From contig CAIIXF020000004.1 in assembly GCA_903813345.2 (NCBI GenBank), positions 18,277,513 through 18,341,512 of the forward strand: a stretch of DNA of 64,000 nt, given 5' to 3'. Below the pieces are notes generated by a model. That model had not been told where the DNA came from, did not search any database, and was given only the letters and a program-made list of their open reading frames with translations. The position numbers and the translations under genes were made by a program. Below, piece by piece: positions 1-64,000 of the stretch. Source of the DNA: Owenia fusiformis. Lineage: Eukaryota > Annelida > Polychaeta > Sabellida > Oweniidae. Positions within the stretch are counted from its first letter, which is position 1, and each line of letters opens with the position of its first letter.

Positions 1-3000
1 CTTGATGATGTGACTAACCATCGGCCTGGAGATGGGGCTACGAAGGGAGACACTGTAGGATTCCAAGAGGTAAGTTTTCCGTTACTCTCGTCACAAATCA
101 CGGTCCTACGCAAATAGTACTTGATTTGTTGACGCTATTAGGTCGGTGTTTAGAGGGGAAAAGAGATGTTTATCATATTCTAGTTAACTGTCTGCTTTAT
201 ACGTATTTGGTGGCTTGGAATAACCGCCCATTTATAATATCCACAAAATATTCGACACAATCCCAGGGAAACGTAAATGAACTATAGTATTGCACCTCGA
301 TCAAAAAATATTTACAGAAAGACTGAACTGGGTAAAAAATAAATTGATTGTGTATGGGGCACCATGCAAGTGTGCAGTTCAAAAGTGAACGTTTTTGAAA
401 TGCAGACATTGAATTAAGCTCAAATCCGCCAGAAATAGCCGCCAGATATAAAAATTCTGAAAGGATTGGTATCGATATGGCGCACTGAATTCAACATAGT
501 TTTTCTCTTAAACCACGGTCCTTTATGTAATGGTCGCTGATTGACAACAATTTAATGCGAAAATTATTTAAATATATTTTTTATAACATTTTTTGATTTT
601 TAGTGTAATTGTTTTTTGTTCCTTTCTACCACAGTTCAGTTCAGTTCGGTGTCTTTATTTCCTCCACACAGGTGAAGATTTAAACATTACATATAATTAC
701 AGACAATTCACATTAACAGATTATGCACATTTGTACATATTAATTGTTACATATAGATTTACATTTAGATTTTTTACATTTCTGTTTGTTTGATTACTGT
801 TTTCACCATTAGATCAATGTAATATGCACTATTCAATAGGAACTGTTCAATTGTACCATCTTGGCAATTTTGAAGTACATCAGTCGTGCTTCCTAATAAA
901 TTCTTGAGAATGAAATAAAATATCTTTCCTAACCTTGTTGGAACAGACTAGCATATACCATATTTTCTTAGACATCTCAATATTATAGTTATGCAAAGGA
1001 AAATTTGGTTGATTTAACAAAAGTATAAAAAACAAAAATAGATAAAAATTAAAGTAAACCTTTTATTTCATTAACAAGATACTTTTTTGAATCAACCAAA
1101 CTTTCCTTTGTACAATTACAATATTGAGAAACCTAAACATGTTGTGTATTTGTCGTTTTGTTCCAATGAGGTCTGATGTGTTTTCTAAAACAACATAGAA
1201 AAAGATATATTCTTTTCTGTTACCATTCAAAAGATGATCATTAGATTGACGATGTGTAAAATTTTCAGAATATTTTGATGATTGGTTTAAGAGAAACATG
1301 TATTTAATTCAGTTCGCCATATCAATACCAATCCTTTACCAAATCAAATAGCCAAAGTACAAGTTAGAGTATTCCTAATAAAGATGTTGTATTAAATATC
1401 GCCCTGTTATCATTTTCTAGCGAAAAAGTCCCGATGATGCCGGAGACACTTTATTATGAATGAACCAAAGGGTTAAGAATTTAGAAGCACTTAATTCAAC
1501 TTTTAATGCATACTTAGTTGAATTATATAATTTAAAAAAATAAAATATATGATTTAAAGCATATATATTAATACGCATTCGAACAATCCCGTATGTTTTT
1601 AAATTAGTATATGTGCTTTGAATCATATATTTTAATTTTTTTGATTAAATAATTCAACTGATCTGCTCCGGTTACGTTCCCAGCTCCGGTTACGTTCCTA
1701 AGTAATATTTTTAAAACTTTTTTTCAATTAAACAAATCAGAGTCGTGTGAATCAGAAATAACAGAATTATTCAAAAGTATAAGGACTATTCTGTACTTTT
1801 TTCAAAAGTCTACACTTAAATGTTGTGAAAAGTTATAATCGAAAAACCATCTTTCGGAGTAAAGTCCGTCTGCGCCGATTTCAATAACTTCGTACTTGAT
1901 CAGAACTGGGTTCCATCAGAATTCCTACAAAGTCATGAATGAAATAGTTATTGCATGGAATACTTACTTTTGTCAAAATCAAAATAGAACTCTAGTTAAA
2001 AAATATATTGTGCTAAATTATTGCCATTTCTTAGTAAAATGTCGTTCTCCGGTACGTTGCCAAAATTATTCGATGGTACCCCGTGATTCAGCGTTCTTGT
2101 ACAGGCCCGTAACCAGGATTCACCGTGAGGCGTCACTTTTTATAAAATTCCAGGAGGTTCCCTTTTGACAACTTCGGCCCTAAATTGGCCAAAATCACTT
2201 GAAATATGCTCAGAATGGTGAAAAACTGCATGATTTTGAAAGGATTTTTGGCCAGTGCGGGTCCGCTCGAACCCCTGCCAAAGGGACATGTTGTAAGCGC
2301 ACAGTCTTAGGGAGTTCCACCTATTGATCCCTAGCAATGTTAATTTCTATTTTGGCAGTTTCAGGGGTTATATGAAATACTTTATTTCATATTTCTATAG
2401 ATGTCTCCTTCGTTAAAAAATATGACATTCTCAAGTACAAGTAGAAGACAATTAAAATATCAAAAAGATTCAAAACTATATTTCCTGCTCGAAACATTAA
2501 ATGACGATGAACGGAAGAACCTGCTATTGATAATGTAATCACCAGATATGTTGCCTAATCAAATTAATGTAACATGATAGATTCATGCAATTCAATAGAA
2601 ACACTTCTAGAAACCCCGTCTTTTCTGCGTATGATGATTTACTCTAGGTAGTGGTTCCGATTTCATACCTGTATATATTTTCCTTTTGTAGACATGTACA
2701 TTTATAAAAGACAGCAACGCCCAGTGTTACCAAGACAACCAGCAAGTGGGAGACTATTGTGTTCGTGGAAACACATGGATAAGTTTTGATGGTTCCTCAA
2801 CATTAACATACAAAGTGAGCTATAAACGGGTATTCAAACCTTATCATATTACAGTGAGCACTTTAGGAGATCATGTCACCAAGTTTTCAAATTAGATATG
2901 GATAGCCGAATGGCTGATCTACTGCACGGTTACGCCTGCTTAGGACAATTTTGATATTTTACATCTTGTACATTTAAATGTCCTCTTTTGAATATCCATA

Positions 3001-3292
3001 ATTTAATTTGGGTGATATTTCTATATTTTTCATCCAAGAATTACGCCCAAGAGACGTTCTCCAAACCAAGGACGTCTATCTCCTTTAGAGTTTCTTTCCT
3101 TTAATCTTAAAGTGATATCAGCTGTCTCATCAATTGGTATATTTCCAGGCAGAATGGGTAATTCAACACGGGCTTGGGGGTATTGCAACATGGACTCTTG
3201 ATAGAGATGACTTCTCCAATTCATGTACCATGGGCGCCTACAACCTCACAAAATCATGGACGAGTGTATTATCAGATGCATCCAAACAATGA
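1..3292 (+). CDS. GH18 chitinase-like protein, 3' part (exons 1..69, 2692..2814, 3149..3292)
   Basis: C-terminal part of a glycoside hydrolase family 18 protein, the family that cleaves chitin or has become chitin-binding lectins. Three exons join in phase 0 (GAG|GTAAGT; TTTTGTAG|ACA; AAA|GTGAGC; TTTCCAG|GCA) and end at TGA 3290-3292. Family hallmarks: VGFQETCTFI, matching the 'Y-E-(V/I)-C' segment; GNTWISFDG, matching the family's W-V-G-(F/Y)-D-D segment; and GLGGIATWTLDRDDFS, matching the last barrel strand (GLGGxMxWxLDxDD) with the substrate-stacking Trp. The catalytic DxxDxDxE lies upstream of the window, so activity cannot be judged. The protein ends about 23 residues after the barrel motif, with no C-terminal chitin-binding domain. 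Chitinase versus chitinase-like lectin is unresolved; family assignment is firm. Confidence 0.85.
70..2691 (+). other. Intron of the GH18 gene, with a nested hairpin repeat
   Basis: AT-rich intron with no credible coding exon. It holds an inverted-repeat element at about 460-1338 (listed separately). The motif CTCCGGTTACGTTCC occurs twice in tandem near 1664-1699. I see nothing else recognisable; short open frames here have no family features. Confidence 0.6.
460..1338. repeat. Inverted-repeat (foldback/MITE-like) element with inner hairpin
   Basis: Arms of about 55 bp at 460-514 and 1283-1338 are inverted copies (shared core AAAGGATTGGTAT, GATATGGCG, TTCTCTTAAACC). A second, inner pair lies at about 975-1016 and 1089-1131 (CAAAGGAAA...TTGGTTGATT). 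Target duplications were not resolved. Probably a non-autonomous DNA transposon or two nested ones. Confidence 0.55.
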
Positions 3293-3489
3293 TGTTCGAT
3301 GTATAATTGGCTTTTATATTTGTAAACCTTGACATTTTAATTTTGAACAATCGTTTGTTATTGACCTAGATGGAATGCTTATCGTAAGGGCTTCACTTTA
3401 ATAACTGATGGAGGGTTAACCAACTCATGCCATCAATAAGATGTTTTGTCAAATAGATTAATTTATGCATTCGTTATTTGATATTTATA
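3293..3489. other. 3' flank of the GH18 gene
   Basis: Presumed 3' UTR and flank after the TGA at 3290-3292. No canonical AATAAA is obvious before the transposons begin; an AATAAA-like string occurs near 3631 inside the adjacent MITE. Nothing else seen. Confidence 0.4.
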
Positions 3490-3663
3490 CATACTCCTCT
3501 TCATAAGTTTGGCAACCTTTTATCCCCAAATATAGACATACGTGTTTAAAGCCCCTCTATGTTTTTTTTATTTTCATAACCTGCAAGAAAAACTGATAAT
3601 GAAGGTGGAGCCTACTCTTTACATGTTATGAAAATAAAAAGTCAAACCTTTAACACATACATA

Positions 3664-5625
3664 CAGGGTGATCCAGAAGTAACGTCAAAGACATTGTAAT
3701 TTCAAAAGTATTCATCAGATCTTCATGAAATTTGGTATACATGTACCCACAACATTTCTGAGTTACCATCTCAAAGATTGGAATTCAATCATTTCATTGG
3801 TTGAAATTATGGTTGCTATAGTAACCCGATATCGCGTAACCCGGGGCAAATTACTTAACGTGTAATGCGTAATCTCAAAATATCAACAAGATCTGAAATT
3901 GTTATATCCTCAACATTTTATTTCACAACAATATAAATCATACTATTGCACAGTTACTAATAATAGTTCATTCTACATAATTGCCACCATTTGCAACACA
4001 TTTCTCATGTCTGGATACCCATTCCTTGAACACAGAATTAAGTCCATTAGAACTCATTCCTTGTAGGGCTAGTACTACGGCATTTTTCAATTCCTCACAG
4101 GATTGAAAATTATTTCCACTAAGGTTTCTTTTTAGTTCCCCATACAAATAAAAGTCACTGGGGGCAAGATCAGGTGAATAAGGGGCATGTTCAAGTTGTT
4201 GAAATCCAAGTGTTTGGACTGTGTTGCTGGTCAGGATTGCAGTGTGCGTAGGGGCATTGTCCCAATGCAAGATAAACTGCTGCAGATGTCCGGGACGCTT
4301 TTTCCTCAGGGAACGTTGAAGATCACGCTTCAGAACCTGAAAAACAAATGTTTAATGGTTGTTAAACCAGTTGTTTCATTGATTGGATTTGGATTTGAAT
4401 CATGGCCATGGAGTTATAATTATATTGACAGTGAACAACATTTAAATACTTTAATTTAAAAATAAAATTCACAGTATGATGTATTATTAGAACAAATGAT
4501 ATCTTACCTTTGCAATGTAAACGGCATTAATTCTCTGGCCAATGGGAACAAAATGGGTTAACACCATTCCTCTAATGTCAAAGAATGTCACAACCATTTG
4601 TTTCTTTTGTGGAATTCCTGGTACTATTTTAGGCTTGGTTGGTGTTGGGGAGTTGTCATGTTTCCACGATGAACTTTGTTGCGTGGTCTCTGGGATGTAG
4701 AATGATAGCAATGATTCGTCACTCGTAATGATCTTGTTAAGAAAGTCATCTCCATCTCTCCGATATTTTGCAAGAAAGTCCCTTGAAGCCTTAACACGCC
4801 GGTCTTTCTGCTCCTGTGTCAAGTCATGCGGCACCCATTTAGCAGACACCTTCTTTAACAGACAGTTCTTTGTCAGTATCCGTTGCACAGTCCCATAGCT
4901 CAGATCGTGTTTTTCAGCCAATTCTCTGATAGAAATTTGCCTATTGTCCATAACATCAGCTTCAATTGCTTTGATGGTTTGATCATCGAATGACGACACT
5001 GGCCTGCCTCCTCGCTGCTTGTCTACCACTTCATCATATCCACTGGAATACTTGTTAAACGACCTGTAAATGTTTCTCTCAGCAATGGCAGCTTTACCAT
5101 ATGCCTTCTTTATCTGTCTTATAGTCTCTTTTACACCTTTCCCCAACTTTACACAGAACTTAATGTTTGTTCTTTGCTCTATTTTACTCTGACTTGGCGC
5201 CATCTTGAATTGGGTGGGTTAGTGTCCTTGGTCATGTTAGTATTTGTCATGGATGATGGAAGCAATTCAAAGAAATTGAAAGCTTTTTATGAATGCCTAT
5301 TGTGACATCACAACTATTACATATTTGTTACCATGGCAACAAATATAAAAATCATAGAAAACAAACAATGAACATTTTCAAATGTTACTGACTTTTTAAA
5401 TTAGAGAAATTCACAAAAACGTTATGGTTTCTCTTCAATTTGCCCCGGGTTACGCGATATCGGGTTACTATAGCAACCATAATTTCAACCAATGAAATGA
5501 TTGAATTCCAATCTTTGAGATGGTAACTCAGAAATGTTGTGGGTACATGTATACCAAATTTCATGAAGATCTGATGAATACTTTTGAAATTACAATGTCT
5601 TTGACGTTACTTCTGGATCACCCTG
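3664..5625 (-). mobile_element. Mariner (DD34D) transposon, apparently full length
   Basis: A 1962-bp element beginning CAGGGTGATCCAGAAGTAAC and ending in its inverse, flanked by TA duplications (3662-3663 and 5626-5627). The terminal inverted repeats are 189 bp (3664-3852 and 5437-5625) and look identical base for base by eye, which suggests recent insertion. That is much longer than the roughly 30-bp ends of classical mariners. It carries one transposase on the minus strand and lies inside an older hairpin MITE. Confidence 0.9.
3968..5203 (-). CDS. Mariner transposase, two exons (5203..4508 and 4336..3968)
   Basis: DDE/D transposase that cuts and pastes its element at TA sites. Exon 1 (232 codons, ATG at 5203) and exon 2 (122 codons plus stop) join in phase 0 across a 171-bp GT-AG intron (AAAG|GTAAGA ... 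TTTTTCAG|GTT), giving about 354 aa, the usual mariner size. N-terminal HTH region is followed by KVSAKWVPHDLTQEQK, the mariner WVPH.L signature. Catalytic residues: D in ITSDES, D in HWDNAPTH, D in YSPDLAPSDF; the last two are 34 residues apart (DD34D). No stops or frameshifts interrupt it, so it may be functional. An intron in the transposase is unusual for mariner. The alternative is that the 171 bp is a frame-breaking insertion, but splice sites and conserved sequence resume exactly at its edges. Confidence 0.88.
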
Positions 5626-5667
5626 TATATAGGGAAAAGGGTTGCCAAACTTATGGAGGGGAGTGTA

Positions 5668-6337
5668 GCACTAGAATACTTTATCATTAAAACGACGATT
5701 TAGCTGGGAAGAATTAAAACATAGATTGGATCGAGTGGATTGGATTGAGTTGATTTCATGTAAAAGGTGGATTGAATCGAGAATTTTTTAAAAAATGTGG
5801 AATTTCCACAGTTTAGATTAAAATAGACGAGATATGTTAGTAATACTTAGGATATAGAGCTATCCAGGCATTTCAGGGGTCTCCGGCCCTGTCAATATAT
5901 CTATATGTCCCTCAGAATATCCCAAATACCCAGAAGGATAAATGATTTCAATCTATTAGTTAATAAATTAATATCTATACGACTTTAAGAGCAGTGAATG
6001 AGATGTGGATGATACACAAATACACATGGTAAAAAATACACAAATATAACGAACAAATCATATGTTGTTATTTTTATTTGATAACTATATTTCATTTTGA
6101 TCGACTTGATTGTCACAATCTTACAGAAAAATATTCATACAGGCGTTTTGCATGGTAAAAAAGTGATATGATCGTACAGGCCTCGCCTAAATATATTCCA
6201 TTTAAATCAAGTTTCCCAATTTAGCCAATCCTTTCTTGAAAACGAAAGCACCCACCCACTTGGTTTTTTATTCAAAATGTATGGACGCGGCTTGGTTTAG
6301 ATGACGATGACGGTCTTCTCTCTGAATTAATGGTGCA
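5668..6337. other. Intergenic AT-rich DNA
   Basis: No open frame, repeat or RNA gene recognised. A short GATTGGATCGAGTGGATTGG-like internal repetition occurs near 5723-5755. Confidence 0.4.
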
Positions 6338-6339
6338 TA

Positions 6340-7217
6340 CACTCCCCTCCATAAGTTTGGCAACCTTTTCCCCCCATTGAACTACGTGTTAAAGCCTCTT
6401 TACGTTTGAATTTTTATTTACTTAACCGGCGATGAAATAACTTATAATATTGATGGAAACGTAACTTGACTTTATTTTTCCAATACCTCCAAATTTTCTC
6501 AATTTTTTTCCTCAATTACAATAGGTCGAAAATTGATGATAAATTTGATGAATTTTTGAAAATCGTCATTCCCATGTAATCCAATGGGAAATGAAAGGTT
6601 CGGGGCAAATCAGAAATCAGGATATCTTTTCAGTAAAAGATTCAGCAAAAAATATTTTTACATAGAAAATTGAATTGTCTAACTTTTTTGAACACTGAGT
6701 GTTTAGTTTATTTGATGAATATTAAAGTTACAGCGCTTCAAAGTCATTTTTGAAAATAATTTTTCGCCTCCTGTGTTATTTCAATGGGAGAGGTTTTTTG
6801 AAAAACAATTTTGACTTTAAAGCCCTATAACTTTGTTGAACCTGAAGAAACATATCAATTTTTTGTTAAATAAAGTTAGCAAATTCAATTGCCTGTCTAA
6901 CTCGTATTTTTTGCAAGGACTCGGATGGATGGATATTCTATCATATGACTTGCGGCAAACCTACCATTTCCCATTGGTTAACATTGGAATGTCGATTTTC
7001 AAAAATTCATCAAATTTATCATCAATTTTCGACCTAATGTAATTGAGGAAAAAAATTGAGAAAATTTGGAGGTATTGGAATTAAAGTCAAATTACGTTTC
7101 CATCAATAGTATAAGTATTTTCATCGCAGGTTAAGTAAATAAAAATTCAAAGGTAAAGAGGCTTTAACACGTAGTTCAATGGGGGAAAAAAGGTTGCCAA
7201 ACTTATGGAGGGGAGTG
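6340..7217. mobile_element. 878-bp Tc1/mariner-type foldback MITE
   Basis: Ends CACTCCCCTCCATAAGTTTG and its inverse, flanked by TA at 6338-6339 and 7218-7219. The halves are inverted copies over almost the whole length (e.g. 6500-6570 pairs with 7000-7075), so the single strand would fold into one long hairpin. No transposase. Same end sequence as the 3490-5665 MITE, so both belong to one family. Confidence 0.85.
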
Positions 7218-7219
7218 TA

Positions 7220-7910
7220 TACATAGTGCAACACTTCATATCATTCCTCAAAGGACAGAATCTACATTCTGGCATACTGTATTATAGGTCAAAGATACAA
7301 AAAATCTGATCATTAATCATTGGTTTGAAGGCCTCCAAAATGTGTTATTCTAATCACCTATAGGTCACCCGTCATTATAATTAATAAATCATCAGTAGAT
7401 GCAGACTAGATCCAGCACACCAGTCCTTGTCTATTTTCATGTTATTCCTCGCTTATTCCTCTTGTTAATTAAGAAAACGTGACTTGGATTAATCAATGCT
7501 TTGAATGCTAACTAATGCCGCTTTTATCTCTGCCGTGTTATTCCTCTGATATGACTGAATCATTATATCTATAAACATTTATAATCGCCCAGGGTAAAAT
7601 GACAATAGATTATCTTAACTAGCCATGCATGCACTCAAGGAATTGGGGAGATAGCACTTTACTTACTCCACTGACGGTATTTGTGTCTCAACGTTCTCGT
7701 TCTGTCAAGATCTTTTAAAACGCACCGTGACATATATTGTAAGGGCATATACTTTACCGGATAAAGAAGACAATGGATTAAAAAAACAATATGCTTATAA
7801 TATTATTTAATAAAACTTGAGATAACAAAGATATTAACGCAATATACTTTAAGTTGGATCTGTGCTTGACTTATGATCAATCACTGGAGTTGGCCTAGGA
7901 CTACAAAAAC
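7220..7910 (+). promoter_or_regulatory. Upstream region of the multi-module protease-like gene
   Basis: Contains the presumed promoter and 5' UTR of the gene starting at 7911. The start context (AAAAACATGGAT) is favourable. I could not identify a TATA box or transcription start with confidence. Confidence 0.35.
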
Positions 7911-9556
7911 ATGGATAGAAGAGAAAACGTTTGTTTATTTGTATTAGGAATATTCGCTCTGTATACTCCACAAGTTACAGGTAAGACTGCCATTATTTCA
8001 CACTTCATCAGTTCTGCAAATGAACAATTGGAGAAAATATATCGCATGGATGTTTGAATCCTGCAGGTGCTAGCTATTAATCAAGTTGTTGTCATAGCAT
8101 TTAGTTTCCTGAAATAGTTTATTGGCGAAATGTCGATAAATTGTATGTTTAAAGTAATTTAATCAACGACACGTTTCATTCCTAATGTACTCACTGGTCA
8201 TTTGATCTGTAAAAGGGCCTAACGTTTATCTGGTCCTACAGTACAATATGTATTGGAGCTAAGGAAGAATCTTGAAGTTCTTAAGATTTTACTAAGACAA
8301 TATCTGATCTTGAAAAATATTGAATACAGTATACGGTATCCCCTTATTACATGTATTATGTCACCATCAAAAAGTTGTGACATATTGTTATGGTTTCCAT
8401 TTTTTGTCACGGCGATCGGCGGATAGCGGTTGGTGGTTGGCGGTTGGCGATCGGCGTCTTTAACAATTTCTTGCTTCAAATTGACCAACTTTTTGAAAAT
8501 CATCTTCAAGTTCTGAGAAGTTCAAATGTGACTTTAGATTTGAGATTTTTCCTTTATTTAATGACCTTCTCAGGGTCAAAAAACTTGTTTCAAATTGATC
8601 ATTTTTTCAAAATCATCTACAGAGTTCTCAGAAATTCAAATCTGAATTAAGATTGAACTGATAATATTGTTAGCAATTAGGTGGTGACATTTTTGTCATG
8701 TTAATGCCTTGTCATTGATCTTACCATGGGCTTTCAATATCTATTGAATGCCCATGATCTTCATCTTGCTTCATCAAGCTTCGGACCTATCCTAGAACGA
8801 AGTGATTGAGCATGGGAACCGACGATGCATGATCTTACGTATCATCTGATTTTAAGATTCTGTTTAAACTTAAGTGATATATGTTAATAATCAAAATACT
8901 CATCGATCACACGTAATCGTATCGATAATATGTATCTGAAAATTGAGACACAGGAAATAAATTTAATTTGAATGAGTAATTCTTCAAAAATATGCATTAA
9001 GATTTCTCCTGCAAAATATCTGTGCACGATGTACTTAAAAGAACAACGATACACTTCATATTAAAACAAAATATCCCTTAAAAATCAACCTTTCAATCCA
9101 ATACAATCACCTATATTCAATCACACAGTACACACCATACATAGGCCTATAAATACGTAACAAACAATAAAAATACAATACAAACAATCAAACGCACAAT
9201 CTAGACAATGAATATACAATCCTAACAATCAATATACAATCTAGACAAGCAAAAATACAATTAAATGCAGACAATCCAAGCAATTCCATTGAATTTGATG
9301 TGAAAACTCTTGTTTCATCCAGTTCAGTTAAAAGCAAGTGCAAAGTGCCAGAAAAGGTGCACAGCGCAGAGCGATTGTGAGGTTGGGTTCAGATGCACCG
9401 AAGAGCTCTGCTGCTTACTTCCGAAACTCTGCCAGGTGGGAGACCCTCTGCTTGGAGATGACGCAGGATTAGTAAGATGTGACGGAGCCCCTAGAAAGTG
9501 CCCCCGTGGCTATACATGTACTAATGTAACTGAGAACGCCGCAGCCTGTTGTAAAG
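7911..9556 (+). other. Exons 1-2: signal peptide and lustrin/WAP-like Cys-rich module
   Basis: Exon 1 encodes MDRRENVCLFVLGIFALYTP, a short charged start then a hydrophobic core: a signal peptide. Exon 2 (9323-9556, residues 24-101) has a WAP-like half (C..RC....DCEVG..C....CC) followed by a lustrin-type repeat (LCQVGDPLLG ... CPRGYTC ... AACCKG). The lustrin pattern C-x-x-G-x-P-L ... C-P-x-G-Y-x-C ... C-C is matched well. Confidence 0.75.
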
Positions 9557-12500
9557 GTAAGAATGGGAATAGGCGATGGTTAAGTATGGTATGATATGAT
9601 AAGATATATTGTATGGTATGGTATGATATGGTACGGTATGATATGGTGTGGTGTGGTATGATGTTGTATGGTATACCCCAAAATGCAATCTGATTTTCGA
9701 CGCCGTTTCGGTGCAGTTTCGGCTCCAAATGGACTGACTTGTCCGGTGGCAAATTTTGGTGTCGAAAGGTTTCGGTGCCGGAACGGTGCCGAAATGGTGC
9801 CGGAACAGCGCCGAATGTTTTCGATGCCGAAACGGCGCCGAATTATATTGGCTGTGATATGATGGGGTACGGTATATGGTATGGTATGATGTGGTATGAT
9901 ATGATATGGTATAAGTGATATGGTGTTGTATGACATGGCATGGTACGATATAGTATGGTATGATATCGTATGGCATGGCATGGTATGATGTGGTACAGTA
10001 TGGTATGTTATGATGTAGTATGATATGGTACGGATAGTGTGGTATATGCTATGGTATGGTATGAGGTGGTACGGTATGGTCTGATATGATATGATGTGGT
10101 ATGATATAGTATGGCACGATATAGTGTGGTATGATGTGGCATGGTATGATGTGGTACAGTATGGTATGATATGATATGATGTGGTATGACATGGTTTGGT
10201 ATGGTATGATATGGTATGGTATAATATGGTGTGATATGATGCAGTATGTTATGGTATGGTATGTTATAGTATGGCAGAGTTCTAAAGTATGCTACATGTA
10301 TGGTGTATAATGATTTTAACAGTAAGTAGTGACTTAGACTTATATGAGCCAATGTGATAAGCATTCAACCATTGGAACTATCAATACACAATTACATTCA
10401 AAAATTTTATTTCAGTTATTAATTCAAAAGTAAATGAAACAATTTGATGTTGTTCGATGTGTTCGAACTGATCATTTTATTGCATCCATAAATGACATCG
10501 CTGCATCATAGAGAGTATAACAATATTGCCAATGCGTGAATGAGTGAAATTAAAAGCAGTTTATGTAGTTTATCAACAGGTGATATCATAATTACTCATT
10601 CTCTTCATGTTCAATCTATTCCAATGTGTTGACAATAATTGATTGCCCTTAAATGAGATCTGCTGTGAATACATATCACCATGACATACATAGATAATAA
10701 ATGGGGCTTTCCTTAATGATAATACAACTACAAAGTGTTCCAAAGGTATCGGGACTTCCTTTTTATAATCGCATTTACGTTGAAGACCCCGGAAGGTAGC
10801 AGAATCTTTTGATGTTTTTTTCTTTATTGTGCTAGGTTTCATAAACTTAACAGTGATTTTACTTCAATTCATATTTATGAAATATTTTCCAATTATCCAT
10901 TGATTTCCTCGACTATGATACACCCTCTTCAATTTAAGGAACGGGGATTTTCAAATATTGAATAAAACGCTTTTTGTAATTTCATTTCCCAGGAAGTTGT
11001 CTGTCAGTGTCCATTAGAGAGTTGAGAAATATCTCGGTAAAAGAGCGAATTCTTGATGCTCATTCGGAATAACAACACATTAATTTCCAAATGCTCCAAA
11101 TGTAGGTAATTTTCTTACCGAAACATGAGCTAAACAATAAATTGTGACGTTTTCTTAGTGTTTTCATTAAAAACAGCATGGTCTTTCTTTCGATACCTAC
11201 CTGTGAATATATTATATTTATATGGAAAAACTTGTCATTAAGCCATTTGTTTATGCAATCAAAAACGTGTATAATATGATATGTGTAGTGGCAACGTAGT
11301 CAGGTAGTTTTACATAAATATTACGGACTTTAAGCTTGCGTATAAAATCGAAACGCCAACTTATACGTATGACCAATCACCCATACAAATGCATCGATTA
11401 AATATTTTCCGTTCACGTATTGAAGCCTCACTTTCCGATGGTGAACCAACAACACTCCCAAAAGTTCATTTTATCATTATATTATCTGGAATATAAAGTC
11501 AGCCTTGAGAGCAGATATTTTACGCCACGTGACATAATTGCGCCTGTGGTGGAAATAATTTGCCGCAAAATACGATTTTTTGTAAATAATAATAAACTCC
11601 GACCGCAAAAATCAGTTATTCGCTCTTATATTGTGCCAATTAGTGCGTGATTTAAAGGTTATTTTTATCAATTTTGCGAAGGGCATAATACTATTTGCAC
11701 TTGAGTGAGGAACCAATCGAGCTGCAACGCTTTTGAAAGCATCAGAGCATGTAAACTATATAACAGCAACGCATTGCCAGTGGTATAGGTTATTGGTTTC
11801 CGGTCAAACATAGTCTATTTCTACTTTGGTTCAGCCTTCGTAGTATTTTGCGAAAACAACTTTTAGATTTGGCGCCAGAATAACTTGGCACAGGGTACGT
11901 CAAAACTTTCACGGTCACATGCTTTGAAAATATAACAACATTTCAGAGGTTGACAGTTTTGTCTTAAAAATCCAAATCGTGTTTTATAGGAAAATATCCT
12001 GGAAATATCACTCGCTTTGTAACACTGTGGCTAGTCGATCTATGTGGATGCAATCATTCATATGCAATGTATCGTGGGTGCTCGCGTACATTATAGGGAA
12101 TGGGATCATTGCAAAAATATGACAGCAAATCGGGGTAAGTGATCTCAGAGTATCTACTTAACATTGTGACTTGAAATCTTGCATACATATTCAATATGCA
12201 TAGTATGACAATGTGTGAAAGTTTCAGCCACCATATTCATGTTATAGGGAAGATATTTGAAAAACATTTCGTAAACGTCAAAATATATGTATAAAATGGA
12301 CGCCACTATGTATCATTTGGATTCAGAACGGTAACAAATGGATGCTATAATAAATTATAATTTTATCATGATGATTTATTTACTGATGGACAACTGGCCA
12401 GATTTTCTTTGTATCCATTGTTTGGATAAACATTCCTCATTCAGTAAAGTAATTAGCCACACCATTACAAGACACCCTCATGAAGAATTGAAAATACTAT

Positions 12501-15500
12501 ATATAAACCCATCAACTGGAAAATGCCATTACAGATGAAAAAACTATGGTTTTATCCCTAATACTGTTAATTTGAAAAACGGGTCCATAACATATAATGA
12601 TGACAATGAAAATGTTAAAATTAGGTACGCCAATGAAGTGAATTCAGAGCCAAAGACCCATCAACCCACTGGAATACCCACAAATCAAGTTTCATAGCCT
12701 TGCCCAAGTCGGTCTCTTTTACTGATCTTGATTTCTATTATGACCGCGTTGTACCAAAAAGAAAGCCACGTGCTTTACCGACCCAATGTTTTTGTCAGTA
12801 AAATTTTACCAATCAACGACGGCCCTACATTGCCGGACTAGGTCTTCGTGCATTTCCATCGCGAATTCAGTTTTGATTTTGAATCAACATTGAATTGCAT
12901 GATTGCATTTATACGAGTAGTAATGACTGCTTATATTCCAATGTACATTTAATAACATAATATATTGTAATTCTCAAGAAACACTCGATCAGATCAGATA
13001 ACATTTAGAATGATCAATCAGCCTGAAGTCACACGTCGTGTCCATGCGATCTTGTCAATCAATAAGGTTTCGTGATACCCTTAGGTAGCGTAGGTACTAT
13101 GGGAATCTCGGAACGGCTGAATAAACTTAGCATAATATCAGCGATGATGCATTGGATTGTACAAGGTGGTAATAATTCAAGATCATAAATAAATAAGTAA
13201 ATAAATACCGACTTGGGCAAGGCTACAAGTTTCAGAGCCATTAACATTCCTTAAAAGTGACAATGAGCAGTCAACAGATGAACCATCCGTAAATCTTGAT
13301 GATTTTGTCAGTTCAGCTGAACGAACCTACAGACTCCTTGAAACAAATGACCCAAATTCAAGAATAATATTACCTATTTACACTTTTTTGAAATCGTGGT
13401 AAGTGGAATCTTTCCAATTACCAATATATCATTATTATTGTTTTTGGACACTATGGATTAAAATATTAAAAATACACACTTTCAAAATGATTCAATTAAA
13501 ACTTAGCCAATCTGTTCACTGAATCCATTAAGAACGTCTACTAATCCACATGATACATCATAATTAAATTGCTTTTTTAAAGCGGATATTTTATACCATA
13601 ACCCCAAAAATATTATAAAATGCGTTGTATTTGTATTTTACTTCACACAGACATATTTGTGCACGTGAAATAATTATATTACTTGAATTTTTTATTCCCC
13701 ATTATAAGGTAAACCTATGGCAAATTATACATACCTTCTCACAGCTATGAGCGAGATGATAAAACTGGTCGAGTGAACTCGTTTGAGTTATCTATTCTCC
13801 GTCAAAATATCAGAGAATGTGTGTTTATAGCATAGCTTTGGGTTTGTAAATCAATGAAGTATGATATACACGGATGAGTAAATATAGATTATTTAAACAG
13901 AAGTGCAACATTCTTCCATTGAAAAGTACAGAGACTAGTACCCACGATACATTGCATATAAATGACTGCATCCACATAGATCGACTAGCCACAGTGTTGT
14001 AATCAAAATAACAAAGGAGTTGTTATTTTTGCTAAGTACAAGTTAATAAGTGCTTGTGGAATTGGTTTTAGTGCAACTTTAAGAGTCCTGATTATAATGA
14101 ACATTGATTATACCGGGTGATTATTTGCAAATATTGGTATTATACATTTTACTAACTGCAACAAAAATTATAAATGAGACATATATGTATATTAACATCA
14201 AGGTTTACTCGTATAATAAATACGTTATTTGACAGCAATTGAATAGACCTGTCAGATCAGATTCACCTTGAATAAAACAATAATTAGATCTTAGTTAAGT
14301 CTTCAAAGAGTATAATTTTGTCTAGTAACACCACGGATGATAAAATACGATATACTTTTCGATCTTTTTATATGAACGTGAACGACAATTTAGAATCTCA
14401 TTTCTATGAACAAATGTACTGAAACTTTTATAACCCTTTCAAAAGGAAGCCCAGTATCGTAAAGGCAACATGAAGGCTTGAAATGATGGCTGGATTTATT
14501 CCATCCGTAATGCTGTCACAGCACTGTGCATTGACAGCCTTTTGTTTTCAGTCCTATTGGCAAAACTGCCCTAATTCACGTCACCATACTAGTCAATGAG
14601 CAAAAGGGCAAACGCCTGACTTTTTATCTCGAGTTATGGATTTATGTGGCCTCATTGGCCTATCTGAGGTTCTAAAGCTATGTCTAAGCTACATCTTGAC
14701 ACTAAACTCAATAGGGGCCAAATATCTACTTTTTGAAATAATTGGTCAATTGTGACACTACCCCCTCTCTCTGCAGACACAAATTGAAATTCACAAAAAT
14801 GAAGGCAAAATTAATACGCCACTTGACTCGAAATTTTCCTTCAGATAACCCAAATAAACGCATTTTCAGAAGAAATGGCACGTTGTCATTGCAAAAAGAT
14901 TACAACTGTGCCTACATACTAGCTTACTGACTCGTCATGATCACAATTGTGTTGGGACTACATTTATTTTTGAATACTACTTTTTTCTATTCAGCGGAAG
15001 TGACGTATTAGGGCATTTTGGCCTAATAGCCACATCAAGGAGGATTGGCTCCCAGGATCGAAACTCGATATTTTCCAACAATGAAAACGTCGAAATGTCG
15101 TTATTTTCTGAAATTAAAACCGACTATAAATTCAAAATAAACAGTTCAAAAGATTCAAACCAATATCTCGATCATTTCTTGTGAGTTTTTGAATTTTTCG
15201 TTTCGAAATAAGACCAAAATTCACGATTTAAATGTTGAAGTGAACAAAATGGCGGCTGTTTGAATTCGAATTTTGTATTACGACATACCCATATATGGGA
15301 CAGAATATCGGTGGTGCACTCTGGGAGCCAATCCTCCTTGTAGCCACATGGTTGGATGATTTCTGGCTTTAAATTGCGTTTTTCCAATTTACTAGAGTTT
15401 TTCAAGTAGTTTTGTGCAGTTTAAGAATATTCTGACAGCAATTATTATCAGTTATGTCCCTATCATTGAATATATGCCTGAGGTCTGTCACCAATATAGC

Positions 15501-18500
15501 CCGAGCTTGCGAGGGTTATATTACGACAGACCGAAGGCATATATTCAATGATACGGACATAACTGTTGCATTACATACTTTTATATCATGGCTACGTTAT
15601 ATCAATGACGCCACATGCCTGTGTGCGAGTGAAATTAGGAAGAAATGAAACATGACGTCCCGATGACGTCATAAGATTGTCATGGTAAAAGGTTTGGCGG
15701 CTATACAGGAATATATAGCCGACCTTCAGCTCCATTGACTTCAATACAAATGCTTCGCTGGGTATGTAATACTGAAAAATATGGCTACTTCATTACCCCT
15801 GGGGTCATTTTTCCAAGAACCCAATGGTTTTCCTTTAAATTTGACTAGTTTTTCATTTACATCATGAAATCCACTGCCTGATGGTGACATTTTTCAGTAT
15901 CGTGTCAAGAAATTGAGTATTTTATTGCATATTGCGATTTTTAGCCAAAATCACTGAACCGTGAACCAGAAAATTGGACAACTTTGGCCCACTTTTTGGC
16001 AAAATCTTACTAAAATCATCACTTTTTCATACTTTATTCCATTCAACAACCTCCTGATTTGAAAAATGATGACAAATTTGATCAGTTTTGACTCTGGCCT
16101 AGAGAATTGGGACTTTTGAGATATTTTTAGCTCGAATGTAGTCATTCAGAGTGAACAAATACATCAAAAATTGACACTTAACTCACCAATTTCTGACTGC
16201 ACCCCCGATATGTACCTTCTTTCTATACTGGAAACCATAAGATGGAAAATTCAATCTTTATTATGAATAGCAACTCGTTGGCTTCCCCATTTACGACAAC
16301 AAATGACATTTAGGGGTCACTAAGGACAAAATTGTAGCCAAATATCGTCAAAATCAGTGGTTTTTGGGGTAAAAAGCGAAAACTGCTGATTCAGCAAAAG
16401 CATTAAATTTGTTCATGAAAATTCCCCTTTTTGCCTCCGTCCAAAATATGTTTCACACTAATAAACTTCAATTCTGGGCGATTCTGAGTAGTTTTAAAAA
16501 ATTTTGGTCACTTTCACATGTGACTAATAGGCAAAACTGCCCTAATTCACGTCACCATATAGCTAGTCAATGGGCAAAAGGGCAAACGCCTGACTTTTTA
16601 TCTCGAGTTATGGATTTATGTGGCCTCACTGGCCTATCTGAGGTTCTAAAGCTATGCCTAAGCTACATCTTGACACTGAACTCAATAGGGGCCAAACATC
16701 TACTTTTTATCGCACTTAGAAAAAGTGCTATATTGTCGTCGTCTTGTGCTGTTGGGCGGGCGTGCGGGCGTGCGGGCGTGCGACGGCACATAAACCAAAT
16801 CTTGTCATCAAATTTCCAGGATAACTGCTTACCTGTTCAACTTGAAATTTTTACAGATGCAAGAGCAGACTAGTACCAAGATCTGATTAGGTTAAGGGCA
16901 TGCTGGGTAAACTACGTGGCGGCCATTTTGAATTTTTCAACAAATCTTGTCATCAAAATTCCAGGAAAACCACTTATCCGTTCAACTTGAAATTTTTACA
17001 GATGCAAGAGCAGACTATAGCCAAGATCTGATTAGGTTTTGGGTATGCTGGCTGAATGACATGGTGGCCATTTTGAATTTTTCAATTTGGCGGCCATTTT
17101 GAATTTTTCAACTTGCTCCAAATTGACCCAATTTTTTTTTAAAAACATCTACAAGTTCTCAGAAGTTCAAATCTGACCTTAGATTTCAGATTTGACCTTT
17201 CGTTCACCTTCAGTGACCTTCAAAAGGTCAAAAAAGTTGATTTTCTAAATTGATATTTTGGATTTAAATTTAGGTCAGCTTAATTACAAAACACCTACTG
17301 AGGTCTGAAAAAGTGAAATATTCAAGGTCGAAGGTCAAGGTCATTAAACTAGGTCACAGACTTGACCTTTCATTCACCTTCAGTGACCTTGAAAAGGTCA
17401 AAAAAGTTGATTTTCTAAATTGATATTTTGGATTTAAATTTAGGTCAGCTTAATTACAAAAGACCTACTGATGTCTGAAAAAGTGAAATTTTCAAGGTCG
17501 AAGGTCAGGGTCATTAAACTAGGTCACAAATTATGTTATCCAAGTTTCTCAAAGTTTGAGACTACAAATCAATTCTTGTCATCAAAATTCCAAGAAAACC
17601 GCTAACCTGTTCAACTTGAAATTTTTACACATGCAATAGCAGACTAGTGCCAAGATCTGATTAGGTTAAGGGCATGCTGGGTAAACTACGTGGCGGCCAT
17701 TTTGAATTTTTCAACAAATCTTGTCATCAAAATTCCAGGAAAACCACTTATCCGTTCAACTTGAAACTTTTACAGATGCAAGAACAGACTATTGCCTAGA
17801 TCTGATTAGGTTTTGGGTATGCTGGCTGAATGACATGGTGGCCATTTTGAATTTTTCAATTTTGCAGCCATTTTGAATTTTTCAACTTGCTCCAAATTGA
17901 CCAATTTTTTTTTAAAAAAACATCTACAAGTTCTCAGAAGTTCAAATCTGACCTTAGATTTCAGATTTGACCTTTCGTTCACCTTCAGTGACCTTCAAAA
18001 GGTCAAAAAAGTTGATTTTCTAAATTGATATTTTGGATTTAAATTTAGGTCAGCTTAATTACAAAACACCTACTGAGGTCTGAAAAAGTGAAATTTTCAA
18101 GGTCGAAGGTCATCAAATTAGGTCACAAACAATGTTATCTAAATTTTCCCAAAGTTCAAGACTACAAATAAATTCTTGTCATCAAAATTGCAGGAAAACC
18201 GCTAACCTTGTCAACTTGAAATGTTTACAGATGTAAGAGCAGACTAGTGCCAAGGTCTGATTAGGTTTTGGCCATGCTTGGTTAATTGCATGGTAGACCA
18301 GTTTGCTCTTCAAAGTGCGATATTTATCACTGTGTGTCTTGTTGAAATAATTGGTCAATTGTGACACTACCCCCTCTCTCTGCAGACACAAATTGAAATT
18401 CACAAAAATGAAGGCAAAATTAATACGCCACTTGACTCGAAATTTTCCTTCAGATAACCCAAATAAACGCATTTTCAGAAGAAATGGCATGTTGTCATTG

Positions 18501-21500
18501 CAAAAAGATTACAACTGTGCCTACATACTAGCTTACTGACTCGTCATGATCACAATTGTGTTGGGACTACATTTATTTTTGAATACTACTTTTTTCTATT
18601 CAGCGGAAGTGACGTATTAGGGCATTTTGGCCATTGTTATCACAGCTCTGTGACAGCAATTCTGTGCTAGATCTGTCACAGCCGTAGCTATGGTCCTGTC
18701 TTAGCCATTGCTATTTACAGCAAAAGCCATTTTGAGGCTTGCGTATGATAAGATGATGGTCCAAACTTCTATCCTTTGTGATAAGCTCAACAATATGGGC
18801 ATTCGACATCACGCCATTAGATTGCATACTTGTTTAGAAACCAGGACATTTTAAGACTTCAATCTTTCTATTGATATATTGACTGAAAATATAATTGTTT
18901 ATATCGTGTGATCTGTAAAATGAAGCCTTCTGATGGGTCAGTTCTTGTGCTGTACCAATCTGTATTGCTATTGAGATTTCTACATTGATCATCTCCGTCG
19001 CAATAGTTAAAATATTGCTACGGAGGGGACATTCTCAGTAGCAATACAGATGATCAGACGATAAAAACGTTATAGAATAATTTGAAGTGCAATACAGGAT
19101 ATATTCTGCTCTCGATATTTTGTATTGGCACTCGACTTCGTCTCGATCCAATACGGAATTTCTCGAGCAGAATATATCCTGTATTGTACTTCAAATCATT
19201 CAATAACTTATAGTATTTGTTTATATGTCTATATATTATTATTCTAGCAACATGTAAACTTGGAAAAGAAGTATTTCAAGTTGGTAATTCAAAACAAACA
19301 AAATGTTTGACGTGTGAATGTACGAGTAAAGGTCTAAAATGCTCAGCTAGGCGGCGAGATGAATGCAAAAACGGCTGCGTTGATGGAAGTAAATTCCGCA
19401 GAGAGGGATCTAAGTGGACGCAAAATGACACAAAGAGTTGCCGTTGCAATAACAAAGGCAATATAATTTGCTCAGGTATATGGCATTATTTTTGCTTCTT
19501 TATTCATTAAATTCAAATATATTCGATATATGAAACATTCATATTCGCTAAATCATTTTTCCATTCGGTAAAAACGTTTATATGTTTGTTACAGCAAATT
19601 AAGTTTTCAAAATAGCCAATCACTTAATACTATGTGCATTAAATTACATATTTCATTCGTTAAATGATATGTTTTGCGTAAATTGTTATGGTATTCCTTA
19701 AGAGTAACACATTATATGCACAATATTGAATTTCTATTTGAACCCTACCGAAATAAGTTTGCCTATATTTACCAAATGGTTTATTTTTCTATGACATAGT
19801 TGATGCATTTTTACCGAAAGCTAATTTGCTATTTACCGAAAGCTAATTTGCTATTTACCGAATGCAATAAAGTAATATTCGATAACTTGCGTTGTTGTTC
19901 GATATTTTGTCACGTGACTTCGAGATTTTCAAAATGGCCGCGCAGCTATTCTACATCGTACAAATATATCATGTGACTGAAAGTCTCGTAAATAAACGAC
20001 AAATAACGAAATTTATCGAATGTGGCATTCGGTATTTACCGAATATTAATAATTTAAATACCGAATGTACAAATAATTAATTGAATTATATGTGCGTTAA
20101 GGAAAACAAATTGATTCGCTGCATCACACAAATACATGTATACATATCAAATGTGAATGTCAATACAAAGAACAAGTGAAATTATTTAGCGAATATAAAT
20201 TGTATAGATTATTACATTTGATAAAATAAAAAAACATTCGATAGATTGGGTAAAGGTTTGGTAAATTGTTTCTTTTATTTGGTATTTATGGAATATTAAT
20301 GTACCGAATAAAGAAGCAGTTTAAACACCATACAGGTACGTCACAATTATGAAATATTATATTGTTCTTATGAACTCTGTAATGATAGAGAACGTGAACG
20401 TTTTGGAAATTAAATGTTATCTTGAACATCATTTTAATAATAACGTTCTAGATTAATTTAATTCAACTCTCTAATTGTAATGTGTGTCCGGTTAATATCA
20501 ATTAGGAAAAACAAAAATGAAATATTTATGTATGAGTTTTATCGTATGATCTGTAAAGTGAAGCCTTCTGATTGGTCAGTTCTTGTGCTGTACCAATCTG
20601 TATTGCTACTGAGATTGTCCCCTTTAATCATCTCCGTCGCAATACAGAAAATATTGGTACGGAGGGGACAATCTCAGTAGCAATACAGAGGATCACACGA
20701 TAAAAACGTTATTGAATGATTTGAAGTGCAATACAGGATATATTCTGCCTCGATATTCTGTATTGGCACTCGACTTCGTCTCGATCCAATACGGAATTTC
20801 TCGAGCAGAATATATCCTATATTGCACTTCAAATCATTCAATAACTTATAATATTTGTCCTTACAGTTATTGTGGGTAAGTGGTCCGAATGGAGTAAGTG
20901 GACAAATAAATGTCCCGCGCAAGGAGGGGGTAAAAATATTCGTTATAGAATATGTGAAGACCAAGATGGCGACAAAGTAGACACTATGCATTGTGATGCT
21001 GGCAAGGATATCGACGTAAGACCATGCAGCTCAGCTCTTGGAGGAAGTATGTCACTCACATTTTACGGAAACTTCGCATTTAACAAAGCTATTTATCAAT
21101 GAAAATAATTTTTTCTACTTGTTGGATTCCTGAAACTTGGTATGCTTTAACAAAATACAGCATACTACTGTAAGTGTTGGATTGTGCTGTGCTCATTATT
21201 TTGCTGTGCTGTGCTCATTATTTTTTAAGTGTCTGGCCATTTTAGACTTCTTAAACTCCGACCTAGTAGTCCAATGAAGCATATGATTGAATGATCTGCG
21301 TTCTTTTGGTCATAGCCTTCCTCTTTGTATTTTTGATAACAGATGTTTGAATAATTCTATGATTTTAGTTGGATTCTCATATTCCCATGTATTCATATTT
21401 TATCCTTGTAAAACAAATAAAATATGACTTAACTAAAAATTCGAAATCATTGATTTTTGTAGGACGAAGGGGTACTGTAAATAAGAATACTAAGAGCAGT

Positions 21501-24500
21501 TTAATAGCCGAGTATGCCTGGGTTGTCTCCCTGTCCAAGAACGTGTCGTATAGTGGGGAGAAGTTGGGCCACTTCTGTGGGGGGACTATTCTCACGGCTC
21601 ATTGGATAATTACTGCTGCTCACTGCCCCTGTGGAATTGGAAGTCCGTGTTGTGATGAAAATAGCGAAGGCGTTCTCACCTTCAAGTAAGTACACATTCA
21701 TTGATTGTTAAGTATATGAAAATAGCCTTTGAAAAGGCATATTGGCCTCTCATCACAAGTCACAAGTCAAATAACGTTTTGCGACCTCTCCCTCTACCCT
21801 AAAGACAAGTGAAAATGTTAGTATAACAAAACTTTGTCAACCCGCGAAAATTAAAATGGGCTTCTTTTTGATTTTGACTGTTCTTTTTGACTAGTGCTCT
21901 CAAAAATGCATGCAGTTTCAAGATATTGAAAATATTGATATATTTCCCATGACATTAATGTCGATGGACTAAGCCTTTATTAGTTCTGTTGATAACATCC
22001 TTGTTCTTCTTCTTCCCTTTTGTGGTTTCCCTTAAATGTCTGACTTATTTTAGTGAAGAAAAATGTGATACAAGCACTTGGGAAGTAACAGCCGGAGAAA
22101 TTCAGCTCAATCGTCCTAATCCTGAACAAGTCAGGGGAGTCATGAAAATTGTAATTCACCACGACTATGTAACCAACCTAGGCAATGATACAGCGTTAAT
22201 ACGACTGGACACCCCGTTTGACTTCTCCGAATTCAAGGTGCAACCATCTTGGATTCCTTCCAGTATATGTACGGGCTTTATGAGTGAGCAGTGTGTCGAG
22301 CATCTACAACTGGCCGAGCACCAAGATTGTGAGGTGATCGGTTGGGGAAGCTTTACGAGTATGTGCACGCTTATTTTGTTTGAATGTGGGCCCAAGGAAG
22401 AACTTATTGCAATCGCTGAGTTTTGATCACAAGTGGGACAGTTTTTTTGTGAAAGGGCTAATCTTCATTTCGGCTCCCGTGTCATCTTCGCACGCTCGGT
22501 TTCCCGTCATTTTTTAGAAATTATTGAATTCTCACACAAGTTTAAATAAAGGAAAGATGGGTTTATAATGTTCTAAATCGCAACCTGATAAAAATAACAA
22601 ATTCCGTTCTGAAATCAAGCCCCCTCTCCACTTCTACAATCCTCTTTTTCCTAACATTGTTTAAACTTTACTAAATCCCCTATATATTTAGAGATGCGTA
22701 GTCTGAAAGCGTTCATCAGCGATTGGGACAATGAGACATACACTGCAGATACTGAGGGAATCAAAGGAAGTCAGCCCTGCTCGGTTAGTGTGCACACCCA
22801 ATCCATGTAGATAAACATTTAGATTTTGAAAAATACTTTATAGTATCTAGAGTGATAGCAATACTGTGACTGAACTCACAATGATGAAGGAGGTCTTTTT
22901 ATGTATTTTTTGAAATCAAAATAAGTGTAGTGATGCAGGTTTCAGTTTGACAATGAAACAATTGTTACAAACATAGCTCCATCTTTTTTAAGCCATGGAT
23001 TTTAGTTAACGAATAATCTCTTCTGTAGAAATATGGAGATGGTTCATCAGTTCTGACGTCGCGAACTACGCACCGTGCACTCGAACCACGATTCTCACAT
23101 CGTGAACGTAAAATCTTTAGTCGCGCACCACTATTTATCGTGGTTCGAGTGCAAGGAACGTAGTTCGCTTCGTCAGAACTGATGTTCGCGTTGGTGGAGT
23201 TCTAGGAGGCCTGATTATTAAATAGCGAACTGAAAGTTTAATAGCTGCAATTTCCAAAATGATGTGACCTATTGCCACATGCTGAATGTTTCAGGGCGAC
23301 AGCGGGGGACCCCTGATGTGTACGCCTCAGAACGAGAAGATCAAAGTCTTGATAGGCATAATGAGCAGGTTAACTATGAACACAGAATGTGGTGGTAACA
23401 ACCAGGGCTTTACTATTCACACAGCTGTTCCTTACTACCTGCCATGGATAAGAGACGAACTAACAGGTGAGAATATAAGTATATGAAATGAGCAAGTTAA
23501 CTATGAACACAGAATGTGATGGTAACAACCAGGGCTTTACTATTCACACAGCTTTTCCTCACTACCTGCCATGGATAAGAGACGAACTAACAGGTGAGAA
23601 TATAAGTATATGAAATGAGCAAGTTAACTATGAACACAGAATGTGATGGTAACAACCAGGGCTTTACTATACACACAGCTGTTCCTTACTATCTGCCATG
23701 GATAAGAGACGAACTAACAGGTGAGAATATAAGTATATGAAATGAGCAAGTTAACTATGAACACAGAATGTGATGGTAACAACCAGAGCTTCACCATTCA
23801 CACTACCTGCCATAAGAGACAAACTAACAGGCCTTTACCAGAGCATACCTCTCATTACTTACGTGACACTGCCATCATAATTGCAATATTTTGATTATTT
23901 GCACATAAACCAAACTGCTGTACGATTCAGGCAGAGGTGGGGAGGGCTGGGATGATACATTCTCCAAAGAGCCTTGGACTGCCTCACTGTGGAAATCTAA
24001 GAGTTATTATGGCGAGCCCATTGGTTACTTTTGTGGAGGAGTCATCATAACTGAAACATATTTGCTGACGTCATCATCCTGTCTGTGCCTCCTAAATAAT
24101 TACTGTTGCGATGAAGCAAACCAGTTTTTGTGAGTGACCTTCTTTTTTGAAACTATTTAATTGATATTTTGGTGATGCTTATGTTGAAAACGGACATATT
24201 TTTAGAACACAGTTTGGAAAATATCCCTGTATGAGAAAATGCTCATGATGTAAATCTCATGGATTGTGATTTTTCACTTTCAATGGGTACATGAAGATGT
24301 CAAATTTCCCTTAACGTTGCTCTGCTGAAATGTGTGTATTTCTTACAGACATGATAAATGTGACCTGGACGACTGGTGGGTGCAAATAGGCCAATGTAAA
24401 CTTGAAGACCTTACGAATCCCTTCCTCACCAGGCGGATCAGATCCCCAGTAATCCATGAGTTCTACACTAATCCGGAGACAGGAGAACCCTTGAACGACA

Positions 24501-27500
24501 TAGCATTGGTTGAGCTAGAGGACCCGCTAGATTTCGACGATCCTAGTGTGGAGCCTGTTGTGCTACCTGCCAGTGAGTGTTCCAATGAAGCTGGGAAGAA
24601 GTGTAAGGAAGAGCTAAACGAAGAAACGGTCTCTAATTGTCATTTTGCTGGATGTGGAGGGAGTTCCCGTAAGTATATGTTCTTTGTATTGTAATTCGTC
24701 CAAAAGCAATGAAGATACCCGTTGAGTAAATCCCTGCTTCATAAGAAAACTGGTCTACCACTGACATACAATGTTGGACATTCCCGTTCTCATCGTCTTC
24801 GTGTTACTTTTAACTTGTTGCTTTTTATTTAATCCCAAGTCAGCGAAATAAGACTTTTAAAGACTACAATCCTTGAGAGTGTTAGTTACTTATTTACATC
24901 ACCAAAAATAAAGAATTGGCAATATTATCTGTTTAACATAATATCACATTATTTAGACTACTTTTTCTTGTAGAAGGTAGTGGCTCATCAGATAAATTGA
25001 AGATCACTAATGCTACTATTCTCTTCGCTGATAATGCTACAATTGTAGCCCAGGGGACAACAGGGAGTTCTCTGTGTCAGGTAATGTCATTAGCCTTGTC
25101 TTCAGCCCATTCTGTGAGCAATTGCAACTTACGGCCGTCGTAGCTTAAAACATTGACTGGTGTATTGTCAGTTTTTATGCCCATTGGACATTTTATAGTC
25201 TTGCTCAAAGACTGTATCCACCCCCCCCGTCACCTTCACTCTCTTTACCTAGCAATATACAGAGAGAAGGATAAGGGGGGTACAGGGTCTTTTGAGCAAG
25301 ACTAGACATTTTAGGACCACTCTTTAACAGAATGTAGGATGACATGTTTCGTGACGATATTATTAAAAAGTGTACTACAAGTGCCTTTTTTGATTTCAAT
25401 TGTCTTGACAGTGATTATATAAAATCAAATTGTTTTAGGAAGATGCCGGAAGTCCATTGATCTGCAACATTGAAAATCAAACAGTTGCTTTTGGAGTCGT
25501 AAGTCAACCGTCTGAGAGAGAGGATTGTTCTGCAAATGGCAAAACTGCCATTACTCCAATCGCACCACACCTTGAATGGATAAGCAGGAAGATAGGTAAT
25601 TAAAAAGGGGACTTCCAAGAATAGACTGGTTGAACCATTGTGTTCGAAATAGAATGGACGCCTAAACAGGTCCCTTTAATTCATATACTCTGGGCTGCAA
25701 CTCAATATTTGGTTTTCCATTACTTTCAAGAATAGACTGCTTGAACCATTGTGGTTTCGAAATAGAATGGACGCCTCAACAGGTCCCTTTAATTCATATA
25801 CTCTGGGCTGCAACTCAATATTTGGTTTTCCATTACTTTCAAGAATAGACTGCTTGAACCATTGTGGTTTCGAAATAGAATGGACGCCTCAACAGGTCCC
25901 TTTAATTCATATACTCTGGACTGCAACTCAATATTTGGTTTTCCATTACTTTCAAGAATAGACTGCTTGAACCGGACCCTTGAACCATTGTGGTTTCGAA
26001 ATAGAATGGACGCCTCAACAGGTCCCTTTAATTCATATACTCTGGGCTGCAACTCAATATTTGGTTTTCCATTACTTTCAAGAATAGACTGCTTGAACCA
26101 TTGTGGTTTCGAAATAGAATGGACGCCTCAACAGGTCCCTTTAATTCATATACTCTGGGCTGCAACTCAATATTTGGTTTTCCATTACTTTCAAGAATAG
26201 ACTGCTTGAACCATTGTGGTTTCGAAATAGAATGGACGCCTCAACAGGTCCCTTTAATTCATATACTCTGGGCTGCAACTCAATATTTGGTTTTCCATTA
26301 CTTTCAAGAATAGACTGGTTGAACCATTGTGGTTTCGAAATAGAATGGACGCCTCAACAGGTCCCTTTAATTCATATACTCTGGGCTGCAACTCAACAAT
26401 TGGTTTTCCATTACTTTCAAGAATAGACTGCTTGAACCGTTGTGGTTTCGAAATGGAATGGACGCCTCAACAGGTCCCTTTAATTCATATACTCTGGGCT
26501 GCAACTCAACATTTGATTTTCCATTACAGCGGATGATACCTGGTTTCCATGGGGCGCATGTTCAGTGACGTGTGAACAATGTCCCGATGGTAAATGTCCT
26601 GTTGGAACTCGCAAGAGGTCCAGGCCATGTCCTTACCCAAGACACGGCAAGTATAGGGCCAAAGGCAAAGATTTGTATCAGAGGTTTGACATCAACTGCT
26701 TGATTCACGAGGAAGGCAAATGTCAACCTAAATGTAGAGGTATGTCGAGTATTGTACTGTACTGGACTGTACTGTTCTGTACTGTACTGTACTAGTATTC
26801 CATTCCATGGTGTGAGTTTATTGGGTCCTCTCCTGTTGACTGGATTATATTAGGATAATGGGCTACTTCTTTTGCAAAACAGTTCGTTTTAGATCTATAA
26901 ATAGTAGTATTTCAACATCGTATCGTAACGACATACGTTGTCCGGTGGTCGGCATCTGTAACAAATGGCAGCTGGTGACATTTTGCAATGTAATGCCTTG
27001 TACGTATTCACTTGGATCACAAATTGTAGATAAATGTCCAACAATTCAATCCTCTTCCAAGTTACGTGTACTTGGTGGTCCTCCTTTCAAAGAGGGACAA
27101 GAGGCGAGGTTTCAGTGTGACCCTGGGTATGCTCTAGATGGCCCAAAGTCCATTAGGTGCAAGGCTGGTGGCGAGTGGAATGCTGGACTCCCCAGATGTA
27201 GGAAACTAGAGGGTGAGTAGATATGCAAGGGGCACGAAAAAAATTTATGAAATAATCCATCAGAAACGTGTTATCAATAATGTGTTAAAATCTATTAAAG
27301 ACCGCATGTACTATACAAGGAACCCAAAAGAATGCATGATTTATGACTGAATTATAGAAATACATGTGTAGAATTGTTTTAAAGTAACCTGCAAGAAGTT
27401 CGATGTAAATCGAGGTGACCACATCACTGTCAAAGGAAAGGCCCCATATAAACCTGGTCAGAAAGTAAGGTTTAGATGTGACGATGGCTTCAAACTACAA

Positions 27501-30500
27501 GGGAAGCGTGCACTGCAATGCAAAAATGATGGCTCTTGGAATGGAAAAATTCCAATATGCAACAAGAAAGTTGTTGCAGATGAAAGTAAGCCTTACAATA
27601 TTTAATGTTGTCCTTTTGCATAAATTGTGACTTAATCATACATACCAAATTTCGACAACAAAAAGCCCAATGACAAATTAAAAATCATGTTCTAAACAAT
27701 TTCTGTAGTTTACCCTATTTGAACATCAAAGCGTCAAGAAGATTACTTTCTCATCGTTAGTCTGATACGCCCATTTGATTTTCGTATTTCTAGAAACTTG
27801 TTCTGAAATAAAAGTAGGCGATCAAATGAAATTCAACGGACAAGCACCATACACACCTGGTGATAAAGTGACGTTCACTTGTGCTGATGACTATGACCTA
27901 CAAGGTGTAGGAAGTCTAGTTTGTGGGAAGAACGGACAGTGGAACAAGGCCCCTCCCAAGTGTATCAAACGTAAGAACCATTTAACTTTAAATGAATATA
28001 TAAAACAAGGAGCATTTTCATTGATAACCAGAACTCCTCTAAAGAACTTATTCTAAATAATTTAATGAAACAATTGTAAGATTGCGTAATATAGTAGTAT
28101 GGTGTAAAATATATGTTTTCTACTCTAGTTTACGGTATTTAACTAAATAACATTTATTGCCAATTAAATTCCTCAAATCCTTACAACATGGAAACACTGA
28201 TTTTTAACTTATTTTCAGGCACTTGTGAAATCAACATCCGTGACCGTGACAGTGCGCATATGACGGTAAGGGGAAAAGCTCCATTCACAATTGGGGAAAC
28301 GATCACGTTTACTTGTGACGCTGGCTACAAGCTAGAGGGCGCTGCTTCTCTACTGTGTAAAGGGAGTGGGCAGTGGGACAAGGAGACCCCTAAGTGTATC
28401 AAACGTATGTATTTTTAGAAATGAAACAAACATAACTGGTTTTGATATATACCAGTATATCACAAACCGAGATATGATAATTTATGTTTAAAATGTTACA
28501 AGTTGGGCAGACTCAAAAACGGACTCGAAGGTAGATGCATTTTATAAAAATATTTTTTTTATTGACTCATGAATCGTGTAAATTGTCTAACAAATAGAAG
28601 AACAGGTAGACGATACTAAACATGTAAAAGTACGTTATGTTGTCATTCTATTTCATCTTGATAATGTTTACACTCGATACTTTAGAGACGTGTCCTGACA
28701 TCGATGTGACTGGATCGCCGGCATTGAGAGTAAGAGGAAGGTCGCCATTCACACCTGGCGAGAACGTAACATTCAGTTGTGGTGACACCTATGAATTGGA
28801 AGGCCCTGATACTATCCAATGTAAACTGAGTGGAGAGTGGTCTAAAGATCCCCCAAAATGTGTAGAACGTATGATTTTCTATTTCCTAACCAATCACATT
28901 GCAAATACATGTATAATCTCATATTGTATCATCAATATTTTTTCATCAATACCTTTGTGCAAGTGCAGTTTATAACACATTTTAGCACTGGATTTCATTC
29001 TGTGTTTTTTTAACTTCTTTAACTACGATCTGGAATTATTTTGCATTGTTTTCACATTTGTGTACAATGTAAACAATTTTGGACGTCTGAAATGGACGTT
29101 TGTCAAGCATTTACTTCATTTTAATGGACTGAATACCGGCCTGGAATATGAATAGGGGATAAGAATCTTAAAATAAAGAATGTGAAGGCAAAATGGAATG
29201 CTTACCGCACCCTTCCCCACTGCACTAACACCTCTTCATGATGCTCTGGTGGATTTGCCTCCTCTTGGTATCTGTAGGAAAAATATGGAAAAAGATTTTT
29301 ACAATTTATTTTTACATTTTTACCAAGAGAAAATGTCTGGCTTTGGAAACCTATGTGACTTCGGACATACGGAAATGTTTCAATGCTAATAGATTAGCAA
29401 CATTGCAATGCTCATACACTGGCAACATTGCAATGCTCATACACTGGCAACATTGCAATGCTCATACACTGGTGACATTGCAATGCTCATACACTGGCAA
29501 CATTGCAATGCTCATACACTGGCAATATTGCAATGCTCATAGACTGGCAATATTGCTATGCTCATGGCAATATAACAATGCTCAAAGACTTGCAACATTG
29601 CAATGCTCATACACTGGCAACATTGCAATGCTCATAGACTGGCAATATTGCAATGCTCATAGACTGGCAATATTGCTATGCTCATGGCAATATGACAATG
29701 CTCAAAGACTTGCAACATTGCAATGCTCATACACTGGCAACATTGCAATGCTCATAGACTGGCAATATTGCTATGCTCATGGCAATATAACAATGCTCAA
29801 AGACTTGCAACATTGCAATGCTCATACACTGGCAACATTGCAATGCTCATAGACTGGCAATATTGCTATGCTCATGGCAATATTACAATGCTCAAAGACT
29901 TGCAATATTGTAATGCTCATAGATTGACAATATTGCAATGCTTATAGACTGGCAATGTTGCAATGCTCATAGATTAGCAATATTGCAATGCTCATCATCA
30001 ATTGGCAATGCTGCAATGTTCTTAGATTGGCAATATCGCATTGTGCATAGACTGGTAATGTTGCAATGGTTATAATCATATATGACACTGCTGCAATGCT
30101 CATAGATTGCATGTGTTCGTTTTTCAGTTGCAATATGTCCTGATATAACCATTGATAAGCCAGACGAGAGACTCAAGATACTGGGAAAACCGCCATTCAG
30201 GGTGCATGACAAAGTCCGAGTCGGTTGCATCCCAACTCAAATAATGAGATCACGTAAATTTGATGTAATTGGGTCATCAATCTTAGCATGCAAGCCTGGT
30301 GGCGTTTGGAATGATACTCTTCCCAGTTGTGTATTTAAAGGTAGTTATAGGTGTCAATTAACATATAGTGGACTCTTAGAAGACTATAAATGATTCGATA
30401 AATTCTATTTAGATGCTTGTAGAGCGTTGTAGAGGCTTGAAAATGAGAAGTTCTACTTAAGATTTCGGAGGCTTCATGTGCACAACTCTATGTATTTCCA

Positions 30501-32324
30501 AAAGGATGGGTAGATGCATGATTTGCAATGGCCGAATGGTACTGGTGTTATATAACTCTAATGTGAATTATTACCATGAGAGATGCGTTGAATATTCCAG
30601 GTAAACCAGCATCTGGTTGTAGAAGAGATAGAAACTTCCTTCCTGTTATCGATCATATTGATGCAAGTAGTTCCCCTCCAAGTAAGTTCATTAAAGATTT
30701 ACGGAAAGAATTTATTTGCAAGTTGTCGTTTTGATTAGATGATGGAAATGTCAAAATAGCAAAACACCCAGTCCAATGATGAACCTTTTGACTTTATTTT
30801 TTCTGAAAATGGCTTTCATGAAATCAAAAGCTCATCATTAATAAATCGATCTGTCAATATTGATAATGCTGAACCCAAGTTATCATATGATTTGGGATCT
30901 GCTACCCTTTATGGACGTTTATCGTGCACCTATAATATACATGTACTGTTTGAACATTCATTTACAATTATTCTATTTCTATCAGTTTGCGCTGATCTGA
31001 TGGTAGTACTCGACATATCATGTTCCCTTCGAGGATGCACCAAAGAACGCTTGAAGGACGCGGCGGCTGACGTAGCAAGAGCATTGTTGGAATCGTCTAG
31101 AGATACAACTCGAATAGGTGTGATAGCCTACAGCAATGAAATTCTCGAGGTGATACCTCTTGGTAAGTAGCTTGAATAGGTGCGATAGCCAACAGTAATT
31201 AAATTCTCGAGGTGATACCTCTAGGTAAGTAGCTTGAATAGGTGCGATAGCCAACAGTAATGAAATTCTTGAGGTGATACCTCTTGGTAAGTAGCTTGAA
31301 TAGATGTGATAGCCAACAGTAATGAAATTCTTGAGGTGATACCTCTTGGTAAGTAGCTTGAATAGGTGTGATAGCCAACAGTAATGAAATTCTTGAGGTG
31401 ATACCTCTAGGTAAGTAGCTTGAATAGATGTGATAGCCTACAGCAATGAATTCTCGAGGTGATACCTCTTGGTAAGTAGCTTGTACAAATCTGATTTCCC
31501 AGTCTACACGTAAATGGACTCGTACATCGCAGAGTTGTATACACAGTAGTGTTAATATACTTCTAATACTTTAATTCTTACAGAAAACAATCACTCTGAA
31601 AAGAAGATCCTGAACATAATTGATAGACTGAACACCACAAGTCCAAAATGTAAGACACTCACTCACGCTGCTTTCCAAGATATCAGGAAGCAATTTGCCA
31701 GCGTGGCGTCACCTATCGGTACAAAACAAGTAGTGCACCTCTACACAGATGGGCTGACTTTTATGCCAAAATATAAACAAGAGTCATTAGATGAGGCAAA
31801 GAAGTTAAAACAAGAAGGTGTAAAAATGAATGTTATTGCTGTACCAAATATGTAAGTAATCACTGATATGTTTGAAGCAAATTCTATATTTGATAAAGGG
31901 AATCGCGTTGCAAAAAGATCTGCAATAGATACAATGCATTGACGTTAATAAATAATGCTCTTTCTCAATCGCAAGTGAACAATCATTCAACAATGATCTC
32001 CAGTTCTATCATTCCTACTTAACGCGACGTTATTTTTCTATCTAATATATCAACTTAACCAACATAAGAATTAGAAACCATCGAAAATAAATACTTTGAT
32101 TTGATAATTCATTAGTTTTTCTTAAAATTTTATTGTGCGCTTGTTTCACGGCTAAGCTTTTTCTATACTGTACTCCTTTATCGATGTTTTTTAGACACGG
32201 GAAGAATGGCACAACAGAGTTCGAACAAATTCCATCCAGCCAAAAACATCTATTTAATATAACATTTAGCGATGTGACCCAGAAATTGTATACTCGCCTC
32301 CTCAAAGATGCAGCTTGTTCCTAG
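7911..32324 (+). CDS. Secreted multi-module S1 protease-like / sushi / vWA protein, 23 exons, 1480 aa
   Basis: Exons: 7911-7980, 9323-9556, 19248-19475, 20867-21046, 21463-21685, 22054-22358, 22692-22783, 23295-23466, 23931-24129, 24349-24668, 24974-25080, 25439-25595, 26530-26739, 26883-27212, 27385-27585, 27794-27970, 28219-28404, 28686-28868, 30128-30340, 30601-30681, 30986-31162, 31584-31851, 32195-32324. All junctions are GT-AG and every phase agrees; total 4443 nt ending TAG. Modules: signal peptide, lustrin-like, VWC-like, TSP1, S1 (triad present), S1 (inactive), TSP1, six CCP, vWA. Most module borders are phase 1, typical of shuffled extracellular modules. The CCP/vWA/S1 set recalls complement factor B/C2, but those run CCP-vWA-S1. 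Role in complement-like or clotting proteolysis is inference only. It could be two genes misjoined, but no stop, start or polyA site interrupts the chain. Confidence 0.82.
7981..9322 (+). other. Intron 1
   Basis: Contains a fragment (about 8455-8650) of the interspersed family also seen at 17100-17540 and 47690-47935 (shared text around TCTGAGAAGTTCAAAT and AATGACCTTCTCAGG). A GGCGGTTGGCGATCGGC-rich simple stretch lies at about 8408-8457. Near 9060-9250 is a degenerate ACAATC/AATATACAATC simple repeat. No genes seen. Confidence 0.5.
9577..10285. repeat. (ATGGT/ATGAT)n pentanucleotide-like array in intron 2
   Basis: About 700 bp of imperfect TATGG/TATGATA units, interrupted by a GC-rich segment at 9695-9842. 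Long open frames on the minus strand (runs of YHTIPYHT) are by-products of the repeat, not genes. Confidence 0.9.
9695..9842. repeat. GC-rich inverted-repeat segment inside the ATGGT array
   Basis: A roughly 150-bp block dense in TTTCGGTGCC and GCCGAAACGG motifs. Its ends are inverted copies: TTCGACGCCGTTTCGGTG at the left, against the inverse of CGATGCCGAAACGGCGCCGAA at the right. Base composition differs sharply from the flanks, consistent with a small inserted element. Confidence 0.5.
10286..12022 (+). other. Intron 2 segment without recognised features
   Basis: AT-rich. Short open frames only; no module, tRNA, or clear inverted repeat recognised. Confidence 0.4.
12023..13996 (+). mobile_element. 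Unclassified 1974-bp DNA transposon with TTGTAA target duplication
   Basis: Terminal inverted repeats of about 60 bp start CACTGTGGCTAGTCGATC (12023) and end with the inverse (13996), differing at only a few positions. An exact 6-bp direct repeat TTGTAA flanks both sides (12017-12022 and 13997-14002). Inside, coding-like remnants are visible: 12386-12535 has C-x-x-C then H-x4-H spacing (FLCIHCLDKH ... HTITRHPHEE), like a zinc finger, and 13257-13391 reads as an exon-like acidic stretch ending at a GTAAGT donor. A second inverted pair (around 12700 and 13220; CCTTGCCCAAGTCGGT) suggests a further nested insertion. CACTG ends recall CACTA/Chapaev elements, but a 6-bp duplication does not fit. 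Confidence 0.65.
14003..14552 (+). other. Intron 2 segment without recognised features
   Basis: AT-rich spacer between the 1974-bp transposon and the next interspersed repeat; nothing recognised. Confidence 0.4.
14553..15026. repeat. Interspersed repeat, intact copy
   Basis: Begins TATTGGCAAAACTGCCC and ends near GGGCATTTTGGCC. A second copy lies at 16524-16708 plus 18342-18633, split by a 1.6-kb insertion; the two differ at only scattered positions. The copies share a 62-codon open frame (14742-14930, 18351-18539), but it has no family features. Confidence 0.75.
15036..15340. mobile_element. 305-bp MITE with 19-bp perfect TIRs and 9-bp target duplication
   Basis: Ends CAAGGAGGATTGGCTCCCA and its exact inverse. 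The 9-bp sequence TAGCCACAT is duplicated on both sides (15027-15035 and 15341-15349). A 9-bp duplication is typical of MULE or Merlin-like transposition. No coding capacity. Confidence 0.85.
15449..15565. repeat. Hairpin MITE
   Basis: CAGTTATGTCC...CATTGAATATATGCCT pairs with its inverse at the right end (AGGCATATATTCAATG...GGACATAACTG), with a short palindromic centre (CCCGAGCTTGCGAGGG). Flanks to about 15770 may belong to the same repeat. Confidence 0.75.
15566..16523 (+). other. Intron 2 segment without recognised features
   Basis: Contains possible remainder of the preceding hairpin repeat to about 15770. Otherwise no feature recognised. Confidence 0.35.
16524..18633. repeat. Second copy of the 14553-type repeat, split by a 1.6-kb inserted repeat (about 16709-18341)
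   Basis: The left half matches up to ...CTACTTTTT (16708) and the right half resumes at GAAATAATTGG (18344), exactly where the intact copy is continuous. The insert has short inverted ends (ATCGCACTT near 16709, AAGTGCGAT near 18313), a GGGCGTGC simple repeat, and long internal tandem copies (starts near 16797, 17573, 18172) with GGCGGCCATTTTGAATTTTT and AGGTCA-rich text. Related sequence recurs at 8455-8650 and, inverted, at 47690-47935. No coding capacity. Confidence 0.75.
18900..19220. mobile_element. Double-hairpin MITE, copy 1
   Basis: Two hairpins in tandem. The first pairs ATCGTGTGATC and the GATTTC/ACATTC arms with an inner CAATACAG motif. The second pairs TTGAAGTGCAATACAGGATA with its inverse around GGCACTCGACTTCGTCTCGA. 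It ends 27 bp before exon 3 of the multi-module gene. Copy 2 is at 20539-20859. Confidence 0.75.
19476..20538 (+). other. Intron 3, 5' part
   Basis: AT-rich. Repeated ATTTACCGAA/TTCGGTAAA motifs between about 19550 and 20300 suggest a degraded inverted repeat element; boundaries not resolved. Confidence 0.35.
20539..20859. mobile_element. Double-hairpin MITE, copy 2
   Basis: Same family as 18900-19220. Strong inner pairs: TTGCTACTGAGATTGTCCCC against GGGGACAATCTCAGTAGCAA, and GAAGTGCAATACAGGATATA against its near-inverse at 20812-20832. It ends only 7 bp before exon 4, so it supplies much of the 3' splice-site upstream region. Confidence 0.8.
21047..21462 (+). other. Intron 4
   Basis: Contains a short direct duplication (GCTGTGCTCATTATTTT, about 21188-21225). 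Nothing else seen. Confidence 0.4.
21686..22691 (+). other. Introns 5 and 6
   Basis: 21686-22053 and 22359-22691 flank exon 6 (22054-22358). No repeats or extra exons seen in either. Confidence 0.4.
23045..23184. mobile_element. Hairpin MITE in intron 7
   Basis: CATCAGTTCTGACG...GCGAACTACG...GCACTCGAACCACGAT pairs with ATCGTGGTTCGAGTGC...CGTAGTTCGC...CGTCAGAACTGATG. Nearly perfect palindrome of about 140 bp with a short loop. Confidence 0.85.
23361..23833 (+). repeat. 127-bp tandem array spanning the end of exon 8 and its 5' splice site (about 4 copies)
   Basis: Unit starts at 23361, 23488, 23615 and 23742 (exact 127-bp steps). Each of the first three units contains the last 106 bp of the protease exon (from ATGAGCAGG/ATGAGCAAG through AACTAACAG), the donor GTGAGA and 21 bp of intron to TATATGAA. 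The fourth unit is degenerate and has lost the donor. The model uses the first donor (23467). Using a later one would read into an in-frame stop within the intron part of the unit (TATATGA). Confidence 0.92.
24669..24973 (+). other. Intron 10
   Basis: 305 bp; nothing recognised. Confidence 0.4.
25195..25307. repeat. Small hairpin MITE in intron 11
   Basis: TAGTCTTGCTCAAAGAC at the left pairs with GTCTTTTGAGCAAGACTA at the right; inner stretches ACCCCCCC and GGGGGGT also pair. About 110 bp. Confidence 0.65.
25617..26528 (+). repeat. 113-bp minisatellite filling intron 12 (8 copies)
   Basis: Units begin (AAGAATAGACTG) at 25617, 25728, 25841, 25954, 26080, 26193, 26306 and 26419: period 113, with a 2-bp deletion in the first and a 13-bp insertion before the fifth. 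The array starts about 20 bp after the exon 12 donor. It ends at the exon 13 acceptor, where CCATTAC is followed by AG|CGG instead of TTTCAAGAATAG. Open frames through it result from the repeat, not coding. Confidence 0.92.
26530..27212 (+). other. Exons 13-14: second TSP1 and first CCP (sushi)
   Basis: Exon 13 (26530-26739) opens a TSP1 (WFPWGACSVTC, then GTRKRSRPC) with a Cys-rich insertion. Exon 14 (26883-27212) closes it (WQLVTFCNVMPC) and then encodes CCP1 (KCPTI...RFQCDPGYALDGP...CKAGGEWNAGLPRC). TSP1 plus sushi adjacency occurs in several secreted adhesion and defence proteins. Intron 13 contains a short GTACT simple repeat (about 26751-26795). Confidence 0.78.
27385..30340 (+). other. 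Exons 15-19: CCP/sushi modules 2-6
   Basis: Each exon (27385-27585, 27794-27970, 28219-28404, 28686-28868, 30128-30340) encodes one complement control protein module in phase 1-1. Each has the hallmark C ... F.C..GY.L.G ... C...G.W....P.C. Modules 2-5 share a G(K/Q/R)(A/S)P(Y/F)xxGxxVxFxC core, so they probably arose by recent local exon duplication. Module 6 is divergent: its second half reads GGVWNDTLPSC and its middle has an extra loop (RVGCIPTQIMRSRKFDVIG). Confidence 0.85.
29385..30110 (+). repeat. 25-bp minisatellite in intron 18
   Basis: Imperfect units of GGCAACATTGCAATGCTCATA plus CACT/GACT. Higher-order blocks of about 100 bp repeat the ...CTATGCTCATGGCAATATAAC... variant. The long plus-strand open frame through it is not a gene. 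It ends about 17 bp before the exon 19 acceptor. Confidence 0.9.
30682..30985 (+). other. Intron 20
   Basis: 304 bp; nothing recognised. Confidence 0.4.
31109..31482 (+). repeat. 62-bp tandem array spanning the end of exon 21 and its 5' splice site (6 copies)
   Basis: The marker CTTGAATAG starts at 31171, 31233, 31295, 31357 and 31419 (62-bp steps; the last unit is 61 bp). Each unit contains the last 54 bp of the vWA exon (GAATAGGTGTGATAGCC ... GATACCTCTTG) and the donor with its intron start GTAAGTAGC. The first unit (31109-31170) is the real exon end. The donor sequence is kept in every unit, and each is followed at once by an in-frame stop (GT AAG TAG). Confidence 0.92.
31852..32194 (+). 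other. Intron 22
   Basis: 343 bp; nothing recognised. Confidence 0.4.
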
Positions 32325-32629
32325 GTACATGCATTTAATCACAACAACGTAATGACATAGTTCACATATACTTATGCATATATTCACACAAAGTTATGCA
32401 AGGTGTGTACAATTCCAGCCAATGAGAACACACTATTTCACGTAACTGCATTCCGTTATATAACCAATAACGCAATTGTTGTATGGTTGTCTAGGTGAAA
32501 ACTTGGGATTACAGATTAAAATTGATGCTTTGCCAACTTTACCCTTGCAAAAAATTCATTGAAGATGTTCTTTAAGTGATTTTGTATGTTTTAGGTGATT
32601 TTGTACAAAATATTTTCCAATGTGTGTCC

Positions 32630-32762
32630 AAGACTCAATGCATTGTGACTGTTTCATTCCACTCGATCAGGAATTGTTTCCTACACTCTGCATTCTCGTT
32701 GCACAGTTGAAAAGTTGAAAATTTCAATGGAATGATTTAGCATGCAATGCACTGAGTCCAAT
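32630..32762. repeat. Inverted-repeat segment, possible small MITE
   Basis: CAAGACTCAATGCATTGTGA...TTTCATTCCA pairs imperfectly with TGGAATGATTTAGCATGCAATGCACTGAGTC. About 130 bp, in the presumed 3' UTR region. Confidence 0.5.
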
Positions 32763-32989
32763 CACAACATTGTATAGTCATGCTATATCGGGTAACTAAG
32801 GATATAGGATGTTCTTTACTCATCAACTTTCAGAAATGGACTGGTTACAATTCTTATATAAACCAACTTATTTCAGGTGGGTGTGGATGCCTTTGCATAT
32901 GCCAGCAGCCAATCCAGCCTCAATGTTCCGATATGACACTTAGTCTCAAGACTAGCTGAAACATGGTCTATAATTTGAATGGATGTAAT

Positions 32990-32995
32990 AATAAA
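32990..32995 (+). promoter_or_regulatory. Candidate polyadenylation signal of the multi-module gene
   Basis: AATAAA about 670 bp after the TAG stop. First clear canonical signal downstream; usage not tested. Confidence 0.4.
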
Positions 32996-35900
32996 ATATG
33001 TTTATAAAACAATCAACTCTATCTCAGTCAGAATTTCTGGATCCAAAAATGGAACTAGATCAAGGTCATGCCAAGAGTGTTAGTCACTTAATTTATTGTA
33101 AAAGTATTGGTATATCCCTTCCAACCCTATTGAAGGTTGCTAAAAACCTATTAACTATACTTGGTAAATGTGTAAGTGGTGAAAAAGTGATAATTTGAAA
33201 ATACAGTATTCATCTCCATTATGCTGCCATCTTTCAACACTTCTGCGAGAAGTCACGTCATCAACTACTAGACTTTGCTAAGCACAAGGAGAGCAGAAAA
33301 ATGATAGAAATGTCTTGCTTAATATCTAAGCTTGGTATTTAAAATGAAAACATTTGGAGTTGAAATCTTAGACAATTTTAAAGTTTCTTTTGCTTTTGGA
33401 ATACTGCTACATGCTGATTTAGGAGTCAATAATACAAGTTTCTGTCACATTTATTTTTCAAATATTTTTTTTTAATGTTGAATTGAACAATTCATTTTTA
33501 ATGAGCAAATCTGACCTAACCAAAAACTTTTTTTATTTTGTTTGACGTGTATTAGTAGTTTCAAGACAGCAACATGTTAGTAAGGTCAGAAAAATTGTCA
33601 CAGTTTTACAGTGTTTTTACTGCCCTCAATCCATGTGTGAATATTTTAAAAACAGATTTTCTTGGAAATTCTCTTTTATACTGTAGTGCTCCAATAGTCA
33701 AGTTTTGGTTTCTTGTCATACTCCAGGAATTTGGCCATTACTTCTGTACACTGTTCAAAATAACAAAATAAAAGAAACTGATTTTGAGATCAAACATTTT
33801 ATTGAAAAGTTGGTTATTAAATTAAAGCAGCTACAATGCGCCAGCTTTCTACAAGTATGTATCATATCACTGGTCAGATGCGCCATCTATATTTAATTAT
33901 ATACAAGATGTATAGACTTCAACTATGTACACACACTTTTATTGTCATGTAATATACTCAAACAAAATGACACTGGCTGGGACAAGTATGTTTGCCCCAG
34001 ACATGATTACTCCAATCCAATCCAATCCTGGTCTGTACTTCCAAGTGATGCTACAGAAATGTGACATTCACATGTTATTAACATAAACATAACATTGATA
34101 GTCTTTGTCAACCCTTTTGCTTCCATTCTCCATTCTCTCTCATTATATAATGTGAGGGGAGAGGCAGAGTTAGGCAAGACTATTACATCAATAGGTTAAT
34201 GACATATGTAGCTAAATTCATTCATAATGGAAATAAATATTGCATTTATTGCAACACTTCAACCAGAATAAGATTACATCTCAACAAATCTCTCAAAGAA
34301 ATATCAACTCAATTCAACTGTTCTTGTTTGCACCGCAAGCACAATTATATTCTTTATTTAACAAGTTTACATTAAGGTAGATCAAATCAGCTGACTGCAA
34401 TTATTACTTACATCTTTTACAAGTAAGCTTGTAAACATCCATCGTATGCAAACAAACATTTCCTAATATGCCCCTTCTGATTGGCAAAATAACCAGTATT
34501 GTACTTGTACATCTCCATTAAATTTGATTAAAATCTTGCCAGGGCATTTCACAATTCAGGTTTTCACGAAGGCAATGTTGCAAAATAAACATACTCCATT
34601 TCCAGGATAAAACTGTTGCATAGAAACTGCCTTATAAAACTACATACATTGTATTTACATGTGAGATTTCAGTGGTTCAACTTACCAGTAGCTAGCTTTA
34701 CCTCCTCTCTTGACAAACAAATACTTGTACAGTACTATCAAATAGTTTTCTAAACTAGAATAAAGAAAAACAGGTTACACAGTTTCAGACCCCATCACAC
34801 CATTAGCTTGCTTGTAGTATCATCTGAGCTCAATGAGGGACTGTCCTTTCTTCTCAAATGCATATGGCCCCTTGATCAAGCTATGATACAGCAATTAAGT
34901 GAATGGTATGATGGGGACTGAGTGGTAGAACCGTCATTACACATAAGGTAAGAGAGAGATGACAAAATAATCAGGTATGTTATCACACTTGGGTTTCAAT
35001 GAACAACTTATTATAATGCCACTGCAACTCAATTGTCCAACCATATATTTCTTAGAACAGCTTCTACATTGACATAATGTTCACTACATAAAGTTAGTAA
35101 AGAGAAAATCAATATGTTAAAACACTACATATTTCACTAAGAAAATGATAAAATATATAAATGGACAGCACAGAAAAATTCTGCCTTGTTTGCATGAGAA
35201 AAATGTTTGGAAGTGGCACCACTACTGTTTGGCTTCATTGTTAAAGCCATACATATTGATATTTTCTAGGCCTACTGTTATTTTACAAGGCCTACTCATG
35301 ACACATGATATTGTTATTTCACAAGGCCTGTTGCAGAGTTGCAAGACATCACTGGGCCTGCTGTTAATTTACAAGCGTTTCACTAGGTGTTACTTAGGCA
35401 TATTATTTGAGGCCTATTGATATTTCAGATGGCCTGCTGTTTTATTGTTTCTTCACAAGGCACACTGGATGTGTTTGTTATCTTACTAGTCAAATTATGA
35501 GTCACAAGACCCACTGCTACATATCTAAGCCTAACAGATCAGTTGCGGTAGAGATCTCATTTAACAAGATTTCAAAGTTATTCAGCAAAAGGTCTATTGC
35601 TTTATATTTGTTCAGTGGGCCTTTGAGTTATTTCATTAGGCCTATGAAGTTTATTCATGAGACCTACTTTTATTTCATGAGGCCTACTAGCTATTTCATC
35701 ATTAGGCCTCCTATAGTGTTATTTCATTAGGCCTACTGCTGTTTCACTGCATATAACTGGTTAAATGAGCAATCTCGTTCTGTTCTCTTACATATAATAC
35801 TCACATCTGTTTCACATGATCATTAAGATTTACTGGGAGACTATATGAAGGATTATCTAAGCTAAACATTGAAACAGAGTGCTTCTTTAGCTTAAATTAT

Positions 35901-36380
35901 CCAACTAAGTTTAACTGATTTTCAGAAGTTTAACGAGTCTTTTAAAAATAATCCAAAATGTGAACATGAATAAAGATATGTTATCGCATTGAGAATAATG
36001 TTAAAAATCCATCTCCATACACTTAAGTCTCCTATAGTCTTATGTGTGGTCAGGAAACTAGGAGAACTTACAAACGAACATGGACAGTGTTGTTATGTAT
36101 TAAAAGCATTTACAAATTGGACATCAAATGGTTTTATATAAAACAAAAATTGTTTCAAAGGGAGCAACATTAACATGTTTACCAGAGCTACATTCTAGAC
36201 CTTGACATGTCTCCCAATTTTACACCAATCATTAGACATTAGCATCTTGTGATAAACCTTTTAGTCTCTCATTGGAAGTTTCATTCCCCACTGTCTTATC
36301 ACCCCTTATTCTACATCTTACAGGGGTCTTATGAGAATGGACTAGTCCATTATGCGACCACTATGGGGGTGCTTTGTTGA
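32996..36380 (-). other. Convergent intergenic region and FXR 3' UTR
   Basis: No coding exon seen. Most of it is probably the 3' UTR of the minus-strand FXR gene, which stops at 36381. Candidate minus-strand AATAAA signals (TTTATT on plus) occur at several places, e.g. 33938-33943; I cannot choose between them. The AGGCCTACT-rich stretch at 35265-35750 is listed separately. Confidence 0.45.
35265..35750. repeat. Degenerate AGGCCTACT-based repeat in the FXR 3' UTR region
   Basis: About 20 copies of (A/T)AGGCCTACTG followed by TATTTCA-like text, spaced about 20-35 bp, with many variants. The core AGGCCT is a palindrome. Confidence 0.7.
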
Positions 36381-39158
36381 TCACTCTCCATTCACCATAG
36401 GTGTGGATTTACTATCAACTTTAGCTTTCAGATTCTTAGGTTCTGATTCACTTTGTTGTCCATTTAGTTTTGCTGTTGCATTATTTGGTTTAGGATTTGT
36501 TGAGTTAGGTTTGGGGTCGCGTTTACGTGGCGGACGTTGATCTTTTGGCGGAGATTTATCCTTACTATTAATGTTTTTAGAGTTTTTATTATTATCAGCA
36601 GGAGCTACACCATTCATATTAACACTATATGTTGTCGCAGATTTAGTAGAGTCTCCCCCGCTAGAGGGAGCTGGCTGTTTGCCGCGAGATGGAGACTGAT
36701 CAGATCGTCTGTTTTGACTGTTAGATCTGCGAGTACCAGCACCTGAAGTCCTGGCTGACTGCACATTCTGGTTTGAGGGATTTCTATTGGCTGATCGGGG
36801 CTCATCACGTGATTCATATGGACGGTTGAAATCATCATTTGAGTTGTAGCCACCTCCTCCACGACCTCGTCGTTGGCGCCCTCTATATCCTCCACCATAC
36901 TCGTCTGCAGATTGGTATCCCCCAGAACCACGCCCTCCTCGGCCACGTCCCCTGCCCCGTCCCCTGGAGCCACCCCGAGGTGCGTATCCACCACCCCCTA
37001 CTCCAGTGTCTGTATCAACACCCTCTCCTTGACTGGCATAGTTTGACACACTATTATCAGTCTCAGTGCCTGTCTCAACTCCATTTCTGGCTTTGTTCAT
37101 ACGATTACGACGACGTCTTCGTCTCCTATTAGGTCCATCAACTGATGACACACTCTCTGGAAAATGGATGAACCATGTACACTTCAGCACTTTAAAATCT
37201 CAACAATAAGCAGTACAATACCATATTTGTGAGATGAGTATATACTATTCGATCCAATGTCTTTAAGGTAGACTGAGTAGAATGAATTATCAGACTCGGT
37301 TATTGATCCAGATATTTTCCCCATTTCAATAAAGATTTTTAAACTGTAACCATGGTGCAAGCCCATTCCAAAACACTTACCTTGATCTTGGCTGGTGACG
37401 CTAGACACATCATTGTTGTCAAGAACAGTTGTTTCCTCATCACCATAGCGACGCCTTCTATTGTTGTCATAGTCAGAATCACCAGGGTTCACTGGAAAAC
37501 AAGTGTCACATCCACATTAGAAAATTGAAAATGTAAAAACAATGTGTAATTTGGAGATGAAGAAAATTAAAGGCCCATAACATCCTCCACTCTAGACTCA
37601 ATGGCCAAAATCTTGCAAACCATATCCTTAGATCACATTGAAGTCATTCAATAAGACTTGTTTTTAGATAATGAACTAAAAATAGAATTATATGCTGAAT
37701 TATTAAAATTTTTGTTGGTCCAATATTGGAGTTATGGGGTTTCCACTAACTGTCAAAAGTAGAGGTATGATAAACACTGGCATATTCTGTCATTCAAACC
37801 CCTACTCCAACTTAAGAGTCAAAGAAATGTTAATTGTAGTCTTACAGGAAGAAATCTATGAATTGATATGAATAAAAAGGGTCTGTCGATGGAAATACTC
37901 AAAAAGCTATTCTTTGGTACATAAACAAACTACATGCTATTGAAATAACCTGATGCAAAACTTATTTTCTAATTAGTAACTAACTCACTCGATCTAAGTT
38001 TTGGAACATGCATTGGTTGTAGGAACCTGTGTGTCTTCATGCCTCATGTGGTAACCCCATATTTGGTATTCCTTTAATCCCTTATATAGCAATCCCTTAT
38101 TTGGTAATCCTTTAACCCATTATAGGGCATTCCTTAAATGGTAATCCCTTATATATACTCTTCAATCTTTATATCTGACCACCAGGGCATTGATATATTG
38201 TGGCTTTTGTACTATGTGCCCATCTCAGCTGACATGCATCATTCTCTGTGGACTAACCACTGTGTAAATGTATTAGTGCATGCTATTCAAGGGAGAATAG
38301 TCTATTGTGTGACTACCCAATGAAACAAAATGGCTTGTTTATTTCTAACCAACATATAACACAAACTCGCAAGCCTTAACTTCTAGAAACCCAAAATAAG
38401 CAGTCACTCAAGTCCAAACTGTCAACCAAGCACAAATTGGACCAATCAGAACTCACCATTGGTCATTGACCCACCACGTCCCCTCCCCCAGCCCCTCCTT
38501 GTTCGCCCCCTACTGGAGCCCCCAATGAGGCTATCAGTTAAGTAACCACTCTGACTTCGTGAACGACGATTCTCTTCACGCATAACCTCTTCGTTCCAAT
38601 CCAGGATTGGTCGATTTAACGGAGGTTGAAGGTCATTTTCATCTGGTCAATGAAAAAGTTTGCCATATAGTGAGTACTTTTTGTCAATGTTTAATGAATA
38701 ATCCCAGTTTTCTCTTAGACCTCAGACACAATCAAACTCTGTCATGTAATGAACTGGGATAGGCAAATCTGTTTTATTTGTGACCAAGGTAATAAACTCA
38801 ATAAAAACCATAATAATTACAATGCAGACTTTTGTAGATTATACATTTGTACAAGTTTCACATTTCTATACATAGTGCTGCTTCTTTTACATAAATAATA
38901 AAAATGCTAAAATGTTTGCAACTTCTCACCTCCTGAGTTGAAGTCTCCTCCTCTACGGCCTCCTCTGCCCCAGCCACCTCGTCCACGTCCCCGCCCACGT
39001 CCTCCTCGGCCCCGCCCCCTGTCTTCCATATATGGTTCATAAGGCTGCTGTCTGCGCTCTCTAGGGGGAGGGAAATATGGGCCAGGCTGTTGCTGTACAT
39101 TCAAACTACGCAACTGCTGATCTAACTCAAGCTTTTCTTGACGTAGTTTCTCAACATC
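36381..39158 (-). other. FXR exons 12-15: export-like stretch and RG/RGG-rich C-terminus
   Basis: Residues about 361-793. Exon 12 begins [15 protein letters not shown], in the position of the family's nuclear export signal, then has a first RG box ([20 protein letters not shown]). Exon 13 keeps the family's LDW motif region and adds [14 protein letters not shown]. Exon 14 is acidic/Asn-rich. Exon 15 (258 aa) has RRRRRRNR, a second RG box ([13 protein letters not shown]) and a long Ser/Asn/Lys-rich low-complexity tail. The whole protein is longer than vertebrate FMR1 or FXR1 (about 620-630 aa), mostly because of this tail. Confidence 0.85.
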
Positions 39159-42100
39159 CTGCAATAATATTCTTTCATATTAAAAAATACTTCTGAAAAT
39201 ATAACGCAATATGCAAGTCAAAGTCAGCTGAACAAGTATACCACAGTTACTGGGCAAAAAGCTGATTGTTGGTCACAAAAATACAACTTACTACTTGCTC
39301 AAATGTCCATCACCAGAAGCTTAAAGTTTCTCAAAACATTTTGCTACCCAAGTCATGAGTTTTGTTTTAACTACTTCTTTCAAGACTACAATTTTATAGG
39401 AATGTGATAACTAGGCTGTTAACCATATATAGTTAAGCTATAGTTAAACTTGTATCTCAGACATGGGCTTTGCCAGAAGCAGCTTGATCTTAGGTGTCTG
39501 TACTTTTAATTTGCTGATAGCTTGCTTACTAGCATTGCTGATATCATGTATTTAACATACCTTTAGATGTGTCAAGTGATATTCTAGCAATAACTAACAT
39601 TGCTGATATCATGTATTCAACATACCTTTAGATGTGTCAAGTGATATTCTAGCAATAACTAACATTGCTGATATCATGTATTCAACATACCTTTAGATGT
39701 GTCAAGTGATATTCTAGCAATAACTAACATTGCTGATATCATGTATTTAACATACCTTTAGATGTGTCAAGTGATATTCTAGCAATAACTAACATTGCTG
39801 ATATCATGTATTCAACATACCTTTAGATGTGTCAAGTGATATTCTAGCAATAACTAACATTGCTGATATCATGTATTCAACATACCTTTAGATGTGTCAA
39901 GTGATATTCTAGCAATAACTAACATTGCTGATATCATGTATTTAACATACCTTTAGATGTGTCAAGTGGTATTCTAGCAATAACTAACATTGCTGATATC
40001 ATGTATTTAACATACCTTTAGATGTGTCAAGTGATATTCTAGCAATAACTAACATTGCTGATATCATGTATTCAACATACCTTTAGATGTGTCAAGTGAT
40101 ATTCTAGCAATAACTAACATTGCTGATATCATGTATTCAACATACCTTTAGATGTGTCAAGTGATATTCTAGCAATAACTAACATTGCTGATATCATGTA
40201 TTTAACATACCTTTAGATGTGTCAAGTGATATTCTAGCAATAACTAACATTGCTGATATCATGTATTCAACATACCTTTAGATGTGTCAAGTGATATTCT
40301 AGCAATAACTAACATTGCTGATATCATGTATTTAACATACCTTTAGATGTGTCAAGTGATATTCTAGCAATAACTAACATTGCTGATATCATGTATTCAA
40401 CATACCTTTAGATGTGTCAAGTGATATTCTAGCAATAACTAACATTGCTGATATCATGTATTCAACATACCTTTAGATGTGTCAAGTGATATTCTAGCAA
40501 TAACTAACATTGCTGATATCATGTATTTAACATACCTTTAGATGTGTCAAGTGATATTCTAGCAATAACTTGGCATTGCTGATATCATGTGTTTAACATA
40601 CCTTTAGATGTGTCAAGTGATATTCTAGCAATAACTAACATTGCTGATATCATGTATTTAACATACCTTTAGATGTGTCAAGTGATATTCTAGCAATAAC
40701 TAACATTGCTGATATCATGTATTTAACATACCTTTAGATGTGTCAAGTGATATTCTAGCAATAACTTGGCATTGCTGATATCATGTATTTAACATACCTT
40801 TAGATGTGTCAAGTGATATTCTAGCAATAACTAACATTGCTGATATCATGTATTTAACATACCTTTAGATGTGTCAAGTGATATTCTAGCAATAACTAGC
40901 ATTGCTGATATCATGTATTCAACATACCTTTAGATGTGTCAAGTGATATTCTAGCAATAACTTGGCATTGCTGATATTCTCAATCGTGCCAACAAACAGG
41001 AATGGAACAAGGCCCTGCAAGGAGGCAACACTCTTAAATAAAAACATGTAAAACATTGCTTTTTGCTTTAAAACATACATGTAAAATTAAAGATGACAGA
41101 CAATAAAAATAGTGAAGAAAGGGGATATGTCATGAGCTTTCATTTCTAATGGACATCACAGCAAGAATGAACATAAACATATTTTTTCAGAATTAGAGAA
41201 TTTGTATTAGTTTTTTTTAACTTATTTGTATATTAATTGAAATAACCAAATGTTGTGTTTGCTTACATCTTCCCGTTGACTGGCATTTTCCGTGTCGTTG
41301 TCTCCCTCTATCTTTACACGGACAACACCAGATTTGTCAACCATTTCTTGGATGTTACGACCATTCTTGCCAATTACTTTAGCTGCAAAGATGCGAAAAT
41401 GAACCATAAAGATTTTCATTTTATATACAAATATGCTAGTACAGTATAACCTGTGTACAGCTAACACTTTGAACCAGTCAGGTTACTAAGTCAGGTTTGT
41501 TTTTATCATTTGCTTCTATTGCTCCCATGATCAACCAATTATGCATATTTTGTCATCTTAAATAATATAAAATCTTGTACACAGTAATATTGCTCATTTC
41601 TAAAAAAATGCAAGAATTAACAATGTTTTCTTTTAAGGAAGTTCCTTTCTCTTATATCTTACGTATTAGTTCTCTTGGCACATTGTAGCTCTCCTCTCCA
41701 AATTCCAGCATGTTCCTGGCCTCTTTCACGACCTCCTCATTCTGGAATACAATACACTCTAATTCAGCCTACATGTCATATACCAGGAGTGAAACATAGG
41801 AACTGTTATTCATTTCCAATAATACACCTGCCCATATATTTACTATTTAGCTCACTAATTTTCTACCATTGTGAGAAAGGACTTAACACAATACAGAGAA
41901 CATGCAAAAGTTGCAATACACTCTTTGGAAAGAGACCAACAAAAACATTATTCACTACTCCAAGACCCACCACTGATGAGCATGTTAATAAAGAACATCG
42001 TAGACTTTTATCTCCATTCTCGGAAACTAACCTCGCCATGTACTGTAAACGTGCAGGTGTTCTCATCAAGCTCTATTGCAGTGATGCCATCTATCTTCCT

Positions 42101-45100
42101 TGCCTGTGAGATATTCACACCATGTGACCCTATAGCCAAACCCATCAGGTCTTCACGCACTGCAAACTCCTCAAAGTAACCAGATCTTTGCATCTTTGTG
42201 GACTGAAACATTGAAATCTGTTAATATAATAATATAAACTTTCTCATCCTTCCAGACTGATAATGAGTGAAAGATCGAAAAGGTTAACATTTTCCCTGTA
42301 ATATGGGAATATCTTTCAAATTGGCACTGTTTCTGATATGATCCTAGTATATTATAAAATACTGATAATATTGATTTTTGGAAAACTATGCAACAAAATG
42401 CACTTTTCAGGTATGATAACATGATAGTACAGGCAATGAAATGTAAAATGCAATGGCCAAATTGTTTAATCAAATAAAAGAGTCAATTCACATTGCCAGG
42501 GAATTAGCTATGACATCAGATTAACTTTATAGTAAAGATAATACAAGGCATTAACAATGACAAAATGTCACCACCAGTTATTGGATATTGTAAGAATTTG
42601 TTACAGACACTGGCCACTGACCATAAAAAAGTTGAAGACTATAACACTTCTGGTGGTGAAATAATAATGTTATATGGTACATGGGAAAACTGACTGCCAT
42701 GATGTTTTTTAATCAAAGACAAAATAATGAAGTCAGAGAAAGGTCAAGGTGAAAGGGTTAAGGTGAAATGACATGATATATACTCATGGATCAGAGTAAC
42801 AAACCAAACTTTGGGTCCTTTGAAAAAATATGAACTCACATCAAGTTTTCTCGAATCTTCCAATCTTTTACAAGCCTCATCCATTCTTTGTTTTAAGACG
42901 TGCTTTTGGCGCAAATTACGTATATGCATGTCTCCTAGCATGGATGCCTTGCGCGTTGTCGACTCCTTTGTTGCCTGCAATATCACATAAATGGTACAAA
43001 TACAGAAGTAAGCAATGACATAATTCTTTGAAATATTAACCCAAATCAGCAAAAAATAGATAAGGCATTGGGAAAGAGTTGAATATTAACGAAACAATCT
43101 AGGGAGGATGTGACTAAACTTTTCTCATAATAACATATCCATTGATGAAGGCTAGGCCTAGTCTACTATTAATAATATTTGCAGGTGTTGGAATATAGTC
43201 TGGGTTCTCAGTACTTACATAAACAATTATGGCATGGTTTTCTTTAGAGTATATTATGAGAGATGGACCAACTGTCTTTTTGAAATCTTTGTGGATTTGT
43301 TCATCTTCACACCTGAAATAAAATACATTTCCATCAAAATAACTCAATCATTAAACAAAGATAATAATTCATGACTTATACCATCTACCCAGACAATTTG
43401 GTCATGATCTAGTTTGATTTAGTTTTACTTATACACACATTGTTATAAATATTAATATTAAACCATGGGTCTGTGATTGAATGAATTAAACTGCCCTTCT
43501 GGATGTAATGAAATTCATGGACCTCAGAAAAAGATAAGTTTCATAAGATGCTACAAAATAATCATGCTTACATATCTTGAAGATCTTCTGGTATGTCAAT
43601 CACACATTTGTAAAAGCTGCCATTGGTTAGATGATTACTGGAACAACATAAACATGGTAATAATGTCATTATAACATAGTTGAAGTGCATTCCCCATTGA
43701 AATCAATGTTAAAAGCAGAATCAGGGATTTAGGGAACATCCAATGTACCATATCAGTTACATCATCTACCAAAGGATCCATAGTATCTTAATTTCTAAAT
43801 TGCTCAAGTCAAACTCCAGTTAAAGAAAGTAATAACAATTGTATATAAAAGAGCTTTTAATTGGTAAGTGCAATCAAAATCATCACTTTCCACTGAATGG
43901 ATATAACGACTGGCTTAGAATGGACCAATTGATTTAAAATATGTATTAGCACTGTAAGCTTACCTTTTGTTCATTGGTCGTACCCTATCTACAGGACAGA
44001 TGTCATTGTATGTGGTCTCCCAGCCCAAGTATTCCACAACTACAAACTCTCCTTTCATCATCTTAACCCTGGCCTTCCACCAGCCATATGGCTCCTGGGG
44101 ACTTGACTGAGTATACACCTACAATGAACATAGGTTCTTTATCAAGGTTCATTCATTTATTGTCATCTCAAATGCATTGGTGAAACCAACTGACACACTC
44201 AATCGTCATAGCAACATGAGCCAAGATACAGATAATCAAGATTTCTTAAAATCAACAAAAATAACTACAAGGGACATGTCACTATTTTACAGTAATAACA
44301 AGGATTCAAAAATAATTGACAATAATTAGGCCATTATAATTAAAGGTGATTATATCAGATAAGAATATAAAACTGACCTCCACTTCATCTGCCTCTCTAT
44401 AGTCAGACCTGCCAGGCACTCTTGGTGGAAGTCTGGCCTCACTGAATGGAATTCTTTTCTCTGACTGCCAGCTGCAAGTACATAAAATACACATATTTTA
44501 GTACATGGAATTCGTTAAAAATGCTCCTTACAATTTGGATGGAACAAATTGCAAATTTTATACAAATGATCAAATGCATTTGTATATTAATTATTAAACC
44601 ATGGGAATCATGGCACCTTGATAGATTTGGAAATACTTTACTAAATCATCCATGATCCCTAAGTTAGCATCAACCCCCTTAGCCTCAAATACAGAAGCAT
44701 GTAGATATTATGTACACTGACCTGAAGTACATAATACTGTTTCAAACACTTAACATTTAATGAATGTATTAAATAAAGTCATGAATTCATTCATATGATA
44801 CTTTTAACCAACTCTAATTCATTCTCATCCATATTCTAACTAGGCCTAAAGGAACCAAGGATTCTTTCATTGGAACAGGTTTCAAATTTGATCATATTTC
44901 TGTGATTTGAACTGAACTTTGGACATGTTGGAATGAGCCTAATCTGTTTTCCATATTTGCTTTCAAACCTCAAGCCCCCTCCCATATTTATATATACTTA
45001 TAAAAGTGACTATTTCACTCAATTAAAATAGGAGGAGAATGTTAAACTATCTGGGTTAACTCCCTTCATATACACATTTCAGTCTTCACTCACTTCAGGT

Positions 45101-48100
45101 TTACTTCACATTTAGTTATATGTTATTACACTACAAAAATCTGGCTTAAATTGTTAGGTTGTTTGATGCAGCATTTGCTAAATGAGTTCTATGATGTAGG
45201 TTTTCAACATCAATACTTGTTGACAGTATTTCAGAAGAAAAGGATTAAGCAGAGTGGGCATAGTGGATAGTGGGACAGGGAAAATAAGTTGAAAGGGGAT
45301 CTCGTCTTTTCAATTCTAATAAAATTTGGACATTGACTTCTGCTGATTAAAACTTAAATAACTTCAAAGATTTGGTTTAGATATCTCAATTTTTTCTGAA
45401 AACAAGATTGTATTTAGGAAACATTAGCATGCTTTTAAAAAAGATAACTTTCAATAATACAAATGTATATATAAATGTACTCCAAATATAATAATTTGCT
45501 GCCACTTTTTTTAAAGGTGTATGTGAACAAAGACATAATTTCATCAGTTAATGTAACTGCATACATTGAACTTTGAACACATTTCCTTTACTTACTTTGC
45601 CATGAATACTATTATGGTGAACATTGTTTAGAAAGATCTTTTCACAGTTTATGTATAATCCCCATTGACTTCAATAGATTAAGAAGACACCACACCCAAC
45701 CTGCTAAACATTTCAAAGAATTCTGATAACAAAACAATTTGTTATGAAAATATAATACAGCATACACATAAATAAATGCTCTTTCAGATCAATAAAGAAA
45801 GAAATACAATCTCCACAAGAATTGTTTGCCTTTCAAGGCTCACACTTAATTTCAAATCAAAAAATTTGTTTCTTAAAAATATTTTATCTGAATGGAAAAG
45901 CATAATAAATATGTGAATTGTGTTTTTCTTATAAATATCCCACTGCCACCAAGAAATTGAGAAAATACAAAATATGTGATCAGATTTAAACATGTTCACA
46001 TCATCACCTTCAGTTCTATAACAATACATTCACTTACCAAAATTATATATTACATGAACTATTCAGGTGACTAGATATAGTGGTAAATATACATGTACAT
46101 GGTAAATATGGTAAAATCTACATATTTATTAAGAAACCCCCTTTTCTTATGCAAAGCTTAAAGAAAAGTTATAGAATCTTCACTGATTTATACACATGTA
46201 GTTAGTTACCTGTTTTTCTTTAGCTTTTGTGTTTTAGTGCTTACAGGACATCTGTTGCCAGGATGTATACACAGTTACACACATCTTGAGTAATTTAAAT
46301 TGCAGAAGTTGCATTTCTTAGTATGAAAAGATCTGAATTGCCTTTTCTCCACTGACAATTTGTTATAAAATCAATGTCTGCAATTGATTAAATTCAAATG
46401 TTGTAAAATCCTCACAGAAAACAACTACCTCAGCATGAACATAAAATGTAAATCTAACTGTCCTCTAGTAGAATTTGAACACTAGAAATTCCAAACAGAA
46501 CACCTATATATAAGTCAATTTATAATATCAAGAATACAAGAACACCTCACATGATACAATAGTGGAACAGTGGTATCACTTCCAGGGTGTTTCACTAAAT
46601 AATACAAGAGCACCTCACATGATGTAGAACCACTGACTTGAGATTAATGAACTTCTGGAGTAGAATAGTGGTCTCACTTCTAAGGTGTTCCACTAAATAA
46701 TACAAGAACACCTCACATGATGTAGAACCACTGACTTGAGGTTAATGAACTTCTGGAGTAGAATAGTGGTCTCACTTCTAAGGTGTTCCACTAAATAATA
46801 CAAGAACACCTCACATGATGTAGAACCACTGACTTGAGGTTAATGGACTTCTGGAGTAGAATAGTGGTCTCACTTCTAAGGTGTTCCACTAAATAATACA
46901 AGAACACCTCACATGATGTAGAACCACTGACTTGAGGTTAATGAACTTCTGTAGATAGATGGAATAGTGGTATCACTTCTAGGGTGTTCCACTTAATACT
47001 AGTTTTACTGCATACATCTACTGTAGAATGTAAACAAACCCTGAATCTTTAATATTTGAACATTTGCTCCTTGAAAACATGGAGGGAACCATTTGAAAAC
47101 ATGAAGATTCATTGATACAGGTATAGCAAACCATAGTGAGATAAGAACATTGTTGATCAAACTGAAGAATTTTTTTATATGTATGTTTTTCTCTTAGAAA
47201 GATAGAGGAGTAACATGAAATCATTGCCAGGGAATTTGATCAAATGTTTTTAAAGTCAGACTGTTTTTATTCTTTGATTCACTAGATGGGAATCTTTTGA
47301 TAGAACCCAGTATTTCAGTTTCTAACCAGAACAACGGCAACGCCAAAGCGTAGCGAATCCCATCGAACAGAAATGGCTGGCATTTTTACAAACGAATAGC
47401 AAATATCATAAAACAACACACCAGAAAGGCCACCATTTTCAAAATGGTTGCTCACTAGCCAAGTTGTCATCAGAAGAAATAATATGCTTTTAAGTAGCCA
47501 CCTCTAAAATTTTTGAGAAATCATACACGTACTTGTAAAATAACACACATAATGAAGGACCCACGGTCCTATGCTCACACAGTTTGGAACCTTCAGAGGA
47601 ATTTATATCCTGACTTTCAAACAAAAATATTGATTTGGATTTGTAGTCTCGAACTTTGAGAAACTTAGATAGCATAGTTATGTGACCTAGTTTGATGACC
47701 TTTGACCTTGAAAATTTTACTTATTCAGAGCTCAGTAAGGTCTTTTGTGATTAAGCTGACCAAAATTTACATCCAAAAATCAATTTGAAAAACAACTTTT
47801 TTTTACCTTTCGAAGGTCACTGAAGGTCAAGTAAAAGTCAAATCCTAAAACTAATGTCAGATTTGAACTCCTGGCAACTTGTAGATGATTTTCAAAAAAA
47901 AAATTGGTCAAATTGAAGCAAGTTGAAAAATAACTTATTTTTACTGTTTTTTGACGTCAAATATTTCAAAAACGGTAAAAATTTGATGCTGACATATATT
48001 GAGAAATATGTAGGGAATGCTTAAATCTATTAATGATGTAATTTATTGCAGGAAATGATCAAATATAAGGCAAACTTTAAGAATCTTGTCAATCACAAAA

Positions 48101-51100
48101 CCTGCCATTGACTTTATACATGAGAAAGTTTCCTTTAGTCCTACTTTTTTTCAAATTTTATAGAGTAAACACCAAAAACCGTAATTCCAAGAGCTTTGAA
48201 ATCTTCAGAGGACATAAGTTGCATATACACCAACTATTAAAAGTTATTTGAAAGTTCTACTTCAACAAAGTGTCTAGTATTTACAGAAAAGTTGACTTTT
48301 TGACGTCAAAATCCGCAATTTCTCGGAAACCGGGCGAACTTGGGAAATGGCGATGATAGGTCAAATAGGCATTATGGATATGCATAAAATGAATGTGGAT
48401 ATGACTCAATCCGAATAGCAGTTTTAATTTGTGCGGCCAATGTTGACGGACGGACGGACGGACGGACAGACGGACGGACGGACGGACCAACAGACGGACG
48501 GACCAACGGACGGACGGACGGACGCCTGGTCAATCCCATAGGCTCACTGTGTGAGCCAAAAATGGTGGCCATTTTTCGAAATGGCCGACTACTCCCCAAA
48601 GTTTAATAAGACAATGTGCCATGCTTAAAGCATTCATATATCAAATATCACATATCATATGAACAAAATCGCTCCACTACTTTTCGAGTTATAGTAAAAT
48701 ACGTTAAAATGGCGGCCATTTTTCAAAATGGCCACCTTCTACCAAAAGTGTCATTAGAAATAGACAGTGTGCCATGCTTATTGTATTCACATACCAAATA
48801 TGAACAAAATCGCTCTACTACTTTTCGAGTTATAGTAAAATACGTTAGAATGGCGGCCATTTTTCAAAATTTTTTCAAAATGGCTGCCTTCTACCAAAAG
48901 TGTCATAGGACAGTGTGCCATGCTTATAGTATTCACATACCAAATATGAACAAAATCGCTCTACTACTTTTCTAGTTATAGTAAAATATGTTAAAATGGC
49001 GGCCATTTTTCAATTTTTTTTCAAAATGGCCGCCTTCTACCAAAAGTGTCATAGGACAGTGTGCCATGCTTATAGTATTCACATACCAAATATGAACAAA
49101 ATCGGTCCACTACTTTTCTAGTTATAGTAAAATATGTTAAAATGGCGGCCATTTTTCAATTTTTTTTCAAAATGGCCACCTTCAACCGAAAGTGTCTTTA
49201 GACAGTGTGCAATGCTTATAATATTCACATACCAAATATGAACAAAATCGCTCCACTATTTTTTGAGTTACAGCAAAAATCGTAAAATGACGAGTAAAGG
49301 CCACCATTTTTCAAGATGGCTGCCATGTGCTTCTTTAATATCTACATTTGTAGCATTATTAATGTCCTTTATAATTTTTTTACATTTAAAACATATTGCT
49401 ATTACAGTTTTACATATTGCACCTAAATTACTGTAAAATCGGCAATAAAATGTCCGCCATTTTGAAATGAGTGGCCATTTTGAAAATCGGCTTTCAAGCA
49501 GAACTTCTACCCCCATAGGGTATATGTGTACAAAATATGAACAAAATCGGGCCAACGGTATTTGAGTTATTGCCCGGACGGACGGACAGACAGACAGACG
49601 GACGGACGGACGGATGTACGTACGGACGTACGTACGTACGGACGGACGGACGGAGGCGTTCCCTATATCCCTCCGAACTTCGTTCGATGGGATAATGAGA
49701 TTTCCTTCACAAAAGTACTATAGTTTACTAACCTGCTTATATATATATATCTACATGAGAGAAATTGTACACAGATAAATGATGGATTCTGCTTTTCTAT
49801 ATTTTACTCTAGTAGGGCAGAGATTAATGCATGCCTATATATTACACAGATATCAACCACATATATCTGCAAGAGCATGCTACCAAACATTTTGTAAGGG
49901 CATACTACCAAACATTTTGTAAGGGCATGCTACCAAACATTTTGTAAGGGCATGCTACCAAACAAGGCCAAAAGTAATTTTTTACAAAATATCTACTAGA
50001 CAAGGTGCATTTTCATCTAGAGGAAATGTGGTAGGCGTTTAGTGTTAAAAGTGTTCTGACAAGTGTTTCTTATGTAACTTTTTATGCTGAATCCAAAAAA
50101 CCATGTTGGCAAGCTGAGATATGATTATTTAACCCTAAAGATACCATGTTAGTCCCCCTACCCCCAAAATTCACCCCTATCAGGGGGAAAAAATTCGTCA
50201 ACCTAAAATAACTTTGATTTTATGGTTTTTGTAAGTGAAATACATGGACATTGTATAAAATAAACATTTAAAGTATGAATGATACGGATTACACTTAAGA
50301 AATTTGAATAAAAGCAAAAAGTATGTACCCCAGGGGGCAAATTTATGACCTATTTTTTACTTTTCGTGTCATAACTTTTTTATTAGACAATGATGGATGC
50401 TTAAAAAATCCATGTAAAAGGCTTAATACCTGGTCTACTAATCCTGCAAGAATCAAAGTAATTCCTGTGATAATTGCCTTGAAAAAAATTAGTGAATTTA
50501 AGAAAAAATGACATTTTAGCTGGGACTGATTTTATGCGTGACTATAACTGACCCCTATTGCTTTAACATTTATCCCTCTGTGTTCATATATTTGGCATTT
50601 TATAATAAATCTAAAATATAAAACTTATTTTAGCTAAGTTTTAGGAAGATTCAAGCTTTCTAGCATGTTCAAATATTAAAAATTCATGAAATATGATGTC
50701 TAAAATTGATAAGTTATAGGTATACCCTTGGAAGACCCCTATAATTTCTTATTTATGAACATATTTGTACCAATATTAGTTTTCTAGCTTAGATAAATAA
50801 TGTATGATATATCCTGGCTTGGCTTTCTGGTGGTTTGAACAATCTTAGGTGTTATCATTGAAAATTCATTCTTAAATCATAGGTCTGCAATCGATTAAAT
50901 TCAAGTATACCATTAGCCTATTATCATTCTACTGGTACAGGGTGTCCAAAAAACAGGACCGAAAAAAAGTTAATTAACTTTGTCAATCCTGCATATTCTG
51001 CCTCAAAACTTCAGAATTATTCAGTTCATTCAATATGAATTTTGTTGTGAAAGTTTCATGATAATCTGCCTGTGGAGTCAAAAACTACAGCACTTTACAA

Positions 51101-54100
51101 CATATGTCCAATGTGGCCACTTCTCCTCTACATGCACAATCAAATCTGGCGAAGGAAGTTGTTCAATTGTCCATGGCGTGACTAAAATCTATCTAGAGAA
51201 GTAAAACTAGTGTCAGACAGATTCTCAGATGTTCTTCAATTTTAAGTGGATAGCTTCATCAGAAGCTTTGCAATCCATGTTGGTATGTGTAGGAGAGTCA
51301 TCATCAGCTTCGTTGGCTGGAGTGGTGGCCACATGGTATGGGGCATGTGTTGTAAAATGCTGTAGTTTTTTACTTTATAAGCAGATTATCATTAAATGTT
51401 CACAACAAAATTTACATTAAATGAAGTAAATAATTCTGAAATATTAAAGCAAAATATGCAAGATTGACCAAAATAATCAACTAGAACAAGCTATCATTTC
51501 ATAGATTAGTTTGATGTATGACATATTCCGAGCTGACTCTCTGTTTATTTAAACTTTCTAAGAGGCTTAATCATTGAAAATCATTACAAATAAAGGTCTA
51601 AACAGACAGTATTAAGGTACACTATTAGAATACCCTTATTATTTCCAGGCTTAGAGTATATTGGTACCTACTACTGTTTCAGAGCTCGGAGGTTTAATAT
51701 ATGATATATCCTGACTAGTTTTTCTGCAGATTTGAACCAATGACAGGTCTAATCATTGATTATACTTCATATACTAGGTCTAAAATTGAAGTATTCAATA
51801 AAACCCTCTATGAAAATTCAAAAAACGATTCAAAATGACATTAACCTCAACATTAGATCTGAATGAGGATTAAAATCCTTCATAGAGCTGAACAGGGAAG
51901 ACAAGGCTAACTTCATTCTGGTGTTGATACATGGACCTGGTCCAAATCTTGCTATACTTCCTCCAAGCCCAAAGAAAGGGAAATTAGGAGCTTCATCTCA
52001 ATGCATTTCAATGCATGATCCCTTATTTCATGCATTTCAGGATGAATTTCAGGATTCTTGCATTGAGACTATGTGGTGAAAGGCTCTACAAATTCAATCA
52101 ACCAAGTTGATTGACCCCTATGGTAGTATGCTATTGGTTAGAAGGGTGGCAGAATTGTAGGCATAACACAAAGACAATATCTGCATTGAACAGATGGGCA
52201 CCGGGGTATAATCTTAGGTCACACATGGGGAGTCCAAACAAGAATGATGTTTGGACTTGCGTTTTGAGATTCCATAGAGGGGGGGGGGGGGTAATTTGCA
52301 AATCAAAACAAGAATCTATGGAAGAAGATAAAATATGTGACATGCTGCTGAAGTTTGGCATGTTTTCAGAAGATCCATTACTTAATCTCCAAAGTATATG
52401 TACAAAAGATGTACTCACAGAAACAATCAACAGGCTCGACAGTTTGGCCAACAACAACTGGATGTCTTTGTGTCTTAGAGGTTGATACCAACAGGGTCAA
52501 ATGAAAGACACAACATTTCTTGATCTACTGAGCAAGCACCAACATTTTTTAAACTATATGCCTAATCCCAATATAAACGAAAGTTGTTAAGGCAGACAGG
52601 AATGATTTGCAGAATCTTATCACTGCATATGAAGCTAACAACAGACCTGTGGGCATCAATGAAATCATGAAACATGAGCTGATCTCTTTTCCAATAGCCC
52701 TCATTGACGAATGAAACATTCAAGCGAACTCAAATGTACTCTACTCCTTCACTGTTGAACAAATGGTATTGAAATGCCAACCGTAATATTTCCAATATAT
52801 GATCCTTCTTACAAATTAGCATCAATTGCATCTACATCTGAGGATTTGGCTACAGTCTTCAAGGAAGCAAAACTTCAGCAGTGATTGTGTACTGTGCCCC
52901 ATCTTGCATACTTTTGGTGGTCATATCTCATGAAAAAGGGGATCATGCATTGAAATACATTGAGATGAAGCTCCCAATTTCCATTTCTTTGGGCTATGGT
53001 GAAGCGTATCAAGATTTGGACCATGTCCATGTATTACTACCAGAATGAAAAGTAATCCTTGTCTTCCTTGTTCGGCTCTATGAAGGATTGTAATTCTGAT
53101 TTACAAGAGTCATCCAAGATCACATCAATCAGTTGCTTTATTTGATTTCCAGATCCAATGTTGTGGTTAATGTCATTCTGAATCTTTTTTGAATTTCCCA
53201 TATATGGTCCTATTGGATTTAAATTTCAAAAATTGCTACTCTGCAAAAGCTCTCATTAACTGAAACATCCCACTAATTCAAAATGTTGTCAAAGTGAGTA
53301 TACGCCATTTGTCAAGAATTTCTGCCTTAACTCCAAGAGTAACACAGAAAGGTTAATGGGGACAGGGGGGGGGGGGGATTTTTTAATATGACTAAACATT
53401 GTTCAGGGAAGAAAACTCCATAAAATGAAGATTTGTATGAATCATTGGTACTTTTGCTCTCATGTCATGCAATTGTCAGGCTGCTTAGAATGAAATTAGC
53501 CTTGTCTTCCTAGTTCAGCTCTATGAAGAATTGTAATTCTGATTTAGATCCAGTGTTGAGGTTAATGTCATTCTGAATCTTTTTTGAATTTATCATAGAG
53601 GGTTCTATTGAATACTTCAATTTTAGACCTAGTATATTAAGTATATTCAATGATTAGACCTGTTAGGTGGTTCAAATCTGCAGAAAAACTAGTCAGAATA
53701 TGTCATATATCAAACCTCCGAGCTATGAGACAGTAGTAGGTACCAATATACTCTAAGCCTGGAATTAATAAGGGTATTCTAATAGTGTACCTTAATACTG
53801 TCTGTTTAGACCTTTATTTGTAATGGTTTTCAATGATTAAGCCTCTAAGATGATTAAAATCACCAGAAAGTCAGCTTGGAATATGTCATACATCAAACAA
53901 CTAATCTATGAAATCATAGCTAGTTCAATTATGCTCATACCAGTAGAATGATACTAATGGTATACATGAATTTAATCGATTGCAGACCTATGATTTAAGA
54001 ATGAATTTTCAATGATAACACTTAAAAGATTGTTTAAACCACCAGAAAGCCAAGCCAGGATATATCATACATCATTTCTCTAAGCTAGAAAACTAATATT

Positions 54101-57100
54101 GGTACAAATATGTTCATTAATAAGAAATTATAAGGATCTTCCAAGGGTATACGTATAACTTATCAATTTTAGACATCATATTTCATGAATTTTGAATAGT
54201 TGAACATGATAAAAAGCTTAAATCTTCCTAAAACTTTGCTAAAATAAGTTTTGGTTTTAGGTTTATTCTAAAATGCTAAATATATGAACACAGAGGGATA
54301 AATGTTAAAGCAATAGGGGTCAGTTATAGCCACACATAAAATCAGTCCCAGCTAAAATGTCATTTTTTCTTAAATTCACTAATTTTTTTCAAGGCAATTA
54401 TCAAAGGAATTACTTTGATTCTTGCAGGATTAGTAGACCAGGTATTATGCCTTTTACATGAATTTTTTTAGCATCCATCATTGTCTAATAAAAAAGTTAT
54501 GACACGAAAAGTAAAAAATGGGTTATAAATTTGCCCCCTGGGGTACATACTTTTTGCTTTTATTCAAATTTCTTAAGTGTAATCCATATCATTCATACTT
54601 CAAATGTTTATTTTATACAATGTCCATGTATTTCACTTACAAAAACCATAAAATCAATGTTAATTTAGGTTGAAGAATTTTTTCCCCCCCATAGGGGTGA
54701 ATTTTGGGGGTAGGGGGACTAACATGGTATTTTAAGGGTTAAATAATCATATTTCAGCTTGCCAACATGGTTTTTTGGATTCAGCATAAAAAGTTACATA
54801 AGAAACACTTGTCAGAACACTTTTAACACTAAACGCCTACCACATTTTACAGAGAGACCTTTTGCAGAAAAGCACCCGGTCTATACAAGTGATTATCTGG
54901 TGATGAAATATTTAAAGAAATGCATCCTCCAGGACAAAGTACATCAAGCTAACTGAACAGAAAACAGCTTAGTAAAGCTCACATTCTTCATTTCTCCAAA
55001 TAATGTTTTTATTCTTATTTTCTAATCTTGTTTTCTGAGTTTTATGACATATGAGTGATCACCTTAGTAAATAGTGTATGAGTCAAAGAAATTCCTTTTT
55101 ACCAGATCATACATAAACAATAATGAATATGTCTTCCAGTAAAACCTCATTGAAGTTAGAGAAAATCTTTCTAATGTTTTATTAAACTGGGAAATGTCCA
55201 ATATATGAAGCAGTTTTGTAATTATACTGCCAAAACACCAATGATGGTGAAAAATGGTAGTTAGATTTAGCTTCTGTTCATGAATTATAATTAATTAGGA
55301 AAGAATATACAGTTTCTAGTCAACAAAAGCTTCCATGCTTGCCTTCCAACATGTTACTTCAGCTAGTAGTTTGTAAATGCATGATATGCTGCTCATATTG
55401 GGAAGTTCAACTGTATCATTTTGCTGTGTTATATAATGGATGGTATGAGGGTGAGGTGAACAGACAGTGTAAACAATAATGCTATTAATTACTGCAAAGG
55501 AATATATCACACTGATGCATAATAAAAGCTATGAAATTACATTCTAAATCTTTTGAGAAAATTATAGATATCATAAACTAATGTCGATAAAAGCTATTTG
55601 GTGAATAGGGCTTCCATATCTGGTGCCCATTCCTTTATCATCTGTATCTTTCACTCGAAGGGAGGGGGCAATTCGGTATAATTATAGTAGCTGAACCATT
55701 TGAGCATCTAATTATTCCATTCATGTTTTCCTAAATATGATGGTTTGGGACAAAAATAACAGTATGTGGGTGTTGCTGGTATATGCAAAAGCATGAATAT
55801 CATAGCTTCTTCAATAAAAATCAACTATAATTATTTGAGAAAATGTTGGTAAGATCAACAACATGCAGTGATCTCCCCAGCATTAAAGCAAGTGGGCGCA
55901 GCACCCACCTGAGATTTTGAAAATAGGCTTGCACCCACCTGAAAATTGATTAGCACCCACTTGAAAATGAGAAAAATCATGAAAAATTTGCATATTTTGA
56001 CCAATTTTGGTCTGACTTGTGAAAATGAGAATTTTGCACCCACATGAGAAAAAATCCTAGGGAGATCACTGACATGTAAAAATAAGTAGTTCTAATCTTT
56101 GCTATCAATATCCTTGATATCTGAGAACTTTTTTATGTTAATATCTGCCACATGAATTTTAAAGGTATCTTTATGGTCAGTATGTTTGGGTAAGGTTGGG
56201 GGAACTGAAACCTCATATCCTTGGGTCATTACCACTAGCATCATGTTTCCCTATTAGAAGACCTTACATTAAAAGTAAGTAAACCATGGTAATAATCAGG
56301 TGTTTTACAACTCTGCTATTATCATAGGCCAATCACTTGCAGTGGAAGAACTCTAGAACTGATGTTCCTTGCATGATGTATCATATACTATACATATAGT
56401 GCAACTGTAGCCAATGAATTGCAACAGCATGCCCACTTACTTTAATACCTTATATTAGATATTAATGCACAATGAAATGAATAAAATAGAGGATATTTTT
56501 GCAATTATATTAAACACTGATTAGTTGAAAATGTGTATGGGATATCAAGAGAATGGACAACAGATACACCTGTGAAGTATGACAAGGTTTTGCAATACTA
56601 TTATAACAACCCCCCTCTCCTGTCTGATTCATGTTATAAGGAAAGTATAATTGTACGATGACTAGCCATAATTAATATTAGACACATACCATAGCATAAC
56701 AACATGCATATAAGAGTCGAGGTTCAAACAGAATCGAGAGAAAAGATGTAATAATGAAATTAGCCAAAGTCATGGAATCGCCCACATGATATGCTGTATA
56801 AACATGAAAATCAGAAACTATTTTATATTAAAGAGGAATGTTTAGATAATGTATGATATTTCATGCAGAGGTTGTGGCTATATATAGCCCAGAAGCAAGC
56901 TTGAGAATTTATGACCACTGCAGTCTGGTGTTAGGCTGTGTTGCCCTACATGCATAATATCACCAAAAATATACAACCTCAAAGATTGATGAGCTAATCT
57001 GGCAATGAGGGGGAGGGGGTAGATCTCTCTTTTCACCTGGAGTAGACTTTAGTCTTCCTCAGTGCCATATTAAATAATCATCACCTCTCTTCAACATTTC

Positions 57101-60100
57101 TTTATTCTCTATGGCATGAACCTGGTACATGACCTGCTCATATGCAATCCCCACATGACAAGTGAAGCATGAAGCAACAGACAACATGGTTGTACTTTTA
57201 TGTTTAGACACACACATTTGTATACAAGTCAAGAAACCAGGCAAGTTGATTCAACCCTTGTGAATGCTTTTTACTGTACTCTAGGGAATTCTTCTTTAAC
57301 CATTTTTTCTTAACTTACAAAGACCCACTCCCTACCCCAGGCCTGTCAACTGTCCCGCAATTTGCGTATTTGTCACGCATTTGCTGAAGAATTTGAAGTC
57401 ACGCCAGTTTTTTTTGCGTGACAGAAAATGTCACGCAAATACGCATTTTACCTGGTAATTGTCAAGCAGAAATATTTCTGTAGAAAACTTTTCAAAATAT
57501 GTTTACGATACGGTAAAAATACGAACGTCGGAAAAAACCGAACGCAATTTGTTCGGATTTGTCACGCGAATCCCATATAAATCACGCATGTTCATTGAAA
57601 ATGTTCGTACCTCCCCCCGGGAGTTAAAAGTTGGTCAAAGGTGTTCAAAATTTGGACTGAAGTGTTCAGATTTGGACTTAGGTGTCCAACATTTGTAAGT
57701 CACTCATATTAGGTGGTCCCAAGTTGACAGCCCTGCTACCCTGTGTGCAGAGTGTAGTTATGAACTACCCTCTGCCTAGTATAGACCATTGATTGGTGCC
57801 TGTGACCTGGGTAATAAAATCATTTCATATGTACCACCCTGGCCATTTCTTAACCAATCAGTGAAGTGGAAGGAACACATGCTAAATACATGCTCATTAA
57901 CTATGCGGTGATGTCAGAGGAAATGACCATATAGAAAGTCGTCTGTATTTCGACGACAAACTCTGATTGACTCGGTGAGATCAGAGATTTATATGTAAAC
58001 TGAGAGAGTGAAGACGAAGCTCTCTTTTAAGAAGTAAAGTCGAACGAATGCAAAGGGAACCAACTCCCCAAAGTGAAGCATAAAAATGAAAAGGATCAAG
58101 CACTACAAAAATCTGTAATTTCACTCAGAAGAAATAACAAAAATTGTCTGCAAATGCTGGGTACTTTTGGCATTCCAGCCTCAGGATTCTGTATGTTTAT
58201 TACTATTTATCAAAGTTTGCTTGCACTCCTCTTGTCACCATTGATTTCTGTAATGTATATGTTGTAAAAAGTGTACATAAAATGTATACTGTGAACCTGC
58301 ATATCTGAGCACCTCTCATTTTATCTCTGTCCGAAATTTATTTTCTCTCATTGACTTCTGTGTTTATAAAACCACGAAATGTGAACACCTACTAATCCAA
58401 ACACTTTGGCCAGTCCAAGAGGTGTTTGGATTAGACAGGTTTTATTATACTGTATTTCCTCAATAACATGTCAAATAAATGAAGGAAATCATAATATCAG
58501 ACTGACTGACTCAGGTCATAGTAGCAATTATATAAAATTAATAATATCAATGGTTCCTTAATATAATTGCACGAGACTATTTATAAAACAGCATCTATAG
58601 CACTGAAAGACCAAACTACCTCATCACATGTTATTGTTATGCATCTGGAGCAAGCTTAGAACAGTATTTCTCTCACATAATAAAACATTATAAGTCCTGT
58701 GTTGATCATAAAAACAAAATTAATGGCAATGAACATAACACTGTCTTGGAGAAGATCAGATTTCATAACAGATTTAAAGAGAGTTATCACTTCTTCACAG
58801 CTTATTTAGATCATTAAGACAGAAGCCATTTAAATCCTTGAGTTTTATTGTAATACATTCAAAAGTCTTCTCAAAATTCATTTTAATTCCTTGACTTTTC
58901 TTTGACCTTTCGCAGAATCTTGATACTTTCCACCAAGTATGCCACTCTGATGCAATTCTGAAATTCCCTGGCCTCTGAGGGTTGAGAAAAACCACTGACT
59001 TTCCCTTCACACCTGCAAAACCTTACCCTTTGCATTCATTCGACTTCACTTCTTAAAAGAGAGCTTCGTATTCACCCTTTCAGTTTACAATAAATCTCTG
59101 ATCTCACCGAGCCAATTTCTTCATGGTCATTTCTACTGACATCACCGCAGAGTTAATGGGAATGTATTTAGCACATGTTCTTTCCACTTGGCTGATTGGT
59201 TGAGAAAGGATCAGCGTGGTAGATTTGAAATTTATTATCCGGGCTGTCACAGGCACCAATCTTTGGGGCGGGGCTGCTAAACTATCCTAGGCAGAGGGTC
59301 GTTTATAACTAGACTCTGCGCGCCGCGCAGGGTAGCAAAACCTTGAAATTGGTCTGAAACCTTTGACCATATTGAGCAATAATGAGACTCTGACTGAGTG
59401 AACATGTATAAATGCCAGTATTAGCAATTCATTCAGCATGGGACAGGTGGCAACAAACAATTGAGATTAGTCATACAACTTACTGTCATATTGCAAAGGT
59501 AAGTTGTTTGTTTTTTATTTTAGTTTTTCTATTCTTAATTCATTCAGGAATTGAACATAAGTAGACAACAACAATGAACAAAGAAACAAAAGGTTCTGTT
59601 TACTTAACTCTGACCCCGAAATTTTGTACATGAAATATACCAGTGAATGTTAGGGAAATACAAAATAGTTCAAGGTGTACTTTTATTTTCTGAATAAATC
59701 AATACTTCAGTTATAAATATCAACTTTTTTATTGAAAAACTCTAAATGGCCATCATGTAATTTACTTAAGCATGTCCAAAATGTTATCAGATATCAAATG
59801 CATAACAAAAATATATCAAAGCATATTGTAAATAAAGTGACCGTTATTTAATGCTATTAAAATTAGTATAGATGGTATTTAAGTGAGAATAGTTCAACAT
59901 GACGATTAGTACAACAATACAGGTGATCCACACCCGTATTTCTCAGAACTATGTCAGTCTTTCTCAGAAGTCAGAACTACTAGGCAAATATATAAGAGTT
60001 TTGGCCAACAATGATTACGGCTCACGTGAACAAGCCATATTCATACAAGAACAATAAAAATGCATTTTGATATGAGATGAATGGTAAACTGACATGTAGA

Positions 60101-62841
60101 ACTTAGTATTATCACAGATGTGGAGTAGAAAGTCACAGTGACCTGATAGTCATCTCATATGGCTCTAAACATTAATTATTATGGATGCACTATTGAAAAT
60201 CTCATTTCTATGATGTCTGAGGAATATAAGTTCATTGCAGATAAAGTCATAATTAGGACATTCCCTCATTACAATCTCATACATAGAATCTGAGGCAAAT
60301 TAGGCCATTTTCCATTGAAAGACAGTATATTTCGATCTCATTTACTATTTTACTTTAAGTTTCTTTGAGGTTAACACATTTATTTCATGACTATAAACTG
60401 CGTTTGTATGAAAGGGACCAAATTCACCACCAAAAACTTTGGCAAAATCTAAACACAGTCACAGAAATGTACGAATTCGTGAACGTAGACCCAAAACCAC
60501 GGTATTCGGTAACAGTAAGGTATTGAATTGCGGTAATACCGGCACCAGTTTTCAATACCATTTGGAACACTAATTAAGAGTATATTTGCTTCTCTCAGCA
60601 TCGATAATTTTGATTTTCACTGACATGGCAGTTTTTTTCATTTCCGGTTCTACGGACTGAATAGTGAAACTAATAAAAAGAAACTCGTTCGAATTTCGTT
60701 TAAATGGGATGCATTTCTCATATTCATTCATATATATAAAAAAAATAATACATGGAACAATCAATTGTACATAGTTTGACACTGTGAAAAAAACAATGCA
60801 TTTGAAGGTCAGGATTCGCTATGAAATGGTTATTGGGAATATGAATACAAATTCGCGAATCTCAGACTAGTGAAATAATTTGCGAAATCTGAAATCCTAA
60901 TCGAGAGACGAATTCCATAACACCTTGGTGAGATGATTCGATGACTACGTGAGTACTTTTCTACACCACTAGGTACAATAATATATGTAACATATAAAAG
61001 GTACTTACTCATTTTCAAAGGCAACTGTGATCTCCTCATTGTGAACATTCTGAACAAATGCCTGAAACACAACAAAACATTACATGTGTGAGATCTTTTA
61101 ATCTCAGCCATCAACACCTTAAATTATAATTATGCTATAAAAAAATATTAGAACTATCAACAAATTCACCTGTCACTGTGTTCAAGCTTTACTAAAACAA
61201 GCCGATTTATTATGAGGTTGAGCAACTTTATTCATTTACTTGTTAGAAACTAGAATGACTGATTTCAGAAAAAATAGCGAAAACTCCATCCAAAATAACA
61301 TGGCTTCAAAATAGATCAATTGGATAAATATCAGAGGAAACTAGGTGGTGAAGCTATATGTCAAACTCATGTCAAGGCTAAACAGTCTATCCCTTCATCG
61401 AGGTTACAGTTGTAGGATCATTGAATGTTGCTATATTATTACCTTTGGTCAGTTTTATTCCCGTTCTGTACGACTAAATTACAGTACATGTACATTCTTG
61501 AACTCTAAATGATGCTTTTCAGTTGATCAAACCCATTATTGTCTTGGTTTATCGGCAGAACAATGAAATCTTCATTTTTGATAGCAATATTTGCATATAA
61601 TATTTAACTTATTTCAACCGTACAATTCCTCCATTTAGTGGTTCATCTGGTCCCGGCATGCACCAATCATAAGGGGAATCCCCTACTAAATCCAACGGGC
61701 ATTTTGAAAAGTGATAGAATATCTATCAATTAAAAAACTAAATGAGCTCGTTCTACCAATGCAACCAAGATGATAATGGGTTTGATCAACTGAAAAGCAT
61801 CATTTAAGTTTGAGAATGTATTGACGTATGTAATTTAGATGTCTAGAAATTGGGATTAAACTGGTTAAAGGTAATAATAATTATAGTAACATTGATACAC
61901 ATGGGGTTACTTTGAAAATTCGGTGATTTCAACAGGTAATTTACAATTCTTAGGGTCTAAATCTTAGATTATATCTTACCCATTGGATATTTCTATTCAA
62001 TTTTTAAATTTTCAAAAACTAAGCTTGGCAATGCTGCGTAAGTGTAAGGTTGAAAAGTTCATTGTGTAGAAATAACCGCTGGACAAAATAACGATACATT
62101 GATATAGGAGCGTTTTACTCCCTGCAAAAGTTATGTGGATTTTGATATAATAGCTTTCCCACAGCATACTGGACAACTGAATAATAGTGACCTTTGAGAC
62201 ATAACAAGTCTTGATCGAAAAGAAAGTACTTCAGCACTCCAATACTTGCACGGAAGGATGATAACGATGTATGATATAGTTAGAGAACAAAAGTAAGCCG
62301 CTGATCAACTTAGTTCGTGTTTCAAAGATCACTATTATTCAGCTGTCTATTTCTCCGTTGGAAAGCAATAAGTTTCAAAATCGAACATGGCTCTCGAAGT
62401 GAGTAAGGAGCATTATCATTATGGCACACATGCAAAAACTCACAAAAAGCAACAAAAGGATCCCGATAACAAAATTCTAACAATATGAAAATATGATATT
62501 ACAAGCAGAGTCACAGTTTACTTTATGAAACAATATTTTTGTAAAGCTTATAAAGTGTGTGTTTTCCATAAAATACTGTAGTTTTGGAATCTAGGCAAGC
62601 AATCAAAGTTTTTCACTTTTTGTCGTCAAAAGTTTTGACACTTCGGAAGCATGATTCACATTTCTTTATGAGAATCTCAAGAACTTCGACTTCAAATTTC
62701 ATGAAAATTACGCCATTGTGTAGATAACATATTGCTCTTTAATCTGCCTTAGAATGCTCTCAATGATGTTTGTAATAGCACGGTAATTACCTTATAGTAG
62801 ACGCCGTTTCGGCCGCAAACTTCGACTTGTAAATCCTCCAT
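36381..62841 (-). CDS. FXR1: FMR1/FXR1-family RNA-binding protein, 15 exons, 793 aa
   Basis: Cytoplasmic RNA-binding translational regulator family. Exons in transcription order: 62841-62791, 61061-61009, 44471-44378, 44118-43964, 43616-43572, 43312-43219, 42974-42840, 42202-42032, 41741-41663, 41382-41267, 41014-40928, 39158-38930, 38642-38457, 37491-37381, 37156-36381. All GT-AG, all phases agree, 2382 nt with stop. Start [17 protein letters not shown] matches the family start, in good context (CAAGATGG). Two Agenet/Tudor domains, KH domains with GSHG and GKNG loops, a conserved VPFLFVGT segment, a Leu-rich export-like stretch, RG-rich tail. It ends MVNGE, like the family's LVNG terminus. 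Text near [15 protein letters not shown] and [12 protein letters not shown] is closer to FXR1 than FMR1, but an invertebrate single-copy orthologue is co-orthologous to all three vertebrate genes. Confidence 0.95.
37492..38456 (-). other. FXR intron 13
   Basis: Contains a degenerate repeat of about 24 bp (variants of GGTAATCCCTTATAT, about 38060-38150). Nothing else seen. Confidence 0.5.
39531..40978 (-). repeat. 65-bp tandem array spanning the end of FXR exon 11 and its 5' splice site (22 copies)
   Basis: On the minus strand each unit holds about 50 bp of the exon 11 tail (GATATCAGCAATG ... CACTTGACACATCTAAAG), the donor GTATGTT and about 9 further intron bases. Donor motifs (CTTTAGATG on plus) lie at 39561 to 40536 in 65-bp steps, then 40602, 40667, 40732, 40798, 40863 and 40928. 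The last is the true exon end. Most units carry a 1-bp loss (GTTAG for GCCAAG) that puts a TAG in frame; the units at 40580 and 40766 keep the ancestral GCCAAG of the exon. Units are otherwise almost identical, so the array is young or homogenised. Confidence 0.95.
40928..41014 (-). other. FXR exon 11, the exon from which the 65-bp array derives
   Basis: Encodes [20 protein letters not shown] followed by LEYHLTHLK, matching the vertebrate segment that precedes the EVxQLR(L/M)ERLQI helix. Acceptor TTGCAG|GGCC; donor CTAAAG|GTATGTT at 40928. 87 nt, phase 0-0. Confidence 0.9.
41267..43616 (-). other. FXR exons 5-10: KH region
   Basis: Residues about 118-331. Exons 5-7 carry the KH0-like region ([37 protein letters not shown]). 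Exon 8 is KH1 with [20 protein letters not shown] and [11 protein letters not shown]. Exons 9-10 are KH2 with [20 protein letters not shown] and [13 protein letters not shown]. Both GxxG RNA-binding loops are intact. Vertebrates have Gly-Lys where this has Pro-Lys just before VIG in KH2; the Pro codon spans the exon 9/10 junction. Confidence 0.88.
42203..42839 (-). other. FXR intron 7
   Basis: 637 bp; no repeat or exon recognised. The other introns between exons 3 and 11 are 250-350 bp and also unremarkable. Confidence 0.4.
43964..44471 (-). other. FXR exons 3-4: Agenet/Tudor domains
   Basis: Exon 3 (44471-44378) reads [16 protein letters not shown] then ADEVEV, completing Agenet 1. Exon 4 (44118-43964) is Agenet 2 with [20 protein letters not shown] and the family Tyr in TTYNDI. 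With exons 1-2 (62841-62791, 61061-61009) these form residues 1-118, the tandem domain that binds methyl-lysine and protein partners in this family. Confidence 0.88.
44472..47329 (-). other. FXR intron 2, first part
   Basis: AT-rich DNA without coding signal, apart from the 98-bp tandem array at about 46530-47000 (listed separately). Confidence 0.45.
46530..47000. repeat. 98-bp tandem array in FXR intron 2 (about 4-5 copies)
   Basis: The motif CACCTCACATGAT occurs at 46543, 46611, 46709, 46807 and 46905; the last three steps are exactly 98 bp. Units contain GAACCACTGACTTGAGGTTA and TAGTGG(T)CTCACTTCTAAGG. Not next to an exon. Confidence 0.85.
47330..49692. repeat. Composite interspersed repeat with (GGAC)n tracts and a 141-146-bp tandem block
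   Basis: Begins with GCGAATCCCATCGAAC (near 47353) and ends with TTCGTTCGATGGGATAA (near 49680), which are inverted. Contains (GGAC)n at 48445-48525 and 49573-49655. A tandem block at about 48605-49300 has GGCGGCCATTTTTCAA at 48711, 48852, 48998 and 49144. Text at 47690-47935 is an inverted relative of the 17100-17540 repeat (TGACCTTTGACCTTGAAAAT). Open frames with RPSVRPSV are by-products of GGAC. Confidence 0.75.
49872..49960. repeat. 25-bp tandem repeat
   Basis: GGGCATGCTACCAAACATTT plus TGTAA, three full units and a partial. Confidence 0.85.
50937..51475. mobile_element. Mariner-type MITE inserted in the left arm of the foldback element
   Basis: Starts after TA with CAGGGTGTCCAAAAAACAGG. 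Inner inverted repeats: TCAATCCTGCATATTCTGCC...TTTTGTTGTGAA at the left pairs with TTCACAACAAAATTTAC...GCAAAATATGCAAGATTGA at the right. The sequence is absent from the matching place in the right arm, which proves insertion after the arms formed. The right end lacks the terminal CAGGGTG, so it is truncated. Confidence 0.75.
52026..52935 (+). pseudogene. Degraded coding remnants in the foldback loop
   Basis: An open frame at 52111-52485 (124 codons, [20 protein letters not shown]) is followed, in another frame, by a stretch around 52600-52710 reading [14 protein letters not shown], then [14 protein letters not shown] and a stop. Codon texture and amphipathic pattern look like protein, with a frameshift and stops. 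I have a vague memory of similar HEL(M/I)..P.A text in multi-copy uncharacterised invertebrate proteins, but cannot name a family. Confidence 0.35.
54848..55865 (-). other. FXR intron 2 segment without recognised features
   Basis: AT-rich, no repeat structure or coding exon recognised. Confidence 0.4.
55866..56071. mobile_element. 206-bp MITE with CAGTGATCTCC ends
   Basis: Terminal inverted repeats CAGTGATCTCC and GGAGATCACTG, flanked by an exact direct repeat ACATG (55861-55865 and 56072-56076). Internal GCACCCAC(C/T)TGA motif occurs four times. CAGTG ends resemble hAT elements, although those normally duplicate 8 bp. Confidence 0.75.
56072..57331 (-). other. FXR intron 2 segment without recognised features
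   Basis: AT-rich; no feature recognised. Confidence 0.4.
57338..57735. mobile_element. 398-bp MITE with CAGG(C)CTGTCAACT ends
   Basis: Ends CAGGCCTGTCAACT and AGTTGACAGCCCTG are inverted. The 6-bp CTACCC is present on both sides (57332-57337 and 57736-57741). Contains repeated TCACGCAAATACGCAT/GCGTATTTGTCACGC inverted motifs. hAT-like ends. It is inserted at the very start of the next element, whose end begins CTACCCTG. Confidence 0.75.
57736..59332. mobile_element. DNA element with TIRs of about 300 bp
   Basis: Left arm about 57736-58070 and right arm about 59030-59332 are inverted copies (CTACCCTG, CCTCTGCCTAG, GATTGGTGCCTGTGAC, CGGTGATGTCAG, GAAGCTCTCTTTTAAGAAGT). Interior of about 960 bp has no convincing coding region. 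Its left terminus was displaced by the 57338 MITE, making that insertion younger. Confidence 0.7.
59333..61008 (-). other. FXR intron 2, last part
   Basis: No coding exon or clear repeat recognised. Confidence 0.4.
61062..62790 (-). other. FXR intron 1
   Basis: Contains the inverted-repeat element at 61493-61818. Otherwise nothing recognised; first introns of this family can hold enhancers, but none can be called here. Confidence 0.45.
61493..61818. mobile_element. 326-bp hairpin MITE
   Basis: Arms of about 55 bp: AAATGATGCTTTTCAGTTGA then TCAAACCCATTAT at the left, and the inverse at 61765-61805. Target duplication not resolved. Confidence 0.75.
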
Positions 62842-63120
62842 CTTGAATAATCGTGACGTAACTGGGAAATCCGAGCGATTTTATGTCACTTTTCTGTAAA
62901 TGCCATACTTCTGATATCTAAAAATATTGCTTAGATTTCAAATAATTGTAATAGAATGTTTATTAGAACTTATGTGGTGTTTAAACGTATGTGTGTACTT
63001 TAAATTCAGCGAGATTTGACGAGAGTTTATTTTTACAGACCGGAAGTAGGCCTTACATCGAAAATAAATTTTTCAGACTTTCTAGAGTGATACGTTTGTA
63101 ACAGTTAGACACTTGAGAAG
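62842..63120. promoter_or_regulatory. Bidirectional promoter between FXR and a divergent gene
   Basis: Only 279 bp separate the two start codons, which point away from each other. A CRE-like TGACGTAA lies at 62854-62861, 13 bp from the FXR ATG, and an ETS-type ACCGGAAGT at 63039-63047. ETS and CRE motifs are common in compact bidirectional housekeeping promoters. No TATA box seen. Confidence 0.65.
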
Positions 63121-63194
63121 ATGGCACTGTCGTCAGATAGTGAGAGTGAATGCTTCTTTGATGCCGAGGACGCATCTCCAGCTCGAATAACCAG
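63121..63194 (+). CDS. First coding exon of a divergent gene with FFAT-like N-terminus (partial)
   Basis: ATG at 63121 in strong context (GAGAAGATGGCA), 74 nt to donor CCAG|GTAAAT, phase 2. It encodes MALSSDSESECFFDAEDASP followed by ARIT. The segment CFFDAED with acidic flank SDSESE resembles the FFAT motif (EFFDAxE) that binds VAP proteins on the endoplasmic reticulum. The rest of the gene lies beyond the window, so identity is open; N-terminal acidic FFAT-like starts occur for example in WDR44-type proteins. Confidence 0.6.
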
Positions 63195-64000
63195 GTAAAT
63201 AAAGAGAAAATATAAAAATAAATGTATCTTTGGTCAAATAAAATTTTGCTGCAGTCTGAGTCTCACAGACTGAGCACAATAGAAGAAGTCAATAGAAAGG
63301 CTTGACTCAATAAGCATATAAAGTAAACCTTGTGAGACTGAGTCTGAGTGTTGTGATATCACCCGGGGATTTCCCAAAGTACTCTATATTTCGAACAGTG
63401 CAAGAAGTCAAATAATATCTCCTTTCTCGTACAAAGGCGGCATTTTCGGCCACAGGCGTTCCCAGACAAACCCTTGGCACCAGGGGAAATTCTTGGGCAC
63501 TTTTAGATCCAATACAATTTACATCACCATATCGATAAAACGATGTGTCTAATCATGGGCTTTCAATTAGAAGGGTAAGCAACTCTGTGTAATAACATGA
63601 GACGTTCAAAATGAGCAATGCCAGCTACCCTTTTATGGTAATATATCAAAAAGAATTAGATAAATATATATGTTTTAGTATTATTTTGAATAAAAATCAA
63701 TTTTCAATATGATTAAGCATAAGAAAGATATATTCAATATCATGTAAAAGTAAACAAAAAAGACCAATAAGGATAAGAGTATTCGAGTATTGCCTTGTGG
63801 GTAATTATTCAAGAACACATTCCAATAAAAACATAATTTGTGAGAGAATGTTCATTTTCTGCATTGTCATAATTATGATGAATTCCATTTTTTATTAATT
63901 ATCAACATGTATTTAGATAATCATGTTTTTGTTTTTGAATTATTCCTGGTAGAGCCCATGGTAATTTGAAGTTTCAATAAAGGAATCATATAAAACAAAG
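63195..64000 (+). other. Intron 1 of the divergent gene
   Basis: AT-rich, runs to the window edge. A weak inverted pair (CTGAGTCTCAC at about 63258 and GTGAGACTGAG at about 63331). No second exon seen. Confidence 0.5.

Follow-up and report, generated by a model that had tools for sequence, protein, structure and literature searches.

The window, which is the whole 64-kb stretch of DNA that was analysed, contained three tandem arrays located by TRF. Each started inside an exon, included its 5' splice site and extended into the intron, as the first-pass annotation had described; TRF, the sequence and the joined reading frames agreed on this. The span of 23361-40978 given there also held, and the arrays did lie on opposite strands, arrays 1 and 2 on the plus strand and array 3 on the minus strand. 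The features are the following:

23295-23466, plus strand: trypsin-like exon (joined reading frame, Pfam Trypsin)
23360-23803, plus strand: array 1, a 127-bp unit x 3.5, 96% match, score 825 (TRF)
Unit of array 1, plus strand: exon end, donor GTGAGA and intron start, with 3 donor copies (TRF, sequence, copy reading)
30986-31162, plus strand: VWA exon (joined reading frame, Pfam VWA)
31112-31483, plus strand: array 2, a 62-bp unit x 6.0, 94% match, score 639 (TRF)
Unit of array 2, plus strand: exon end, donor GTAAGT and intron start, with 6 donor copies (TRF, sequence, copy reading)
40928-41014, minus strand: FMR1-like KH exon (joined reading frame, Pfam, PDB 2qnd)
39528-40977, minus strand: array 3, a 65/66-bp unit x 22.3, 97% match, score 2733 (TRF)
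Unit of array 3, minus strand: exon end, donor GTATGT and intron start, with 22 donor copies (TRF, sequence, copy reading)

The first copy of each array corresponded to the end of the exon itself: the last 107 bp of the trypsin-like exon, the last 51 bp of the VWA exon and the last 50 bp of the FMR1-like KH exon. When the exons were ended at their first donor and joined to the next exon (from 23931 and 31584 on the plus strand and from 39158 on the minus strand, respectively), the frame was continuous in all three cases, each joined frame reading through one existing intron. The joined exons matched the Pfam families Trypsin (7.1e-11), VWA (5.1e-17) and KH_1 (1.7e-5). The FMR1-like exons also matched PDB chain 2qnd, the FMR1 protein (2e-22), and Pfam FXMRP1_C_core at 2.4e-5 and 25.5 bits, which is under the cut-off of 29.6. 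The arrays made up 73-79% of their introns (337 of 464 bp, 321 of 421 bp and 1400 of 1769 bp for arrays 1, 2 and 3), and splicing at the second donor would in each case cause a frameshift.

In array 3, an exon-type variant was present in copies 1, 4 and 7, which were 66 bp long, the other copies being 65 bp. The variant at copies 4 and 7 looks as if the exon-end block had been amplified again once the FMR1-like array existed. A query of 235 bases made of the FMR1-like exon and the first units gave nine matches, all at its own locus, although a missing match is no proof of rarity. For this array, the only one of 28 to be queried, the search thus did not show one sequence at many loci, the pattern that a mobile element or an introner would give.

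The genome was then sampled elsewhere through the matches of five protein families. The first sample comprised Myosin_head, Cpn60_TCP1 and Kinesin matches, of which 269 of 296 rows were kept after removal of 17 of the 18 copies of a kinesin array and of 10 of the 12 rows of a myosin exon cluster. A second sample, added later, comprised all 27 tRNA-synt_1 rows and 23 of the 73 UCH rows (the first 22 and one other; 10 of the 50 rows left out were copies of one array). Candidates were scored for 65 of 210 Myosin_head and 122 of 218 Kinesin matches, and for all matches of TCP1, tRNA-synt_1 and UCH. TRF was run on the DNA surrounding these 319 exon matches from 95 gene clusters, and a matrix derived from the sampled exons served to call splice sites, doubtful cases being checked by eye. 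The 319 matches have 638 ends, an upper bound of the true number since some matches are themselves array copies (L048, L067). Five candidates were dropped: the donor of L048, which belonged to the same array as its acceptor; the donor of L146 and the acceptor of L102, where the matches were over-extended; and the donor of L080 and the acceptor of L035, with only 4-5 bp in the exon. The acceptor array of L186 (73% match) was excluded from every border count.

The process proposed from the window was found to recur, with 25 further border-spanning arrays among the 638 ends, in all five families. They fell in 19 of the 95 gene clusters, three clusters holding three arrays each. The first-pass annotation had restricted the phenomenon to 5' splice sites; this donor-only rule was rejected, as the sample gave 7 donor arrays (kinesin 3, TCP1 4) and 18 acceptor arrays (kinesin 10, TCP1 3, myosin 3, tRNA-synt_1 1, UCH 1). 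The excess of acceptors had a p value of 0.04, or 0.18 when the three donor arrays of the window were included. Automatic splice-site calls alone placed arrays at 6 of 174 donors and 12 of 195 acceptors. The second sample, a planned replication of 50 matches for which arrays on both sides had been predicted, gave no donor array and two clear acceptor arrays. Array formation is therefore general, without donor specificity. A special unit size near 63 bp had also been suggested and was likewise rejected. Unit lengths ranged from 28 to 259 bp with a median of 80 bp, and 4 of 26 arrays lay within 63.5 +/- 4 bp, so that the likeness of the 62-, 65- and 127-bp units looks like chance.

Two acceptor arrays illustrate the extent of the amplification. 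In one kinesin gene, the exon start was present 18 times at 159-bp steps (one interval being 158 bp), the final copy being continuous with the true exon. In the UCH search, a gene that we take to be USP22-like had 11 copies of an exon start at a 150-bp spacing, the frame being kept and open in every copy.

All 28 arrays, three from the window and 25 from the sample, had a repeat unit that crossed the exon-intron boundary. Each covered a single exon end, and a unit containing both splice sites, as in a whole-exon duplication, was not found among them. Twenty-six arrays were read copy by copy: the three in the window plus 23 from the first sample. The exon part measured 13-139 bp and was shorter than one unit in every one of the 26, and all 131 extra copies were on the intron side. 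Of 26 untied arrays, 20 had units with more exon than intron sequence (p = 0.009), but this bias was set aside because arrays with less than 10 bp of exon had been excluded, and adding two of them gives 20 of 28. In the first sample, no TRF array with a score of at least 80 lay wholly within a stop-free exon match. As anticipated from the window, the sampled arrays lie in introns and carry latent splice sites.

The first-pass annotation had considered the mutation invisible to the protein because each copy restores a proper donor next to the exon. The joined frames are indeed continuous, and it must be the choice of the exon-most site that preserves the protein. If the next copy were used instead, a frameshift would result in 18 of the 26 arrays and an in-frame stop in 4, and the frame would stay open in the remaining 4, so that 22 of 26 next copies would break the protein. 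Protein homology suggests that splicing uses the exon-most site. In 13 copies the spare site outscored the authentic one, in 69 the two were about equal and in 47 the spare site had the lower score; as a spare site sometimes scores higher, site strength cannot account for every choice. The reason for the exon-most choice would be exon definition. An exon-most donor is transcribed first and an exon-most acceptor last, so a first-come rule cannot cover both, whereas pairing across the exon can.

The first-pass annotation had proposed a comparison with random positions, and the answer depended on how arrays were counted. By coverage, 6.9% of intron points were inside arrays and borders were inside them at 0.59-0.70 times that rate (0.70, 0.62 and 0.59), but an n-copy array covers n times as much intron as the stretch from which it arose, and the background includes the copies of the border arrays themselves. 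Arrays with units of at least 45 bp were therefore counted once each, by their exon-proximal edge. Sixteen edges fell in the 31.9 kb of exon zone (10-60 bp inside) and eight in the 108.4 kb of intron (10-200 bp out), a ratio of 6.8 with a 95% interval by genes of 2.6-18.8; leaving out two of the three richest genes lowered it to 5.1. This per-array analysis was post hoc, used few arrays and gave an answer opposite to that of the coverage measure. With arrays collapsed to one unit, 3.9% of borders and 0.64% of intron points were concerned, a ratio of 6.1 (3.4-10.8). Random relocation of 32 long-unit array-flank pairs, a set in which an array in a short intron may count twice, gave 9.3 expected border-spanning cases, and 23 were observed. 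The pooled excess was carried by kinesin (9 edges in the exon zone vs 2 in the intron) and TCP1 (5 vs 1); it was absent in myosin (2 vs 3) and in the second sample alone (0 vs 2), as well as for units of 20-45 bp (border to intron ratio of 1.0). Long-unit arrays are thus possibly concentrated at exon edges, and the outcome named in the first-pass annotation as refuting its proposal, splice-site arrays no commoner than random minisatellite births, was not obtained in the pooled sample.

One alternative is that ordinary minisatellites are born at a uniform rate without any hot spot, those crossing a border surviving since splicing ignores their extra copies. The low coverage of borders agrees with it, as does the lack of excess in myosin, in the second sample and for short units. 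The densities of long-unit arrays in the exon zone, whether counted by edge or after collapsing, speak against it, and we consider it unlikely, if a serious contender. GC richness was also considered as a cause and rejected: long-unit arrays off borders matched their introns (0.330 vs 0.334, n = 10), the border arrays having a GC content of 0.377 vs 0.329, a figure that for the arrays includes exon sequence.

A second alternative keeps uniform births but lets border arrays persist longer, since the copy in the exon cannot be lost and homogenises the rest. It would fit the greater length of border arrays relative to other arrays, their uniformity and the recurrence of the exon-type variant in the FMR1-like array. 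It predicts border arrays that are old and diverged, however, and these were more alike than other long-unit arrays (95% vs 85% match, n = 23 and 11, p = 0.003), though homogenisation could mimic youth. We regard this alternative as a little less probable again than the first. An active growth from the exon end is consistent with both the border uniformity and the recurrent FMR1-like variant, as is better survival, and the border excess probably reflects more births rather than longer survival.

That the arrays are functional, their tandem donors or acceptors yielding regulated isoforms, appears very improbable. GT or AG was intact in 128 of the 131 extra copies, slightly above the 117.7 that the remaining positions of these copies would predict, although the central position of the site in the alignment may bias this excess; the spare sites are thus not being lost. 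The USP22-like array, open in all its copies, points the same way. Unit length was nevertheless unbiased modulo three (8, 11 and 7 arrays), multiples of three not being favoured, and the protein would be broken in most arrays, as given above. An assembly artefact is hardly credible: tandem arrays are hard to assemble and copy numbers may be wrong, but at numerous loci, spread over several chromosomes, the copies carry different substitutions and indels, and similar structures in amphioxus are reported to have survived a re-examination of reads (PMC3902484).

We favour, with moderate confidence, an origin by repeated tandem duplications across exon edges that remain silent through use of the exon-most site, exon edges being places of birth or retention of long-unit minisatellites. 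In this model, a tandem duplication would cover one splice site together with the adjoining exon end (or start) and part of the intron. The duplicated segment would then amplify like an ordinary minisatellite, the copies accumulating on the intron side. Splicing would keep to the site nearest the exon (in donor arrays the first donor, in acceptor arrays the last acceptor), and as long as it does so the change would be silent for the protein, the spare sites remaining intact. Selection would remove arrays within exons and tolerate those straddling a border, and as a result exon edges would become places of birth or retention and introns would lengthen from their ends.

A broader statement is advanced more tentatively. 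In this annelid lineage, exon ends may be hot spots of long-unit arrays (about 1 end in 25 and 1 sampled cluster in 5), and introns may lengthen from their ends as exon sequence is amplified again and again. At donor and acceptor borders alike, the spliceosome would choose the site closest to the exon among as many as 22 near-identical ones, even against a higher-scoring inner copy.

If exon ends attract tandem duplication, the lengthening of introns is tied to splice sites, and the latent sites supplied in this way could give rise to new exons or introns. The choice of the outermost among many near-identical sites is a testable splicing question: exon definition predicts the outermost site at both borders, whereas a rule that pairs each site with its closest partner over the intron predicts the innermost. 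Copy numbers in these ordinary genes run from 2 to 22 and so make a graded series, and the genome, if the broader statement is true, would hold a natural collection of competition experiments between splice sites, won by the outer one. Border arrays also create false exons in annotation, as with one kinesin array to which a single search assigned 18 domain matches.

Splice sites in a row are familiar from NAGNAG-type tandem splice sites, which are closely spaced and compete with each other. The arrays resemble them in presenting rival sites in a row and differ in the spacing (28-259 bp) and in the origin of the sites from minisatellite copies. In potato, a tandem duplication over an intron-exon border is described as having created a new intron (PMC4974935), and the model of intron gain by tandem duplication is also treated in PMC3087553. 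The duplication crosses the border in both cases; a new intron appeared in potato, whereas here an existing intron appears to have been lengthened and the joined frames were unchanged. In an earthworm metallothionein gene, tandem copies of exon 4 are missing from the final transcript, their purpose being given as unknown (PMC12783039). This is again an annelid gene with tandem exon copies outside the final transcript. These copies are presented there as exon duplications and, compared by description, may be a relative of the border arrays. Among the top matches of a literature search, there was no annelid account of border arrays and no count of their commonness.

The first-pass annotation knew of no described class of such arrays. 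They are in fact the same structure as the amphioxus "mirages" set out in PMC3087553, a name from 2002 work on Adh that is applied there to tandem repeats spanning exon-intron borders, and the arrays found here fit that structural definition. Amphioxus was therefore considered as the source of the DNA and judged improbable: a muscle myosin exon was closest to the scallop chains 2ec6, 2os8, 1dfk and 1b7t (229 bits), ahead of human (about 205 bits) and fly (about 169 bits) chains, and a search for GFP gave no match, though this does not show its absence. Searches for COX1 and for tunicate GH6 were also negative and carry no weight either way. In amphioxus, according to the same source, mirages occur at both borders of globin exons, RT-PCR suggests regular splicing, and an intron gain from mirages has been proposed. 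The amphioxus genes named are Adh3, the globins BflGb6 and BflGb9, PGBD5 and TnC (PMC3087553, PMC3902484), PGBD5 being added as a mirage gene and TnC mentioned in PMC3902484. As described, the two systems share a minisatellite unit that spans either border and splice signals in many copies; splicing was apparently normal in amphioxus and is judged here from joined reading frames. The structure itself is thus already known, and what is new is its presence in another phylum, an estimate of its frequency and the exon-most rule at both borders. Compared with the handful of amphioxus cases in these accounts, the annelid genome offers 28 arrays of up to 22 copies, most of the sampled ones at acceptors, together with an estimate of their frequency.

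The exon part was larger than the intron part in 20 of the 26 untied arrays among the 28 whose unit spans an exon–intron border (three in the window and 25 sampled), and the medians of the two parts were 46 and 23 bp, respectively, an excess which is partly explained by the bias that the 10-bp cut-off on the exon part introduces into the sample. The features considered here are the following (contig G000 C9 belongs to the same genome, outside the window).

G000 C9:8170419-8174271, sampled locus L194: USP22-like acceptor array, 150 bp × 11 copies
Window 25611-26527: 113-bp array, 8 copies
G000 C9:37986009-37994334, minus strand, partly within sampled locus L157: cluster of Myosin_head matches
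Window 3971-5218, minus strand: reading frames resembling a mariner-type transposase

All 11 copies of the L194 array, whose exon we take to be USP22-like, are open and in frame, and among the sampled arrays this one is best placed to turn coding. The 113-bp array ends about 4 bp short of the acceptor AG of the TSP1-like exon, so that it adjoins the border and does not span it. The FMR1-like gene has a short repeat at window positions 38959-39020, within its RG-rich coding end.

In the domain search of the genome, Myosin_head positions of about 18-84 were matched at least 12 times inside 8.4 kb, with unequal scores. The cluster may correspond to alternative exons of one muscle myosin gene. The minus-strand frames at 3971-5218 bear a resemblance to mariner-type transposases.
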